Below are positions 1-64,000 of a stretch of DNA of 64,000 nucleotides, in pieces. A program made the translations under genes and the position numbers. Every line of letters starts with the position of its first letter. Positions within the stretch are counted from its first letter, which is position 1. The notes under the pieces were generated by a model. It was not told the DNA's origin. It did not search any database and saw only the letters and a list, made by a program, of their open reading frames with translations. Source of the stretch: Anderseniella sp. Alg231-50 (lineage in GTDB: Bacteria; Pseudomonadota; Alphaproteobacteria; Rhizobiales; Aestuariivirgaceae); the NCBI RefSeq assembly GCF_900149695.1, contig NZ_LT703006.1, forward strand, positions 248,001 through 312,000. The letters are read 5' to 3'.

Positions 1-2
1 AT

Positions 3-701
3 GCTGCCGAGGTCACCCGTGGCAGCAAGGTTCTGGATGTCGCGACCGGAGCCGGATATGTCGCGGCATCAGCCGTGCAGAGAGGCGCGAGGGCTGTCGG
101 GATCGATTTTTCCGCCGCGCAGATCGACCTGGCCAGACAAACCTTTCCGGAAGTGGAATTCAGAAAGGCGAGTGCCGAAGCACTGCCGTTCTCTCCAGAT
201 ACGTTCGATGCTGTGGTCATGGGGTTCGGCATGAACCATATGCCGGATCCCGAAGCGGCATTTGGCGAAGCCTGCAGGGTTCTGAAACCTGGCGGCCGTT
301 TCGCATTCACGGTGTGGTCGCAACCCAACCCCGGCGAAGGCTTCGGAATTGTCCTGTCGGCCATTGAAACCCACAGTGCGGCATATGCCAGCCTGCCTCC
401 TGCGCCACCCTACTTCCGCTTTGCGAACCCGGACGAGACCGCCGCAGTGTTCACTCAGGCCGGCTTTGTAGAACCGGCCACCGTGACCGTGCCGCAATAC
501 TGGCGCCACACCTCACCGGATCAGGTGTTCGATGCCTTCAACGAGGGCGCTGTTCGCGCCACCGCCATGTTGCGGGCCCAACCCGCCGACGCGCGGCACG
601 CCATACGATCTGAAGTGAAAAGCGAAGTGACCAAACTGCGCCAGGGCGATTACTATGTCATCCCAGTGCCAGCCGCACTGTCTTCGGCGACAAAACCGTA
701 A
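3..701 (+). CDS. SAM-dependent methyltransferase, 5' end cut by window edge
   Basis: A class I S-adenosylmethionine-dependent methyltransferase whose N-terminus lies before the window; reading frame 3 is open from the first bases. The glycine-rich SAM-binding motif I (VLDVATGAGYVA) is near the start of the visible part. It is followed by an acidic residue after the second strand (AVGID), the motif around DAVVMGFGMNHMPDP, and the motif CRVLKPGGRFAFTVW typical of the Methyltransf_11/UbiE group. The substrate cannot be told. The C-terminus (about 65 residues) is less conserved. It ends convergently with the next gene, about 50 bp away. The family call is firm; the acceptor is unknown. Confidence 0.85.
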   Translation, partial: AAEVTRGSKVLDVATGAGYVAASAVQRGARAVGIDFSAAQIDLARQTFPEVEFRKASAEALPFSPDTFDAVVMGFGMNHMPDPEAAFGEACRVLKPGGRFAFTVWSQPNPGEGFGIVLSAIETHSAAYASLPPAPPYFRFANPDETAAVFTQAGFVEPATVTVPQYWRHTSPDQVFDAFNEGAVRATAMLRAQPADARHAIRSEVKSEVTKLRQGDYYVIPVPAALSSATKP

Positions 702-752
702 GAACATCAGTTCTCCGGCCGCCAGCGTTCACGCAAGCCGACAGCAACGCAG

Positions 753-1616
753 CTACCAGCCCTTGAAGTCGAGGAACCCCTGCCCGGTCCAAACAAGGTC
801 CTCGTCGACATCACCGATGTTGGCGGCGTCCTTGCCGTCATACTCAAACGCGTTGAGAACAATGCGGATGGCGTTCAGGCGGGCCCGCTTCTGGTCATTG
901 GCATCGAGCACCGTCCACGGCGCATGATCGGTGTCGGTATTCCGGAACATGTCTGTGATCGCCCGGGTATAGGCATCCCACTTGCGCACCGACTTGGTGT
1001 CGATGGGCGACAGCTTCCATTGCTTCAGGGGGTTGGTCTTGCGCTCGTAAAACCGTTTCAGCTGTTCCGGGCGTTCCACCGTCAGCCAGAACTTGAACAG
1101 GTGGATGCCTTCGCGCTCCAGCATGCCTTCGAACACCGGGGCTTCCATGAAGAAATCCTGCACCTGGTCTTCACTGCAGAAACCGAACACCCGTTCAACG
1201 CCTGCCCGGTTGTACCAGGAGCGATCGTAGAACACCATTTCTCCTTCGGTCGGCAGGTGGTCGATATAGCGCTGGAAATACCACTGGCCGCGCTCGACAT
1301 CCGACGGTTTGGACAGGGCCACGGTGCGTGCTGCCCGCGGGTTCAGGTTCAACTGGAAGCGCCGGATCGTGCCGCCCTTGCCGGCTGCATCACGGCCTTC
1401 GAACACCATCACCACCCGCTCATTGTTCTCTCGTACCCAGCGTTGCAGCTTCACCAGTTCGACCTGCAGGGCTTCAAGATGGTCTTCATACTTGGATTCC
1501 TTGATTTTCTTGTCGCGGATATAATCGCCATGCGGAAACGTGTGGGCGTCAATTTCCGGCGGAAGATCGTCAAATTCCAGCGACCACTGTTTCGCAGCTA
1601 TTTTCCTGGCAACCAT
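753..1616 (-). CDS. ppk2: Polyphosphate kinase 2 (PPK2 family)
   Basis: A cytoplasmic enzyme that transfers phosphate between polyphosphate and nucleoside di- or monophosphates. The Walker A loop GRDAAGKGG is at about residues 74-82. The second PPK2 signature, FYDRSWYNRAGVERVFGF, lies near residue 130, and the basic lid segment (ERKTNPLKQWKLSPID) follows. The length of 287 aa is that of one-domain PPK2 proteins. Upstream in-frame TTG is possible, but the ATG at 1616 sits behind an AAGGG-like site and is preferred. The short one-domain form can act in either direction or on AMP in different classes; the class cannot be fixed by eye. It lies 34 bp downstream of the amine oxidase gene and may be co-transcribed with it. 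Confidence 0.92.
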   Translation of the reverse strand: MVARKIAAKQWSLEFDDLPPEIDAHTFPHGDYIRDKKIKESKYEDHLEALQVELVKLQRWVRENNERVVMVFEGRDAAGKGGTIRRFQLNLNPRAARTVALSKPSDVERGQWYFQRYIDHLPTEGEMVFYDRSWYNRAGVERVFGFCSEDQVQDFFMEAPVFEGMLEREGIHLFKFWLTVERPEQLKRFYERKTNPLKQWKLSPIDTKSVRKWDAYTRAITDMFRNTDTDHAPWTVLDANDQKRARLNAIRIVLNAFEYDGKDAANIGDVDEDLVWTGQGFLDFKGW

Positions 1617-1650
1617 CTTCAATGCCCTTCATAAACCGGGGTCACGCCCC

Positions 1651-2997
1651 CTAACGCCATCTGTCTGCCGCACCATACCCCAGATACGCCGCCTTGAGGT
1701 ATTGAACCCGCAAGGATGGTAAAACAAACCGCCCGGGCAGTGATTGCATCATGGCCGGCAGCGCGTCTTTATGTTGCCTCGTACCTGCGATCACGTCCGC
1801 CAGCCGGTTGGCCGCATAGCTTGCCATGGCCACGCCGTTGCCGTGCCAGCCGAAGGCGCCCCATACATTGTCCATGCCGTCAATCGGCCCGGCAAACGGC
1901 AGCCTCGTCGACGTCATGCAGACCAGCCCGCCCCAGGAGTATTCTGTTTCGACGTGTGAAAGCCGGGGAAAGAAACTGTCAAAATCGGCCCGCAGCGAGC
2001 GCTGGATCGCCTTCATGCCCTCAGGCGATGCATCTGTGCCGCCGCGTCCGCCAAACATGAAGCGGTTGTCCGGCAGCAACCTGAAATAGTGCAGCAGGTT
2101 CAGGGTATCGTAGGACGGGTCGGTCCGAGTCCAGCCCTGCGCCTTCAGTTCGTTATCGCTGATCGGGCGGGTCACGATAATCCGGGTCAGCGCCGGCAAC
2201 AGCCTGCCGCCGATGGCTGCGGGCAGTGTTTCATCGGTATAGCCGTTGCTGGCCACAAGCACGGTTTTCGACGTCACCTGTCCGGCGCCCGCCTTGAGTG
2301 TATGCAGCCCGGTTTCCGAGTTCCAGTCTGTTACCTCGGAGTTTGAAAATACCGTCACTCCGGCATCGATAGCCGCCCGCGCCAGCCCGCGCACATATTT
2401 CAGCGGGTGCAGCCCGAAGGTAATGTCGCTTTGCAGGCCGGCATGAAACGCATCGCTGTCATTGCCGCGCTCCGCAAGCTCTTCACGGCTCAAGAATGTA
2501 GAGTCGATGCCGAAGCTGTCTCGCAGGAAAGCCTGTTCCTCCTTGAGGTCCTTTATCGCCGTTTCATTGTGCGCCAGTTGCAGTTCACCGTTTCCGGTGC
2601 GTTCCGCGTCGATACCGTTGGCGGCAAGGAATTCACCGACAAAATCAACCGCCTCACGCTGCGCTGTATGAAACCGCCCGGTTTCCTGGAGACCGAACCG
2701 TTTGATCATCTGGCCATAGGAGAGTTTCGATGAACCCGGGCAGCAGAACCCGCCATTGCGTCCTGACGCACCCCAGCCAATGTCACCGGCTTCCAGCACA
2801 CACACCTTGAGCCCGTGGGCTTTCGTCAATTGCAGGGCAGCATGCAGACCCGCATAACCGCCGCCGATGACCGCCACATCTGCCGTGTGTGCACCGTCCA
2901 GCGACTGTGTGGTCCGGCCCAGCGGGTCAGCGGAGGCTTCCCAGTAACTAGGCACAGTGGTGGAAAAATCAAAAGCGGCAGGGTGATAAAGTCTCAT
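1651..2997 (-). CDS. FAD-dependent amine oxidoreductase (DAO family, PuuB-like)
   Basis: A D-amino-acid-oxidase-fold flavoenzyme of 448 aa. The ADP-binding GxGxxG motif is ADVAVIGGGYAGLHAAL at about residues 39-55, followed by the ribose-binding acidic residue in VLEAGDIG. The segment GWGASGRNGG is characteristic of the gamma-glutamylputrescine oxidase / YgaF-like branch. The C-terminal half contains the second FAD contact region around WGGLVCMTSTRLPFAGP and GWHGNGVAMASYAANRLAD. The substrate is probably a secondary or primary amine, but no polyamine genes are adjacent, so this is not proven. It is divergent from the glycosidase gene; the 213-bp gap between them holds two strong stem-loops. 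Confidence 0.85.
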   Translation of the reverse strand: MRLYHPAAFDFSTTVPSYWEASADPLGRTTQSLDGAHTADVAVIGGGYAGLHAALQLTKAHGLKVCVLEAGDIGWGASGRNGGFCCPGSSKLSYGQMIKRFGLQETGRFHTAQREAVDFVGEFLAANGIDAERTGNGELQLAHNETAIKDLKEEQAFLRDSFGIDSTFLSREELAERGNDSDAFHAGLQSDITFGLHPLKYVRGLARAAIDAGVTVFSNSEVTDWNSETGLHTLKAGAGQVTSKTVLVASNGYTDETLPAAIGGRLLPALTRIIVTRPISDNELKAQGWTRTDPSYDTLNLLHYFRLLPDNRFMFGGRGGTDASPEGMKAIQRSLRADFDSFFPRLSHVETEYSWGGLVCMTSTRLPFAGPIDGMDNVWGAFGWHGNGVAMASYAANRLADVIAGTRQHKDALPAMMQSLPGRFVLPSLRVQYLKAAYLGYGAADRWR

Positions 2998-3006
2998 AAG
3001 ATCGGG

Positions 3007-3035
3007 ATGGTTTTGGTTGCTTCAGCCAAAACCAT
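3007..3035. other. Intergenic stem-loop 1 (10-bp stem)
   Basis: A perfect 10-bp inverted repeat (ATGGTTTTGG and CCAAAACCAT) around a 9-nt loop, about 10 bp upstream of the amine oxidase start codon. It would lie in that gene's 5' leader or promoter. No T-run follows it, so it is not an ordinary terminator. Confidence 0.55.
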
Positions 3036-3058
3036 AAACCTGATCGCACACAAAGTGT

Positions 3059-3101
3059 TAGTGCAACTTCATGGTTTCTTCGAAACCCAGAAGTTGCACT
3101 A
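3059..3101. other. Intergenic stem-loop 2 (12 + 6 bp)
   Basis: Outer arms TAGTGCAACTTC (3059-3070) and GAAGTTGCACTA (3090-3101) pair perfectly. After a 2x2 internal loop, GGTTTC and GAAACC pair around a TTC loop. This is a long hairpin in the divergent intergenic region with no T-tract on either side. It may be an operator, a leader structure or a repeat-family member. Confidence 0.6.
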
Positions 3102-3210
3102 GCTGGAACCTGATGCGGCAACCGGAAAACGTCAAGCAATGAAACGGGGGTTGCAGACCACCGCGGGCAACAGATAAACAGGAATTGGTGAGTTTTTCCG
3201 TTTACAGTCC

Positions 3211-4326
3211 ATGTCATTCAAACCGATCACATTGCTGGCCTGCCTGAGCATTGCCCTTTCGGCGGCGGTACCGATTTGCGATGCGCGCCCGGTCACCCGC
3301 GAACAGGGCCTGCACAAGATGTATGGTCAACTGGTGATCAAGGGCTTTGCCGGGTTCAGCGCAAAAGACCCGCGCGTGCGTACCGTGCGCAAGGCGCTTG
3401 AGCAGAGCCTGCTCGGCGGGGTCATCCTGTTCCAGAAGAATATCAAGAACCCGAAGCAAGTCGCTGCCTTGACTCAGGTTTTCCGATCTGCCGATATCCG
3501 CTACACCCCGATCATCGCGGTTGACGAGGAAGGCGGTGCCGTCGAGCGCCTCAACCGCGCCAAGGGGTTCACCTACACACCCGGGCATTTCCGCATGCAG
3601 CAGCGCAGTACCGTTGCCCAGGCCCGCAAGCGTTATGACGGCATGGCCAGGGAGCTGGCCGATGCCGGTTTCAATACCAATTTCGGCCCCGTCGTCGATC
3701 TGCGCCTCAATCCTAAGAACCCGGTCATTGCCCGCAATTACCGCTCGTTCGGCATCCACCCGCTTTATGTGGCACGCTATGCGCAGAGTTTCGTCGCCGC
3801 CCATGATGCGACCGGCATCGGCACCGCACTGAAACACTGGCCGGGCCACGGCTCATCGACAAAGGACAGCCACCGGCACTTTGTCGACGTCACCAGGCAC
3901 TGGCAGCGCATCGAGATTGAACCGTACCGCCGCCTGTTCGCCAAGGGTTATTCGGGCATGGTGATGACGTCGCACGTCTATCACCGTGACTGGGGCAATG
4001 CCCAGAAACTGCCCGCCTCGCTGTCGCCGGTGGCCATCAAGACCATGCTGCGCGATGACCTGGGGTTTGACGGCGTGGTCATCACCGACGACCTGCAGAT
4101 GCGCAGCATCAGTTCCAGACGCAAGCTGGAAGATGCCATCATCATGGCCCTGGCGGCAGGCAATGACATTGTGCTGATCGGCAATGTGCTGGCGCAGGCC
4201 CCGTCGAACCCCGACTTCGCCGTTCGTGCCATAGCCCGCGGCGTCAGGGACGGCCGGTTGAATTTCAAGCAATTGTACCGGTCATGGCAGCGCGTGATCG
4301 CCTACAAGGCCCGCATCAGGCGTTAG
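3211..4326 (+). CDS. Glycoside hydrolase family 3 protein (NagZ-like), exported
   Basis: A 371-aa GH3 N-terminal (TIM-barrel) domain protein related to beta-N-acetylhexosaminidases. The NagZ-type motif KHWPGHGSSTKDSH at residues 208-221 carries the Asp-His dyad of the flexible loop. VVITDDLQM at 289-297 holds the catalytic Asp nucleophile. An N-terminal hydrophobic stretch ending ICDARP at about residue 27 looks like a signal peptide, so unlike E. coli NagZ, which is cytoplasmic, this copy is probably periplasmic. There is no GH3 C-terminal domain, as expected for the NagZ branch. A role in peptidoglycan turnover is inferred from the family. No strong ribosome-binding site precedes the ATG, but no better start is seen. 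Confidence 0.88.
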   Translation: MSFKPITLLACLSIALSAAVPICDARPVTREQGLHKMYGQLVIKGFAGFSAKDPRVRTVRKALEQSLLGGVILFQKNIKNPKQVAALTQVFRSADIRYTPIIAVDEEGGAVERLNRAKGFTYTPGHFRMQQRSTVAQARKRYDGMARELADAGFNTNFGPVVDLRLNPKNPVIARNYRSFGIHPLYVARYAQSFVAAHDATGIGTALKHWPGHGSSTKDSHRHFVDVTRHWQRIEIEPYRRLFAKGYSGMVMTSHVYHRDWGNAQKLPASLSPVAIKTMLRDDLGFDGVVITDDLQMRSISSRRKLEDAIIMALAAGNDIVLIGNVLAQAPSNPDFAVRAIARGVRDGRLNFKQLYRSWQRVIAYKARIRR

Positions 4327-4393
4327 ACAATAGCTTCGATATCATGACGAAACTTTGAATGCGCATGGCTGGCGGATGGGCTATACAGGCCCC

Positions 4394-4786
4394 ATGCAGA
4401 TGATTTCAAAAGCCCTCGCTGCGGCGCTTTTCCTGTGCCTGATGTCGCTCAGCGTCAACGCGGCCAGTCTGGTCATGTTCGATCGCAAGGGCTGCCCGTG
4501 GTGTGCCAAGTGGCATGCCGAGATCGGGGTTGAAACTTACAATGCCGGGCCTGAAGGGCGCACTGCCCCGCTGCGTGTGCTGGATGTCGCCTCACCGCGC
4601 CCCAAGGACCTGAAAGGCATTGGCGGCATTGTCGGCACGCCGACATTTGTATTGGTCGAGAATGGCCGCGAGATCGACCGCATGGTCGGTTATCCCGGCA
4701 AGCAGGTGTTCTTCGGCAAGGTCCAGCTGATGCTCGACAAGCTGTCCGGCGCCGACAAGCAGTACAAGACCATAATTGTGCAGTAG
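4394..4786 (+). CDS. SoxS-like periplasmic thioredoxin-fold protein
   Basis: A small (130 aa) secreted thioredoxin-fold protein. The start at 4394 gives a clean signal peptide (MQMISKALAAALFLCLM, cleavage near VNAAS); an ATG 39 bp earlier would bury it. The redox motif is CPWC, inside GCPWCAKWHAEIG, and a cis-Pro segment GIVGTPTFVLVENG follows. This pattern matches the SoxS/SoxW-type thioredoxins found near sulfur oxidation genes. It lies immediately upstream of two YeeE/YedE-type sulfur transport genes, so a role in thiol or thiosulfate handling in the periplasm is likely. No sox catabolic genes are in the window. Confidence 0.8.
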   Translation: MQMISKALAAALFLCLMSLSVNAASLVMFDRKGCPWCAKWHAEIGVETYNAGPEGRTAPLRVLDVASPRPKDLKGIGGIVGTPTFVLVENGREIDRMVGYPGKQVFFGKVQLMLDKLSGADKQYKTIIVQ

Positions 4787-4889
4787 CCGGAACTGATCGA
4801 CGCGCATTGATCTGTCGCATTGACGCAGCAAGCGGGTTTCCTCACATGTTCGCAAAGATACATTCCAATCTGCTGGAGACTGGACGCCC

Positions 4890-5321
4890 ATGAACTTCGA
4901 CTTCACCAATGCCCTGTTCGGGCTGGCAGGCGGTATTCTTATCGGCCTGTCGGCGTCCCTGCTGCTGCTGGCCAATGGCCGCATTGCCGGGATCAGTGGC
5001 ATCACCGGCTCGCTGGTTGCATTAAAGCTGCCTGCCGCCTGGACTGAAAGCCTTGTGTTCCTGGCAGGTCTCGTGGCAGCACCTGCCCTTTATGCACTGC
5101 TCATCGCCCCTCCCGCCATCACCATAACCGGGTCCGTGCCGCTGCTGATCGCAGGCGGCGTGCTGGTCGGCATCGGCTCTCGCCTGGGGTCGGGCTGCAC
5201 CAGTGGACACGGCGTTTGCGGCATGTCCCGCCTCTCCAAACGCTCGATACTGGCGACACTGACTTTCATGGGTGTTGCCATCGCGGTGGTCACCGCCTCC
5301 CGCACCCTGATGGCTGGCTGA
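4890..5321 (+). CDS. YeeE/YedE family membrane protein, first half
   Basis: A 143-aa integral membrane protein with about four hydrophobic segments, of the half-size YeeE/YedE (sulfur transport) type. The conserved cysteine motif [24 protein letters not shown] is at residues 100-123. In YeeE, Cys residues in this kind of motif contact thiosulfate. The next gene encodes the partner half. The pair lies downstream of the SoxS-like thioredoxin, which fits uptake of reduced sulfur; this role is inferred from the family. Confidence 0.85.
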
Positions 5322-5336
5322 AGGGAGGACTTTGAA

Positions 5337-5750
5337 ATGCGCAGACTTGTCGCCCTTCTTGCCGGTTTGATCTTCGGCCTCGGCCTAGTGGTTTCAGACA
5401 TGATCAATCCGGCCCGCGTGCTCGGATTCCTCGACCTGTTCGGCGGCGCATGGGACCCGACACTTGCCTTCGTGATGATCGGGGCGGTAGCGGTCATGGC
5501 GGTTGCATGGTCAATGGCCGGCACGCGGAAGGAACCGGTTTTCGGCGGAGACATGCCGGGCGCCGCTTCCAGCCTGATTGACGGCAAACTCATCGGCGGC
5601 GCCGCCGTCTTCGGTCTCGGCTGGGGTCTGGTGGGCCTGTGCCCCGGCCCGGCTCTCGCCGGTCTGCTGGTCGGCGGTGTACCGGTGCTGGTGTTCATCG
5701 CAGCGATGATTGCCGGCATGGGGGCGCTCAACCTGGTCAACCGGGCCTGA
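5337..5750 (+). CDS. YeeE/YedE (DUF6691) family membrane protein, second half
   Basis: A 137-aa membrane protein, the second half of a split YeeE/YedE transporter. It has LLAGLIFGLGLVVSDMINPARVLGFLDL at the N-terminus and the cysteine motif GWGLVGLCPGPALAGL near residue 100. A GGAGGA-type ribosome-binding site precedes the ATG, and only 15 bp separate it from the first half. The two together would form a full-length transporter with the two pseudo-symmetric cysteine motifs. Confidence 0.85.
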   Translation: MRRLVALLAGLIFGLGLVVSDMINPARVLGFLDLFGGAWDPTLAFVMIGAVAVMAVAWSMAGTRKEPVFGGDMPGAASSLIDGKLIGGAAVFGLGWGLVGLCPGPALAGLLVGGVPVLVFIAAMIAGMGALNLVNRA

Positions 5751-5811
5751 TTCCTGCCTGTGCACAACCTCGCCTGTCCGGTGCTGTTATCGCCATAAAA
5801 GTGTTACGCTA

Positions 5812-5827
5812 GGTTACCGACGTAACC
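5812..5827. promoter_or_regulatory. Palindrome upstream of parA-like gene
   Basis: GGTTAC-CGAC-GTAACC is a perfect 6-4-6 palindrome ending 15 bp before the proposed ATG of the ParA-like gene. A further GTTAC half-site occurs at 5803-5807. The position, overlapping the expected promoter or leader, suggests an operator, possibly for autoregulation, or a partition-type binding site. Confidence 0.45.
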
Positions 5828-5842
5828 GGAGTGCATTGTGCG

Positions 5843-6499
5843 ATGACCGGCAAGATCATTACCGTTACCCAGCAAAAAGGCGGGTCTGGCAAGACCACAC
5901 TGGCCGCTCACATTGCCGTCGCCTGCGCGAAAAACCGCAAGCTCAAGACCGCCATTCTCGATACCGATCCGCAGGGCAGCCTCGGGCGCTGGTTCATGGC
6001 GCGCAAGGAACACGCCAATGGGGCGGGGCCTGACATGACCTTCCGCACCGCCAGTGCATGGGGTGCGCGCTATGAGGCACAAGCGCTGGCGGAAGAGCAC
6101 GATATTGTGGTCATCGACACCCCGCCAAAGATGGGCGTGGACGGCAGGCCGGCAATCGAAACCGCCGACCTGGTTGTGATCCCGGTGGCCCCGTCACCGG
6201 TAGACCTGTGGGCGACCGAACCCACCATCGAAATGACCAGGGGCGAAAAGAAACCGGCCCTGATGGTGCTCAACCGCGCCAATCAGCGCGCCCGCCTGAC
6301 CGGCGAGATCGCCGAAGCATTAAAGGAACTGGGGACCACGGCAGCCGAAACCATGATCGGCAATCGCATCATTTTCGCATCGTGCATGGGCGATGGCCGG
6401 TCGGTGATGGAAAGCCAGCGTTCAGGCCCGGCAGCGCGTGAAATTCTCGAACTCACCCATGAAATCGTCATGAGCCTGAAACAGCAGGACGCGGCCTAA
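5843..6499 (+). CDS. Orphan ParA/MinD-family ATPase
   Basis: A 218-aa P-loop ATPase of the ParA/MinD family. The deviant Walker A motif QQKGGSGKTTLAAH, with its signature lysine, is near the N-terminus. ILDTDPQGSLGRW is the switch I region and VVIDTPPK the Walker B/switch II region. It lacks an N-terminal HTH, so it is the short type. There is no ParB next to it, so it may place a protein complex or act in a plasmid-like partition system without an adjacent partner. The ATG at 5843 is chosen over a GTG at 5831 because GGAG at 5828 fits the former. Its stop codon overlaps the stop of the convergent gene by 4 bp. Confidence 0.87.
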   Translation: MTGKIITVTQQKGGSGKTTLAAHIAVACAKNRKLKTAILDTDPQGSLGRWFMARKEHANGAGPDMTFRTASAWGARYEAQALAEEHDIVVIDTPPKMGVDGRPAIETADLVVIPVAPSPVDLWATEPTIEMTRGEKKPALMVLNRANQRARLTGEIAEALKELGTTAAETMIGNRIIFASCMGDGRSVMESQRSGPAAREILELTHEIVMSLKQQDAA

Positions 6500-8103
6500 C
6501 CCTTCAGCGCCGCAATCACCTCGTCTGTTTTCACCACTTTCGACACGTTCTGCAGGGCGAAGTTGATCGATGCATTGTGCCATTCCGCGTTCATGGTCGA
6601 ACAGCCGTCTTCCGGGATCACCATGTGATAGCCCTTGTCAGCACCTGTACGTGCCGTGTGCTCGATGGACATGTTGGTCCACGCACCGGTCTCGATGATG
6701 GTATCGCGCCCCGTCGCCTTCAATATGGTTTCAAGGCTGGTGCCTTCCCATGCGCTCATCCGGCTCTTGGTCACCACGTGATCGCCGTCTTTGGGTTCGA
6801 GCCCGGACACCGGCGCCACGCCCCAGGTGCCGCGCACCAGCGCGTTGGCATCGCGCAGGCCTTCAAACAGGGGCGCGTTCATGGTGACGCCCGGTGCGCC
6901 CGGCTCGACAATGAACCAGACATGGATCACCGGCACGCCGGCGGCCCGGCAGGCATCCGCCAGCCGCCTGATATTCTCGATATTGTTCTGCTGCTTGCAG
7001 TGGCCCGGTGAGCCTGACTCGGCAAACGCCCCACCGTCGATGACAACGTCGTTCTGCATGTCCTGGATGATCAGCGCGCAGCGAAACGGCTGCAGGAGCA
7101 ATCCGTTCCCAGCCGGTGGCGATGCCGTTGCTTGCGCAGACGCGGAGGCTGTGGGGGCGGGAGAAGACGATTGCGACGCCCCTGCCCCTGCTTTCATGAA
7201 CGGTTCATTGCGCGGGCCGACCCTGGTCTCGACGGAGTACAGCGAATGGGTGGCGCAGATGAACAGCGTGCGCCAGTCCTCGCCGCCCCAGTGAATATTG
7301 GCAACCAGTTCCGGCACCTGCACCTTGCCGATCAGCACGCCTTGCGGATTGTAGACCCAGATACCGGCGGGCGCGGTTACCCAGACATTGCCGTGCATGT
7401 CGCACTTCATGCCGTCCGGCACACCCGGCTTCATGCTGTCATGGATACCGGAGGCAAACTGCCGGCCATTGGCCAGCTTGCCGCTGGCAGTTACGTCGTA
7501 AACGCGAATGTTGGCCTGCACCGTGTCATTGATGTAGAGCAGTTTTTCGTCCGGCGAGAAACACAAACCATTGGGCTGGGTAAAGGTATAGCGGTCCACA
7601 ACCAGTTCAGGTTCCGGGCCCGGCGCTGCCCCAGCGGCTATCTTGAAGACGCCCTGGAACCCGAGCTGCACTTCACGCTCGACCCCGAACCCCGGCATCC
7701 GGCCATAGGTCGGATCGGTGAACCAGATCGAGCCGTCCGACTTCACCACAAGGTCGTTAGGGCTGTTCAGCTCGCGGCCTTCATAATGGCTGGCCAACAC
7801 CTGGCGGCTGCCGTCCGGACGAAACCGGGCAACCGACGACGTAGCGTGCTCGCAGACCAGAAGGTTGAGGTCGCCGTCATAGGTCATGCCGTTGCCCTTG
7901 TTGGACGGGTGCATCACCTCCCTGACGCCATGGCTGTCCCACCGCCGCCGCTTGTCATCCGGCATGTCGGAGAACAGCAGGTACTGCTCCGCCGGATGCC
8001 AGATCGGGCCTTCGGTGAAATTGAAACCGGTTCCCAGTTGCAGGACCGGGGCATGCTCGTCGATCAGGTCACGGAATGACGGATCAAGCGCATCATGTGC
8101 CAT
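6496..8103 (-). CDS. SMP-30/gluconolactonase - isochorismatase-like fusion protein
   Basis: A 535-aa two-domain protein. Residues 1-300 form an SMP-30/gluconolactonase/LRE beta-propeller. Its expected metal ligands are present: Glu31 in FTEGPIW, Asn178 in QPNGLCF, Asp230 in PDGMKCD, plus the substrate-side Asn116 in SPNDLV. Residues 303-335 are an Ala/Ser/Pro-rich linker. Residues 340-535 form an isochorismatase-like hydrolase domain with Asp348 (ALIIQDMQND) and Lys446 (VVTKSRMSAWEG). The usual nucleophilic Cys is Ser479 (GAWTNMSIEHTA). No signal peptide. The ribosome-binding site GGAGAA is 10 nt upstream. It is the last gene of the train; the two genes before it are also hydrolases of lactone-active families. 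A role in opening and then cleaving a lactone or amide is an inference. Confidence 0.85.
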   Translation of the reverse strand: MAHDALDPSFRDLIDEHAPVLQLGTGFNFTEGPIWHPAEQYLLFSDMPDDKRRRWDSHGVREVMHPSNKGNGMTYDGDLNLLVCEHATSSVARFRPDGSRQVLASHYEGRELNSPNDLVVKSDGSIWFTDPTYGRMPGFGVEREVQLGFQGVFKIAAGAAPGPEPELVVDRYTFTQPNGLCFSPDEKLLYINDTVQANIRVYDVTASGKLANGRQFASGIHDSMKPGVPDGMKCDMHGNVWVTAPAGIWVYNPQGVLIGKVQVPELVANIHWGGEDWRTLFICATHSLYSVETRVGPRNEPFMKAGAGASQSSSPAPTASASAQATASPPAGNGLLLQPFRCALIIQDMQNDVVIDGGAFAESGSPGHCKQQNNIENIRRLADACRAAGVPVIHVWFIVEPGAPGVTMNAPLFEGLRDANALVRGTWGVAPVSGLEPKDGDHVVTKSRMSAWEGTSLETILKATGRDTIIETGAWTNMSIEHTARTGADKGYHMVIPEDGCSTMNAEWHNASINFALQNVSKVVKTDEVIAALKG

Positions 8104-8133
8104 GGCGGGTTTCTCCTCTAGGTCGGTGGGCCG

Positions 8134-8982
8134 CTACATCGGGAACCAGTCACGGTTGGCAACGGTCTCGGTGATCGGTCCGGGCACGCTCATGCCCAGC
8201 CTGCCGACAACCTGCTGGTGTTCGATCTTGGCCGGGCGGTCATGCACCGGCAGCAGGAAGGTGTAATTGGTCAGGAGCTTCTTGATGGCCCCTTTCTCCG
8301 CCCGTTTGGACTCCGAATGATTGCCAGTCACACGCGGCTCCATCCAGTTGTTGGTGTTCACGTGGTTGACGATCTGGTCGTTGAAATCATAGATCACGTC
8401 ACCGCAGATACACGCGAGGCCTTCCGCCGTCTCGACGATCACGTTCATCGATCCTTCGGTGTGCGCTCCGGCGGCCTCGCACCACACCCCGGGAATGATT
8501 TCTTCGGCACCGGTTATGTCCAGGTCGAGGAAGCGCATGGCCTCGGGTTCATAAATCCGGTCGACCAGGTGCTTGATGTCCGGCTTGGGATACTGCGGAT
8601 ACATGATGCCGGACACCGAGAATTCCATCTCGCGGCGGTTGAGCACCACCGTGGTGTTCATGTTGAAATGATCATCCTTGCCGGCATGATCGATGTGCAG
8701 GTGAGTGTGCAGCACATAGCGCACGTCGCCCATCTTGACGCCATGTTTGGCCAGCTGGTTTTCAATCATGTTGTCGTGGAACTGCAGACCGCGCATGCCG
8801 AGCGATTCCATGATCGCATTGTCGCGATAGCCCGTATCAACCACGATCGGGTACCTGCCGCCCAGAATGAGGAAGCCGTAAACCGGCACCCGGCGAATGC
8901 GCCCGCACTCATGCCCCAGCACCAGGAAGCTGGTTTCCAGCTCGATATCGCCGTAATCGAGAATCTTGATTTCAAGTGCCAT
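8134..8982 (-). CDS. N-acyl-homoserine-lactonase-type metallo-beta-lactamase-fold hydrolase
   Basis: A 282-aa metallo-beta-lactamase-fold protein of the AiiA/AttM branch. The metal-binding motif HTHLHIDHAG is at residues 92-101. Further ligands are likely in AGAHTEGSMNV and ICGDVIYD, and a His in LLPVHDRP is close to the C-terminus. The family opens homoserine-lactone rings, but several members act on other lactones; no luxI or luxR gene is in the window, so quorum quenching is not implied. A GGGAGAA ribosome-binding site precedes the ATG. It lies between the amidohydrolase and the SMP-30 fusion on the same strand. Confidence 0.85.
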   Translation of the reverse strand: MALEIKILDYGDIELETSFLVLGHECGRIRRVPVYGFLILGGRYPIVVDTGYRDNAIMESLGMRGLQFHDNMIENQLAKHGVKMGDVRYVLHTHLHIDHAGKDDHFNMNTTVVLNRREMEFSVSGIMYPQYPKPDIKHLVDRIYEPEAMRFLDLDITGAEEIIPGVWCEAAGAHTEGSMNVIVETAEGLACICGDVIYDFNDQIVNHVNTNNWMEPRVTGNHSESKRAEKGAIKKLLTNYTFLLPVHDRPAKIEHQQVVGRLGMSVPGPITETVANRDWFPM

Positions 8983-9052
8983 TTTGCAGTTCTCCCTTCG
9001 TGGCTTCGACCGCTTGGCGGCCCGTCCGTTTTATTCGTCCGGGGCCAAGGCC

Positions 9053-9934
9053 CTAGAGTTTGTAGACCCGCTGCGCGGTGTCATGAAAAATTGCTTTCTG
9101 GTCCGCCTTGGACAGGCCCGAAGCGCCCTTTTTGAAAGCGCTCACCAGGCCTGCATAGCTGGTCCAGAGTTTCTCGATCGGATAATTGGAGCCGAACAAA
9201 CAGCGTTCAGCACCGAATATTTCAACCGTGTCGGTCAGTAGGGTCTTGATGTGATCAGCATCATTGCGATGAATGAACGTGCCGAAGGCCGACAGTTTCG
9301 AAACCACGTTGGGTTCGTTCGCCAGCCGCTTCATACCGTTGCGCCAGGCTTCCACACCTTTGTCAGACAAGTCTTCCAGCATGCCGGCATGCTGCAGAAC
9401 GAAGGTTACATCCGGACAGGCCCGGGCCAGTTTGGCCGCATCCTTCATCTGACCGGTAAACACCTGCAGGTCAAATGACCAGCCATAGTCCGCCAGCTTT
9501 GCGACATTGTTCTGCACCTTCGGGTCGGCGGGCAGATCAGGCCGCGAGGCAAACCGGTACATCGGCTCCTCGTGCCAGTGAAACTGCTGCCGGATGCCGC
9601 GCATCAGCGAATTGACTTTCAGTTTTTCAAGCTGCGGGCGCACGTCGTCCACGGTGAAATCCGCATAGCCGACGATGCCATGCGGCCAACCGGAGCGATC
9701 CGCCACCGCCTGCACCCAGGCGGCTTCATCGGCAAACCAGTTTGGCGCCCAGTTGGCCTGTACATAAACCGACTTAGTGATGCCCGATCCCTTGATGTCA
9801 TCGAGGAATTCCTCGATCAGGTAATCGCGCATGATTGCCTTGTAGGGGCCGAATATGCGCGGCTGCTCCGGACCCAGCAGCCAGGGCAGATCGGCCTGCC
9901 GCCAGATGTGGTGATGGGCGTCGATGATTGTCAT
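9053..9934 (-). CDS. Amidohydrolase family 2 (TIM-barrel lactonase-type)
   Basis: A 293-aa amidohydrolase-2 (COG3618) protein. It opens with the metal-site motif IIDAHHHIWRQADLPWL and has the family segments around TFVLQHAG and LFGSNYPIEKLW, where the terminal metal Asp is here replaced by Asn/Tyr context and needs checking. The family includes L-fuconolactonase, L-rhamnono-lactonase and 2-pyrone-4,6-dicarbaxylate lactonase. The ATG begins directly after the stop of the VWA gene (TAG-ATG), so translation is coupled. The substrate is unknown. Confidence 0.83.
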   Translation of the reverse strand: MTIIDAHHHIWRQADLPWLLGPEQPRIFGPYKAIMRDYLIEEFLDDIKGSGITKSVYVQANWAPNWFADEAAWVQAVADRSGWPHGIVGYADFTVDDVRPQLEKLKVNSLMRGIRQQFHWHEEPMYRFASRPDLPADPKVQNNVAKLADYGWSFDLQVFTGQMKDAAKLARACPDVTFVLQHAGMLEDLSDKGVEAWRNGMKRLANEPNVVSKLSAFGTFIHRNDADHIKTLLTDTVEIFGAERCLFGSNYPIEKLWTSYAGLVSAFKKGASGLSKADQKAIFHDTAQRVYKL

Positions 9935-11050
9935 CTATGCAGCCTCCTGCCTGAGGGAAAGAACGCGCTCGCACAGCGCGCTCACCGAGCTGCCGTCTTC
10001 AATCGAATCCAGGTATGGCAAAATAGCCTGCATGGCCGCTGTTTCGGGCCGGTATCCGGCATCGCCCGCCAGCGGCGTGAGCCAGATCAGCTTCCACGAC
10101 AGGCGCGACAGCTTTTCAACCGCGTCGACCAGGGTCGCGTGATCGCCGCGTTCCAGCCCATCCGACAGGGTCAGTACGGCCGCGCCCCGGGTGAAACCGG
10201 CAAACCGGGGAATGTCCAGGAATGCCTGCAGCGCATCGCCCAGCCGGGTGCCGCCGTCCCAATCCGCGACGATGCCGGAAACAAGGTTCAGGGCCTGCGC
10301 CCGGTTGCGCACTTTCATGGCGCGGGTGACCCGCGTCAGCCTTGTGCCGAGAGTAAAAATCTCAATGCGCTGGCCGGCCTGCGCCAGGGCGTGGGCAAAG
10401 CGCAAGTAGCTGTCCGTCTGGTCCTTCATGGAACCGGACACGTCAATCAGCAGCACGATCCGGCGCTGGCGCAGCTTGCGCCGCAGCTTGGGAAGCTCAA
10501 TCACCTCGCCGTCGCGCTGCACCGCCTGGCGAAACACCTTGCGCATGTTCCAGCCATCTCCCTTGTTGGCGGCGGCGCGCCGGTAGGACCTGCGCACCGG
10601 CAACCGCTCGCGCGCCACTCTGCGGAAGCGCCGCAGGGCTTCAATTTCGTCGACACCTGCAAACTGGCGCGTCGACAGCACCTCGTCGCCCGTGGCTTCA
10701 CCGCCTGCTTCATTAAGTTCGTCGGGCTCCGGCGGATCACCATCGCCTGCTGCTTCCTCGCCGACGAGAATTTCATCCTCGTCGGGTCCCGATGCCGGCA
10801 CCGGGATCGACTGGCCCAGGAACTTCATGCGAAACAGCGCATCGAATTCGGGGCGCCGTTCCGGCGGCGGCGCAAACATGGCGCGGCCCGCCTGCAATAT
10901 ATCGCCCATATCACGCGGCCCCAGCAGGCCCACTGCCTCGACGAAGCCCATGGTCTGTTCCGGCGCGACGGAAAACCCGTTCTCGCGCAGCAGGGATGCA
11001 AACTCGACAAACGGTTCAGCCGCGCGCGGCAATGGCTGGGTGATGCTCAT
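9935..11050 (-). CDS. VWA-domain protein, CoxE-like
   Basis: A 371-aa protein with a C-terminal von Willebrand A-type domain. The MIDAS motif DVSGSMKDQTDSY is at about residues 205-217, TLGTRLTRVT follows, and LSDGLERGD supplies the later metal contact. The N-terminal half, with a long acidic linker (SGPDEDEILVGEEAAGDGD), is typical of CoxE proteins. CoxE acts with the MoxR-like ATPase CoxD in assembling the active site of molybdenum hydroxylases such as CO dehydrogenase. It overlaps the upstream MoxR gene by 4 bp (ATGA), so the two are made together. Confidence 0.88.
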   Translation of the reverse strand: MSITQPLPRAAEPFVEFASLLRENGFSVAPEQTMGFVEAVGLLGPRDMGDILQAGRAMFAPPPERRPEFDALFRMKFLGQSIPVPASGPDEDEILVGEEAAGDGDPPEPDELNEAGGEATGDEVLSTRQFAGVDEIEALRRFRRVARERLPVRRSYRRAAANKGDGWNMRKVFRQAVQRDGEVIELPKLRRKLRQRRIVLLIDVSGSMKDQTDSYLRFAHALAQAGQRIEIFTLGTRLTRVTRAMKVRNRAQALNLVSGIVADWDGGTRLGDALQAFLDIPRFAGFTRGAAVLTLSDGLERGDHATLVDAVEKLSRLSWKLIWLTPLAGDAGYRPETAAMQAILPYLDSIEDGSSVSALCERVLSLRQEAA

Positions 11051-11928
11051 GCCGCCGTCCCCGTCACCAGTTGGTCGAGCCGGTCATGCACGAAATTGAG
11101 ATCGTCCTGGTCCTTCAGCGCCACGCCGATGGCGCGCTTGAACGCGTCAGGCCATTGCGCACCCTGTGACTGCAGCAGCGTCGCGGCTTCTGCCCACTCA
11201 ACCGTTTCGGCGACACCCGGCGGCTTGGTCAGCGGTTCTGCCCGCAACCGGCCCACGGCAGCCACGACCCGGTCGGCGGTATCACGCGCCACCGAGCTTG
11301 CCCGCATCATGACGATCTCGGCTTCACGCAACGCATCCGGATAGTCGATCCAGTGATACACACAACGCCGGCGCAGCGCTTCGTGCAGTTCGCGCGTCCG
11401 GTTGGAGGTCAGCACCACCACCGGACGCTGGTCCGCACGCACCGTGCCGCGTTCGGGGATCGAAATCTGGAAATCCGACAGAAATTCCAGCAAGAACGCT
11501 TCGAATTCATGGTCCGACCTGTCGATCTCGTCGATCAGCAGCAGGGCATTGCCACCGGACTGCAGCGCGTCCAGCATCGGACGCGCGATCAGGAAGTCGT
11601 CCTTGTAGATATTGACATATTCATCGCCGGCCTGCCGGATCGCCAGCATCTGGCGCGGATAATTCCATTCATAAAGAGCTGCCCCGGCATCGATGCCTTC
11701 ATAGCATTGCAGCCGGATCAGCCGCCTGCCCAGGATCGATGACAGCGCCTTTGCCGCCTCGGTCTTGCCGACGCCCGGTGCGCCTTCCAGCAGCAGCGGC
11801 TTGCCCAGCGCCAGCGCCAGGTAGGCGGCCGTCGACAACCCTTCATCCGACAGGTACTGCGCGCCCTGCAAAGCTTCGTGAAGCTCCGGCGGGTTGGAAA
11901 TCCCTGCTATGGTCGGGTTGACGGGCAT
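11047..11928 (-). CDS. MoxR-family AAA+ ATPase, CoxD-like
   Basis: A 293-aa MoxR-type AAA+ ATPase. Walker A is GAPGVGKTEAAKA near residue 50 and Walker B is ALLLIDEIDRSDHEFE near residue 135. The sensor segment VVLTSNRTRELHEALRRRC follows, as expected. MoxR ATPases work with VWA proteins as cofactor-insertion chaperones; here the VWA partner is the next gene. This pair, beside a molybdenum hydroxylase, resembles coxD-coxE. The gene starts 20 bp after the inner end of the 301-bp palindromic element, which separates it from the large-subunit genes. Confidence 0.9.
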   Translation of the reverse strand: MPVNPTIAGISNPPELHEALQGAQYLSDEGLSTAAYLALALGKPLLLEGAPGVGKTEAAKALSSILGRRLIRLQCYEGIDAGAALYEWNYPRQMLAIRQAGDEYVNIYKDDFLIARPMLDALQSGGNALLLIDEIDRSDHEFEAFLLEFLSDFQISIPERGTVRADQRPVVVLTSNRTRELHEALRRRCVYHWIDYPDALREAEIVMMRASSVARDTADRVVAAVGRLRAEPLTKPPGVAETVEWAEAATLLQSQGAQWPDAFKRAIGVALKDQDDLNFVHDRLDQLVTGTAA

Positions 11929-11947
11929 GAGGTCTGTTGTCCGCTCC

Positions 11948-12248
11948 TAGAGCGCTATGAGGTTAAATTGATGCATTTGACCGCGGCGATTTTGGTCACT
12001 GGCTAGGCGGATTGCACGCCGTGGTGTAGCCCCACCACAAGTGCGATCCAACGACGCCAGAGGGCAAAATCGCCCGGCCCTTGCACTAATGTCTTCAACA
12101 TCCTGGTTCTCCTCGGGGTGGGGAAAATCGGTCCATCGGCGTCGTTGCGCCGCTTGCCCGATGCACAGCATCGCGCTGCGCGACGCGCCTAGCCGAGTGA
12201 ACCGATTTTCCGCCATCAAATGCATCAATTTAACCTCATAGCGCTCTA
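11948..12248. repeat. 301-bp structured palindromic element (MITE-like)
   Basis: Two perfect 33-bp inverted arms, 11948-11980 and 12216-12248, both starting outward with TAGAGCGCTATG, bound the only sizeable gene-free gap of the minus-strand train. Pairing continues inward, with GGCTAGGCG (12001) facing CGCCTAGCC (12186) and CAACGACGCC (12049) facing GGCGTCGTTG (12138). Side hairpins branch off, such as GTGGTG/CACCAC (12021-12038) and GATGC-ACA-GCATC (12160-12172). A 93-codon open frame on the minus strand follows the repeat and is not taken as a gene. No target-site duplication is obvious. The outermost TAG serves as stop codon of the gene to its right. Confidence 0.75.
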
Positions 12249-13268
12249 TCGCTGGCCCTGCGGCTGGGCGCCGCCATTGGCCTTTATGCCGCGCAGCACC
12301 TTTTCAGGCGTGATCGGCAACTCGTCTATACGCACGCCCACGGCATTGAACACCGCATTGGCGACTGCAGGCAGCACCGGGTTGGCGCACATTTCCCCCG
12401 GTCCCTTGCCGCCGTAAGGACCATCCGGTGCAGGCCGTTCGAGGATAGCAATATCGTGCGGGGCAATGTCTCCGGGTCCCGGCATCACGTATTGGTTGAA
12501 GTCAGTCGGACCATGTGATCGTTCCGGGTAATAAGGCTCTGTTGTTTCCCACAAGGCATGGCTCATGCCCATCCAGGCACCGCCGACCAGCTGTTGCTCA
12601 ACCATGCGCGGGTTGAGCGCCCTGCCGACCTCATAGGCCGAGTTCATCTGCTTGACGTCAACCTCGCCGGTTTCATCATCGACCTCGATGTCCACGACGA
12701 GTGCGGCGTGGGCATAACACGATACCGGTGTCATCTCGCCGGTCTCGGGGTCCACATCCGACATCGGAATCAGGAAGATGCCGCGTCCCGACACGGTCTT
12801 GCCCTGCTTGAACTGGGCCGCGCCGCAGGCCTCGCCTGTCGATATGGACCTGGACGGTGCGCCGCGCACGAAGATATTGCCCTTGCCGTCCGTCTCCAGG
12901 TCGGCTGCATTGACTTCAAGCTCTTCGGCCGCTGCCTCAAGCATCACCGAACGGGCTTCCTTGGCTGCCTGTATCACCGCATTGCCGACACGGTGCGTGC
13001 CGCGCGAGGCAAACGAGCCCATGCAGTGCGGGCCGGTGTCGCTGTCGGCAGTGTCCACATAGACATCCTCGACCGGGACGCCGAGGGTTTCCGCCGCAAT
13101 CTGGCGAGTCACCTGTTTCATGCCCTGGCCCAGGTCGATGGAGGACAGCGCGACAGCAAACTTGCCGTCCGGATTGGAGTGCACCAGCGCCTGGCTCGGA
13201 TCACCGCCGAGGTTCATGCCGATCGGGTAATTGATGGAGGCAAAACCCCTGCCCTTGTGAATGCTCAT
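12246..13268 (-). CDS. Molybdenum hydroxylase large subunit, C-terminal part (separate gene)
   Basis: A 340-aa protein equal to the second Moco-binding half of a xanthine-dehydrogenase-family large subunit. It begins at the conserved segment RGFASINYPIGMN and has the motifs SSIDLGQGMKQVTRQIAAE and GSFASRGTHRVGNAV. PYGGKGPGEMCANP near the end carries the catalytic Glu of the GxGE motif. The ATG has a perfect AGGAGG site eight bases upstream, formed by the last Arg codons of the preceding gene, and only 2 nt separate the two genes. This makes it a real separate gene. Its stop TAG is the terminal triplet of the 301-bp element. A divided large subunit is known from nicotinate dehydrogenase (NdhL/NdhM). 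Confidence 0.85.
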   Translation of the reverse strand: MSIHKGRGFASINYPIGMNLGGDPSQALVHSNPDGKFAVALSSIDLGQGMKQVTRQIAAETLGVPVEDVYVDTADSDTGPHCMGSFASRGTHRVGNAVIQAAKEARSVMLEAAAEELEVNAADLETDGKGNIFVRGAPSRSISTGEACGAAQFKQGKTVSGRGIFLIPMSDVDPETGEMTPVSCYAHAALVVDIEVDDETGEVDVKQMNSAYEVGRALNPRMVEQQLVGGAWMGMSHALWETTEPYYPERSHGPTDFNQYVMPGPGDIAPHDIAILERPAPDGPYGGKGPGEMCANPVLPAVANAVFNAVGVRIDELPITPEKVLRGIKANGGAQPQGQR

Positions 13269-13270
13269 GA

Positions 13271-15040
13271 TCAGCGCCTCCTGAAACCGGAATTGGATGC
13301 GAAACGACTGTAGCCGGGCCGGTTGACCGGACGTGCCGACGGCGGCGGTGTGATTTCTGACGGCGGGGCTGCGGGTGGTGATGCGGCAGGCGCCGGTGCC
13401 GGTGCTGCCGGCGGCGGGGTTTGCGCAGGCGCCGGCTGATAGGCAGGCGCGGCTGCCGGATGGGCATAGGCCGGTTGCTCGGCCGCAGGTTGTGGGGCTG
13501 CGGGTGGCGGCGACGCAGGCGGCGGTGTCGTATAGGCAGCAGGAGTCGGTGCAGGCGTGGAAGGTGCAATAGTGCGGGTCTGGCCGCCGCTGCCACGCCC
13601 GGCCCGGCGGTCACCGATCTTGCCGTCTTCATCGGTCACGGTGTGCGGGATTTTGGCTCGCTCGCCACCACCCCCGACCATCGACGATGCCTGTTTGAAC
13701 TCATCCCGGATCGGCCAGTTGGCCTTTTCCGCCGCCACTTGCGCGCACTCGATCAGCGCACAGTTCTTGGCTTCGCGGCGATGGGCCTTCATGTCCCCGT
13801 CACGATAGGCATTCAGAATCCGGAACTCGACCGGGTTCATGCCGACCTCGTGCGCGATCTTGTCCATCTGGCTTTCAATGGCAAAATCCACGCCCGTCAC
13901 ACCGAAGCCGCGCATGGCGGTCGCCGGTGTCCGGTTGGTGAACACGCAGAACACATCCGACTTCACATTGGGAATATGGTACGGCCCGGGCAGATGCGCC
14001 GTACCCTTGATGATGGCGTAGCTCGACAACCGCGTGTAAGCACCTGAATCGAAATACCCGGTGAACTGGCGAGCAATTATGTGCCCGTCATTCATCACCC
14101 CGTCCTTCAGGTACCAGCGCTCACCGCCGCGCGGTGCGCCCACCTGCATTTCTTCTTCCCGGTCCCATACGAAACGGCACGGCTTGCCGGTCAGCATGCA
14201 GGCCAGGATCGCCATCGGCTCGACCAGGCTGTCGACTTTTCCGCCAAAGCCGCCACCCACCGTGCCACCGATGAAGTGCAGCCGGTTGGAACTGACATTG
14301 AGCAGCTTGGCCGCCGTGCCCAGCGAGAAGAACAGGGCTTGCGTCGAGGTGTAGCAGACAAACCGGTCATTGGTTTCAGGCGCCGCGATGGCCCCGTTGG
14401 TCTCAATCGGCGCCTGTTCGATGGGCGACATCTGATACCGCCCCTCGACAATCCTGTCAGCCTGGGCAAAGGCCGTTTCCACATCGCCATAGCGCAGCTT
14501 CTGGTGATCATACTTGTCGTGATAATCAAACGTGTTGTTGGGATAGACGTCGTTCACCACCGGTGCCTCAGGCTTCAGCGCCTCTTCCACGTCGAGCACA
14601 TGCGGCAGCACTTCCCAGTCCACCCTGACGGCGGCAACAGCATCGCGGGCCTGCCGGTCCGAAGCTGCAATAATCGCAAGTACGGGTTCACCGATGTAAC
14701 TCACCTTCTTCGACGACAGCAGCGGCTCGTCATCGCGCCCGAAGTTCAAAAGGCTCAACAGCGTATTGAAGTTGTTCGGCACGTCCTCCGGGCGAATGAT
14801 CCTCACCACTCCCGGCATGTTTTCAGCTTGTGAATAGTCCACGGACCGGATGCGGGCGTGATGATGCGGACTGCGCACGCAGCGAATTTGCAGCAGGCCC
14901 TCAAACAGATGGTCATCAAAGTATGGCGACCGGCCGGTGACATGGCCCAGCGCATCCTGGCGCTGGGTCCCCTTGCCGATCTCGTTGAGATCGTCGTCGC
15001 GTTCATTGGCAAACAGCTCTTTACGGAATTCCACGGTCAT
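13271..15040 (-). CDS. Molybdenum hydroxylase large subunit, N-terminal part with Pro/Ala-rich tail
   Basis: A 589-aa protein whose first 470 residues match the N-terminal half of xanthine-dehydrogenase-type large subunits. Motifs include GRSPYFDDH, GGTVGGGFGGKVD (Moco pterin contact) and TAMRGFGVTGVDFAIESQMD. It has the AMRGFG-type segment of xanthine-dehydrogenase-like enzymes and lacks the AYxCSFR active-site loop of form I CO dehydrogenase, so CO is not the expected substrate. From about residue 477 a 113-residue tail follows, very rich in Pro, Ala and Gln and ending in Arg-Arg-Arg. Such a tail is not part of the family and falls where the two halves would normally be joined. The partner half is encoded 2 nt downstream. 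Confidence 0.87.
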   Translation of the reverse strand: MTVEFRKELFANERDDDLNEIGKGTQRQDALGHVTGRSPYFDDHLFEGLLQIRCVRSPHHHARIRSVDYSQAENMPGVVRIIRPEDVPNNFNTLLSLLNFGRDDEPLLSSKKVSYIGEPVLAIIAASDRQARDAVAAVRVDWEVLPHVLDVEEALKPEAPVVNDVYPNNTFDYHDKYDHQKLRYGDVETAFAQADRIVEGRYQMSPIEQAPIETNGAIAAPETNDRFVCYTSTQALFFSLGTAAKLLNVSSNRLHFIGGTVGGGFGGKVDSLVEPMAILACMLTGKPCRFVWDREEEMQVGAPRGGERWYLKDGVMNDGHIIARQFTGYFDSGAYTRLSSYAIIKGTAHLPGPYHIPNVKSDVFCVFTNRTPATAMRGFGVTGVDFAIESQMDKIAHEVGMNPVEFRILNAYRDGDMKAHRREAKNCALIECAQVAAEKANWPIRDEFKQASSMVGGGGERAKIPHTVTDEDGKIGDRRAGRGSGGQTRTIAPSTPAPTPAAYTTPPPASPPPAAPQPAAEQPAYAHPAAAPAYQPAPAQTPPPAAPAPAPAASPPAAPPSEITPPPSARPVNRPGYSRFASNSGFRRR

Positions 15041-15055
15041 GGGGGTTATGCTTCC

Positions 15056-15541
15056 TTATGCGCTGCGCCGTCCGGCACCGTTTTGCGCGGCGTCGAGAAT
15101 GGCATCGATAATGGGTTCGTAGCCGGTGCACCGGCATATATTGCCGGAGATCGCTTCGACGACCTCATCACGGCTCGGGCTCGGATTGCGGTCCAGCAGG
15201 GCCTTGGCGGCCATCAGCATGCCGGACGAGCAGAATCCGCACTGGGCAGCGAAATGCCGCATGAACGCGTCCTGCAGCGGATGCAGACCAGCGCCTTCTG
15301 CAAGCCCGCCGGTGCTGTTCAGAGACCTGCCTTCAACCGTTTCCGCCAGCGTCAGGCAACTCAGGTGCGGCTCACCGTCAATCAGCACCGTGCAGGCTCC
15401 GCAGGTGCCCTGCCCGCAACCGTATTTCGGCGACAGGTCGCCTACCCCGCGCCGCAGGACGTCCAGCAGGTTCTGCCCGTCTTCCACGAACACCGCCTTG
15501 CTTTCGCCATTGAGGGTAAATTGTACCGGTTTCTTGCTCAT
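15056..15541 (-). CDS. 2Fe-2S subunit of molybdenum hydroxylase (CoxS/XdhC-like)
   Basis: A 161-aa electron-transfer subunit. The N-terminal plant-type ferredoxin cluster uses Cys42, Cys47, Cys50 and Cys62 (GCGQGTCGACTV and LSCLTLAE). The second cluster, in the helical domain, uses CGFC and CRC (ISGNICRCTGYEPI). Length and order of the motifs are standard. It passes electrons from the Moco site to the FAD subunit encoded 6 nt upstream. Confidence 0.93.
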   Translation of the reverse strand: MSKKPVQFTLNGESKAVFVEDGQNLLDVLRRGVGDLSPKYGCGQGTCGACTVLIDGEPHLSCLTLAETVEGRSLNSTGGLAEGAGLHPLQDAFMRHFAAQCGFCSSGMLMAAKALLDRNPSPSRDEVVEAISGNICRCTGYEPIIDAILDAAQNGAGRRSA

Positions 15542-15547
15542 TGGCTG

Positions 15548-16351
15548 CTACCCTTCCAGCAGTGCGCGCTTGAGGTGAACGGGAGCCACTTCGCTGCGAT
15601 ACCAGGACGACGCAATCGCATCCGTCGGCGGTTTAACACCGCTGGTCGCAGCCGCCAGTGCATTGGCGATGCCCGCTTCATCCAGCGAGGCACCCTCCAG
15701 TGCCTGCTCAACCGCGGTGACGCGCATCGGCGCAGGCCCCATTGAGGAATAGGCTATGCGGGCACCTGAAATCCGGCCACCGGACTGCGGCACCCAGGCT
15801 GCTATCGTCATCAGCGATACGCCCTTCGGTTTCACCCGGCTGACCTTCTTGAACCTGAACACGCCCGACTGCGGCCGGACGATGGAAACCGATGCGACCA
15901 GCGCGCGCGGTTCACGTCCCCGGTCACGCAGGAAATCGGTCAGCGCGGAACTCTGCCCGCCGGCAAGCGTCACCTGGCAATCGAGCACCAGCAGCGCTGC
16001 CGTCATGTCACCATACGGGTGCTCGGCGAACAGGTTGCCGCCGACCGTCGCCATATTGCGGATGGCAGGCCCGCCAACTGCACGCGCCACCGGGTGCAGG
16101 AAGTCAAGGTCACGGCTGGCCAGTATCTGGGCCATTGTCACCCCGGCGCCGATGACCAGGCGGTCGCCCTGCGGCTGTACCTGCTTGAGCGCAGGGTCAT
16201 TGGCCAGCACTATGGTGCTGAATGACTGATCACCTTCATTGACCGCCCGCATGATCAAGGTGCCGCCGCCCATGAACCGTGCCGCCCGGTCCCCGGACAG
16301 GGCAGACGCTGCTTCTGCAGAACTGGCAAATGTCTTGACGCTGATACTCAT
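15548..16351 (-). CDS. FAD-binding subunit of molybdenum hydroxylase (CoxM-like)
   Basis: A 267-aa FAD-binding protein of the CO dehydrogenase medium-subunit family. FMGGGTLIMRAVNEGD is close to the first FAD loop of the family. The second loop, normally TxGG, is present in IRNMATVGGNLFAEHPYGDM. The C-terminal CO_deh_flav_C region follows. It completes the three-component enzyme with the 2Fe-2S subunit and the split large subunit. It lies 21 bp after the second SRPBCC gene. Confidence 0.9.
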   Translation of the reverse strand: MSISVKTFASSAEAASALSGDRAARFMGGGTLIMRAVNEGDQSFSTIVLANDPALKQVQPQGDRLVIGAGVTMAQILASRDLDFLHPVARAVGGPAIRNMATVGGNLFAEHPYGDMTAALLVLDCQVTLAGGQSSALTDFLRDRGREPRALVASVSIVRPQSGVFRFKKVSRVKPKGVSLMTIAAWVPQSGGRISGARIAYSSMGPAPMRVTAVEQALEGASLDEAGIANALAAATSGVKPPTDAIASSWYRSEVAPVHLKRALLEG

Positions 16352-16372
16352 CCTGTTCCTTCCGGCATGTCT

Positions 16373-16816
16373 TCAGGCCGCCACGCCCATATGACTTCGA
16401 ATGGCCTCAAAGCCCGCTTCGTAAATGTCGCTTCCAACCAGTTTCTGCAACTGGGATTCCTCGCCCGCCGGCGTGGAGAAACTGCCTTCCCACTGCCAGA
16501 ACGTGCGGTCGCCATCGGTCACCGGAAACAGCCGGACATGGCTGACATAGTTGAACAACGGCACCGGCGTATCGAGCAGGCAGTAGCTGTAGGCGGCATC
16601 GATGTCCGACAGGGTCATCAACTGTTCGCGCAGCAATGACCCGTCCTGCAGGTGAAACTTGCGGATACAGCCGACAATGTCGGACGCCCGTCCACGCTCA
16701 ATCTCGCTGTCTGCCACCGCCGGATGCCAGCGGTCATGTCCGTTGAAGTCGCGCAACACATCCCACACCGCGTCAATCGGTGCGTCCAGTATCGTGCTTT
16801 TCAAGACCTTGACCAT
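16373..16816 (-). CDS. SRPBCC (START-like) family protein, copy 2
   Basis: A 147-aa protein of the SRPBCC/polyketide-cyclase superfamily, with the N-terminal AxxxVWDVLRDFNGHDRWHPAV pattern of the START-like helix-grip fold. It resembles the protein of the next upstream gene throughout (RDFNG..RWHP, GCIRKFHLQDGS, REQLMTLSD), so the two are tandem duplicates. In Cox clusters, CoxG is an SRPBCC protein linked to membrane attachment of the enzyme; a similar role, or ligand binding, is possible. Six bases separate the two copies. Confidence 0.85.
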   Translation of the reverse strand: MVKVLKSTILDAPIDAVWDVLRDFNGHDRWHPAVADSEIERGRASDIVGCIRKFHLQDGSLLREQLMTLSDIDAAYSYCLLDTPVPLFNYVSHVRLFPVTDGDRTFWQWEGSFSTPAGEESQLQKLVGSDIYEAGFEAIRSHMGVAA

Positions 16817-16822
16817 GAAACC

Positions 16823-17260
16823 CTATCCGCCGAAATGCCGCTTCAGGGCATCGAATCCACCCTGAAAAACATTGGTTGCAATTCCGTTGGACACATCCGC
16901 CTCGACGTCCGGAGAGCAGTCGAACTCCGCCGACCATTCGACAAAGCACCGGTCACCGTCGCTGACCGGGGTCAGTCGCAGGGTCGCAACATAGTTTTCG
17001 ATCGGCATCGGGCTTTCCAGAATGGAATAGGTGCAGAACGTGTCGTAGTCGCTCAGCGCCAGCAGTTGCTCACGGATCTGGTCGCCGTTCTGCAGGCGGA
17101 AGTTGCGGATGCAGCCCACCTTGTCGGACGGTTCGCCGTTCTCGATCTGGCTGTCGGCAATGCGCGGATGCCAGCGCGGCAGGCCGTTGAAATCGCGTAC
17201 CCGTTCCCAGACCTTGGTGGCCGGGGCGGCAATGACGCTGGATACATATACTCGTGCCAT
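16823..17260 (-). CDS. SRPBCC (START-like) family protein, copy 1
   Basis: A 145-aa START-like protein, paralogous to the following gene: both have RDFNG..RWHP, GCIRNFRLQNGDQIREQLLALSD and a C-terminal GGFDALKRHFGG-type end. The family binds hydrophobic ligands or helps assemble partner proteins; no catalytic residues can be assigned. It starts 12 bp after the flotillin-like gene and belongs to the same transcription unit. Confidence 0.85.
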   Translation of the reverse strand: MARVYVSSVIAAPATKVWERVRDFNGLPRWHPRIADSQIENGEPSDKVGCIRNFRLQNGDQIREQLLALSDYDTFCTYSILESPMPIENYVATLRLTPVSDGDRCFVEWSAEFDCSPDVEADVSNGIATNVFQGGFDALKRHFGG

Positions 17261-17272
17261 GTCTGTTGCCGC

Positions 17273-20200
17273 CTATTTCTTAGCCTTGGTATCGTCGTCA
17301 CCGGAAGACTTGCCGGTGTCGCCCGACGATCCGCCATCGTCGGATTTGCCGTCACCGGAACTGCGCCCGGCTTCCTTGGCAATACGCTGCATGTCGGATG
17401 CTTCACGGATCAGGCCGCCCTGCTTCGACAGGTTGGACCCGTCAATGCCGATGTCGGCCAGCAGGCTGTCAACCATGGGTGCCTGCACGCGATAGCGAAG
17501 TGCTGAATTGATCACCTCGTCGGTCGGGGTTCCCTTGCCCCCTCCGCCGCCATCGCCGCCGGAGCCACCTGAACCTCCGCCGGTGTTCATGCCATCCAGC
17601 TGCATGATGCGGATGTCCTGGATTTTCTCCATCGGCTTGACCGATGCCGCCACGATGCCCTCGACCTTGTCGAGCAGTTTGCGGCGGAACAGCCCGAAGC
17701 GGGCCTCGTCGGACAGCACATTCTCTGCCTCGTACAGCAGCTTCTGCGCTTCCGCCTCGACCGCCGCCCGGATCTGGTCGGCTTCCGCAGCAATGCGGGC
17801 TTCGGCGGCTGCCTTTTCCGCCATCACCACGTCTACGCTGCGGCGGCGGTTGGCCTCCTCGGTTTCGCGGGTTGTCTGAACCCGCTCTTCGGCTTCTGCC
17901 GCCCTTGCACGGGCCATATCGGCTTCTGCCTGGGCCGCCGACTGTTCCAGCGACTTCCTGTAGAGATCGACGGCCTTCTCCATTTCGGCGGATTCGACCT
18001 CACGCTCGCGGTTGACCTCCAGCTTGCGCCGTTCGGTTTCGTGACCGATGCGGGCCTCATCAAGCCCGCGTTCAGAGGCAATACGGGAGCGCTCGATGTC
18101 TTCACGAGAGGCAATTTCTGCTTCACGAAGCGCCTGCATGCGGGCAACTTCCAGCTGCTCCAGCGACCGCTTGCGCTCCAGTCGGGCCGCATCCAGCGCC
18201 TGCTCCCGCTCAACATCAGTACGGTCCACATCGCGCTGGGCGGCAATTTCAGCCTGCTTGATCCTGGCCTCGGCACCGGCACGTTCCGCCTTCGCCTCGG
18301 CAACAGCCACAACACGCTGCTCGTCGGCCTGCTCGATGATTGTCTTGCGGTCAATGTCCACCAGGTCGCGGGCTTTGGACGCTTCAATGCGCTCCTTGTC
18401 CACGTTCAGTTCAACATTGATACGTTCACGCTCGACCTTGTCACGCTTGGAAATCTCGCGGGTCTCAACAGCTTCATCGCGTCCGATTTCCCGGTCGCGA
18501 ATGTCCTGTTCCGCTGCAATGCGTTCAGCCTTGACCGTCTTCTCCTGGGCCACGCGGGCTGCTTCAATTGCCTCGTTTGCGGCAATCTGCGCCTGGTCGA
18601 GCGCCTTGTTGCGTTCGATCTCGAGATTGCGGATTTCCTCATCACGTGAAATCTGGTCGCGCGAGGTTTCCTTCTCTTTCTCGATCGTCACCTTGTCGAC
18701 AACCCGCCGTGACTCAGCCTGGGTGCTTTCAACAGCCTCCTGCCGCTGGATCTCACGCACCCTGATTTCGGTTTCCGCAACAATGCGTTCTGCATCCACC
18801 TTCTTCTTCTGGGCAATGCGCGCAGCATCTGTGGCTTCCTGTGCCGAGACTTCACGCAGTGTGGTTTCTTCCGTGCGCGCAATCCGCTCAGCATCAATTT
18901 TTGCCTGCTGGGCAAGCCTTGCCGTCTCGGTCACCTCGGATGCACTGATCTGGGCCGTGTCAACCGCCCGGTTGCGGGCGATCTCGCGTTCGCGCAGGTC
19001 CTGTTCGAAGGCGATACGCTCTGCGGCGATCTTCTTCTCCTGCGCGATACGGGCCGCTTCAGTTGCCTCTGCGGAGGCAATCTCGGCTTCCTGAATGGCT
19101 TGTGTCCGGCGAATATCGCGCGCCTTGGTCGCCTGCTCGCTGTCGATACGTTCCACAGCCAGTTTCATTTCCTGGGCGATACGGGTTGCTTCGACCGCTT
19201 CACGAGCCGCAATTTCGGCTTCGTCGATGGCCCGGTTGCGTTCTATCTGCAGCGCCCGCAGGCGTTCTTCCTGGCCGATGCGTGATACTTCCGTGGACTC
19301 ACGCGCCACGATATCAGCCTCTTCCAGCGTCCGGCGCTGCTCGATTTCCAGCGCGCGGGTTGCCTGGTCGGATGCAATCCGCTCAGCGGCAAGTTTCTTC
19401 TCGCGCGCAATCCGGGCAGCTTCGGTCGCCTGCTGAGCCGCAATCTCGGCTTCTTCCAGCGCCTTCTGCCGGTCAATTTCGAGAGCGCGGATTTGCTTGT
19501 CTGACGCGATCCGGTCGCTATTGACCTCTGTTTCCTGGGCGATGCGCAATTTTTCAGTTGCTTCGCGAGACGCAATCGTGGCCGCTTCCACCGCTTGGCC
19601 GCGGGCAATTTCGCGGCGTTGGGTATCTTCTTCCTTCGCGATACGGGCTTCGGATACCGTGCGTTCCTGTTCAATGCGCGCACGTTCCGTCGCTTCAGTT
19701 GCCGCAATTTGGGCGTGCTCGATGGACTGGCGCCGCTCAATTTCTTGGGCTTCAGTCTGCTGTTCATTGGAAATCCGGGCTTCACTGACGTGACGTTCCT
19801 GCTCGATACGGGCACGTTCGGTCTTTTCCCGTGCGCCGATCTCGGCGGCTTCCACCGCCTGCTGGCGTTCGATTTCCTGCTGCCGGATATCGCGTTCAGA
19901 CGCAATCCGGGCTTCTGAGATCTGCCGTTCCTGCGCAATGCGCTGAGTCTCGATGGTTTCGCGGGCGGTAATCTGCGCACGCTCGGCATCGGTTTCCCGC
20001 TCGGCACGTTCACGCGCCAGTTCGGCACGCTGCTGGGCGCGGCGGAACTCGACATCGCGTTCCTGGGTCAGACGCGCTTCTTCGCTCTCACGTTCGATTT
20101 CCAGCGCCTGCTTCTCAGCTTCCAGGTTTCGTGAGCGAATGCGGATCATCGAATCCTGTTCGATGTCATTGCGCACCTTGCGCTTGGCCTCGATGTCCTC

Positions 20201-20824
20201 GATCAGCCGGGTCAGACCGTCTGCATCAAACCGGTTGGACGGGTTGAAGTACTCCAGCCCGGTCTGGTCGATATCCTTGATGGCAACAGATTCCAGTTCA
20301 AGGCCGTTCAGGTCGAGGCCGTCCTGCGCCACCTGCGCCACACGCTCGACATAAGAACCGCGCTGCTCGTGCATCTCCTCCATGGACATTTCCGACGCAA
20401 CCGACCGCAGGGCTGAAATGAACTTGCCTGACAACAGCTCATGCAGCCTGCCCTGTTCCAGGGTTCGCCTGCCCAGTGTGGATGCGGCTATGGAAACGGA
20501 CTGGCGGGACGGGCGCACCCGGACATAGAATTCAGCTTCCACATCGACACGCATCCGGTCCTTGGTGATCAGCGCCTGTTCCTTCTCGCGCACGACTTCG
20601 AGAGGCAGCGTGTTCATGTTGACAGGCGTTATGTCGTGGATGATCGGCCACACGAAAGCGCCGCCATCAATCACCACTTTTTCTCCCAGGAAACCGGTCC
20701 TGACAAAGGCCACTTCCTTGGTGGACCGGCGATACAGCCAGTTCATCACCCAGTAAATGATCGCTATGACGATAACCGCCAGAATGAGCCATAATATAAG
20801 CTGGCCAATCAGCTGTCCGGTCAT
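17273..20824 (-). CDS. Giant flotillin/YqiK-like membrane scaffold with 44-residue coiled-coil repeats
   Basis: An 1183-aa SPFH-domain protein, about twice the usual flotillin/YqiK length. Residues 5-30 are one hydrophobic anchor. Residues 33-205 match the band-7/flotillin domain (KEVAFVRTGFLGEKVVIDGGAFVWP). A very long charged coiled coil runs from about 210 to 1040. From 289 to 838 it consists of about 13 tandem units starting with a pattern like EATEAARIAQE. Eleven units are 44 residues (4x11) and two are 33 (3x11), so the period is 11 residues. The flotillin C-terminal segment (VKPMEKIQDIRIMQLDGMN) follows, then a Gly-rich stretch and an acidic, Ser/Gly-rich tail. It heads the Mo-hydroxylase train, behind a GGAGGG ribosome-binding site. 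Confidence 0.9.
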   Translation of the reverse strand: MTGQLIGQLILWLILAVIVIAIIYWVMNWLYRRSTKEVAFVRTGFLGEKVVIDGGAFVWPIIHDITPVNMNTLPLEVVREKEQALITKDRMRVDVEAEFYVRVRPSRQSVSIAASTLGRRTLEQGRLHELLSGKFISALRSVASEMSMEEMHEQRGSYVERVAQVAQDGLDLNGLELESVAIKDIDQTGLEYFNPSNRFDADGLTRLIEDIEAKRKVRNDIEQDSMIRIRSRNLEAEKQALEIERESEEARLTQERDVEFRRAQQRAELARERAERETDAERAQITARETIETQRIAQERQISEARIASERDIRQQEIERQQAVEAAEIGAREKTERARIEQERHVSEARISNEQQTEAQEIERRQSIEHAQIAATEATERARIEQERTVSEARIAKEEDTQRREIARGQAVEAATIASREATEKLRIAQETEVNSDRIASDKQIRALEIDRQKALEEAEIAAQQATEAARIAREKKLAAERIASDQATRALEIEQRRTLEEADIVARESTEVSRIGQEERLRALQIERNRAIDEAEIAAREAVEATRIAQEMKLAVERIDSEQATKARDIRRTQAIQEAEIASAEATEAARIAQEKKIAAERIAFEQDLREREIARNRAVDTAQISASEVTETARLAQQAKIDAERIARTEETTLREVSAQEATDAARIAQKKKVDAERIVAETEIRVREIQRQEAVESTQAESRRVVDKVTIEKEKETSRDQISRDEEIRNLEIERNKALDQAQIAANEAIEAARVAQEKTVKAERIAAEQDIRDREIGRDEAVETREISKRDKVERERINVELNVDKERIEASKARDLVDIDRKTIIEQADEQRVVAVAEAKAERAGAEARIKQAEIAAQRDVDRTDVEREQALDAARLERKRSLEQLEVARMQALREAEIASREDIERSRIASERGLDEARIGHETERRKLEVNREREVESAEMEKAVDLYRKSLEQSAAQAEADMARARAAEAEERVQTTRETEEANRRRSVDVVMAEKAAAEARIAAEADQIRAAVEAEAQKLLYEAENVLSDEARFGLFRRKLLDKVEGIVAASVKPMEKIQDIRIMQLDGMNTGGGSGGSGGDGGGGGKGTPTDEVINSALRYRVQAPMVDSLLADIGIDGSNLSKQGGLIREASDMQRIAKEAGRSSGDGKSDDGGSSGDTGKSSGDDDTKAKK

Positions 20825-20876
20825 GATCTTCCCTCCAAAACGCTGCCCAGCGGCAGCCCGTTAATTCCGTCGGCCA

Positions 20877-21710
20877 TCAGGCCATCTTTATCGATTTGAA
20901 AACCTTCGTCTGCTCCGTCAGGGCTGTCTCTGTCGGCAACCGTTCCATCGACGAGGCACCATAGAACCCATGGCAGTTACTGGTATTTTTCAACACGTAT
21001 TCAGCGTCATCAGGCATCGCCACCGGCCCGCCATGGACCAGCACGATAACATCCTTGTTGACTTTCAGAGCCGCTTCCGACCAGGCATCAACCTTGCCCG
21101 GCACATCCTCTAGCGTTTGCGCCGTTTCCGCGCCGATCGACCCGCCGGTGGTCAGGCCAAGATGGCAGACGATAATGTCGGCGCCTGCCTGCGCCATGGC
21201 CGCAGCATCATCCTCGCCGAACACATAAGGCGTGGTCAGCATGTCCTTCTGGTGCGCCTTGGCGATCATGTCGACCTCCAGCGAAAACGACATGCCGGTC
21301 TCTTCCAGGTTGGCCCGGAAGGTGCCGTCGATCAGCCCCACGGTCGGAAAATTCTGCACGCCGGAAAACCCGACCCGTTTGAGGTCATCCAGGAACACAT
21401 CCATCAGCCGGAACGGATCAGTGCCGTTCACGCCAGCCAGCACCGGTGTGTTGGTCGCCACCGGCAGCACCTCCGATGCCATTTCCATGACGATCTGGTT
21501 GGCATCCCCATAAGGCATGAGACCGGCAAGCGAACCGCGCCCCGCCATGCGGTAGCGGCCGGAATTGTAGATCACGATAAGATCGATACCGCCGGCTTCC
21601 TCGCATTTTGCCGACAGGCCCGTGCCGGCCCCACCGCCGACAATCGGCTCGCCGCGGTCAATCATGCCGCGAAATCTCTCAACAATAGCTGCACGTTCAA
21701 ACCGGGCCAT
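20877..21710 (-). CDS. PEP-hydrolase family TIM-barrel protein
   Basis: A 277-aa protein of the phosphoenolpyruvate hydrolase-like (PF09370) TIM-barrel family. It shows [44 protein letters not shown] near the N-terminus, [10 protein letters not shown] in the middle and [16 protein letters not shown] at the C-terminus. In many genomes this family is encoded beside Tm-1-like (UPF0261) proteins; here that gene is the immediate upstream neighbour, two bases away. The biochemical role of the pair is not established. Confidence 0.85.
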
Positions 21711-21712
21711 TC

Positions 21713-23897
<2,185 letters not shown>

Positions 23898-23905
<8 letters not shown>

Positions 23906-24704
23906 GTGTGAACCCGCCTCCCAGATACAGTTCCTGGACTTCCGGGTCGGCTTCGATCTCTTCCGGCTTGCCTTCCTTGAAGACACGACCGTTGTGCATC
24001 ATCGTGACACTTTCAGAGACCCGCAGGGCAACATCCATATCGTGCTCGATAATGATGTATCCCATGTGGCCGGGAAGATTGTTGAGGATGTCGATCAGGT
24101 CACGCCTCTCGGTTGGCGACAGGCCAGCGGCAGGCTCATCAAACAGGATGAATCGCGGCGCACCGGCAAGCGCCAAAGCAATTTCAAGCTGGCGCTGCTG
24201 ACCATATGAGAGTTCCGACACAAGCGTGTCGCGCACATCTGTCAGGTGCACGGCCTCAATCAGATCGGCTGCGGAATGCATGAGCGCATCAGATCGTCCC
24301 GGACGGATCAGCGAGAACCGATTGCGCGACACACCGCGACAGGCAAGGTAGACATTGTCGATGACCGTCAAACCGCCGAACAACAGCGAAATCTGGTAGG
24401 TGCGGCGCAAGCCCCGGCGAATGCGATCATGCGGCGGAAACTTGGTGACGTCCTCGCCAAACATCCGGACAACCCCGGATGTCGGCAGGAAATCACCGGT
24501 TATGCAATTGAACAATGTGGTTTTGCCTGCGCCATTGGAGCCCAAAACGGCCCGGCGCTCGCCAGGTTTGACGGTCAGAGTGATGTCCTGCATGGCGGCA
24601 AGGGCGCCGAAAAATTTGCTGACACCGCGCAGTTCAAGCGCATTGGCAGTGCCCGTTGCCGACAACCGGCTGGCCATGGTGGATGTGGTTGCAGTGACGT
24701 TCAT
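23898..24704 (-). CDS. LivG-type ABC transporter ATPase
   Basis: A 268-aa ATPase of the branched-chain amino acid / amide uptake family. Walker A is [14 protein letters not shown], the signature [17 protein letters not shown], Walker [14 protein letters not shown] and the switch His is in [11 protein letters not shown]. The extra segment after Walker A with [18 protein letters not shown] is usual for LivG. Its start overlaps the end of the LivM gene by 4 bp (ATGA). It pairs with the LivF domain of the next gene to drive the importer. Confidence 0.93.
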
Positions 24705-25798
24705 ACCTCGTTGCCTCCACCTTTTTCACGGGTTTCGCCTGTCAGTCGGTCGGTCGAGTTCATCCGGTTGCGCCAACGCTCCCACAATCCGAGTATGCCG
24801 TCCGGCGACCAGAATACGATGACCAGAAAAACCAGACCGACAAGCAACTGAAAACGTTCGCCCGACAAGCCGATCGACACCATGAAATCCAGCGCGAAGG
24901 TTCTGAGCAACACGTAGATGATGGCTCCAATGAACGGACCGACAGGCCGCGCTAAGCCGCCGATAACCGCAATGATCAGGATATCTATGGCCGGTCCGAT
25001 CCCGGCCGTTCCCGGTGAGACCTGGCCGTTCAGCCATACCAGCAGGATGCCGGCAACGGCAGCGATGAAGCTGGCAAACACAAAGGCTGCGACGCGATGT
25101 GCGGTAACGTTGTAGCCAAGCGCTTCCATGCGCCTGGCATTGTCACGCACTCCCTGCAGCGCGAGGCCGAACGGCGCACGCGAGACGTACAATACCGACA
25201 GATAGGCAACCGCCGCCCAGAACAGCGTCAGGTAGTAAAACGGGATCGGCTGGCGCCAGTCGACCCCGAACAGTTCCGGCGGCTTGACCCCGTTGAATCC
25301 GGAAAACCCGTTGAACAAGACATAGTTCTGGCGAGTGAAGTAGAAGAACGCAGATGCGATCGCCAGCGTGATCATGATGGTGTAGATGCCCTCGGTCCGC
25401 ACTGCCAGTGCACCTGTCAGTGTACCGAATCCGGTTGCAATGATCAGGGCAATCGGAAGTGCGACCCACCACGGCCAGCCCAGTGAAATCTGGGTAATGG
25501 CGCTGTCACCGAAGATGGCCAGCATATAGGCCGCACATGCTGCCACCGACATCTGGACTAAAGATACCATGCCACCATAGCCGCCGAGAAACATCAGGCT
25601 CAGCGCAATCATGCCGAGTATAAGTGCCCAGCCGAAAACCTGGAACAGCATGAACGGTCCGACCAGAACCGGGAGCAACAGCATGAATGCGCCGACGAAC
25701 CAGTACGGTGTCGGAATTGAACTCAATGACAGTCCGGACCACCACGATTGCGGCTTGCTGTTGATCGGCGCTGTGTTTGTGTTTTCGGTCACGGCCAT
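24701..25798 (-). CDS. LivM-type ABC transporter permease
   Basis: A 365-aa inner-membrane permease with about ten hydrophobic segments and the LivM family's coupling region around GYNVTAHRVAAFVFASFIAAVAGILLVW. Pro- and Gly-rich helices such as IGLARPVGPFIGAIIYVLLRTF-type follow near the C-terminus. The N-terminus has a 40-residue cytoplasmic extension before the first membrane helix. It is 6 bp downstream of the LivH-like gene. Confidence 0.92.
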   Translation of the reverse strand: MAVTENTNTAPINSKPQSWWSGLSLSSIPTPYWFVGAFMLLLPVLVGPFMLFQVFGWALILGMIALSLMFLGGYGGMVSLVQMSVAACAAYMLAIFGDSAITQISLGWPWWVALPIALIIATGFGTLTGALAVRTEGIYTIMITLAIASAFFYFTRQNYVLFNGFSGFNGVKPPELFGVDWRQPIPFYYLTLFWAAVAYLSVLYVSRAPFGLALQGVRDNARRMEALGYNVTAHRVAAFVFASFIAAVAGILLVWLNGQVSPGTAGIGPAIDILIIAVIGGLARPVGPFIGAIIYVLLRTFALDFMVSIGLSGERFQLLVGLVFLVIVFWSPDGILGLWERWRNRMNSTDRLTGETREKGGGNEV

Positions 25799-25804
25799 CG
25801 GCTT

Positions 25805-26818
25805 CTACCGCCTCTCGCCGAGCAGGCCCTGCGGCCTGAACGCCAGCACGATGACCATGATCAGGAAGGTCAGCACCACCGCGTAAGTCGGCATGTAAAC
25901 CGACCCGAACTGTTCCGCCAGCCCGATCAACAGCGCCCCCAGTGCAGCACCCGGGATCGATCCCATGCCGCCGACAATAACCACCACCAGGGAGGCCAGC
26001 AGGAAACGGGTGTCTTCACCCGGCGCCAGGGACTGGAACGTACCGCCCACGACGCCTGCAACACCGGCCAGGCCGGCTCCGAATGCGAACACCAGAACAA
26101 ACACCCGCTGGATGCGCACGCCGGTGGCAGACAGCATGTCACGGTCATCCACACCGGCGCGGATCAGCATGCCGACACGGGTCTTGTTGAGCGACAGCCA
26201 CATGGCAATGCCAATGACGATCGAGGCCAGCAGAATGACAATGCGGACAAACGGGTACTTCAGGAATACCGGATCACCACTGCTCTTTACCGCCGTTACA
26301 ATGGGCAGTTGAATGGGCCCCGACAGCCAGTCCGGTGTCAGTATCTGGTAGAAATCGCCGCCCCAGTACCACAGCATCAGGTCGGCCACGACAATGGAGA
26401 TGCCGATTGTCACCAGCGTCTGGCGCAAGTCCTCGCCCTCCATTCGCTGAAACACCAGCACCTGCAGCAGAACGCCCATGGCGCCGACAACCACAAACGC
26501 GACAATAAAGCTGAGCAGCCACCAGCCGGTGGTGTTGGCCACATCGTAACCGATATAGCCGCCTAGCAGGTACAATGAGCCATGCGCCAGGTTGACGTTC
26601 TTCATCAAACCGAAAATCAGCGTGAAGCCGCTTGCAACCAGGAAATACAGCGCACCGAGCGTGACGCCGTTGAACAGGGCGTTCAGAAAAATCTTCTTGC
26701 GCCCGAAGGTTGCGACAAACCCGGGTGGCCAGGGTGCGAAAATTGCCCAGATCAGAAAACAGACGGCCAGCACGATGATCAGCGACCAGTACGGATTGCG
26801 TGCCATGAAGTTCTTCAT
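25805..26818 (-). CDS. LivH-type ABC transporter permease
   Basis: A 337-aa permease. It has the LivH motif FNGVTLGALYFLVASGFTLIFGLMKNVNLAHGSLYLLGGY and the coupling segment SATGVRIQRVFVLVFAFGAGLAGVAG. The ATG at 26818, preceded by GGGGGA, is preferred over an upstream GTG. With the LivM gene it forms the membrane channel of the importer whose binding protein is encoded at 29.5-30.8 kb. Confidence 0.92.
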   Translation of the reverse strand: MKNFMARNPYWSLIIVLAVCFLIWAIFAPWPPGFVATFGRKKIFLNALFNGVTLGALYFLVASGFTLIFGLMKNVNLAHGSLYLLGGYIGYDVANTTGWWLLSFIVAFVVVGAMGVLLQVLVFQRMEGEDLRQTLVTIGISIVVADLMLWYWGGDFYQILTPDWLSGPIQLPIVTAVKSSGDPVFLKYPFVRIVILLASIVIGIAMWLSLNKTRVGMLIRAGVDDRDMLSATGVRIQRVFVLVFAFGAGLAGVAGVVGGTFQSLAPGEDTRFLLASLVVVIVGGMGSIPGAALGALLIGLAEQFGSVYMPTYAVVLTFLIMVIVLAFRPQGLLGERR

Positions 26819-27016
26819 GCCGTGTGTCCCCCGCAGCGGCACTCACCTGCCCGCAAGCCACTCCTGAACATGTGTCGCCCTGGTATGGTCAAAACGTATT
26901 CCTCCGTCCGGAAGTGTACATTGCACTACCAGATTCCCCACAATCATAGGAGCAGGTGCGCAGGAATGCATACCTGACAGTCTTATGGTCTTGTAATTGA
27001 TCGTAAATTTCCGCGT

Positions 27017-27853
27017 TTACGGAGACAATTGTGCCACTCTGCGATAGTCGGATGGAGGAATCCCGACATTTGAGGCAAAGAATCGGGTGAAACTGGCTTG
27101 TGACGAGAACCCGAGGTCGAGGCCGATCGAGGTGACCGCGTCAGTGGATTGGGTCAATCGTTCGATAGCCGTCTCCATCCTCAAGGTATTGAGATAGATG
27201 TTTGGCGTCAGCCCGACATTCTCCTTGAACAGCTTGAAAAAGTGCGGCCGCGAGATGCCGGCACCGCGGGCGATCGAGTCCAGCAGGATGCTTTCACCTT
27301 CGCCCAGCCGGGACTTCATCAGCTTGATGGAATTGCGAATTCGGAAGTCGCGCAACATGGCCGTCGGCATTTCGCTCTCGGCCTCGCCTGACCTGGATTT
27401 CCAGCTTTGATTGTAGGATTCCTGGGTAAGCTCGAATACGCAAGCCTGGATCAGCTCTCCGCAGGCATCGTCGAGCAGCAACTGGGAAGTCTGATGCACC
27501 AGTTGCCGGACCGGTGGCGACATTTCGATCAGCGATGAACCGAAGTTCAACCCGAAGCGGGCGTGCCTGGACATCTCCAGAAACCATTCGGGCCGGATAT
27601 ACATGACCAGGAACAGAGAGCCGTTTTCCAGGTCGCCGGGATGAAAACTGTGCGGTTGCCAGGGGCTGACTGCAGCTGCTGAAGCTCTGTCTAGGTCATG
27701 CCGGATGCCTTCAACCGCCATCCCGCCATGCTTGCCGCTGACATAAAACACCAGGTGACCCTCACGATGCGCGTGGGTCGCCAGTTCCCGGTCAAGCTGA
27801 TACAGCGTGACACGGCCAAATACACCGTGATACACGGCCAAAGCTCTACTCAT
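27017..27853 (-). CDS. AraC-family transcriptional regulator
   Basis: A 278-aa regulator with an N-terminal cupin-like sensing domain (HAHREGHLVFYVSGKHGGM, QPHSFHPGD) and a C-terminal double HTH of the AraC/XylS type. The helices include GAGISRPHFFKLFKENVGLTPNIYLNTLRM and the final SIGLDLGFSSQASFTRFFASNVGIPPSDYRR. The ATG at 27853 behind GGGAGGAA is preferred to a TTG further upstream. It lies between the aldehyde dehydrogenase and the permease genes, and probably controls them in response to the transported compound or its product. Confidence 0.9.
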   Translation of the reverse strand: MSRALAVYHGVFGRVTLYQLDRELATHAHREGHLVFYVSGKHGGMAVEGIRHDLDRASAAAVSPWQPHSFHPGDLENGSLFLVMYIRPEWFLEMSRHARFGLNFGSSLIEMSPPVRQLVHQTSQLLLDDACGELIQACVFELTQESYNQSWKSRSGEAESEMPTAMLRDFRIRNSIKLMKSRLGEGESILLDSIARGAGISRPHFFKLFKENVGLTPNIYLNTLRMETAIERLTQSTDAVTSIGLDLGFSSQASFTRFFASNVGIPPSDYRRVAQLSP

Positions 27854-27999
27854 CGCTTCCTCCCGCAAACAGCGTGCGGCTTGTTATTCTGCATGTTTTT
27901 GCAGGTATTTTTCTTAAATCATGGCCAAGCAGGAGCAATTCAGCAAGCGGAATCTCAGCTGGCGGGATTTCGTCACGGGCTCATCCGCGGCGTGAAGCA

Positions 28000-29439
28000 T
28001 CAAGCAGACGTGTACGCCGTCTTCACGGTAGTGTGGAATTCCGCGGCATACCGGCCCTGCTCCCGGGGTCCATAACTGGATCCCTTGGCACCGCCAAACG
28101 GCACATGATAGTCAACACCTGCAGTCGGCAGATTGACCATCACCATACCGGCCTGGGCATTGCGTTTGAAATGCGTGGCATGCTTCAGGCTCTGGGTACA
28201 GATGCCCGATGACAGGCCGAACGTCGTGTCATTGGCCACATGCAGGGCCTCTTCATAATCGCGCACCCGAATGACCGACGCCACCGGGCCAAATACTTCT
28301 TCAGTGTTGATGCGCATGTCGTTGTGGGTATCGGTGAACAGGGCCGGCTGCATATAATACCCGTTTTTTTCTCGGGCCAGCCGCTCACCGCCGGCCCGCA
28401 GCGTAGCTCCCTCTCTGCGTCCGATCTCGACGTAATCGAGGTCCTGCTGCAATTGCACCTCATCGACCACCGGACCGATCTGTGTTCGGCTGTCCAGTGC
28501 ATCACCGACATTCAGCTCCCGGATTTTAGACACACAGGCCTCGACAAACCGGCTGTGAATGCCTTCGGTAACCACCAGGCGTGAAGATGCCGTGCAGCGC
28601 TGGCCGGTCGAAAAGAACGCACCCTGAACTGCACAGTCAACGGCCACATCCAGGTCGGCGTCATCCAGCACCACCAACGGGTTCTTGCCACCCATTTCAA
28701 GCTGGAACTTGCGCATGTGGCGCACGCTTGCCTGCGCCACTCGCTCACCGGTAGCTTGCGAACCGGTGAAGGTTACTGCCTTGACGCGGGCATCATCGAG
28801 CATGGCCTGGCCCACCACCGAGCCGGGACCGTTGACGAGATTGATAGTACCTGCCGGCATTCCCGCCCGGTGCAGGATATCCACAATAGCCCAGGCGCAT
28901 CCCGGCACCAGTTCGGCAGGTTTGAAAACCACCGGGTTTGCGTAACAGATCGCTGGTGCAATTTTCCAGGCCGGGATCGCGACGGGAAAATTCCATGGTG
29001 TGATAATGCCGACCACGCCAACCGGCTCACGCGTGATCTCGACATCGACGCCGGCCCGGACAGACGGCAGTTTCTCACCTGCCAGACGCAGTGTCTCTCC
29101 GGCAAAGAAGTTGAAAATCTGCGCCGCGCGCACCGTCTCGCCGATGCCTTCGGCCAGGGTCTTGCCCTCTTCACGAGACAGCAGCCGCCCGATGTCTTCA
29201 CGCCGGGCCATGATCTCATCACTGGCAGTACGCAAAATATCGTGCCGCACCTGAATGCCACTTCGCGCCCAGTCGTGGGCTGCCGCACTTGCTGCAGCAA
29301 TCGCTGCCTCGACATCGTCCGTGGTCGCGGTGGCATAATGGCCGATAACATCATCGGTATCGGACGGGTTGATGTTGGCGGATGCATGCTCGCCTGCCTG
29401 CCACTGTCCGCCTATCAAATTCGGTTTTACATCAGCCAT
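28000..29439 (-). CDS. Aldehyde dehydrogenase (2-oxoglutarate-semialdehyde-type)
   Basis: A 479-aa NAD(P)-dependent aldehyde dehydrogenase. The cofactor-binding region is GIITPWNFPVAIPAWKIAPA, the general base Glu is in FQLEMGGKNP and the nucleophile Cys in STGQRCTASSRL. The C-terminal signature NLPTAGVDYHVPFGGAKGSSYGPREQ resembles alpha-ketoglutaric semialdehyde dehydrogenases. The second ALDH of this window (60590) shares this C-terminus, so they are paralogs. An in-frame GTG is 9 bp upstream of the chosen ATG. Its place after the binding-protein gene suggests it oxidises an aldehyde formed from the imported substrate. Confidence 0.9.
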   Translation of the reverse strand: MADVKPNLIGGQWQAGEHASANINPSDTDDVIGHYATATTDDVEAAIAAASAAAHDWARSGIQVRHDILRTASDEIMARREDIGRLLSREEGKTLAEGIGETVRAAQIFNFFAGETLRLAGEKLPSVRAGVDVEITREPVGVVGIITPWNFPVAIPAWKIAPAICYANPVVFKPAELVPGCAWAIVDILHRAGMPAGTINLVNGPGSVVGQAMLDDARVKAVTFTGSQATGERVAQASVRHMRKFQLEMGGKNPLVVLDDADLDVAVDCAVQGAFFSTGQRCTASSRLVVTEGIHSRFVEACVSKIRELNVGDALDSRTQIGPVVDEVQLQQDLDYVEIGRREGATLRAGGERLAREKNGYYMQPALFTDTHNDMRINTEEVFGPVASVIRVRDYEEALHVANDTTFGLSSGICTQSLKHATHFKRNAQAGMVMVNLPTAGVDYHVPFGGAKGSSYGPREQGRYAAEFHTTVKTAYTSA

Positions 29440-29466
29440 TTCACTCACCGTACCGGTTCAAAAGCA

Positions 29467-29497
29467 CAGGGCGTCCCCGTATTTCGGAGACGCCCTG
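29467..29497 (-). terminator. Hairpin between binding-protein and ALDH genes
   Basis: CAGGGCGTC pairs with GACGCCCTG, with further pairing CCG/CGG inside and a short loop. On the minus strand it follows the stop of the binding-protein gene by about 30 bp and is followed by a short TTTT. It probably ends or attenuates transcription, or protects the 3' end of the binding-protein mRNA, so that this protein is made in excess of the downstream products. Confidence 0.6.
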
Positions 29498-29527
29498 CAG
29501 ATTTCAGGTCATGTCAAACGGCGACAA

Positions 29528-30775
29528 TCAGAACTTCTTGCATTCCGGCACATCGCGCGACGGCAAGCCGACTGACTTGAACACAGCCGGATCAATACCA
29601 AGCGTCTGGTTCACGTTCGGTACGATCTTGACCAGCTTGTTGACCAGGTTGCCATTTTCTTCAACCACTTCGGTGACGAAATTGGTGCCGATGGCCTGAC
29701 GATTACTGTCCAGCGTGATCTTGCCGTTCGGAGCATCAAGCTCCAGCGTCGCCAGACATTGCCGCAGTCCCTTGTGACCGTCGCCTAGTTCACCCTTCAC
29801 ATTGTCCATGCATATCTTCATGGCATTGAAGGCGTTGTAATATCCGGTCGCCATCAATGCCGGGCTCGGGAACCGTTTTTCCGGCGGGAAGGCGTCCTGG
29901 TATGCCTTCACGAAGGTCTGCCACTTCTCGTTGTCCCAGGTGTCTGCCTGCGGACCTGAACCTGGCGTCCCGATCAGGGCTTCCTTGGCCTTGCCCTTTG
30001 AAGACAGCACGGTACCGTCAATCATGATTGTGCCGCCGATCAGTTTGGCGTCACCACCGGCCTGCTGGTACTGATTGAGGAAGTTGACGGCATCACCGCC
30101 GCCCAGTCCAAGATAGATCGCATCCACATCGTCCGGCAGGGATGCGATGATCGAGGCAAAATCCTTGGTTCCCAGAGGCACCCACAGGCGCTCTGTGATT
30201 TCACCACCGGCACCACAGAACTCCAGCGCAAAGCCGAACACCTGCGTGTAGATGAAGGAGTAGTCTTCACCGATAGTGGCGACTTTCTTGTAGCCTTTTT
30301 CATTAAACACATATGATCCGAGACCAGCTGACCACTGCGCGCCGTCCATGTTGAAGCGGAAGAAGTTTTCCGATGGAGTGACGTAAGTGGTTTCCTGGGC
30401 ACCGGAGATACCGTTGATGAACGTTACCTGTGGCTGGGTCTTCGAGTAATCGCGGATAGCGATACCTTCCGAACCGGAAAGCGGACCGATGATGATATCG
30501 ACCTTGTCCTGCTCGACAAGTTTGCGGGCTGCACGAAGGGCGCTGTCCGGACTGGCGTCGGTGGCCCCGACGATAACCTCGATTTCACGTCCGCCGGCCA
30601 TGCCTTTGGCTTCCTTCATGGCAACTTCAAAGCCACGCTGGCCGTCTTCGCCAAGCACGGTGTAGGTTCCTTCAAGCGTCGCCATGAAACCGATCTTCAG
30701 CTTGTCAGCAGCCTGGGCCGACCCGGCTGCGAGAACCGCAGCGGCGGCAACAGTTGAAATTAGCAATTTGCGCAT
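29528..30775 (-). CDS. Periplasmic substrate-binding protein, Leu/Ile/Val-type (LivK family)
   Basis: A 415-aa type I periplasmic binding protein. Signal peptide residues 1-22 (cut after AQA). The mature domain begins DKLKIGFMATLEGTYTVLGEDGQRG, the first lobe of the family. The C-terminal segment holds Cys residues in KICMDNV, LRQCLAT and PECKKF. A GGGAGG site precedes the ATG. As first gene of the unit, it feeds the LivHMGF importer. Nothing in the binding lobes tells the ligand; branched-chain amino acids, amides and aromatic acids are all possible. Confidence 0.92.
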   Translation of the reverse strand: MRKLLISTVAAAAVLAAGSAQAADKLKIGFMATLEGTYTVLGEDGQRGFEVAMKEAKGMAGGREIEVIVGATDASPDSALRAARKLVEQDKVDIIIGPLSGSEGIAIRDYSKTQPQVTFINGISGAQETTYVTPSENFFRFNMDGAQWSAGLGSYVFNEKGYKKVATIGEDYSFIYTQVFGFALEFCGAGGEITERLWVPLGTKDFASIIASLPDDVDAIYLGLGGGDAVNFLNQYQQAGGDAKLIGGTIMIDGTVLSSKGKAKEALIGTPGSGPQADTWDNEKWQTFVKAYQDAFPPEKRFPSPALMATGYYNAFNAMKICMDNVKGELGDGHKGLRQCLATLELDAPNGKITLDSNRQAIGTNFVTEVVEENGNLVNKLVKIVPNVNQTLGIDPAVFKSVGLPSRDVPECKKF

Positions 30776-30979
30776 AATAGTCTTCCTCCCATTAAGGCAT
30801 GTGCGTCATGCACCAGAAAAACCGCGTCGTTTATCGCGCGATTGAACCAAGCGTAAGCCGCAGATCGTCTGTAACAAGCCCAATGAGTGCCGACTTATAA
30901 CTCTAAGTCTCTTTTTTGACCCTGCCCGCTCCCTGCGAAAGCGTTCAAAACCACCCCCAAACACCGCATTTGGATACAA

Positions 30980-31285
30980 TTAGGCGTCGTTTTCGATGTC
31001 ATACACCTGGACCTTGCTCCACAGGTTTGCGCAGGTTTCCAGGAATAACTGATGCGCTTCTCCTGCCTGGTAAGCGTCGTGGCTGGCCAGATCGGAAAAC
31101 TTCAGGACCACACCGTAATCATAACTGTTGTCGATCACCGCACGACTGGTGGTGGCCGGTTTTCCGATCTGGCGCTCCAGCACGTTGGGATCACGGGTCA
31201 GGAGATCCAGGCCGGTTTCGAACTGCCGGATTTGTTCGGGACCGGTCGTCTTCCACAACCAGAAGAACACGGTATGAATATGCAT
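30980..31285 (-). CDS. Dabb-family (stress-responsive A/B barrel) protein
   Basis: A 101-aa protein of the dimeric alpha/beta barrel (Dabb) type. It begins MHIHTVFFWLWKTT and has the family's KFSDLASHDAYQAGEAHQLF segment followed by VQVYDIEND. The ATG at 31285 is chosen because GGGAAG lies 4-9 nt upstream; the open frame extends further without family resemblance. It stands upstream of the binding-protein promoter region, on the same strand. Confidence 0.75.
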   Translation of the reverse strand: MHIHTVFFWLWKTTGPEQIRQFETGLDLLTRDPNVLERQIGKPATTSRAVIDNSYDYGVVLKFSDLASHDAYQAGEAHQLFLETCANLWSKVQVYDIENDA

Positions 31286-31508
31286 CGGACTTCCCTGCCT
31301 GATCTGCTGCCGAAGCACCGTTGCAGGAGGATTTTCCACCTGGTCCCGGCTCTCCAGAGATACGAATTTGAAAGGTCGTGCTAACAGGTTGGGCTCGAAC
31401 ATGCCTTACTTAGAGTAGGATTTTTGCGTCAGGCTGAACCCGGGATATCTGCCCGCAAGTCACACAACATCGCAGCCGCTCGGTGTTCAGAATTTCCCAA
31501 TTGTACTG

Positions 31509-31522
31509 AATTCCGCGGAATT
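31509..31522. promoter_or_regulatory. Perfect 14-bp palindrome AATTCCGCGGAATT
   Basis: AATTCCGCGGAATT lies about 75-90 bp upstream of the DUF1330 gene. This symmetry and position suggest a dimeric repressor or activator site. There is no matched regulator in the immediate neighbourhood. Confidence 0.35.
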
Positions 31523-31595
31523 TGCCTTGATGACTGGAGTAATGTTCCGCTGTAGGCTGGTGGGGCGGTTACTCCCAACAAGAATAGGAAATGTC

Positions 31596-31928
31596 ATGGC
31601 TGTTTATCTGATTGCGAACGTCAAGGTTACCGATGATGCTTGGATTCCCGATTATGCAGCCAATGTGCATGACATCGTTCACAAACACGGGGGCAAATAC
31701 CTTTCCAGAAGCGCCAACATCACGTCTCTGGAAGGCGAAGCTCCTGACACCACGCTGATCGCGTTGCTGGAGTTCCCATCGATGGAAGCAGCCCGCGCAT
31801 TCGCAGACGATCCTGCCTATGCACCTTACGGCAAGGCACGCAGCGATGGCAGCGACAGCCAGTTCTACATTATTGACGACACGGATGTTGCAGGAACAAT
31901 TCCTTATCTGTCCAAGGGCGCCGGGTAA
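31596..31928 (+). CDS. DUF1330-family alpha/beta-barrel protein
   Basis: A 110-aa protein of the dimeric alpha/beta-barrel superfamily (DUF1330). It opens MAVYLIANVKVTD, has HGGKYLSRSANITSLEG in the middle and LLEFPSMEAARAFADDPAYAPY near the end, all usual for the family. The ATG at 31596 has AGGAA directly upstream; earlier in-frame starts add unrelated residues. It ends 6 bp before the convergent neighbour. Function unknown. Confidence 0.82.
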   Translation: MAVYLIANVKVTDDAWIPDYAANVHDIVHKHGGKYLSRSANITSLEGEAPDTTLIALLEFPSMEAARAFADDPAYAPYGKARSDGSDSQFYIIDDTDVAGTIPYLSKGAG

Positions 31929-31934
31929 TACTGC

Positions 31935-32441
31935 CTAGGCGGCCATGGCCGCGATGACCGCTTCAAACGATGGTCTGAGCTTGCCGGTACCCTCCACTAT
32001 GGCCTTGGAGTTTGCGGCCAGCAGGTTCATTGCATAGTCGAATTCCTGCTCAAACTGCGGCAGTTCCTCATCCAGAAACGAGAACAGCAGCACAATCCGC
32101 CAGTCTGCCGACGTTTTCGCCAGGTCGAGGACTTCAGGCGTACTTTCAATTTCCAGTTCAATGACGCGGAAGTAGAAATTTTCGTGCAGCAGCCGCTTCT
32201 TCAGTTCCTGCAGGTCAGCAAACACCTGCTGTACCTGGGCCTCCACACGATGTGGCGCAGAATACTCGAGCCGAATGCACTTACGGGCACTCGCGGTCAC
32301 TTCCTGAGCCCAGCGGAACGATTCCGGGAATTCCTTGGCCAGGACCACTGCCAGGGAGCCTGAAACCCCGGTTTCTTCTGGTTGCCACTCTTCTTCACCA
32401 ACAGACACATGTAACGCTGATACCGCCAACTCGCCCTCCAC
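31935..32441 (-). CDS. Uncharacterised 168-aa protein
   Basis: An acidic soluble protein that I cannot assign. Predicted mainly helical, for example around VEAQVQQVFADLQELKKRLLHENFYF, with no signal peptide or membrane helix. The start is a GTG without a clear ribosome-binding site; no ATG lies near the front. Base and codon use look like the neighbours. The frame is maintained over the full length. Confidence 0.6.
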   Translation of the reverse strand: MEGELAVSALHVSVGEEEWQPEETGVSGSLAVVLAKEFPESFRWAQEVTASARKCIRLEYSAPHRVEAQVQQVFADLQELKKRLLHENFYFRVIELEIESTPEVLDLAKTSADWRIVLLFSFLDEELPQFEQEFDYAMNLLAANSKAIVEGTGKLRPSFEAVIAAMAA

Positions 32442-32566
32442 TGTCTAACTAACCCAACCCACCTCAGGATGTTTTCGTTGGGTCAATCACAATTCACCAC
32501 CGGGAATCCGTCAACACATTACGCCAAGTTACGAACACATTACCGTCACATTTGCCGCAAACAGGA

Positions 32567-32582
32567 CAAATTGGACAATTTG
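32567..32582. promoter_or_regulatory. Palindrome CAAATTG-GA-CAATTTG
   Basis: A perfect 7-2-7 inverted repeat 38 bp upstream of the CRP-type site and about 130 bp before the small DUF1127-like gene. Possibly a second operator of that gene or of the divergent 168-aa gene. Confidence 0.35.
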
Positions 32583-32619
32583 CAAGCCTCGATTGTGCAT
32601 AACTCAGTCATGCACGCAG

Positions 32620-32635
32620 TGTGATGAATCTCACA
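32620..32635. promoter_or_regulatory. CRP-type site TGTGA-N6-TCACA
   Basis: The sequence TGTGA-TGAATC-TCACA is a perfect CRP/FNR-superfamily palindrome, in the gap between divergent genes, 75 bp upstream of the 51-aa gene. A second perfect copy occurs at 43256. Confidence 0.55.
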
Positions 32636-32709
32636 TTCTACGGTCCGGGTCTGTGCAATGTTGCAGTTAACAAAACAACAAGAACGTCTCGTCTTGAAGG
32701 AACGCAAAG

Positions 32710-32865
32710 ATGACCAGGCAACACCACACCAGCTTCACGAGAGCCATTTTGAATTCGACGCAGCGCCTGCTGCGCAGCAACCGGAACAGCAATCTTCTGG
32801 CCAGCAATCACATTGACGCGCGCACCATGAAGGATATCGGCGTCAACCCTGTCGGGTTGCTCTAA
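32710..32865 (+). CDS. Small DUF1127-like protein (51 aa)
   Basis: A 51-aa open frame, MTRQHHTSFTRAILNSTQ at the start and NHIDARTMKDIGVNPVGLL at the end. The end resembles the DUF1127 pattern (arginine-rich helix, then DRxLxDIGxxR), small proteins often involved in phosphate, carbon or RNA-linked regulation. GAAGGAA is well placed upstream of the ATG, a CRP-type site lies further up, and a strong terminator follows 30 bp after the stop. These surrounding signals support a real, separately controlled gene. Confidence 0.65.
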   Translation: MTRQHHTSFTRAILNSTQRLLRSNRNSNLLASNHIDARTMKDIGVNPVGLL

Positions 32866-32896
32866 GCCTCGATTTTTCCCAAAGTTTCCCTGCAAC

Positions 32897-32927
32897 TTTC
32901 CCCGGGCTTTCGGCCCGGGGTTTTTCG
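32897..32927 (+). terminator. Rho-independent terminator
   Basis: CCCCGGGC and its complement GCCCGGGG form a GC-rich stem around a short TTTCG-type loop, directly followed by TTTTT on the plus strand. It closes the transcript of the 51-aa gene and faces the end of the convergent transporter gene. Confidence 0.85.
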
Positions 32928-32952
32928 TCCTGGAAATGCGAGACGAGAAAGC

Positions 32953-33798
32953 TCAGGCTGTGGCCAGCAGCACGATGCCGATGACCACGAACACGACCGA
33001 GACCATGCGCAGTTTCCAGGGCCGCTCGCCAAACCACACAACGCCGATCAGGGCTGCGATGATGACACTCGATTCGCGGATTGCCGATACCGTGCCAAGC
33101 GACGTCAGGCCCTTGGCATAGATCGCCAGCCCATAGGCCAGCGCCGAGATCAGCCCGCCTCCGATGCCGATCAGGTAGTTTTTCAGCGGGTAATCCCTGA
33201 GCTTGTCCCATCGCACGCCCAGCAGGACGGCGGTTGACACCGCTTCCAGCGCGAACAGCCAGCCTATATAGCCAAGCGGGCTTCCCGATGCCCGCACGCC
33301 CATGCCGTCGGCAACCGAGTACGACGCAATGGTAATGCCGGTCAGTACGGCTGCGGCAAGCGCGCCGGCGTTTATCCTTGCGCCGCGCCGGCCAAAGGTC
33401 TGGGCGCCAATCGCAACTGAAATGATCACGATACCGGCCCACGCCACCGGCGGCAGTACCTCACCTGCAAAAAACTGCGCTCCCAGCGCCACCAGCACCG
33501 GCGCCACGCCGCGCGCGATCGGGTAGACCTGGCTGAGGTCACCGAACCGGTAGGCTACCAGCAGGAAGCCGTAATAGAAGTAGTGGATGAAGGTTGACGC
33601 CACGATGAATGGCCAGGCCTCACGTGCCGGCGGCAGGTACAGTACCACCATTACAATGCCGACCAGCCCATGTCCCAGGTTGATGAGCCCAAGCGCAATC
33701 ACCCGGTCGGATGAGCCCTTGACCATGGCATTCCATACCGCATGCAGCACGGCGGCGCACAGGATGAGACCTATGGCAAATTGAGTAGGCGCGCCCAT
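32953..33798 (-). CDS. DMT-superfamily (EamA) transporter
   Basis: A 281-aa inner-membrane protein with about ten membrane helices in two EamA repeats; each repeat shows a Pro/Glu-containing helix end (VYPIARGVAPVLVALGAQFFAGE and IRESSVIIAALIGVVWFGERP). Members export or import small metabolites. It lies 32 bp after the pbfA gene on the same strand, so it is probably the last gene of the phnW operon and may move a phosphonate or an amine breakdown product. The substrate is inferred from position only. Confidence 0.82.
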   Translation of the reverse strand: MGAPTQFAIGLILCAAVLHAVWNAMVKGSSDRVIALGLINLGHGLVGIVMVVLYLPPAREAWPFIVASTFIHYFYYGFLLVAYRFGDLSQVYPIARGVAPVLVALGAQFFAGEVLPPVAWAGIVIISVAIGAQTFGRRGARINAGALAAAVLTGITIASYSVADGMGVRASGSPLGYIGWLFALEAVSTAVLLGVRWDKLRDYPLKNYLIGIGGGLISALAYGLAIYAKGLTSLGTVSAIRESSVIIAALIGVVWFGERPWKLRMVSVVFVVIGIVLLATA

Positions 33799-33830
33799 TC
33801 AGGAGATACCGGGGATCGGTTTGACTTTCA

Positions 33831-35195
33831 TCAGAAAGCTGTTTCGGTAATAGCCGTCTCCACGATTGTCAATGCAACCTCCAGATCTTCACGCGCAATG
33901 GTCAAAGGCGGCGACAATGTCAGCACGCAACCTTGTGATATCTTGAAACTCAGGCCCTGCTCCAGGCACTTGTAGTAGATTTTCTCCGCCAGTTCGGGCG
34001 CCGGAGATCTGGTCTCCTTGTCCGACACGATCTCAACCCCGAACATCAGCCCCCTGCCCCGCACGTCCCCGGTTATCGGGCAGGCTGCAGCAAACTCCCG
34101 CAGGCGGTCCATCGCATAATCACCCAGTTGCGCCGACCGCTCCACCAGCCCTTCATCCTCGATAATGTCGAGTGTGGTCAGGGCTGCCCGCGCCGTGACC
34201 GGGTTCTTCTCGTGGGTATAGTGGCCGATGGCAAACTCGCCGCAGACGTTCAGGTCATCGTGTGCAATGGCTGCCGCGATCGGCAGAATTCCGCCGCCGA
34301 GCGCCTTGCCTACCACGCAGATGTCCGGCACCACATCATCATGGTCGAAGGAGAAGAATTTCCCGGTCTTGCCGAGACCGGTCGGAATTTCATCGAAAAT
34401 CAGCAATGTGCCGTGCCGGTTACAGGCCTCGCGCACTTTCTGCCAGTATCCCGGCGGCGGGATTTGCGGCACTGCCCGCATGGGTTCGGCAATCACGGCG
34501 GCAACGTCACCTTCACGCTCCAGCACGTAATCGACCATCGATGCGCAGGCCAGTCCGCAGTTGTCAGGTCCGGGATGTCCATAAGGACAGCGATAACACG
34601 CAAATGGCGCCACGTGTTCCGCCCCCGGTGTCAGCGGACCGGCAATGTGGGAACGAAATGTTGCTTCCCCGCCAACTGACGAGGCGCCGAACCCTGCTCC
34701 GTGAAACGCATCCCAGAACGACAGCGTCTTGAAACGCCCGGTGGCTGCACGGGCAATCTTCAGTGCCACTTCCACGGCATCAGAACCACCGGTGGTGAAC
34801 AGGACCCGTTTCAGATCGCCAGGTGCCAGCTTGCCCAGGCGCTCTGCCAGTTCAACCGAGACTTCGTTGGTAAACCGGCGCGGCGCAAAGCTCAGACTGT
34901 CCAGTTGCTCCTTGATGGCAGCAACCAGGCGCGGATGACCATAGCCGATGTGGTGCACGCTGTTGCCGTGGAAGTCCATATAGCGGCGGCCATCCAGGTC
35001 CTCGATCCAGATGCCCTCAGCCTTCGCAATCGTGTTCACGCACGGGCTGGACAGGCTCTGGTGCATGAACGCATCGGCATCACGCTCCAGCAAGGGGCGT
35101 GAGCGCTCGCCGGTGTTGGCCGCAGCCCAGTCGAGACGCGCCGCCGATGTGTTGGACTCACCTTCGGTGTGCTGGATCTTCGGGGCCCGGCCCAA
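33831..35195 (-). CDS. pbfA: (R)-1-hydroxy-2-aminoethylphosphonate ammonia-lyase (PbfA-like, class III aminotransferase fold)
   Basis: A 454-aa PLP enzyme of the class III aminotransferase fold. The phosphate cup is TTGGSDAVEVALKIARAATG, the PLP-contacting Asp is in IFDEIPTGLGKTG and the Schiff-base Lys in VVGKALGGGILPIAA. In phosphonate clusters with phnW, phnY and phnA, this class is the ammonia-lyase that converts (R)-1-hydroxy-2-AEP to phosphonoacetaldehyde. That is the best reading here, since phnY* in the same locus makes this very compound. A plain transaminase remains possible. The start is TTG at 35195, with no ATG until residue 44 and no clear ribosome-binding site; only 9 bp follow the phnY stop. 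Confidence 0.78.
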   Translation of the reverse strand: MGRAPKIQHTEGESNTSAARLDWAAANTGERSRPLLERDADAFMHQSLSSPCVNTIAKAEGIWIEDLDGRRYMDFHGNSVHHIGYGHPRLVAAIKEQLDSLSFAPRRFTNEVSVELAERLGKLAPGDLKRVLFTTGGSDAVEVALKIARAATGRFKTLSFWDAFHGAGFGASSVGGEATFRSHIAGPLTPGAEHVAPFACYRCPYGHPGPDNCGLACASMVDYVLEREGDVAAVIAEPMRAVPQIPPPGYWQKVREACNRHGTLLIFDEIPTGLGKTGKFFSFDHDDVVPDICVVGKALGGGILPIAAAIAHDDLNVCGEFAIGHYTHEKNPVTARAALTTLDIIEDEGLVERSAQLGDYAMDRLREFAAACPITGDVRGRGLMFGVEIVSDKETRSPAPELAEKIYYKCLEQGLSFKISQGCVLTLSPPLTIAREDLEVALTIVETAITETAF

Positions 35196-35204
35196 CGGGG
35201 CGGC

Positions 35205-36659
35205 CTAACGCGGCCAGGGCAATGAATAGGTCTTCACATTGGTGAAGAACTTCATTGCCTCCAGCACGCCTTCCTTGACCCCGTTGCCTGAATCCTTGAT
35301 GCCCCCGAACGGTGACATCTCGATGCGGTACCCCGGCTGTTCCCAGATATTGACCGTGCCCACATCCAGGCCTTCGATATAGCTGGTGGCACGGATGAGA
35401 TTGTTGGTGCACACGCCTGCCGACAGGCCGAACGCGGTCGAATTGGAAATCCGCATGACCTCTTCATCGTTGTCCGGCACCCGCACGATCGGCACGATCG
35501 GCCCGAAGGTCTCCTCCATGACCAGTTCGCTGCCATGCGGCACGTGGTCCACCACGATCGGCGGCAGCAACGCGCCCTTGCGTTCCGGGTGATAGAGTAT
35601 CTTGGCACCCTGCTTCTCAGCATCGTAAACCCGGTTTTCAAAAACCTCCGCCGCCTTTGAGTGAATGACGCAGCCCAGTTGGGTATCCGGGTCCTGGGGA
35701 TCACCGAAGCGGATGGTCTTTGCCCTTTCCAGGATCATCGGCACGATCTTGTCGGCCACGGACTCCTGCACCAGGATGCGCTTGATGGCGGTGCAGCGCT
35801 GGCCGGAATTGCCGGTGGCGCCGGCACAGGCCAGGGCAGCCGCTTTTTCAAGGTCAGACGTCTCAAGGTCATTCAGGATGATCAGCGGGTCATTGCCACC
35901 GAGTTCCAGGGCTGTGCGCTTGTAGCCTGCCTTTCCGGCGATCATCTTGCCGACCGGCACACCGCCGGTAAAGGTGATGATGTCGATGTTGTCATTGGTG
36001 ATCATCTCATCACCGATGTCGCCGGGCATGCCGGTGACGATCTGGAACATTTCCGGCGGCAGGCCTGCTTCATACAGGATGTCGGCCAGCGTAATGGCCG
36101 TCATCGGTGTCAGTTCCGTTGGTTTGCACACCATGCAGTTGTTGGTGGCGATCGACGGGGCGATCTTGTGCGCCACCATGTTGAGCGGATGGTTGAACGG
36201 GGTGATCGCCGAAATGGCGGTAACTGGTTCGCGCTTGGTGAAAATCTTGCGATCCTTGCCCTGCGGGGTCAGGTCACAGGAAAAAATCTGCCCGTCATCA
36301 AGGATGGCCAGTTGCCCGGCCAGCGTGAACACATCATAAGACCGTCCGGTTTCATACAATGAATGTTGCTTGCAGATGCCCAGCTCCAGCGTCAGCCAGT
36401 GAGCGATTTCCTCGCGCCGTTCCCGGATTAGTTCGGCTGCGCGAAACAGGATTTGCTGGCGCTCATAGCGGGTCAGTTTCGGTTTGTAGGCGGCGGCAAT
36501 CTCGAACGCCCGGGCAGCGTGTTCCGCGGTACCTGCAGGCACCGTGCCGATCACTTCGTCGGTGTAGGGGTATAAAACCTCCACAACGTCCTTTGTCGTC
36601 ACCTTCTCGCCACCGATGCGCATTGCCTCGCGGCGGATTGTGCGTTCCGTTCCACTCAT
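35205..36659 (-). CDS. phnY: Phosphonoacetaldehyde dehydrogenase
   Basis: A 484-aa ALDH-superfamily enzyme expected to oxidise phosphonoacetaldehyde to phosphonoacetate. The cofactor region [22 protein letters not shown], the Glu in [12 protein letters not shown] and the Cys in [12 protein letters not shown] are intact. The [11 protein letters not shown] variant is typical of phosphonoacetaldehyde/ lactaldehyde-type dehydrogenases. The ATG at 36659 follows AAAGGTCGA; the longer frame would run into phnA. It lies between phnA and pbfA and supplies the substrate of PhnA. Confidence 0.9.
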
Positions 36660-36672
36660 TTTCGTCGACCTT

Positions 36673-37938
36673 TTAGATGTTTGTCTGTAACGCGGCTGCC
36701 CGTACCGCATAGAAGAAGGCATCGAAATTCCGCAGGTCCGGCGCGCCGGGCAGATCTTCCATCACCCGGTTGACGATGAACGGCACCTCCTGCTCGGTCA
36801 ATCCGCCATGGGACCGCAATGGCTCCTTCAGTGCTGCCAGATCATGGCGATGGGCACTGGTGCCTACGGTCATGTTTTCTCCGGAGATCACGACAATGTC
36901 GCCGATGCGGTCTTCCGGCAGTTCAAAGCGCTCACACGCTTGCTGCTTGTCGACCGCCAGCAGGATGCCGTCGATAGCGCGCAGCTTGCCCAGAACGTCA
37001 CCGACATCCGTGCCGGCTGGCAGGTAAGCAGTTGCGAAAGACCCCAGTGCACCATGATGCACCACATATGGGTCGGTGATCGGCAGGATTACCCGTGCAG
37101 CGTCCTTTCCCAGCCAGTCGTCCATCAGGTCCTGCACATAGATGACGGCTGGAGAACCGTCAGCCAGGTGTTTCGGTTTCATGCCGTGATCTGCGGTAAC
37201 GACAATGCCCGCACCCATGGCGTCCAGCTCGCTCAGGTACTTGTCGAACATCTCGTAAAACGCCTTGGCTTCAGCATCTTCAGGCGCATATTTGTGCTGC
37301 ACGTAATCGGTCGTGGTCAGGTACATCACGTCCGGCGCAAACTCCTTCAGCAGCTTGACACCGGCAGCGAAGACAAACTCCGACAATTCCGCAGAGTAAA
37401 CCTCCGGCACTTCGCGTCCCAGCCACTCAGATGCATTGTCGATACCATGCTCAGCCTTCGTCGTCGTGTCGGAACGCTCCGACGAAAAGCAGATGGCGCG
37501 GTCTTCGTCAAATGCCAGGCCGTGGCCCAGCAGCGCGCGCAGCTTGTCTTTTGCCGTAACGATGGCGACGCGCTGGCCTGCGTCATAAAACCCCTTGAAC
37601 ACCGTCGGTGCGCGCAGGAACTTCGGATCATTCATCATCACTTCCTCGCCCGTGTCCGGGTCATAAAGGAAGTTGCCGCAGATACCGTGTACGGCGGGCG
37701 GACGCCCGGTGGCGATGGACATGTTGTTCGGGTTGGTAAAGCTTGGAATGACGCTGTGTGCCAGCCTGTCGGTACCTTGCTTGCGGATACGCGCCAGCGT
37801 CGGCATCAATCCGTCGGCGATGGCTGCATCCAGGTAGGCCGGTTCGCAGCCATCCAGGCAGATGGCGATGGCGCAGGTGTTGGATTGCGGATAGGTACGC
37901 CCGTTTACCGTGACGTCCACTGGGGTCATGTCGTTCAT
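36673..37938 (-). CDS. phnA: Phosphonoacetate hydrolase
   Basis: A 421-aa alkaline-phosphatase-superfamily enzyme that splits phosphonoacetate to acetate and phosphate at a di-zinc site. The metal and nucleophile region includes [13 protein letters not shown] and the Thr in [16 protein letters not shown]. The later ligands lie in [20 protein letters not shown] and [10 protein letters not shown]. Length and order fit the Sinorhizobium/Pseudomonas enzymes. The gene ends 13 bp before phnY and begins 21 bp after phnW. Confidence 0.93.
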
Positions 37939-37959
37939 TTTCTCAATAGCTTTCTGTAT

Positions 37960-39162
37960 TCAGGCTGCAAGTTTTTCGCGTTCAGACAGAGCAGCCTGCG
38001 GTGGTCTGGCGCTGGCAATGCCCATGGCATCCAGCGATGATTTTGCGGCCACCACGACCGCGCGCATGGTGTGGTGGTCCATCTGGCCAATGCAGCCGAC
38101 ACGGAAACTGTCGACGACGGTCAGTTTGCCGGGATAGATGATGAAGCCCCTCGCCTTCATCAGTTCGTAGAACCGGGTAAACTCGAACTTCTCGTCGGCC
38201 GGGTTGAAGAAGGTCACGATGATCGGTGACAGCCAGCGGTCGCGCAGCAGCGTCTCAAAACCCAGCTCGCGCATGCCGTCAACCAGCACGTCCCGGTTTT
38301 TGGTGTAGCGCGCGCCACGGCCTTGAATACCGCCTTCCTCGCGATGCAGGCGCAAGGCTTCCATGAAGGCCGCCACGACATGGGTCGGCGGCGTGAAGCG
38401 CCACTGGCCGGTCTTTTCCATATTGGCCCATTGATCATGCACGTCGAGGCTGAGCGAATGAGCATTGCCCTCAGCCGCGATCAGCTCGGATTTGCGCGCG
38501 ATAATGAAACCGAAGCCGGGCACACCTTCGATACACTTGTTGGCTGACGACACCACCGCCTCATAGCGGATATCGCCGGCGGCCACATCAATGGCGCCGA
38601 ATGCACTCATGCTGTCGATCAGCAGTTTGCGACCGGCCGCATAGGTTGCCTCGGAAATCTCCCTGATCGGGTTCAGGATGCCTGACGATGTCTCGCAATG
38701 CACGACCACCACGTGGGTTATGTCCGGGTCTGCGGCTAGAGCGGCAGCCACCTCCTGGCCGCGCGGCGGCAGGTAGTCGCCCTTGTCGATATCGACATGG
38801 GCCCGGCCGATACAATCCATGGTTTTCGCGATGCGCTGGCCGTAGGCACCATTGATCAGCACCAGTGTCTTGCTGTCGCGTGGCAGCAGCGACCCCAGCA
38901 TGGCCTCAACCACGAAGGTGCCGCTGCCCTGCACCGGCACACAGTCGAAGTCTTCAGCGCCAGTGCCCACCAGCGAGAGCAACTCGGTCCGCAGGCGCGC
39001 GGTCATGGCGCGAAAGTCACCGTCCCACGATCCCCAGTCGCGCAGCATCTGTTCCTTGACCGACCAGGCTGTCGTCAGCGGCCCCGGTGTCAGCAGGTAC
39101 GGTTCTCCCAGCCTTGGGGCTTCGATGGCCGCTGCCGCGCCGGTTTCCAGGTCTGCTTTCAT
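37960..39162 (-). CDS. phnW: 2-aminoethylphosphonate:pyruvate transaminase
   Basis: A 400-aa class V PLP aminotransferase that turns 2-AEP plus pyruvate into phosphonoacetaldehyde and alanine. The N-terminal [20 protein letters not shown] is the family hallmark. [16 protein letters not shown] binds PLP phosphate, [12 protein letters not shown] carries the PLP Asp and [13 protein letters not shown] the Schiff-base Lys. A GGAGG site is well placed before the ATG. It is first gene of the operon; the promoter region behind it contains an ATCGATA-type motif shared with other transcription units of the locus. Confidence 0.95.
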
Positions 39163-39235
39163 GTCGGGTGCCTCCGCAAATGTGCCCGCGCCAGAAACAA
39201 TTGCTGTGAATTTAGGCAGTACAGTAGTATTTGAG

Positions 39236-39247
39236 AAATCGATATTT
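39236..39247. promoter_or_regulatory. ATCGATA-type motif upstream of phnW
   Basis: AAATCGATATTT, 74-85 bp before the phnW start, in an AT-rich stretch that continues to AATATTTTTT. The core ATCGAT(A) recurs near the lysR gene (41098 and 42083) and before the importer operon (48656), so it may be the binding core of the locus regulator. Confidence 0.4.
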
Positions 39248-39275
39248 CAGATCGACATATAATATTTTTTGTGTA

Positions 39276-40937
39276 TCAGGACTTAACATCAGCCAACCGG
39301 CTGTCGAGCAGCAAACCGCTCTTTTTCAGGATCGGATAGGCAAAGGTGATGAACCGTGAATTGATTTCCTTCAGAGCGCGCACCGTATCCAGGTGAATGT
39401 CGCTGGTGGCGATGCTTTGCGGGGTGCCCTGCCCCAGCCGCGCCAGGTGGGCATCATGGGATTGTTCTTCCAGCGTGCGCACATATTCCTTCTCTTCCAC
39501 CAGCTGGCGCGCCGATTCAACGTCTTCCGATACCAGTACGTTCAGCGACAATTGCATGTTGGCCAGCACCCGCGCATGCAGCCGGGTCAGTTCATTCCAG
39601 CCCTCGCTCGAAAATGTCAGTTTCTTCTTGCGCATTTCACCGGTCAGACGCAGCAGGTCCTTGGTGATGATATCGCCGACCCGTTCCAGGCTGATGGCAA
39701 TACCGGTCAGGTCCATGCTTCGCCTGGCCTGGTCCGGCGACAATTGCCCCTGGTTCATTTCAGCCAGATACAGCTTGATGTCGGTCTGGGCCTCGTTGAC
39801 TTCCTTTTCGATCTCCTTGATGCGCGCGGCTGCATGGGGGTTGGTGGAGACGAACAGCTCCATTACCGGTGACAGCATCAACTCGATCTGTTCGCTCATG
39901 CGCAGCAGTTCACGTGTGGCGCTGGCCAGCGCCAGGCCGGGATTGGTCAGCACGCTGCGGTCCAGTGCGCTGGCGGGCTTTGCCATATTGTCTGACAGAT
40001 CGTCACCCACCGGCACCAGATGCCGCGTCAGTGCCGCCAGCGGCACGACGAGCGGCAGGAAGCAAACAAGCAGTGCGGCATTGAACAGCAGGTGGAAACT
40101 GACAAGCTGGCGCGCCGGCGAACTGGCGACCGCATCCAGCGGCAACGTCACATGGCGCAGCACTATCAGCGCGGCAATCCCGCCCAGCACCCGCACCACA
40201 AGATTGCCAAGCGCGATCCGGCGCGCCTTGTCGTGCAGGTTGCGGGTCAGCCACACGGCAATCAGGCCGCTGCCGACATTCGCGCCGAGCACCAGCGGCA
40301 GGCCCGCCTCCAGCGGCAGCAGGCCCTGTGCACAAAACGCTGCCAGCATCAGGACCGCGGCCACGCTGGAATGAAACACGAAGGCCAGCGCGGCGCCTCC
40401 GGCAAACGCCGTCAGCAGGTCCTCGCTGAGGTGTTGCACAACCGGCTCCAGATAGGGGCTCGACCGCAACGGTTCTGTAGCATCGCCGATCATGCGCAGG
40501 GACAACAGGATGAAGGCAACGCCCATGACCACACGGCCGATTTGCTTGACCACACGGGCGGAGCCTTTCAGGAACAGCAATCCGCCCACCACAAGCAGCA
40601 CCGGGATCAGCCAGGCAATATCGAGGCTGAGGAACTGCACCGCCACCGCCGTACCCAGATCAGCGCCAAGCACCACCGCCAACGACCCGGTCACTCCCAT
40701 CACGCCGGTGGCGGCAAATCCCGATACCAGCAGTGCTACCGCCGTGGAACTCTGTAACAGCGCGGCAGCCAGAATGCCGGCAAACGAATTCAGCACCGTG
40801 CTGCGCCGGGACAGCATGAACACATTACGAAGTTCAGCCCCGAACGCACGTTCAACGCCGGTGCGCACCATGCGTGTCGAATACAACAGCAGGACGATGG
40901 CAGCGGTCAGGTTGAGCAGGAATACCGATAATTGCAT
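39276..40937 (-). CDS. Na/Pi-cotransporter family protein with PhoU-like domain
   Basis: A 553-aa membrane protein of the NptA/PNaS family. Two inverted repeats contain the hallmark QSSTA (AAALLQSSTAVALLVSG) and a second FHSSVAAVLML. A C-terminal cytoplasmic PhoU-like helical domain (about 330-540) follows, with long amphipathic helices. The family exchanges or exports phosphate; this would fit release of excess phosphate made from phosphonates, a link inferred from position. The ATG at 40937 is used; the frame also allows a TTG 12 bp upstream. Confidence 0.88.
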   Translation of the reverse strand: MQLSVFLLNLTAAIVLLLYSTRMVRTGVERAFGAELRNVFMLSRRSTVLNSFAGILAAALLQSSTAVALLVSGFAATGVMGVTGSLAVVLGADLGTAVAVQFLSLDIAWLIPVLLVVGGLLFLKGSARVVKQIGRVVMGVAFILLSLRMIGDATEPLRSSPYLEPVVQHLSEDLLTAFAGGAALAFVFHSSVAAVLMLAAFCAQGLLPLEAGLPLVLGANVGSGLIAVWLTRNLHDKARRIALGNLVVRVLGGIAALIVLRHVTLPLDAVASSPARQLVSFHLLFNAALLVCFLPLVVPLAALTRHLVPVGDDLSDNMAKPASALDRSVLTNPGLALASATRELLRMSEQIELMLSPVMELFVSTNPHAAARIKEIEKEVNEAQTDIKLYLAEMNQGQLSPDQARRSMDLTGIAISLERVGDIITKDLLRLTGEMRKKKLTFSSEGWNELTRLHARVLANMQLSLNVLVSEDVESARQLVEEKEYVRTLEEQSHDAHLARLGQGTPQSIATSDIHLDTVRALKEINSRFITFAYPILKKSGLLLDSRLADVKS

Positions 40938-41097
40938 GGCGGTTATCAATCCAGGTCAGCTATGGTTTGTTGACAGGTGACGGCATGCCTGCCACGCGGA
41001 GCGCGCAATTGTCAGCATAGTCCGCAGGTCATGCCGCTTATAGTCCCTCTCTTGCAACCCATAGCTCAAAGCGATAGTTTTTATCCACCCATATAAT

Positions 41098-41105
41098 TTA
41101 TCGAT
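41098..41105. promoter_or_regulatory. ATCGAT motif just before lysR
   Basis: TTATCGAT lies 20-27 bp before the lysR ATG; a related CGATAGTTTTTATCC begins at 41072. Both lie in the gap between the divergent nptA-type and lysR genes and could mediate autoregulation. Confidence 0.35.
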
Positions 41106-41124
41106 GGATTGAAGGGCTCTGACC

Positions 41125-41994
41125 ATGCGGTATGTGCAATTGCGGGCATTTCACAATGTTGCCGTCCACGGCGGGTTTTCGCGCGCTGCCGAGGCGCTGC
41201 ACCTGACCCAGCCGGCGATCTCCGATCAGGTCCGCAAGCTAGAAGCGGAATACGACATTCGTTTGTTTGACCGGCAGAGAAAGCAGATCAGGGTAACCGA
41301 AGCGGGCAAGAAGCTGCTCGAGATCACCTACCGGCTGTTCGAAGTCGAACAGCAGGCACTGGACTATCTGTCGGAAACCCAGACGCTGCGCACCGGCCAG
41401 TTGAACATCGTGGCAGACGCCGCCCACCACATCCTGCATGTGCTGACCCCGTTCCGGGCCAACAATCCGGGCGTGTTCATCTCGGTGCACGGCGGCAATA
41501 CCGAAACCGCCATTGAGCGCCTGCAGAGCTATGAGGCCGATATCGGCGTTGTCGGAGACGTGCCTGCAAGCCGGGAATTTGAAACCATCCGTCTCAATTC
41601 CTCGCCCATCGTCGCCTTCACCGCGCGTGGTGGACCACTGAGCAAGATGAGTTCAACAACATTCAGCGAGATGATGCGCCATCCGCTGGTGCTGCGCGAG
41701 ACCGGCTCGAAGACCCGCGCCAAGCTGGAAGAGGAAGCCCGCCGCCATAACATCAGGATCACCGGCAGCATCGAGGCCGAAGGCCGCGAAGCGGTGCGCG
41801 AAATCGTGGCCGCCGGCGGTGGAGTTGGTGTTGTCTCCGAAGCCGAATTCGGCCAGGACTCAAGGCTGGTGAAAATTCCCATCTCCGACAGCACCATGAC
41901 CATGGACGAGTCCATCATCTGCCTGCGCGAGCGCATGGAGAGCAAGGTGATCAGGGCCTTCATGTCGGTTGCCCATGCGGCGATCAAGGGTTGA
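41125..41994 (+). CDS. LysR-family regulator of the phosphonate locus
   Basis: A 289-aa LysR-type regulator. The N-terminal HTH is HNVAVHGGFSRAAEALHLTQPAISDQVRKLE and the linker helix and type 2 periplasmic-binding-like effector domain follow. VSVHGGNTETAIERLQSYEADIGVVGDVP resembles regulators found with 2-AEP catabolism genes. It sits between the catabolic and importer operons and is transcribed away from the phn genes. Control of both is likely but not shown; the repeated ATCGATA motif supports it. Confidence 0.85.
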   Translation: MRYVQLRAFHNVAVHGGFSRAAEALHLTQPAISDQVRKLEAEYDIRLFDRQRKQIRVTEAGKKLLEITYRLFEVEQQALDYLSETQTLRTGQLNIVADAAHHILHVLTPFRANNPGVFISVHGGNTETAIERLQSYEADIGVVGDVPASREFETIRLNSSPIVAFTARGGPLSKMSSTTFSEMMRHPLVLRETGSKTRAKLEEEARRHNIRITGSIEAEGREAVREIVAAGGGVGVVSEAEFGQDSRLVKIPISDSTMTMDESIICLRERMESKVIRAFMSVAHAAIKG

Positions 41995-42301
41995 TAGGGC
42001 AGATTATCAGCGCACTTATCCGAAACTCGTCCACCTGCGAACGGATTCACCATAGATGCCGGGAACACTTGTGAGCTTCAAAAATCGATAGTTTACTGTT
42101 CGTGCGGGGTGTCATGACCACATGCACCGGAAGCAAAAGCGTCAAAGCCACATGTTTCCTGACCGACAAGAGACCACGGAGTGATGCTTTACAAAAAAGC
42201 ATGTCTTGCGCTAGCCCACGGCTACTAACTGAAGGGCGATTTGTATAAACAGTCGTCGCGCGTCCGTTTCGAGATTGAACCGAAACAACAGGACGCCTTA
42301 T
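41995..42301. other. 307-bp gap between lysR and HNH gene
   Basis: This stretch holds an ATCGATAGTTT motif (42083-42093) like those near lysR, phnW and phnS. A small hairpin ATGCTTT-acaaa-AAAGCAT lies at 42184-42202, without a following T-run. No open frame with a ribosome-binding site was found, and nothing else is recognised. Confidence 0.4.
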
Positions 42302-42640
42302 ATGCCAACCAAGATATACAAAATCCGCACCAGGAAAATGGAAAAGCAGTCCGGCCTTTGCTACTACTGCGGCCAGCCGATGTGGCTCAGGAACGCATTG
42401 GAGTTTGCCAAACGTTTTGGACTTTCATGTCGGCAGGCGGCACAGTTCAGATGCACAGCAGAGCATCTGACCGCCCGACAGGATCAAGGCGGCAATGGTC
42501 ACCGGAACATTGTTGCTGCCTGCCTGTATTGTAATGGACACCGCCACAGGAAAAACAAACCACCAGCACCTGCCCAGTTTCGCAGCTATGTCAGAAGACG
42601 GTTGGCTCATGGCAAGTGGCATGGTTTCATCAATAGATGA
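42302..42640 (+). CDS. HNH-endonuclease-like zinc protein (112 aa)
   Basis: A small basic protein with an HNH-like zinc-binding core. Cys20 and Cys23 (LCYYCGQPMW) form the first pair, Glu54-His55 in CTAEHLTARQDQGGNG is the catalytic-type segment, Asn69 is in HRNIVAACLYCN, and Cys74 and Cys77 form the second pair. The C-terminus is Arg/Lys/His-rich. The ATG at 42302 is used because the earlier frame has no support. An endonuclease function is suggested by the motif only; no methylase or toxin partner is next to it, so it may be a lone element. Confidence 0.72.
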   Translation: MPTKIYKIRTRKMEKQSGLCYYCGQPMWLRNALEFAKRFGLSCRQAAQFRCTAEHLTARQDQGGNGHRNIVAACLYCNGHRHRKNKPPAPAQFRSYVRRRLAHGKWHGFINR

Positions 42641-42702
42641 CACCGAGACCTCAGCCTCGCACCTGGCCCCTGGATGAGGCCAGGCAATCTTGTTCTCACT
42701 CG

Positions 42703-43086
42703 CTATTTCAGGTCGCTAACTTCCTTTTCCAGAAGTTTCACAGATGCTTTCAGTTGTCCCAGCACCTTGTTTGCGACCTCTTTCTGAAGTCCGGATTTCT
42801 TGATTTCTTTCAGCGGCGCCGTCAGGTTCGGTCCATTCAGTGCATTGATCAACAATTCACCGATCAGGACGTTGTGATTGCCGGCGATTGCCGAAAGATT
42901 GGGTTGCGGATGGGGGTCGCCTGCAAACGGCGGTGGATCGGGTCGCGGCAGCGGTACTTTCAGACGAGGAAGAATTCTGGACAGATAGGCGGTTTCGAGG
43001 AGTTCCTGCAAAAACCGTCTTGATTCTTCACATTCTGGAGAGGTCGGATCAATGTGGCATGCTAGCAAATTGATAGGGAAGGCCAT
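42703..43086 (-). CDS. Uncharacterised 127-aa protein
   Basis: I do not recognise this protein. It begins MAFPINLLACHIDPTSPECEESR, has a Pro-rich centre (PLPRPDPPPFAGDPHPQPN) and a C-terminal helical, Lys/Leu-rich segment likely to form a coiled coil (LQKEVANKVLGQLKASVKLLEKEVSDL). No signal peptide or membrane helix. The start at 43086 is chosen because GGAGG lies eight bases upstream; the frame also allows earlier starts without such a site. A perfect CRP-type palindrome lies about 170 bp upstream. Confidence 0.6.
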   Translation of the reverse strand: MAFPINLLACHIDPTSPECEESRRFLQELLETAYLSRILPRLKVPLPRPDPPPFAGDPHPQPNLSAIAGNHNVLIGELLINALNGPNLTAPLKEIKKSGLQKEVANKVLGQLKASVKLLEKEVSDLK

Positions 43087-43242
43087 TTTCGCATCCTCCG
43101 GCAAATAGTCACTTACACAGATACCATCCATCGTTTCGCACAATAAAAATCATAAATTCTCACAGTTTTACAGTAATGAATTTCAAGCGAGATTTTTATT
43201 TTTAACATTGCGGCACAACTTGGAAATAATAATTCCATTTGT

Positions 43243-43295
43243 TAGACCTATAGTATGTGATTTAGTTCACACTAGACTCGCCCAGGTCTATTTTT
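43243..43295 (+). other. Nested hairpin with T-tract, overlapping a CRP-type site
   Basis: TAGACCT (43243-43249) pairs with AGGTCTA (43284-43290), which is directly followed by TTTTT on the plus strand. Inside lies TGTGA-TTTAGT-TCACA. It could be the 3' end of a small plus-strand RNA, a terminator, or simply overlapping symmetry of a regulator site. Confidence 0.4.
43256..43271. promoter_or_regulatory. CRP-type site TGTGA-N6-TCACA (second copy)
   Basis: TGTGA-TTTAGT-TCACA is a perfect CRP-type palindrome in the AT-rich gap upstream of the 127-aa gene, matching the one at 32620. Confidence 0.5.
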
Positions 43296-43363
43296 CCGAA
43301 AACCGTTATCCACTGGATGGTGAAACGGCCGGCAATCAGGTGGGATTGTTTTCCAAAGCTTGA

Positions 43364-44137
43364 CTAAAGGTCTATAACCGAGCCGGCACCTGGCCTTGGA
43401 CCGCCGAACTCGTGCTGGAACCGCGATTGAATGTCAAAATCCACACAGTGCATCGGCATCAGCACTTCCGGGCCCTCTTTGCGAAAATAGTCAATCGTCT
43501 GCTCGACCGGAGGGTCTTCCGAATGCAACAGGTGAAACCCGCCGATAACGGCGTAGAGCTTTTGACCGGTAACGGATTTGGCATACTCGCAGATATTGCA
43601 TATGCCTGCATGCGAGCAGCCGGAAACGACAACCGCTCCCTTCGGCGTTCGAAAGCTCAGTGCCGTATCGTCGGGCATCGGGTCATCGAAAAACGCCCCC
43701 TTCTCAAACCCCGTCACACGGGGAATTTCGCCGAGAAAAAACGCACCGTCGGAGAATTCCAGCGCGCCGCTGGTCGCCGTCACATCGAAGTCCTGCGCAA
43801 TGCGCTTCTGGATCTCCGCATAATCTTTGCGGACTGCCTGTTTATTGGTGTCCAGAACTGCGGTCAGCACCCGTGGATGCAGAATAAGAGGTTTGCGGGA
43901 CTGGAACGGATGAAACAGCAGGCCGCGGGTGTGGTCGCGATGAAAATGCGACAGGGAAATAAAGTCCGCTTCTTCCAGATCAATGCCGGCGTGTCTGGCA
44001 TTGCGCAGATATACATCGGAGTATCCTGTATCGAACAAAACCCTGATGTCGCCAAACTCGATCCAGGCACTGAAGCCCCATTCTGCGAGCCAGACCATGT
44101 CCGAAGCGAGGTTTTCCGTCAGCAGTCTTATTTTCAT
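43364..44137 (-). CDS. Metallo-beta-lactamase-fold hydrolase
   Basis: A 257-aa metallo-beta-lactamase-fold protein close to the MBL group annotated as dihydropterin-ribofuranosyl-aminobenzene-phosphate-synthase-like. The HxHxDH motif is SHFHRDHTRGL, and the further ligand SGCSHAGICNICEYAK and the C-terminal HCVDFDIQSRF are present. The substrate is unknown. It follows the permease gene on the same strand after about 100 bp and could form the end of the importer operon. The ATG at 44137 is preferred over a GTG one codon earlier. PhnP-type phosphodiesterases share the fold, but this is not a PhnP by its motifs. Confidence 0.8.
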   Translation of the reverse strand: MKIRLLTENLASDMVWLAEWGFSAWIEFGDIRVLFDTGYSDVYLRNARHAGIDLEEADFISLSHFHRDHTRGLLFHPFQSRKPLILHPRVLTAVLDTNKQAVRKDYAEIQKRIAQDFDVTATSGALEFSDGAFFLGEIPRVTGFEKGAFFDDPMPDDTALSFRTPKGAVVVSGCSHAGICNICEYAKSVTGQKLYAVIGGFHLLHSEDPPVEQTIDYFRKEGPEVLMPMHCVDFDIQSRFQHEFGGPRPGAGSVIDL

Positions 44138-44241
44138 CACAGCACACCCGGTATTAGCATGACGAACGTGGTCCCGGCGTCCCAGGAAATTTGCGGTCTC
44201 AACATTTGGACCGGGTCAGGCAGGTAACGAATACAGCCCTT

Positions 44242-46263
44242 CTACCGCTGCCGCCAGCCCTGCGTTCTGCCCAGCACGTAGCGTGACACCACTGCGTGCA
44301 CCAGCCGGGCCACAACGTTGGTGTAGAAGATCATCATGCCCATGGCGGCCGCCGGCGCTATGTCGCCGGCGTCGTCCATGTTGAGCACGGCCACCGAGGC
44401 CAGTGTTGTCTTTGACGAATAAAGGAACACCACCGCCGACACCGTCGTCATGGCATTCACGAACAGGTAGATCATGATGTCGAGAATGGCCGGCATGCAC
44501 ACCGGCACGGTGACCCGGCTGAACAGCCTGTAGAACGGTTGCTTCAGTGACGCGGCCACCGGTTCGAATTCGCTGTCGATCTGTTTCAGCGCCGTGACCG
44601 CAGTCAGGTGCGAGACCGTGTAGAAATGGGTAACCGTACAGATCACCAGGATGGCCATGGTGCCGTAGATGAAGTTCAGCGGGTTGGCCGGGTTGTTGAA
44701 GAAGAAGATATAAGCCAGGCCGAGCACCATGCCGGGTATGGCCATCGGCAGCATGGCCAGGAACTGGAAGCCCGCCCTGCCCTTGTTGAAGCCCTTGGTC
44801 TTTTCCACCATGTAGGCACCGGTGAAGATGATGACCGTGCCGATGACAGCGGTCATCAGCGCCAGCATGATGGAATTGCGATAGGCGTCCCATCCGCCGC
44901 CGTCCATGCGGTCGAAGTCATAGTTGGTCAGTCCGAGCGACAGGTCGTAAGGCCAGAACTTGACCAGGGCCGCATACTGGCAGATGCCCAGGATGGAGAT
45001 GATGAACAGCGCCACCAGCGCACAGTAGGCCAGGCAGCTCAGATCGAAGCGCCGCGACGGGTTGGGCTGGTACACAACCGAGCGCGCCGACAACAGCGCC
45101 ACCTGTTTGCGCTGCACCTGCCGGTCGACGATATAGGCGATCAGCGCCGGGATCAGCAGCACCACGGAGACCACCGCGCCCATCTGGAAGTTCTGCTGGC
45201 CGATCACCTGCTTGTAGATATCCACCGCCAGCATGTTGTACTGCCCGCCGATCACCTTGGGCAAACCGAAGTCGGTGATCACCAGGTTGAACACCACGAA
45301 GGCGGCCGAGATCAGGCCATAGCGCGCACCCGGAATGGTGACGGTCCAGAAGGTGCGCCATTTGCTGGCGCGCAGTGAAACCGCCGCTTCATACAGCCGT
45401 GCGTCCGAAATCGACAGCGCGATCAGGATAATGATCATGGCATGGGGAAAGGTGAAGAACACCGAGCCCACCACAATGCCGATCGGCCCGTATATGCTCT
45501 CGCCCATCAGAAACTGTTTCAAAAACCCCTGATTGCCGAACAGATAGACCAGCGCAATGCCGGGCAGCAGAGACGGCACCAGGATCGGCGCCATGGCTAT
45601 GACCCTGAACACCCCCTTGAACGGCATGCAGCTTCGACACAGCGCATAGGCGAAACCGAACGCCAGCGATACCGTGATGACGGTCGAGATCAGCGCGATG
45701 AACACCGAGTTCTGGATCGACCGGAACAGCGCCGGCGTTGAGAAATAAGTCTTGAAATTGGCCAGGCCATGCCCCTGTATCGGGCGGATCACGACTTTCC
45801 TGAAAGTGTTTGAATCAAATTCCGCCGGCTTGGTGCCTTCGAAGCGTTCCGACCCGACCAGGTAGACCGCCGCGTCGTTCAGACCGCGCAGGCGATACTT
45901 CACCGGGCTGCGGAAACTGAAATCCGGGAAGAACTTGGTCAGCGCCAGGCGTCCGTCGGAACTGGTCTCAAGGTCGCCTTCGGCAATGAAGTTACCTTCA
46001 TCGTTCAACTGTTTCAGGGTTGCCGCCGGCTGCTTGAAAGCACCTGCTTCATCGCTGACCTGCACTTCGAACTGCGTCAGGTCAAAGCGGCTGGTTTCAA
46101 ACGCCTTCGACAGCATGGCGTACAAAGGCAGCGCCAGCGCCACGATCAGATACACGGCAAGCACGATCATGTAGCCGCGCATGATCCAGTCGTCAGAGCC
46201 CATTTTCGGCTTGATGCGACTCTTGCCGCTTACGTCCGGACCGAGTGCATCAATGCTGCTCAT
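44242..46263 (-). CDS. Two-domain ABC permease for 2-aminoethylphosphonate
   Basis: A 673-aa inner-membrane protein formed by two fused permease domains, as in FbpB/ThiP-type importers. Each has an EAA-type coupling loop (EAAVSLRASKWRTFWTVTIPGAR and EPVAASLKQPFYRLFSRVTVPV). Between the first and second membrane helices lies a periplasmic segment of about 110 residues. It matches the family annotated as 2-AEP transporter permease. The start is 2 nt after the ATPase stop. It replaces separate PhnU and PhnV subunits. Confidence 0.88.
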   Translation of the reverse strand: MSSIDALGPDVSGKSRIKPKMGSDDWIMRGYMIVLAVYLIVALALPLYAMLSKAFETSRFDLTQFEVQVSDEAGAFKQPAATLKQLNDEGNFIAEGDLETSSDGRLALTKFFPDFSFRSPVKYRLRGLNDAAVYLVGSERFEGTKPAEFDSNTFRKVVIRPIQGHGLANFKTYFSTPALFRSIQNSVFIALISTVITVSLAFGFAYALCRSCMPFKGVFRVIAMAPILVPSLLPGIALVYLFGNQGFLKQFLMGESIYGPIGIVVGSVFFTFPHAMIIILIALSISDARLYEAAVSLRASKWRTFWTVTIPGARYGLISAAFVVFNLVITDFGLPKVIGGQYNMLAVDIYKQVIGQQNFQMGAVVSVVLLIPALIAYIVDRQVQRKQVALLSARSVVYQPNPSRRFDLSCLAYCALVALFIISILGICQYAALVKFWPYDLSLGLTNYDFDRMDGGGWDAYRNSIMLALMTAVIGTVIIFTGAYMVEKTKGFNKGRAGFQFLAMLPMAIPGMVLGLAYIFFFNNPANPLNFIYGTMAILVICTVTHFYTVSHLTAVTALKQIDSEFEPVAASLKQPFYRLFSRVTVPVCMPAILDIMIYLFVNAMTTVSAVVFLYSSKTTLASVAVLNMDDAGDIAPAAAMGMMIFYTNVVARLVHAVVSRYVLGRTQGWRQR

Positions 46264-46265
46264 TT

Positions 46266-47396
46266 CTACGGCTCCGCCCGGTCAACAAACACCTTGAGCC
46301 GGTCGCTGGGAATTTCAATGCGCATGCGCCCGCCGAGTTGGATGTCCATGCGTCGCACCGCGTTGATGGAAAAGTCCGCCACGATCTGGCCTGCGCCCAG
46401 ATCAGCACTGCTCAGCCTGGTGCGCCAGAACGAGCCTAGAAATTCCATCTCGTCGACAGTGGTTTCAACCGTATTGCCCGGCTCGCCGATCTTATCCGGC
46501 GCACCCGGTGAGCGCGCACCGTCGCCATGTGGAATGATATCCTCGGGCCGGATGACCGCGATCACATCCACGCCGTCGGTGTGGGAGTGGGCTGCACTGG
46601 CAAACCTGCGCTTGCCGATTTTGACGCCCTTGCCCTTCTTGTCCGCTACACAGTCGAGCTGGTTTGTCTCGCCGATAAAGTCGGCCACAAACAGCGATAC
46701 CGGTTCGCGATAAACGTCCGTCGGCGTACCGACCTGCTCGATGACGCCATGGTTCATCACCACGATGCGATCCGCCATGGCAAGCGCTTCTTCCTGGTCA
46801 TGTGTCACCATGATGGTGGTCACGCCCAGCTTGCGCTGCAGATCTTTCACTTCATGGCGCAGATGCACGCGGACCTTGGCATCCAGCGCAGACAGAGGTT
46901 CGTCCAGCAACAACAAGCCCGGCGACATGGCAATGGCTCGCGCCAGCGCAATGCGTTGCTGCTGACCGCCGGACAATTGCGCCGGATACTTCTTTGCCTG
47001 TTCCGGCAGCCCGACCAGCGCCAGCAGTTCCGCCACCCGCTTGTCGATGTCGGGCCTGGCGATACCGGAATTTTCCAGCCCGAAGGCGATGTTCTTTTCA
47101 ACCGTCAGGTTGGGGAACAGGGCATAGGACTGGAACACGATGCCGAAATCACGTTCTGACGGCGGCAGGGCGGAAATGTCCTTGCCGTCCTGGAAGACCG
47201 CTCCGGTGGTCTGGATGTCCAGCCCGGCAATGGCCCTGAGCAAGGTGGTCTTGCCGCAACCCGACGGGCCCAGGAAGCACACAAACTCGCCCCGGTTCAC
47301 CTCGAGCGAAATATCCTTCAGCGCAAAGAAGTCGCCAAACGCCTTCCAGACATTTTCGATCTTCAGGTAGGTTTCCGCTGTACTTGCCTGCCCCAT
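46266..47396 (-). CDS. phnT: 2-aminoethylphosphonate ABC transporter ATPase
   Basis: A 376-aa importer ATPase. Walker A is LGPSGCGKTTLLRA, the signature LSGGQQQRIALARA, Walker B LLLLDEPLSALDA, and switch His in VTHDQEEALAMADR. A C-terminal TOBE-type regulatory domain starts after about residue 235. The ATG at 47396 with GGGGAAA upstream is preferred over upstream in-frame ATGs. It serves the adjacent fused permease and PhnS. Confidence 0.9.
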   Translation of the reverse strand: MGQASTAETYLKIENVWKAFGDFFALKDISLEVNRGEFVCFLGPSGCGKTTLLRAIAGLDIQTTGAVFQDGKDISALPPSERDFGIVFQSYALFPNLTVEKNIAFGLENSGIARPDIDKRVAELLALVGLPEQAKKYPAQLSGGQQQRIALARAIAMSPGLLLLDEPLSALDAKVRVHLRHEVKDLQRKLGVTTIMVTHDQEEALAMADRIVVMNHGVIEQVGTPTDVYREPVSLFVADFIGETNQLDCVADKKGKGVKIGKRRFASAAHSHTDGVDVIAVIRPEDIIPHGDGARSPGAPDKIGEPGNTVETTVDEMEFLGSFWRTRLSSADLGAGQIVADFSINAVRRMDIQLGGRMRIEIPSDRLKVFVDRAEP

Positions 47397-47458
47397 GTCG
47401 TTTCCCCGAACAGCCGCCATTTTGCAGCATCCGTTCGATGCCACAATAACACAAGTTC

Positions 47459-47487
47459 AGAGGCACCGGCGATGAACCGGTGCCTCT
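47459..47487. other. Intercistronic hairpin between phnS and phnT
   Basis: AGAGGCACCGG and CCGGTGCCTCT form an 11-bp perfect stem around a 7-nt loop, directly after the phnS stop. No T-run follows in the operon direction, so it is more likely a 3'-stabilising or attenuating structure, raising PhnS over the transporter parts. Confidence 0.65.
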
Positions 47488-47502
47488 TCATCAGTTTGCT
47501 TG

Positions 47503-48528
47503 TTAGCCCTTCGGCTCTGACTTGGAATCGTAGCGCTTCTGCCACTCGTCCAGAATTGCCTTGCGGTTGTTTGCGGCAAATTCGAAGTCATTGTCGATCA
47601 TCTTCTCCAGCAGGTTGGCCGGGAAGTGTTCAACAGGCTTGGCAACGCCGGGATATGCAACAACGGCGTAGCCGGAATTGTACATCTCGTTGGCCTTCTT
47701 GGTGACCGTCCAGTCAGCCAGCGTCTTGGCATCCGCCAGGTTGTCGGTACCGGCGACAATTGCTGTTGCCTCCATATCCCAGCCGACACCTTCTTCAGGC
47801 ACGATGATATCAAGCGGTGCGCCGGCGGCTTTTGACTTGGCACCACGGAAGGCGAAGGACACACCGATCGGAATTTCACCGGCTGCCGCCATCTTGCACG
47901 GCTTGGAACCGGAATGGGTGTACGCAGCAATGTTGGCGTGCAGGCCGTCCATGAAGGCCCAGCCGTCCTTTTCACCGAACATCTGCAGCCAGCTGGAGAC
48001 ATCGAGGAAACCGGTACCGGACGAATTCGGATTCGGCATGATCACATGGCCCTTGTATTCGGCCTTGGTCAGGTCCTTCCAGGTTTTCGGCGCGGTCAGC
48101 CCGAGCTTGCCGGCTTCAACCGTGTTGAGGCAAACCGAAGCAACCCAGGCGTCCATGCCGGTCCAGGTTGGTGGCGTGCTCTTGTCGACAAATTTCGGAT
48201 CGAGTTTTTCGACGCCCTTGGGAGCGTATGCCTCCAGCATGCCTTCGGATTTCAGCAACAGCAGCGAAGTTGCCGCCAGGCCCCAGACCACATCAGCCTG
48301 CGGGTTGTTCTTTTCCGCCAGCAGTTTCGCTGTCACCACACCGGTTGAATCGCGTACCCAGTTGATCTTGATATCAGGATGATCGGCATTGAATGCTTCG
48401 GCATATTTCTTGAGGTCTTCAGCCTCGATTGCAGTGTAAACGGTCAGTTCACCGGCCACAGCCGCTGAAATCGACATAACCCCAACAGCAACCCCGGCCA
48501 AAAGTCCACCAGCAAGTTTCTTTAACAT
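47503..48528 (-). CDS. phnS: 2-aminoethylphosphonate-binding periplasmic protein
   Basis: A 341-aa type II periplasmic binding protein. Signal peptide residues 1-25 (MLKKLAGGLLAGVAVGVMS, cut near AVA). The mature protein starts GELTVYTAIEAEDLKKYAEAF and keeps the family segment INWVRDSTGVVTAKLLAEKNNPQADVVWGLAATS, as in iron(III)/2-AEP-binding proteins. A perfect AAGGAGG site precedes the ATG. It is first gene of the importer operon; an ATCGATA motif lies about 125 bp upstream. 2-AEP is the probable ligand from the context and family. Confidence 0.9.
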   Translation of the reverse strand: MLKKLAGGLLAGVAVGVMSISAAVAGELTVYTAIEAEDLKKYAEAFNADHPDIKINWVRDSTGVVTAKLLAEKNNPQADVVWGLAATSLLLLKSEGMLEAYAPKGVEKLDPKFVDKSTPPTWTGMDAWVASVCLNTVEAGKLGLTAPKTWKDLTKAEYKGHVIMPNPNSSGTGFLDVSSWLQMFGEKDGWAFMDGLHANIAAYTHSGSKPCKMAAAGEIPIGVSFAFRGAKSKAAGAPLDIIVPEEGVGWDMEATAIVAGTDNLADAKTLADWTVTKKANEMYNSGYAVVAYPGVAKPVEHFPANLLEKMIDNDFEFAANNRKAILDEWQKRYDSKSEPKG

Positions 48529-48653
48529 GACACCTCCTTGTCAGCGCATGATTTGTATCGTCAAGCAGGTCGGCAACCATGCGTAGCCACCACCCAAAAT
48601 TCGTTTTTGCCTGCTCCCCGCCAGATATGGTTGCGTTATGTGACAGATAAATG

Positions 48654-48666
48654 AAATCGATAATAA
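48654..48666. promoter_or_regulatory. ATCGATA motif upstream of phnS
   Basis: AAATCGATAATAA, about 125-140 bp before the phnS start and just after phnZ on the same strand. It shares the AAATCGATA core with the site upstream of phnW. Confidence 0.4.
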
Positions 48667-48705
48667 TGATGCAACGCCTGTTTTAATTTATAGGTCAGAA
48701 TATCA

Positions 48706-50525
<1,820 letters not shown>

Positions 50526-50528
50526 TCA

Positions 50529-51428
50529 TCACCAGCCAAACTCGGATGCATCAGGCGCTTCGCCGGCGGCAATTTCCAATGGAATGCCTTCGATCTCTGC
50601 CGCCATATGAGTGAACGACGAAAACGCACTGCCAATTATCCTGTCGGTTCTGGACAGGCAGAACAGATCGATCACGGCATCCTTGATTGCCTGCGGATTG
50701 TCTCTGGCCCTGCTCTGTTTCGGGTGAGTGACGATCCTGTCGCCAAAGGTACGCTTCAGCAACTCGTCTTCACTTTCATCATCCGTCGCCACAAAAAACG
50801 TCTCGCAGTCGGTTTCCTGCAGCTGTTTTTTCATCTTTTCGATGAACATGGAAGTTGGACTGTACTTTATCGATGGACCGTGATCAGTCCGCCTGATGTG
50901 AACCCCGACACAGTTTTGGAATTCAGCGCACTGGTTGTCGATCACCTGCTGCAGCGCCGGTGTCGGCCTGAACAATCGCTTGATGCCGTAGGGACGAAAG
51001 AACCGGCACAAAGTTTTGAAATATAATCGCTTGCGACCCTTGAGCTGACGAAAATCGAACTCCGCCTTTACCAGGTCCCTGATATCCTTCTCCAGGCAAT
51101 ATGAACGCGGGCGCCGCACATCCAGCGCCCTGCCGATCCTGGCCCGATTGAGCTTCAGAAAACCCGATGTGAACTCCTCCAGTTTGCAAATTTCCTCCGG
51201 TGTCTGGAACAGATCGCAATACGAAGAGCCGATACGGCTGTGGATGCGCCATAATACGTGGACGGGCAATCCGATATCATGGCCAAGTGCTACTGCGCTG
51301 TCGATGGCACGGAGCCTGTTGCACAATCCCCCAATTGGCTCGATCGTCAGCATCGCTGTAAGCAGTCCCTGGTAATTGAGCCGCCATAAAAAGTCGTGGT
51401 CCGGCTTTGTGGATATGGATTGATCCAT
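50529..51428 (-). CDS. Fucosyltransferase-like (GT23/NodZ-related) protein
   Basis: A 299-aa protein with the two segments usual for the NodZ/FUT8/O-fucosyltransferase superfamily: an N-terminal nucleotide-sugar loop GGLCNRLRAIDSAVALG (33-49) and VGVHIRRTDHG (174-184), in which the Arg residues bind GDP-sugar. DLFCLSRTDRIIGSAFSSFT towards the C-terminus matches the third conserved region. No signal peptide. Acceptor unknown: lipopolysaccharide, capsule or a small molecule are all possible. It is divergent from the hydroxylase-hydrolase-exporter operon, 280 bp apart. The start could also be Met26. Confidence 0.68.
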   Translation of the reverse strand: MDQSISTKPDHDFLWRLNYQGLLTAMLTIEPIGGLCNRLRAIDSAVALGHDIGLPVHVLWRIHSRIGSSYCDLFQTPEEICKLEEFTSGFLKLNRARIGRALDVRRPRSYCLEKDIRDLVKAEFDFRQLKGRKRLYFKTLCRFFRPYGIKRLFRPTPALQQVIDNQCAEFQNCVGVHIRRTDHGPSIKYSPTSMFIEKMKKQLQETDCETFFVATDDESEDELLKRTFGDRIVTHPKQSRARDNPQAIKDAVIDLFCLSRTDRIIGSAFSSFTHMAAEIEGIPLEIAAGEAPDASEFGW

Positions 51429-51713
51429 GACCTCTGATCACGTGCGCGCACGTTACACACAAACAAACCCGATTTGTAAGTGAGCACAATCGTTTTCCCT
51501 GTCATTTCATCGACTTCGAGCCGACATCGCCGCGCACCTCACCTCCCAACATGAACAAGCGATTAAACTCAGGTTAACACAAACTAATTTTGACGTTAAA
51601 AAACAATGACTTAATTGACTTTCACGCCTGTTCGAAACACCTTTCGTCACGCTCCACCGGCATACCGATCCTTAAACAATGAACCATCACACCCGGGGCG
51701 AAAGGAGTTAATG

Positions 51714-52286
51714 ATGAAGTATTTTAACTGCCTGAAAACCGAAGTAGACCCAAAACCGTTTCTCGATGAGATAACGGGGATAGATGGCGCGTGGGACCAG
51801 TCCACCGGGCGGCAGGACAAGATCCAGGTGCAACGTGAAGCACTTGCCATTCCGCTGCGCGGCCTGCGCAAGTCAGCCATCGGCGACCGCAAACGGCGCG
51901 ATGTCCACGAAAGTCGCTGGACCACCGGATCGAAGCCCTATGTCGTCGCGCGCCGCTTCCTCGAACAGTTCGCCGCAGAACAGGACAGCATTCTGGGTCG
52001 TGCGAAAATCGTCTGCCTGCCGGCGGGAAAACGCGTCTATCCGCATATCGACCGCGGCGAGTATTACCGTGTCCGCAACCGCTATCACCTTGTCCTGCAA
52101 TCCGCCACAGGCTCATGGCTGAAGGCCGAGGATGAAGAAGTACGGATGAAACAGGGCGAGCTGTGGTGGTTTGACAATGACCAGATGCACGAGGCTTTCA
52201 ACGATGGCGACCAGGATCGCATTCACATGATCTTTGACATGCTCCCGGCCAAACGTGCTCAAGAGGTCTTCGGCACCGCGGCCTGA
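51714..52286 (+). CDS. Aspartyl/asparaginyl beta-hydroxylase-family protein
   Basis: A 190-aa Fe(II)/2-oxoglutarate-dependent oxygenase of the Asp/Asn beta-hydroxylase fold. The metal site is His111-x-Asp113 (VYPHIDRGEYY) with His159 (NDQMHEAFN), and Arg169 (DRIHMIFD) may bind 2-oxoglutarate. The second of two adjacent ATGs (51714) is 6 nt behind GGAG; the ATG at 51711 is possible. It is the first of three closely spaced plus-strand genes; the hydrolase starts 21 bp after it. Substrate unknown: the family acts on proteins, peptides and small amino-acid units. Confidence 0.8.
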   Translation: MKYFNCLKTEVDPKPFLDEITGIDGAWDQSTGRQDKIQVQREALAIPLRGLRKSAIGDRKRRDVHESRWTTGSKPYVVARRFLEQFAAEQDSILGRAKIVCLPAGKRVYPHIDRGEYYRVRNRYHLVLQSATGSWLKAEDEEVRMKQGELWWFDNDQMHEAFNDGDQDRIHMIFDMLPAKRAQEVFGTAA

Positions 52287-52307
52287 GTCCCGGAAAGGAC
52301 AAACCCC

Positions 52308-53207
52308 ATGTTAAACGCTGCTCCCGCCACGCAGCTATCGGCGCGTACATTCTTGCTGACGCACCGGTCGGCGAAAGGTGATGACGATCTTTCCTGCTGG
52401 CTTGCGTTGCCCGATACGATTTCAGACGCCTTACCGCCCCTGGTTGCGGTTCACGGTATCCGCCGCGAAGCCGATGCCCAGGCGGAGTTTTTTGGCGAAC
52501 GGGCAACCGCACTGGGCCGCCCCGTCATTGCTCCCCTGTTTGAAAGGGAGCGCTGGCCGCGTTATCAGCAGGCTGTCCGCCGCGGCCGTGCCGATCTGGC
52601 GCTGCTGCGGCTGATGACAGAGCTTCAGGACACCGGGCTCTGGCGAACAAAAAAGTTCGACCTGTTCGGGTTTTCCGGCGGCGCACAATTCGCCCATCGC
52701 TTTGCCATGCTGCACCCGGCCGTCATATCGCGCCTGATCATCTCGTCCGCAGGCTGGTATACGTTTCCCGACGATGCCGCCTTCCCATACGGACTGGCAC
52801 CGCGTCCCGGACGTTCTGCCAGCTGGGCCCCCCGCCTGACGGCCCAACTCGACCAGTTTCTGGCCTTGCCCATGCATGTCTGCGTGGGTGCACAGGACAA
52901 CACGCCCGACCGCAATACGAGGTCCGGCCCGGATATCAACGCTCAGCAGGGCCTGCACCGGCGGGCCCGCGCTATCCGCTGGGCCGAGACGGTTCGCTCG
53001 GCGGCACAGGCACGAAACATACGCCCCTCGATAGAATTTGTGGCGCTGCCGTCGTGCGGCCACAACTTTCGCAACTGCATCACCCGCGGCGGGCTCGACA
53101 CGATCGTCGTGCCTGACCGGGCAATGCTCACCCAGGTCAAAACCTGCAGTGGCAATTGCGGACAATGTTCAATGGCGGACGCAGCTGAGGAAGGATCGAT
53201 CATATGA
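52308..53207 (+). CDS. Alpha/beta hydrolase
   Basis: A 299-aa alpha/beta hydrolase. The nucleophile elbow is DLFGFSGGAQFAHRFAML, and the late catalytic His is probably in LPSCGHNFRNCI. The middle segment (AFPYGLAPRPGRSASWAPRLTAQLDQFLALPMHVCVGAQDN) is close to PHB-depolymerase/ esterase-type proteins. The C-terminus is Cys-rich (TCSGNCGQCSMAD), unusual for the family. The stop overlaps the exporter start by 4 bp (ATGA), so the two proteins are coupled. Confidence 0.78.
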   Translation: MLNAAPATQLSARTFLLTHRSAKGDDDLSCWLALPDTISDALPPLVAVHGIRREADAQAEFFGERATALGRPVIAPLFERERWPRYQQAVRRGRADLALLRLMTELQDTGLWRTKKFDLFGFSGGAQFAHRFAMLHPAVISRLIISSAGWYTFPDDAAFPYGLAPRPGRSASWAPRLTAQLDQFLALPMHVCVGAQDNTPDRNTRSGPDINAQQGLHRRARAIRWAETVRSAAQARNIRPSIEFVALPSCGHNFRNCITRGGLDTIVVPDRAMLTQVKTCSGNCGQCSMADAAEEGSII

Positions 53208-54895
53208 GTGCCCTGCCCCCCATCACCGGTGAAGCCAGATGGCGCGGTATCTCGCTCGTTGTAGCACTGGCGCTTGGCCAGGCGGCAGCGGCAGGTATCG
53301 CTGCTTTCGCCACCCGTGACGTGTTCGCTGCGTTTCGCGATGCATCCACCGCTCTGCCTGTCCTCGCGCTCGGCCTGGTTGCCTCGGCCGGAATCGCCAT
53401 TGCCCTGTTGCGCTTCGGCGAGCGGGTGGTCGCAGAACAAGTAGGCCAGAACTACGCCGCATCTTTGCGGCTCAAACTGTTCAGGCACATGACCCGTGTG
53501 TCGGCCCGTGATCTGTCTGAACGCCGCAGCGGGGCGTTGTCACTGCGCTTTGTCGGTGACCTGGCCGCGGTGCGCGGATGGGTCAGTCTCGGCCTTGCCC
53601 GCATGATTTCCTCGCTCATCGTCCTGCCGGCGGCAACCGGCGCCCTGTTCTTGATGAATCCGGATTTAGGCATTGCCGCAGGTATACCAATCGCAATTGG
53701 CTTGACAGTGCTTGTTCTTGCCGGGCCACGGCTGGGACCTGCGCACAAGCGGCTGCGGTCGCGCCGCGCACGGCTTGCCGCAGATATGAGTGAACGCATT
53801 CCGCATGCGCCGGAACTTCGCCTGCTGGGCCGGGTGCGTACCGAAACACGACAGATGGAGGACAAGACCGAAAAGCTGATCGACGCGGCGCTGGAACGCG
53901 CCCGTGGCGCGGCACTGTTGCGCGCCATACCGGATGCGGTATCGGGAGTTGCGGCTGCCAGTGTCTTCCTGGTGGCCCTGCACAGCGGCGCACCGGGCGC
54001 AGAGGCGGCAGGCGCACTGGCGGCCGTCGGGCTGATGGTCCAGCCAATGCGGGATCTTGCGGGTGTCTGGGACCGTCACCGGGCCTGGCGTGTCGCACGC
54101 GACAAGTGTGCTGCGCTTCTTGCCGTTCCCAAGCTAGTCGGCAAAGACCAGGCTGACAGGCAACCTTTGGCAAACCAGGCCCAGCGCTTGCGCTTTGAAG
54201 CGGTGACCTCCGGCGCCTTGTCCAATTTCAGCGTGACCGCAGAACCGGGACGCAGGATCGCAGTGATCGGACCAAATGGTGCGGGCAAGTCAACGCTGCT
54301 CAGCCTCGCGGCCGGACTGGAACTGCCCGCATCGGGCAACGTTACGGTTGGTGGCCTTATGGCCACCGGCCTGACCGCCCGCGAACGCCGCAGGCTGATC
54401 GCTCTTGTTGGAACAAGGTCGCCAATCCTGGCCGGTTCCATGCGCCGTGCCCTGACCATGGGATCCGACGACAGGCCGGATGATGCCGCCATTGTGGCCC
54501 AGGCACAGGCATTCGGACTGGCACAGGTTCTGGACCGCATCGGCGGGCTGGATGGCAAGGTATCGGAGGCCGGGCGCAATCTTTCGGCAGGCGAGATACG
54601 CCGCGTGTTGCTGACCCGCGCGGCGCTGTCTCGACCGGGTCTGCTGCTGCTGGACGAACCCGATGATGCACTGGACCAGGACGGCCCCGGTCTTGTTGAC
54701 CAGTTGATCCGCGAGTGCGGTGCGACGACGCTGGTTGTGACCCACAACCTGGAAATTGCTGCCTCCATGGACGAGGTCTGGGTGGTCGAGGACGGTGACC
54801 TGGTCGAGGTCGGCGAACCGGATGACGGCATTGTCACCCGGTTCGTTCAGCGCCAGGACATCATCGACCGTGTAGTCGCGGCCATGCCTGCCTGA
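53204..54895 (+). CDS. ABC exporter (fused membrane and ATPase domains)
   Basis: A 563-aa half-transporter with about six membrane helices (1-300) and a C-terminal ATPase. Walker A is IGPNGAGKSTLLSL, the signature LSAGEIRRVLLTRA, Walker B LLLLDEPDDALD and the switch His in VVTHNLEIA. The Q-loop position shows VGTRSPILAGS where Gln is usual, so the key Gln is absent. It is coupled to the hydrolase and presumably exports the product, or a substrate, of the operon. Whether it forms a homodimer is not known. Confidence 0.85.
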   Translation: MSALPPITGEARWRGISLVVALALGQAAAAGIAAFATRDVFAAFRDASTALPVLALGLVASAGIAIALLRFGERVVAEQVGQNYAASLRLKLFRHMTRVSARDLSERRSGALSLRFVGDLAAVRGWVSLGLARMISSLIVLPAATGALFLMNPDLGIAAGIPIAIGLTVLVLAGPRLGPAHKRLRSRRARLAADMSERIPHAPELRLLGRVRTETRQMEDKTEKLIDAALERARGAALLRAIPDAVSGVAAASVFLVALHSGAPGAEAAGALAAVGLMVQPMRDLAGVWDRHRAWRVARDKCAALLAVPKLVGKDQADRQPLANQAQRLRFEAVTSGALSNFSVTAEPGRRIAVIGPNGAGKSTLLSLAAGLELPASGNVTVGGLMATGLTARERRRLIALVGTRSPILAGSMRRALTMGSDDRPDDAAIVAQAQAFGLAQVLDRIGGLDGKVSEAGRNLSAGEIRRVLLTRAALSRPGLLLLDEPDDALDQDGPGLVDQLIRECGATTLVVTHNLEIAASMDEVWVVEDGDLVEVGEPDDGIVTRFVQRQDIIDRVVAAMPA

Positions 54896-54992
54896 TACTG
54901 CCTGACGCAGGTCCTGCTATTGACCTCCATCAATCTGTGCTCATGACAACGCTGCCATAATAAGGCTTTCTCAACTCAACGGAGCCCGCCCG

Positions 54993-55841
54993 GTGGACAG
55001 CTACAAGACTATTCTCATCATTTTCCGCTCACCCCAACAGGCGGAGCATTTGTGCCTGCTCGCCGACGGCCTGGCCAGCATTTGGCAATCCCACGTGCTG
55101 GGTTTTCACGCCAGGCCCGGTGTTTCCGTCAATGTGGGCCTGCGAGGCAGTGAACTGAAGGAATGGCTCGACGCCAAGCGCAGGTTCATCAATGAACAGG
55201 AAGCGAACACAAAAGCCATCTTCGAGCATTACGCATCACAGTCCGGGCAAAACTGGCAATGGCGAACCTTGGATGCCGACCTGATGTCGGGTGGTGATAC
55301 GGCGTTGGATCTGGCCAAGTGTGCGGACCTCGTGCTGATCAACCGGCTGGAGCACGGCTCCACTCTCATGAACCCTGACATGACCCTGGAACAACTGATG
55401 TTCGAAACCGGCCGACCGGTGATAGTCGTGCCGCAAAACTACAGTGGCCGGAAAACAGGACAGCGGATTGTTATCGCCTGGAACGGAACTCGCGAAGCCT
55501 CACGCGCGGCCTTCGACGCCCTGCCACTGGTGTCAAATACATCATCTGACTGTGTTCGCCTGGTCTGTCCGCCGGTGCCTGAAAACAGCTCCCGGCAACT
55601 GCCGCAGGGTGCTGATCTGGCCGAGGCACTTGCCCGTCACGGTGTCGAACCGGAGATCAAACCGTTGCCGGGCCGGCATGCCGACGCTGGCGCGGAGATA
55701 CTGGCGGAATGTGAGGAATTCGACGCTGACCTGCTGGCCATGGGTGCCTACGGACATTCACGCCTCAGGGAATATGTTTTCGGCGGCGCCACCGAGACAA
55801 TTCTGAACGATGCAAGCATACCTGTCCTGCTGTCGCGTTAG
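54993..55841 (+). CDS. Tandem universal stress protein
   Basis: A 282-aa protein of two UspA domains. The first (1-140) is degenerate; the second ends with the ATP-binding pattern GAYGHSRLREYVFGGATETIL and NDASIPVLLSR. The GTG start has GGAG eight bases upstream. Such doubled Usp proteins respond to redox or hypoxic stress; the surrounding DUF302, flavocytochrome and second Usp genes point the same way. Confidence 0.88.
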   Translation: MDSYKTILIIFRSPQQAEHLCLLADGLASIWQSHVLGFHARPGVSVNVGLRGSELKEWLDAKRRFINEQEANTKAIFEHYASQSGQNWQWRTLDADLMSGGDTALDLAKCADLVLINRLEHGSTLMNPDMTLEQLMFETGRPVIVVPQNYSGRKTGQRIVIAWNGTREASRAAFDALPLVSNTSSDCVRLVCPPVPENSSRQLPQGADLAEALARHGVEPEIKPLPGRHADAGAEILAECEEFDADLLAMGAYGHSRLREYVFGGATETILNDASIPVLLSR

Positions 55842-55937
55842 GCAATGGTGCGGTCAACCGGTTGATCCTGATCATGGACGCAACTGACCTGCGCCAGCAA
55901 AATGAAACCCATAGTGAAACAATCTGGGAGACCGGGC

Positions 55938-56435
55938 ATGAAATTCAACTTCACACTGGCCGGCATCGCACTGGCAGCGGCAGTCGCCGTTATGCCTGCA
56001 AGCGTGTCGGGCAGCGAACCAGCAAGCACCATAAAAACCGTCACCGGCGATTTTGACGAAGTGTTCGGAGATTTGCAGGACGCCGTCATCAACCGTGGTC
56101 TGGTCATCGACTATGTCGGCGACGTGGGAAAAATGCTGGAGCGCACGGCAGAAGCAGCCAAGGGGACGGCCTCCGCTGTACCATATCTGAATGCACGCTA
56201 CCTGCAATTCTGTTCAGCGGTCCTCACCCACGAGGCGACAGACGCCGATGTGCGCAACCTCGCCATGTGCCCATACGTTGTATTCGCATACGAGACACAG
56301 GCCGAGCCCGGCAGGATATCGGTGGGATACCGGCAGGTCACCTTGTCACCCACTGCCAAATCGCAAACCGCCCAGGCCAAGGTTCACGGTCTTCTTGAGG
56401 CAGTCGTAAGCGAAGCAGCCGGCGCAAACCCGTAA
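55938..56435 (+). CDS. Secreted DUF302-family protein
   Basis: A 165-aa protein with a signal peptide (MKFNFTLAGIALAAAVAVMP, cut near VSGSE) and a DUF302-like domain (IKTVTGDFDEVFGDLQDAVINRGLVIDYVGDVGKML). Two Cys residues, QFCSAVL and AMCPYVVF, may form a disulphide or a redox site. GGGAG before the ATG at 55938 supports the start. Function of DUF302 is unknown. Confidence 0.8.
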   Translation: MKFNFTLAGIALAAAVAVMPASVSGSEPASTIKTVTGDFDEVFGDLQDAVINRGLVIDYVGDVGKMLERTAEAAKGTASAVPYLNARYLQFCSAVLTHEATDADVRNLAMCPYVVFAYETQAEPGRISVGYRQVTLSPTAKSQTAQAKVHGLLEAVVSEAAGANP

Positions 56436-56563
56436 GAGAGGTTCGTCATGACGCAAGCTTATCGCCGTACCATCGATCACGGCCTGCACACCACCAACGA
56501 GTGGGCACACCATATGCGGAGACCGTATGAGTGCGAGCACCGTACCTGACAATCGAGTTGTCA

Positions 56564-56653
56564 TCAGAGGCGTAGCGCAAACACCAGGACGGCAGCCACC
56601 AACGCTGCATTGGTTACCCAGAACGCTGCCATAACCCGCGCATGCTGCGTCAT
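56564..56653 (-). CDS. 29-aa single-helix membrane peptide
   Basis: A short frame, MTQHARVMAAFWVTNAALVA then AVLVFALRL, forming one hydrophobic helix with a basic N-terminal side. The ATG is well placed after AGGGAGG. It lies 12 bp after the stop of the flavocytochrome gene on the same strand, so it is probably a small subunit or regulator of that membrane enzyme. Confidence 0.5.
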   Translation of the reverse strand: MTQHARVMAAFWVTNAALVAAVLVFALRL

Positions 56654-56665
56654 CCCTGTGCCTCC

Positions 56666-57988
56666 CTAGTCATAGTAAAACCGCTCAGACACTATCTGGT
56701 GCGCCGGCACGCCGCGCGCGATGAGTGCCTTTTCAACGACATCAAGCATGGCTGACGGACCACACACCAGATAGAGCCAATGTGAAGCGTCTTCAAAACC
56801 AAACACGTCGTCGAGCATGGCCCGGTCAATCATGCCCGTGAGACCGCTCCATCCCGGTTCCGGTTCGGACAGCACAAACCTGACATCGCAATTGTCTTTG
56901 CCGGCCAGCAGCCTCAGTTCGTCTTTGTAGACAATCTGGTCAACCAGGCGGTTGCCGTAGAGAAGTACCAGCGGCCGCGGGTCGCTGTCCTTGTCAAGTT
57001 GCCGGGCAATACTGAGCAACGGCACCACACCGACGCCACCTGCAATCAGTGCAATACCGGTACCGGTTCGCCCTTTCAGGGTCAGATTGCCGTGCGGACC
57101 ATCCAGAAAGGCCGTGGTTCCCGGTGACACCTCGCCTATCCGGCTGGTGAAATCCCCGGCCTGCTTGATGACAAACTGGATGCCGCTGTCATTGCCGGGA
57201 GCCGAACTGATCGAAAACGGGTTTTCATGCAGCGAGAACGGGCTGTGTCCCAGGTTCAACCAGACGAACTGACCGGCCTCGAACTCAAGCTCGTTGCCGC
57301 GTCGGGCCTTGATGGTCAGTTCCCAGGTTCGCCGGGCAATCTTCTGGACCGACGTCACCAGGTACGGACGGGACGCCTCCTTCAGCGGCACGATGACATA
57401 GCTGTACAATAGTGAGCCCAATGCGAGTGCCAGAAGCACGACCCAGAAACCTGCCAGCAGCGGATCGGAACTGTAGCGCCCGGCATTGAGGGTGTGATGC
57501 ATGGCCATCGCAGCGATCAGGACCGCCCCGACTCCGTGCATCAATCGCCATGTTTCATAGCGGTACGGCAGCTGGTCGCGAAGTACGGCAGTCAGGACGA
57601 GGACAGGCAATAAAATCCAGCCAGCCAGGCCGCTGGCAAGTGATCCGATGCCCAGCCCGAGCGTAAGCTGGCGTGACACGTCCCAGGGCACGGGAAACGT
57701 CAGGAACGGTGTCTGGTACAAAAATGGATGGATCAGGATAAACACCAGCGCTGTGCGCGCCAGAAGCTGGTGCAAGCGCATGGTTACATCCATGCCGATC
57801 CGCGCCGATATCACCTTGAAACGCCCGGACAGAACAAACTCGACCAGCAGGATCGCAAATGCGGTCATGGCGAGACCGGATGAAATCTCATCCCAGAACG
57901 GGCGCAATGCACGGCCCTGCAGGATGCTTAGCACCAGCGGTGTCAGCGTAACGATCAGGTAGCCCGCAATCAGGACCGACGCATGCAT
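56666..57988 (-). CDS. Ferric-reductase-like flavocytochrome
   Basis: A 440-aa membrane protein. About seven helices form a ferric-reductase-like heme domain with His pairs in TMRLHQLLARTALVFILIHPF and WRLMHGVGAVLIAAMAMHHTL. From about 215 on, an FNR-type module follows: FAD contact HENPFSISSAPG, NAD(P) loop IAGGVGVVPLLSIARQ and the final LVCGPSAMLDVVEKAL. The likely role is to pass electrons from NAD(P)H across the membrane to iron, copper or oxygen. A GAGGAAC site precedes the ATG. Confidence 0.87.
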   Translation of the reverse strand: MHASVLIAGYLIVTLTPLVLSILQGRALRPFWDEISSGLAMTAFAILLVEFVLSGRFKVISARIGMDVTMRLHQLLARTALVFILIHPFLYQTPFLTFPVPWDVSRQLTLGLGIGSLASGLAGWILLPVLVLTAVLRDQLPYRYETWRLMHGVGAVLIAAMAMHHTLNAGRYSSDPLLAGFWVVLLALALGSLLYSYVIVPLKEASRPYLVTSVQKIARRTWELTIKARRGNELEFEAGQFVWLNLGHSPFSLHENPFSISSAPGNDSGIQFVIKQAGDFTSRIGEVSPGTTAFLDGPHGNLTLKGRTGTGIALIAGGVGVVPLLSIARQLDKDSDPRPLVLLYGNRLVDQIVYKDELRLLAGKDNCDVRFVLSEPEPGWSGLTGMIDRAMLDDVFGFEDASHWLYLVCGPSAMLDVVEKALIARGVPAHQIVSERFYYD

Positions 57989-58025
57989 GTTTGTTCCTCG
58001 TGCAGGACCGCCCGCGTTATGCGGC

Positions 58026-58436
58026 CTATCTCATCACCAGCACGGAGCACTGGGCATGGCGCACAACCCGCGCCGCGGTAGAGCCGAGAAAATAGTCCTG
58101 TAAACCGGGCTTGTGCGAGCCGATAATGATAAGATCAGCCCCGCATTCATCGGCCGAGGTCAGGATCGTCGGCCCCGGCTTGCCGGCCCTGACTTCCGCA
58201 TCCGCCTTGATACCAGCGGCGGTGACGAGCCCTTCCAGCGTTTGCCTTGCGGTTTTCATTGCAGTCTTGATCACTTCATTGGGCACCTCAGCCGCTACAA
58301 ATGCCGGTATATCAACCGTCACATTCAGCAGGCGTATCCTGGTGTCTTCGCCGGCCAGTTTCTGGGCCACATCTATCATCATCCTGCCTCTTTCCATTTC
58401 GGACAGGTCAATCGGCAACAGTATGGATTTGTACAT
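58026..58436 (-). CDS. Universal stress protein (single UspA domain)
   Basis: A 136-aa UspA-domain protein. The C-terminal nucleotide motif GSHKPGLQDYFLGSTAARVVRHAQCSVLVMR fits the ATP-binding group. GGGAG is close before the ATG. It lies 37 bp upstream of the flavocytochrome gene and is transcribed in the same direction, so they probably share a unit. Confidence 0.9.
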   Translation of the reverse strand: MYKSILLPIDLSEMERGRMMIDVAQKLAGEDTRIRLLNVTVDIPAFVAAEVPNEVIKTAMKTARQTLEGLVTAAGIKADAEVRAGKPGPTILTSADECGADLIIIGSHKPGLQDYFLGSTAARVVRHAQCSVLVMR

Positions 58437-58491
58437 TTTCGTCTCCCTTCAGACATTGCAATTCAGGCTCAAGGCTCACATCGGCTGGCTG

Positions 58492-58794
58492 TCACATCCA
58501 GTCCTCGTCATGCACCATTATTTCAACGGGTCCGTCCGGTTCGGTACGGCCTTCAGCATGTTTACGGCGCGCGATGTCGTGAATTTCGATCACATACCGG
58601 TCGTAGGCATCGAGAAACAGTTCTGCCGGCAGCAGCCCGTCCACCGGCAGGCCGGGATGACGGTGTTTCAGGGCAAAAACCGTCACGCCGCACAACACGT
58701 CACGTTGCCCGTCACGGCCGGTAAACCTGACGCACTCGCCGTCGAACAACCTGTCGTCACTGGTAAATGCCAGTTGTCCCATGTCGAACTCCAT
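58492..58794 (-). CDS. DUF1488-family protein
   Basis: A 100-aa protein of the DUF1488 type: DGECVRFTGRDGQRDVLCGVTVFALKHR in the first half and LDAYDRYVIEIHDIARRKHAEG in the second. It is soluble and of unknown function. It lies between the Usp and cytochrome c genes on the same strand. Confidence 0.7.
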   Translation of the reverse strand: MEFDMGQLAFTSDDRLFDGECVRFTGRDGQRDVLCGVTVFALKHRHPGLPVDGLLPAELFLDAYDRYVIEIHDIARRKHAEGRTEPDGPVEIMVHDEDWM

Positions 58795-58876
58795 CAGCTG
58801 GACCGTCAGGCATCAGTCTGCACGTTTGGCGCATCCGCCGCGTTGACCCTCGTCAATCAAGGCGCAGGAGGCGCAG

Positions 58877-59350
58877 TTACTTCTCCTGTATCGTCTCCAG
58901 GTATCTGACGAGCCGCTTGATGCGGTCGGTCGCCACCCGCGCGGCAGTCTTCGCGTCTTCGATAAGCACACCCTCGCCCACAGCCTGGCGTACGAACAAC
59001 GCGCCCCAGATTGGCATTTCGGATGTGCCGTGGGCCAGCGGCATGTCCAGCCCTTCAATCGTCTTGAAAACTGCATCTGCATGGAACACGCCACCTGAGC
59101 GCGCCGCAATCCTGGTCAGGTCCGCCGGTGGTGTCTTCAGTTCCTCGGCGACCGGGCCGTTTCCCGTCGCGTCGCGGCCATGGCAGACACTGCAATAGGT
59201 GTTGAAATCTGCAGCCGCCTTGGCAAGCTCCGGACTGGTCAGGGCACGCATGGTCTCGGTAACCGTGGCTGAAGCAGGAAAAGCATATGTCACAACCGGC
59301 AGCAGAACGGGCAGGAATAACGCAAACAGGAGCCGCATTTGCAGTTTCAT
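58877..59350 (-). CDS. Periplasmic class I cytochrome c
   Basis: A 157-aa cytochrome c. A signal peptide (to about residue 28, PASA) is followed by the heme motif Cys53-x-x-Cys56-His57 (YCSVCHGRDATGNGP) and a likely axial Met112 in SEMPIWGALF. It probably moves electrons in the periplasm. It stands with Usp and flavocytochrome genes on the same strand. Confidence 0.88.
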   Translation of the reverse strand: MKLQMRLLFALFLPVLLPVVTYAFPASATVTETMRALTSPELAKAAADFNTYCSVCHGRDATGNGPVAEELKTPPADLTRIAARSGGVFHADAVFKTIEGLDMPLAHGTSEMPIWGALFVRQAVGEGVLIEDAKTAARVATDRIKRLVRYLETIQEK

Positions 59351-59582
59351 CGGGTTTCATCCTTGATGGTTCAATGGGCTGGAGGTCTCCGATCTCATGG
59401 TGAACGTTTTTGCCGTCGGCACCTTGATATGCATCAAGTACCGGGCCTGAACCGCCATACAATGCGGCACCCGAGAGCCCGCAACACCAGAGAGGCGTGT
59501 GTCGCTTCATGAATTGCTCGCGCAACTGAACCGAAACCCGCCGGATCGTCCCTGATCCCTGTCTCAGGGTGACCAATCCCGT

Positions 59583-60470
59583 TCAGGTCTCATTGGCGGT
59601 GCGGGCAGCAAACGATCTTACAATTGACTGAAAGTTGTCGGTTACGGGCGACAGGCGTGTACGGGTTCGCCGCAGAATATGGATACGCCTTCTTGCCAGC
59701 GGCTTGACCACCGGCAGAAATTTTATGTCACCGGCAGCATTGTCGACCACCAGGCGCGGCAACACCGTAATGCCGACATCGGCACGAACCATTGCCAATA
59801 GCGACGTGGTGTTTCGAACCATCAGCATCGAGTTTGCGATAATACGCTGAATGGCATCGTCAGTGATTTGCGCGCACAGCCCGTTGGCGATGAACGGCCA
59901 TGATGCCAAATCATCCCAGGAATGCTGATCGCCTGAAGTCACCAGCGGATGATCTGCCCGGCATACGATGCCGAATGCGTCCGAAAACAGGTCTTCGCTT
60001 TCAATCTCGCTGTTTAACCCCGGGCCGGTTGCAATTCCGAGATCGACACGCTCACGTTCCAGTTCACGCAACACGGCGGCCGAATCCATGTCCTGGATAT
60101 CAATATGGACGTTCGGATGATCCCGCAGGAATTCCCGCACGATCCTGGGCAGGATGGTTTCCGCCACGGATGGCACGACGGCAATGCGCACGACGCCGGA
60201 CCTGCCTTGCGCATAGTTCTCTATGGCGGTGACAGCACGCTTGAAATGATCGAGTTCGCGTGATGCCTCGTCGAGCGTAAACAGTCCCAGGGCAGTGAGC
60301 TTGCTCTTGCGCTCGGATTCAAACAACGGCGCGCCGAGATGGTCTTCCAGTTGTTTCAGCATCATGGATACAGCCGACGGTGTCCGCCCCAGCTTATGCG
60401 CGGCATCCGCCAGGTTGCCGTTGCGGGCAACAGTGACAAAACACCTGAGCATCTCAGTTTTTATAGCCAA
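59583..60470 (-). CDS. LysR-family regulator
   Basis: A 295-aa LysR-type regulator divergent from the ALDH-dipeptidase-BCCT unit, which it probably controls. The HTH is ARNGNLADAAHKLGRTPSAVSMMLKQLEDHLGAPLF and the effector domain follows (VVRIAVVPSVAETILPRIV). The annotated start is TTG with GGAAAA upstream; an ATG at 60452 is also possible. An inverted repeat AATTT-N7-AAATT (60486-60502) between the two genes may be its binding site. Confidence 0.88.
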   Translation of the reverse strand: MAIKTEMLRCFVTVARNGNLADAAHKLGRTPSAVSMMLKQLEDHLGAPLFESERKSKLTALGLFTLDEASRELDHFKRAVTAIENYAQGRSGVVRIAVVPSVAETILPRIVREFLRDHPNVHIDIQDMDSAAVLRELERERVDLGIATGPGLNSEIESEDLFSDAFGIVCRADHPLVTSGDQHSWDDLASWPFIANGLCAQITDDAIQRIIANSMLMVRNTTSLLAMVRADVGITVLPRLVVDNAAGDIKFLPVVKPLARRRIHILRRTRTRLSPVTDNFQSIVRSFAARTANET

Positions 60471-60485
60471 TTACAATTTTCCTGA

Positions 60486-60502
60486 AATTTACTTAAGAAA
60501 TT
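60486..60502. promoter_or_regulatory. LysR-type inverted repeat in the divergent promoter
   Basis: AATTT-ACTTAAG-AAATT lies between the divergent lysR and aldehyde dehydrogenase genes, close to the lysR start. The AT-rich spaced symmetry fits a LysR-type T-N11-A site. Confidence 0.4.
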
Positions 60503-60589
60503 CGATTTTGACTGAAGTTACAAGCCGTGTCCATACTTGCAGTCGGAAGCGCCCTGCCTGGCTGGCGGCACTCGGCGCACGGAGGGGAT

Positions 60590-62038
60590 ATGACCAAGCA
60601 GAACTTCAGCTTCATCGGCGGCGAATGGGTCTCCGGCGAAGGCGAGATCGAAAACCGGAATCCATCAGACGTTTCAGACCTTATCGGCACCTACGCCCAG
60701 GCCGGTGTGGACCAGCTTGAAACTGCTCTCGACGCCGCGCGCGCAGCACAATTACAGTGGCGCAACAGTGGGTTGGAGCAACGCTATAATGCCCTGATGG
60801 CAATCGGTCAGGAAATGATTGCCCGCTCTGCAGAGCTTGGCGAGTTGCTGTCTCGCGAGGAAGGCAAGCCCCGCGCCGAAGGCGTGGGAGAGGTTTACCG
60901 TGCAGGTCAGTTCTTCACCTACTACGCCGCCGAGACACTGCGCCAGATAGGTGATACCGCCGATTCGGTCCGCGCCAATATAGAGATCGACATACGGCGC
61001 GAGCCTGTCGGGGTGGTTGCAATCATTTCACCGTGGAATTTCCCCATCGCGACTGCGAGCTGGAAAATCGCCCCGGCGCTGGCTTTCGGCAATGCTGTCA
61101 TCTGGAAGCCCGCCAACCTGACGCCTGCATCTGCCGTCGCCTTTGCGGAGATCGTGGAAAAACAGGACCTCCCGCGCGGGCTGTTCAATCTCGTAATGGG
61201 GTCCGGCAACGCTGTCGGCCAGCACCTGGTGGAAAGCTCGAAAGTGGATGCAATATCGTTTACCGGCTCGGTGCCGGTCGGCAAGTCCATTGCAGCGGCA
61301 GCCCAGAACTTCACCAAGATACAACTTGAAATGGGCTCGAAGAATGCCCTGGCGGTGATGGACGATTGCGATCTTGATCTGGCGGTCTCCTGTGCCCTGA
61401 ACGGTGCGTTTGGCAGCACTGGCCAGAAATGCACTGCGTCGTCCAGACTGATCGTGCACGAGGGTGTGCATGATGAGTTCGTGGACAGGCTGGTAGCCGG
61501 TGCGCAGGCTTTCAAGGTTGGCCATGCGCTGGAGGAAGGTACCCAGATCGGCCCGGTCGTCAGCGCAGGGCAACTGCAGGGCAATCTCGACTACATCGAG
61601 CTCGGCAAGTCCGAAGGAGCCGACTTGCTGTGCGGCGGCGGCCGGCTGGAGCTTCCGACCGACGGCTATTACATGCAGCCGGCCGTATTTGCCAGCACTG
61701 ACAATGCCATGCGTATCAATCGCGAGGAAATGTTCGCCCCCATTGCCTGTGTCATCAAGGTTGGCTCCTATGAGGAAGCCCTCAACTGCGTCAACGACAC
61801 CTCGTTCGGCCTGACGTCGGGCATTGTCACCCGGTCACTGTCGCGCGCCTCGCATTTCCGCCGCAACGCCAGAACCGGCTGTGTAATGGTCAACCTGCCC
61901 ACGGCGGGAACAGATTATCATGTTCCATTTGGAGGGCGCGGCGACAGCTCCTACGGCCCGCGCGAACAAGGCGGCTACGCGAAGGAATTCTATACCACGG
62001 TCAAGACTGCCTACATCGCGTCCGGTGATCCGGAATGA
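60590..62038 (+). CDS. Aldehyde dehydrogenase (second paralog)
   Basis: A 482-aa ALDH-superfamily enzyme. The cofactor region AIISPWNFPIATASWKIAPAL, Glu in IQLEMGSKNALAV and Cys in STGQKCTASSRL are intact. The C-terminal NLPTAGTDYHVPFGGRGDSSYGPREQ is shared with the aldehyde dehydrogenase at 28000. It probably oxidises a semialdehyde from the compound taken up by the BCCT transporter. The ATG at 60590 has GGAGGGG upstream. The stop overlaps the dipeptidase start by 4 bp. Confidence 0.9.
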   Translation: MTKQNFSFIGGEWVSGEGEIENRNPSDVSDLIGTYAQAGVDQLETALDAARAAQLQWRNSGLEQRYNALMAIGQEMIARSAELGELLSREEGKPRAEGVGEVYRAGQFFTYYAAETLRQIGDTADSVRANIEIDIRREPVGVVAIISPWNFPIATASWKIAPALAFGNAVIWKPANLTPASAVAFAEIVEKQDLPRGLFNLVMGSGNAVGQHLVESSKVDAISFTGSVPVGKSIAAAAQNFTKIQLEMGSKNALAVMDDCDLDLAVSCALNGAFGSTGQKCTASSRLIVHEGVHDEFVDRLVAGAQAFKVGHALEEGTQIGPVVSAGQLQGNLDYIELGKSEGADLLCGGGRLELPTDGYYMQPAVFASTDNAMRINREEMFAPIACVIKVGSYEEALNCVNDTSFGLTSGIVTRSLSRASHFRRNARTGCVMVNLPTAGTDYHVPFGGRGDSSYGPREQGGYAKEFYTTVKTAYIASGDPE

Positions 62039-63066
62039 GCCAGCCGGACCACAGCCCGCGGATCGATTGCCTGCAATATGCCAACTGGTCGGAGAAAATC
62101 TTCCGCCAGATGCGCAGCGGCAATGTTGATGCGGTGCATGTGACGATTGCCTATCATGAAAACTTTCGCGAAACGGTCCACAACATCGAACGCTGGAACC
62201 GGTGGTTTGAACAGTTTCCCGATCTGATCTTCCAGGGCCGCACCGGAGATGATGTGCAACTGGCGCGCGAAACCGGCAGGACCGCCATCTTCTTCGGGTT
62301 CCAAAACCCCTCGCCAATGGAAGATGACATCGGCCTGGTCGAAGTCCTGCACACCCTCGGCGCCCGGTTCATGCAGCTGAGTTACAACAACCAGTCCCTG
62401 CTCGCGACCGGATGCTATGAGGCTGATGACAGCGGCATCACCCGCATGGGCCGCCAGGTCATCAGGGAAATGAATCGCGTCGGCATGGTCATCGACATGA
62501 GCCACTCCGCAGAGCGCTCAACCCTCGAAGCAATCGAAATTTCCGAACGCCCCATTGCCATCACCCATGCCAACCCCGCTTTCTGGCACCCGGCCTTGCG
62601 CAACAAGTCCGACGACGTGCTGCGCGCCCTCGGCCAGTCAGGCGGCATGTTGGGGTTTTCGGTTTACCCGCATCACCTGAAGGGCTCTTCGGACTGCTCC
62701 CTGGAGAGTTTTTGCGAAATGATCGCGCGCACGGCCGACCTCATGGGACCGGAGCGGATCGGGATCGGAACCGACCTTTGCCAGGACCAGCCGGACACGG
62801 TCGTCGAATGGATGCGGGTCGGCCGCTGGACCAGGGAAATCGACTATGGCGAGGGCTCGCGGGACAACGCTGGCTTTCCAAGAATGCCGTCATGGTTCGG
62901 TGACAACACCGACTTTGCAAACATTGAAACAGGCTTGCGTGCCACCGGAATGGACGCCGCAAACGTCGCCGCGATCATGGGGGGTAACTGGCTCCGGTTC
63001 TACCAGGACAGTTTCGGCGCACCTACTTCGTCAGCCTCCGAAAATCGAATTCAAGCTGCGCAATAA
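62035..63066 (+). CDS. M19 (renal dipeptidase)-like protein with altered metal site
   Basis: A 343-aa TIM-barrel protein of the M19 membrane-dipeptidase family. His157 (IDMSHSAER), His178 (AITHANPAFWH) and Asp247 (IGIGTDLCQ) match the metal and catalytic positions. The N-terminal His-x-Asp of the family is replaced by the segment RIDCLQYAN, and the bridging Glu region reads FFGFQNPSP. No signal peptide. It may act on a small amide or cyclic compound rather than dipeptides. It lies between the ALDH and BCCT genes. Confidence 0.78.
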   Translation: MSQPDHSPRIDCLQYANWSEKIFRQMRSGNVDAVHVTIAYHENFRETVHNIERWNRWFEQFPDLIFQGRTGDDVQLARETGRTAIFFGFQNPSPMEDDIGLVEVLHTLGARFMQLSYNNQSLLATGCYEADDSGITRMGRQVIREMNRVGMVIDMSHSAERSTLEAIEISERPIAITHANPAFWHPALRNKSDDVLRALGQSGGMLGFSVYPHHLKGSSDCSLESFCEMIARTADLMGPERIGIGTDLCQDQPDTVVEWMRVGRWTREIDYGEGSRDNAGFPRMPSWFGDNTDFANIETGLRATGMDAANVAAIMGGNWLRFYQDSFGAPTSSASENRIQAAQ

Positions 63067-63141
63067 GCAGTAGGGCAGCAGGTTTTCCCCGGAAAATCCA
63101 ACGCTCACAAAAACCTCCACAACAATCACTGGGATAGGAAC

Positions 63142-64000
63142 ATGACTATAAAACCACCTTTTACAGATCTGGAGATCAAGAAATCTCCGGCAGGCTTCTA
63201 TGAAGGCTACAGCATACCCATCGCCCTGATCAGCAAGCTCACAATGGTGCTGCTGGTGATATGGGCGCTGGTCTGGCCTGCCAACGCAAATGGCGTATTG
63301 GGCAGCGTCAACTCGGCCCTGCTGCAGGGCTTCAACAGCTTCTACGTCGTTATTGTCGGGCTGTTTGCCATTTTCCTGGCGGTGCTGGCAATTTTACCAC
63401 AGACCGGACGGCGCCTCATGGGCCCCGCCGGTGAAGCCCCGGAGTTTTCAAATTTCTCCTGGTTTTCAATGATGTTCGGCGCCGGCCTCGGTGTTGGCCT
63501 GATGGTGTTTGCCACCGCTGAACCGCTCGGGCTTTGGGGATCGAACCCTGAAACAGTTTCGGGAGCCGTAAAGGGCAACAGCCCGGAAGCGCTGACCAGC
63601 GCCTACAGGTACACATTCCTGCACTACGGTTTTCATGCCTGGTCCATCTATGTGGTGACCGGCCTGTCGCTTGCCTATTATGCCTATACGCGCGACATGC
63701 CGCTGACAATCCGCTCGGCGCTGACGCCGCTGTTCGGTAAGCTCCTGAACGGCCCGGTCGGTCATATCGTCGACGTTCTCGGTGTCGTGGCTACGATCCT
63801 GGGCGTATCGGTCACCATCGGCTTCGGCGTCAGCCAGTTCATTGACGGCATGTACGCCATTACCGGCATGGACTGGATGATGGATCTGACCGGTGACGCA
63901 CCCAAGCCCGGAACCGTCGGTCTTATCGTCGGCCTCGTGTGCATCATGGGCATGTCGATCATCTCGGCAGTTTCCGGTGTGGGTCGCGGGGTGAAATACC
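63142..64000 (+). CDS. BCCT-family transporter, 3' end cut by window edge
   Basis: The open frame starts at ATG 63142, about 75 bp after the dipeptidase stop, with AGGAA just upstream, and runs out of the window. It shows membrane helices and the BCCT signature of helix 3 (WFSMMFGAGLGVGLMVFATAEP). Members take up betaine, carnitine, choline or other trimethylammonium or related compounds with Na or H. The binding-site Trp residues lie mostly beyond the edge, so the substrate cannot be told. It is the transporter of the ALDH/dipeptidase operon. Confidence 0.9.
   Translation, partial: MTIKPPFTDLEIKKSPAGFYEGYSIPIALISKLTMVLLVIWALVWPANANGVLGSVNSALLQGFNSFYVVIVGLFAIFLAVLAILPQTGRRLMGPAGEAPEFSNFSWFSMMFGAGLGVGLMVFATAEPLGLWGSNPETVSGAVKGNSPEALTSAYRYTFLHYGFHAWSIYVVTGLSLAYYAYTRDMPLTIRSALTPLFGKLLNGPVGHIVDVLGVVATILGVSVTIGFGVSQFIDGMYAITGMDWMMDLTGDAPKPGTVGLIVGLVCIMGMSIISAVSGVGRGVKY

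Follow-up and report, generated by a model that had tools for sequence, protein, structure and literature searches.

Human flotillin forms a right-handed barrel of 44 helices, with a wall of 186 aa and a cage 22 nm tall (PMC11260169). Stomatin surrounds AQP1 and UT-B, an example of SPFH domes around transporters (PMC12407830), and for SPFH2 members an NfeD/YuaF partner has been reported (PMC2636767). The locus described here bears on what bacterial SPFH cages enclose, as one flotillin shares an invariant operon with a specific importer and with an enzyme that bears a candidate tag.

The window, by which we mean the whole stretch of 64,000 nucleotides that was analysed, encodes a flotillin of 1183 aa. 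Both the SPFH (Band_7) and the Flot C-terminal domains were matched, confirming the original prediction of a flotillin about twice as long as usual; the predicted coordinates are correct, and the gene lies on the minus strand (20824..17273). Its features are as follows.

17273..20824, minus strand: giant flotillin, 1183 aa (PF01145, 4e-16; PF15975, 1e-33)
20741..20812, minus strand: N-terminal hydrophobic membrane segment, residues ~5-28 (from the sequence; predicted helix 3-34)
20267..20713, minus strand: SPFH/Band_7 domain, residues 38-186 (Pfam match, E 4e-16)
18332..19981, minus strand: main array of 50 unbroken hendecads, residues 282-831 (periodicity and phase analysis)
18257..18331, minus strand: phase break of 25 residues (832-856), missing in a derived class of relatives
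17993..18256, minus strand: second array of 8 hendecads in a shifted register, residues 857-944
17444..17821, minus strand: Flot C-terminal domain, residues 1002-1127 (Pfam match, E 1e-33)

The protein scores 41 bits against the FloT equivalog NF058507, below the curated cut-off of 700. No NfeD/YuaF partner was found among the neighbouring genes checked, all of which have other Pfam identities, and PADLOC returned no match to a defence system. PDB matches of the flotillin to Roco proteins were taken as compositional. The same genome carries a second flotillin of ordinary length (~570 aa; G000:C3:203269-204891, L039), with no hendecad runs.

Self-identity of the giant flotillin peaks only at lags that are multiples of 11, with a maximum of 0.32 at lag 44, and the spectral power of I, L, V, M and F at the harmonics of 11 reaches up to 66, far above the shuffles (at most 10.6 in 100), which bears out the predicted hendecad periodicity. 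The main array (residues 282-831) is made up of eleven 44-residue and two 33-residue units. EIxR-type hendecads lie at residues 315, 359, 403, 447, 491, 524, 568, 612, 656, 689, 733, 777 and 821, spaced by ten 44-residue and two 33-residue steps, and these 13 positions agree with the 13 units of 44 or 33 residues originally proposed. The proposed extent (289-838) captured a real repeat but fell short of the array, which covers 282-831 and then eight further hendecads at 857-944. The 44-residue supercycle is general in the family, lag 44 ranking first in 67 of the 86 relatives. At the DNA level, the only tandem repeat in the array is one trivial 9-bp pair, and the array is therefore old.

The long helical region (residues 205-1040) has no proline in its 836 residues and, if straight, would extend for ~125 nm; an AlphaFold monomer has a near-continuous helix from 204 to 1031, predicted at low confidence (pLDDT 50-70). 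At hendecad position 4, 98% of units have I, L or V, as do 70% at position 10; Ala is found at positions 1, 2, 5 and 9. The hendecads, originally predicted to give a nearly straight or right-handed coiled coil, fit the human flotillin barrel, whose 44 helices are reported to be right-handed (PMC11260169). The 11-mer repeats and the very long continuous helix would also be expected if the array were no cage wall and instead lay on the membrane as an amphipathic helix, as in synuclein or perilipin, or formed filaments. We consider this improbable, since the hydrophobic positions line up in two ridges separated by 131 degrees, the one-face moment is low, 0.23 at the helical period, and solved flotillins are barrels (PMC11260169). 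Judged from the sequence, the two-ridge geometry suits helices packed between two neighbours better than an amphipathic helix lying on a membrane.

The original prediction placed the flotillin at the head of its operon, which is incorrect: two genes on the same strand sit 2-52 nt upstream. The operon runs from a Liv-type importer through LivF-UPF0261, a PEP-hydrolase-like TIM barrel, the flotillin, two SRPBCC proteins and a split Mo hydroxylase to MoxR and CoxE. Its genes, and two features of the hydroxylase, are listed below.

29528..30775, minus strand: LivJ-type substrate-binding protein (conserved in 56/60)
25805..26842, minus strand: LivH-type permease (conserved in relatives)
24701..25798, minus strand: LivM-type permease (conserved in relatives)
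23898..24704, minus strand: LivG-type ATPase (conserved in relatives)
21713..23986, minus strand: LivF-type ABC ATPase fused to UPF0261 (Tm-1-like; profile match)
20877..21710, minus strand: PEP_hydrolase-like TIM-barrel protein (PF09370)
16823..17260, minus strand: SRPBCC protein 1 (SRP1; PF10604)
16373..16816, minus strand: SRPBCC protein 2 (PF10604)
15548..16351, minus strand: FAD subunit of the Mo hydroxylase (Pfam match)
15056..15541, minus strand: 2Fe-2S subunit, eight cysteines in place (Pfam match and motif check)
13271..15040, minus strand: MoL1, first half of the Mo hydroxylase large subunit, with a GGGFGGK motif
13274..13684, minus strand: disordered Pro/Ala-rich tail of MoL1, residues 453-589 (disorder prediction)
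13274..13306, minus strand: MoL1 C-terminal peptide RFASNSGFRRR, candidate docking tag
12246..13268, minus strand: MoL2, second half of the large subunit, with the catalytic GKGPGE motif
11047..11928, minus strand: MoxR/CoxD-like AAA+ ATPase
9935..11050, minus strand: VWA CoxE-like protein
9053..9934, minus strand: Amidohydrolase 2

The enzyme belongs to the xanthine-oxidase family of Mo hydroxylases, with a GGxFGGK loop, a GxGE glutamate, two 2Fe-2S cysteine sets and an FAD subunit; the CoxL active-site loop AYRCSFR does not occur in the window hydroxylase. The large subunit is divided into two genes (12246-15040), the break falling between MoCoBD_1 and MoCoBD_2. Downstream genes of the amidohydrolase, metallo-hydrolase and isochorismatase types suggest aromatic or heteroaromatic ring cleavage. 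Two gene fusions were also observed. The LivF-UPF0261 fusion, kept across the operon family, includes one half of a plant Tm-1-like protein (UPF0261) and adjoins the TIM-barrel protein, which matches the other half. At the downstream end of the cluster, one gene joins a gluconolactonase-like (SGL) domain to an isochorismatase domain (6496-8103), and this fusion is kept in several relatives.

Scanning genome contigs yielded 80 loci from alphaproteobacteria and a few gammaproteobacteria, 60 of them with full flanks, and the same collinear operon was present in 60/60. Two even genome draws, 289 alphaproteobacterial and 397 phylum-wide, were chosen without selection on flotillin. In the first, five genomes had a close MoL1, at 61% identity or more, and these were exactly the five whose SPFH domains came closest, at 67% or more; MoL1 lay ~5 kb from the SPFH gene, and the flotillins were all giant, that of G335 (1541 aa) as judged from its open frame only. 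In the second, 12/12 genomes with MoL1 at 69% or above had an adjacent long flotillin and a tail. Taken together, the draws contained 15 distinct genomes with a close MoL1, 15/15 with a giant flotillin ~5 kb upstream. The predicted link to a Mo hydroxylase thus holds in all full loci and in both draws.

The hydroxylase is one partner of the flotillin, whereas the module of importer, UPF0261 and PEP-hydrolase is older and broader, and is also found with short flotillins and no Mo enzyme. Sister operons keep the importer, UPF0261, PEP-hydrolase and SRP1 with no Mo enzyme in the same operon, and their flotillins have 4-24 hendecads, compared with 29-70 beside the Mo enzyme. Their second SRPBCC protein is ~490 aa; in the two sister operons read fully, it is fused to a quinone-oxidoreductase-like domain (L028:13944-15533, L034:12568-14052). 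Conversely, the Mo operon core occurs in six genomes of a different family with no adjacent importer, UPF0261, PEP-hydrolase or flotillin, and two further genomes carry related split enzymes but lack a nearby flotillin; in five of these eight, no flotillin-like gene was found at E 1e-20. Flotillin genes were also seen on plasmids. On a Hoeflea plasmid (L030:7179-9626), a bacteriorhodopsin gene adjoins a flotillin gene, an arrangement similar to marine flotillin-associated rhodopsin clusters, and a ~505 aa flotillin is carried by many plasmids of Escherichia coli (of 326 plasmid matches, 232 are Escherichia records, and the majority of the 326 are conjugative).

MoL1 ends in a Pro/Ala linker and a conserved C-terminal peptide, RFSSxSGxRRR, in 83/83 flotillin-linked copies examined, and the tail, terminal peptide included, is predicted to be disordered. 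Within the peptide, R is found at -3 in 70/70, at -2 in 68/70 and at -1 in 70/70 copies, and G at -5 in 66/70, while the linker is very variable in both sequence and length (55-196 residues). The most divergent tail-bearing MoL1 (L033) ends in RISSMFRRGR. A DNA pattern scan found the tail pattern followed by a stop codon only once in the genome, in MoL1, and no other protein of the operon bears such a C-terminus. Nine MoL1 relatives with no flotillin gene beside them end at the point where the linker would start and have no peptide; six of them otherwise have the same Mo operon. The tail-less relatives share the split of the large subunit, which is therefore older than the tail. Tail-bearing MoL1 proteins are monophyletic (support weak, 0.55), and there was one gain of the tail, or one loss in the sister group, so its correlation with the flotillin amounts to a single evolutionary event. 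That the peptide persists behind a fast-changing linker is stronger evidence of selection than this correlation. The restriction of the tail to MoL1 beside a giant flotillin, which the original prediction did not include, is new circumstantial support for the scaffold or cage dedicated to the enzyme that was originally suggested.

The tail could instead dock the hydroxylase elsewhere, on acidic lipid, an SRPBCC protein or the importer, with the flotillin serving as an ordinary microdomain scaffold of the membrane patch. Lipid could be bound by the basic RRR at the terminus, and the importer, UPF0261 and PEP-hydrolase genes were gained along with the flotillin and the tail, so that any of them could be its partner. 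However, sister operons have the importer, UPF0261 and TIM-barrel genes yet no tailed protein, and SRP1 occurs in tail-less operons and therefore does not explain the tail alone. We regard docking elsewhere as a serious but minority possibility. Residues specific to the Mo-linked flotillin clade exist (e.g., L959, F1046, R1048), but no flotillin residue could be identified as a receptor for the tail, and an acidic pocket for its RRR was not evident. An encapsulin was rejected as the tail receptor, as the gene for its HK97-fold shell (PF04454) is not in the genome; control genomes were positive.

The array provides a clean natural experiment in coiled-coil evolution, with dozens of length changes and a helical phase that is nearly always conserved. 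Among 81 relatives placed on a tree, 30 different array lengths were found. Measured between two conserved anchors, arrays range from -42 to +8 hendecads relative to the window flotillin. In 63 of 89 measured relatives the difference is an exact multiple of 11; another 24 share a second phase, as would fit a lost phase break, and the remaining 2 could not be assigned reliably. The tree implies ~40 changes in array length, of which only two alter the length modulo 11, and we conclude that the helical phase is under selection. Selection thus keeps the helix in phase as its length drifts or adapts. With 30 lengths differing almost always by whole hendecads, and a weak correlation with linker length, the long array might be a mostly neutral expansion by unequal recombination, where selection rejects only phase-breaking changes and the flotillin functions as usual. 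Against this stands the separation in length: Mo-enzyme-linked flotillins have 29-70 hendecads in 79/79 operon copies, and sister and non-operon flotillins together have 0-24, so a long wall is maintained in the Mo-enzyme context. We regard neutral expansion as unlikely. The linker was considered as a ruler for wall height and rejected, its phylogeny-corrected correlation with array length being weak (r=0.25, p=0.04); given also the 2.4-fold range of array length among Mo-linked flotillins, no ruler or precise lumen size is implied.

The reading that we favor, at a probability of roughly 50%, is that the flotillin is anchored in the membrane, forms an extra-long wall and is dedicated to one pathway of uptake and oxidation, whose hydroxylase is docked by its tail. 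From the observed repeat, its phase-conserving length evolution, the conserved operon and the co-occurrence of tail and flotillin, we infer oligomerisation, a cage, docking and channelling. The N-terminal segment and SPFH domain would hold the flotillin in the inner membrane, where subunits may oligomerise into a ring or cage by analogy with human flotillin. Its wall would be one almost continuous hendecad helix (~205-1030), packed side by side through the two hydrophobic ridges. The Liv-type importer would sit in the membrane patch that is enclosed by the wall or lies next to it. The disordered linker and the RFSSxSGxRRR C-terminus would tether the hydroxylase to the flotillin, either inside the wall or along it, allowing imported substrate to be oxidised at its site of entry. 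MoxR and CoxE mature the enzyme in cox clusters, and here they presumably mature the Mo enzyme. Points against this mechanism are the single origin or loss of the tail, the variable array length, the low confidence of the helix prediction and the lack of an identified tail receptor on the flotillin; moreover, few bacterial cells would easily accommodate a wall of ~100 nm, and sister-operon flotillins manage without a Mo enzyme. A bolder version, which we hold only tentatively, is a new class of bacterial enzyme compartment, in which a flotillin cage standing on the membrane, up to ~100 nm tall, would surround the importer and capture the Mo hydroxylase by a C-terminal cargo peptide, its height evolving in 11-residue steps of three turns.

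The flotillin family itself is known; no paper found describes its expansion here, its invariant partnership or the candidate docking tag. A search made largely outside subscription journals returned no description of the operon and no paper containing both flotillin and SRPBCC. The human flotillin-1/2 cage (PDB 9bq2, 9l3g; PMC11260169) shares the SPFH domain and a long non-heptad helix, with a sequence match of 6e-10 over residues 39-393 of the giant flotillin. In contrast to it, the helical region here, known from sequence, comprises ~830 residues in regular hendecads and is accompanied by an N-terminal hydrophobic segment. Flotillin-associated rhodopsin clusters (PMC10308929), as described in the available part of that report, likewise tie a flotillin genetically to one membrane-linked function in marine bacteria; they differ in that the partner is a rhodopsin and the flotillin gene is 1,977 bp, and that part reports no Mo enzyme or cargo-like tail. 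Encapsulin cargo loading (PMC8346489) is similar in principle, with an enzyme bearing a conserved short C-terminal peptide beside a presumed scaffold gene, but the presumed host here is an SPFH protein and the docking is putative. The aerobic CO dehydrogenase cluster coxMSLDEFG has the same FAD, 2Fe-2S and Mo subunits, MoxR/CoxD, CoxE and SRPBCC proteins, whereas the present operon lacks AYRCSFR, splits the large subunit, encodes SRPBCC proteins of PF10604 rather than the CoxG family, and adds an importer and a flotillin.
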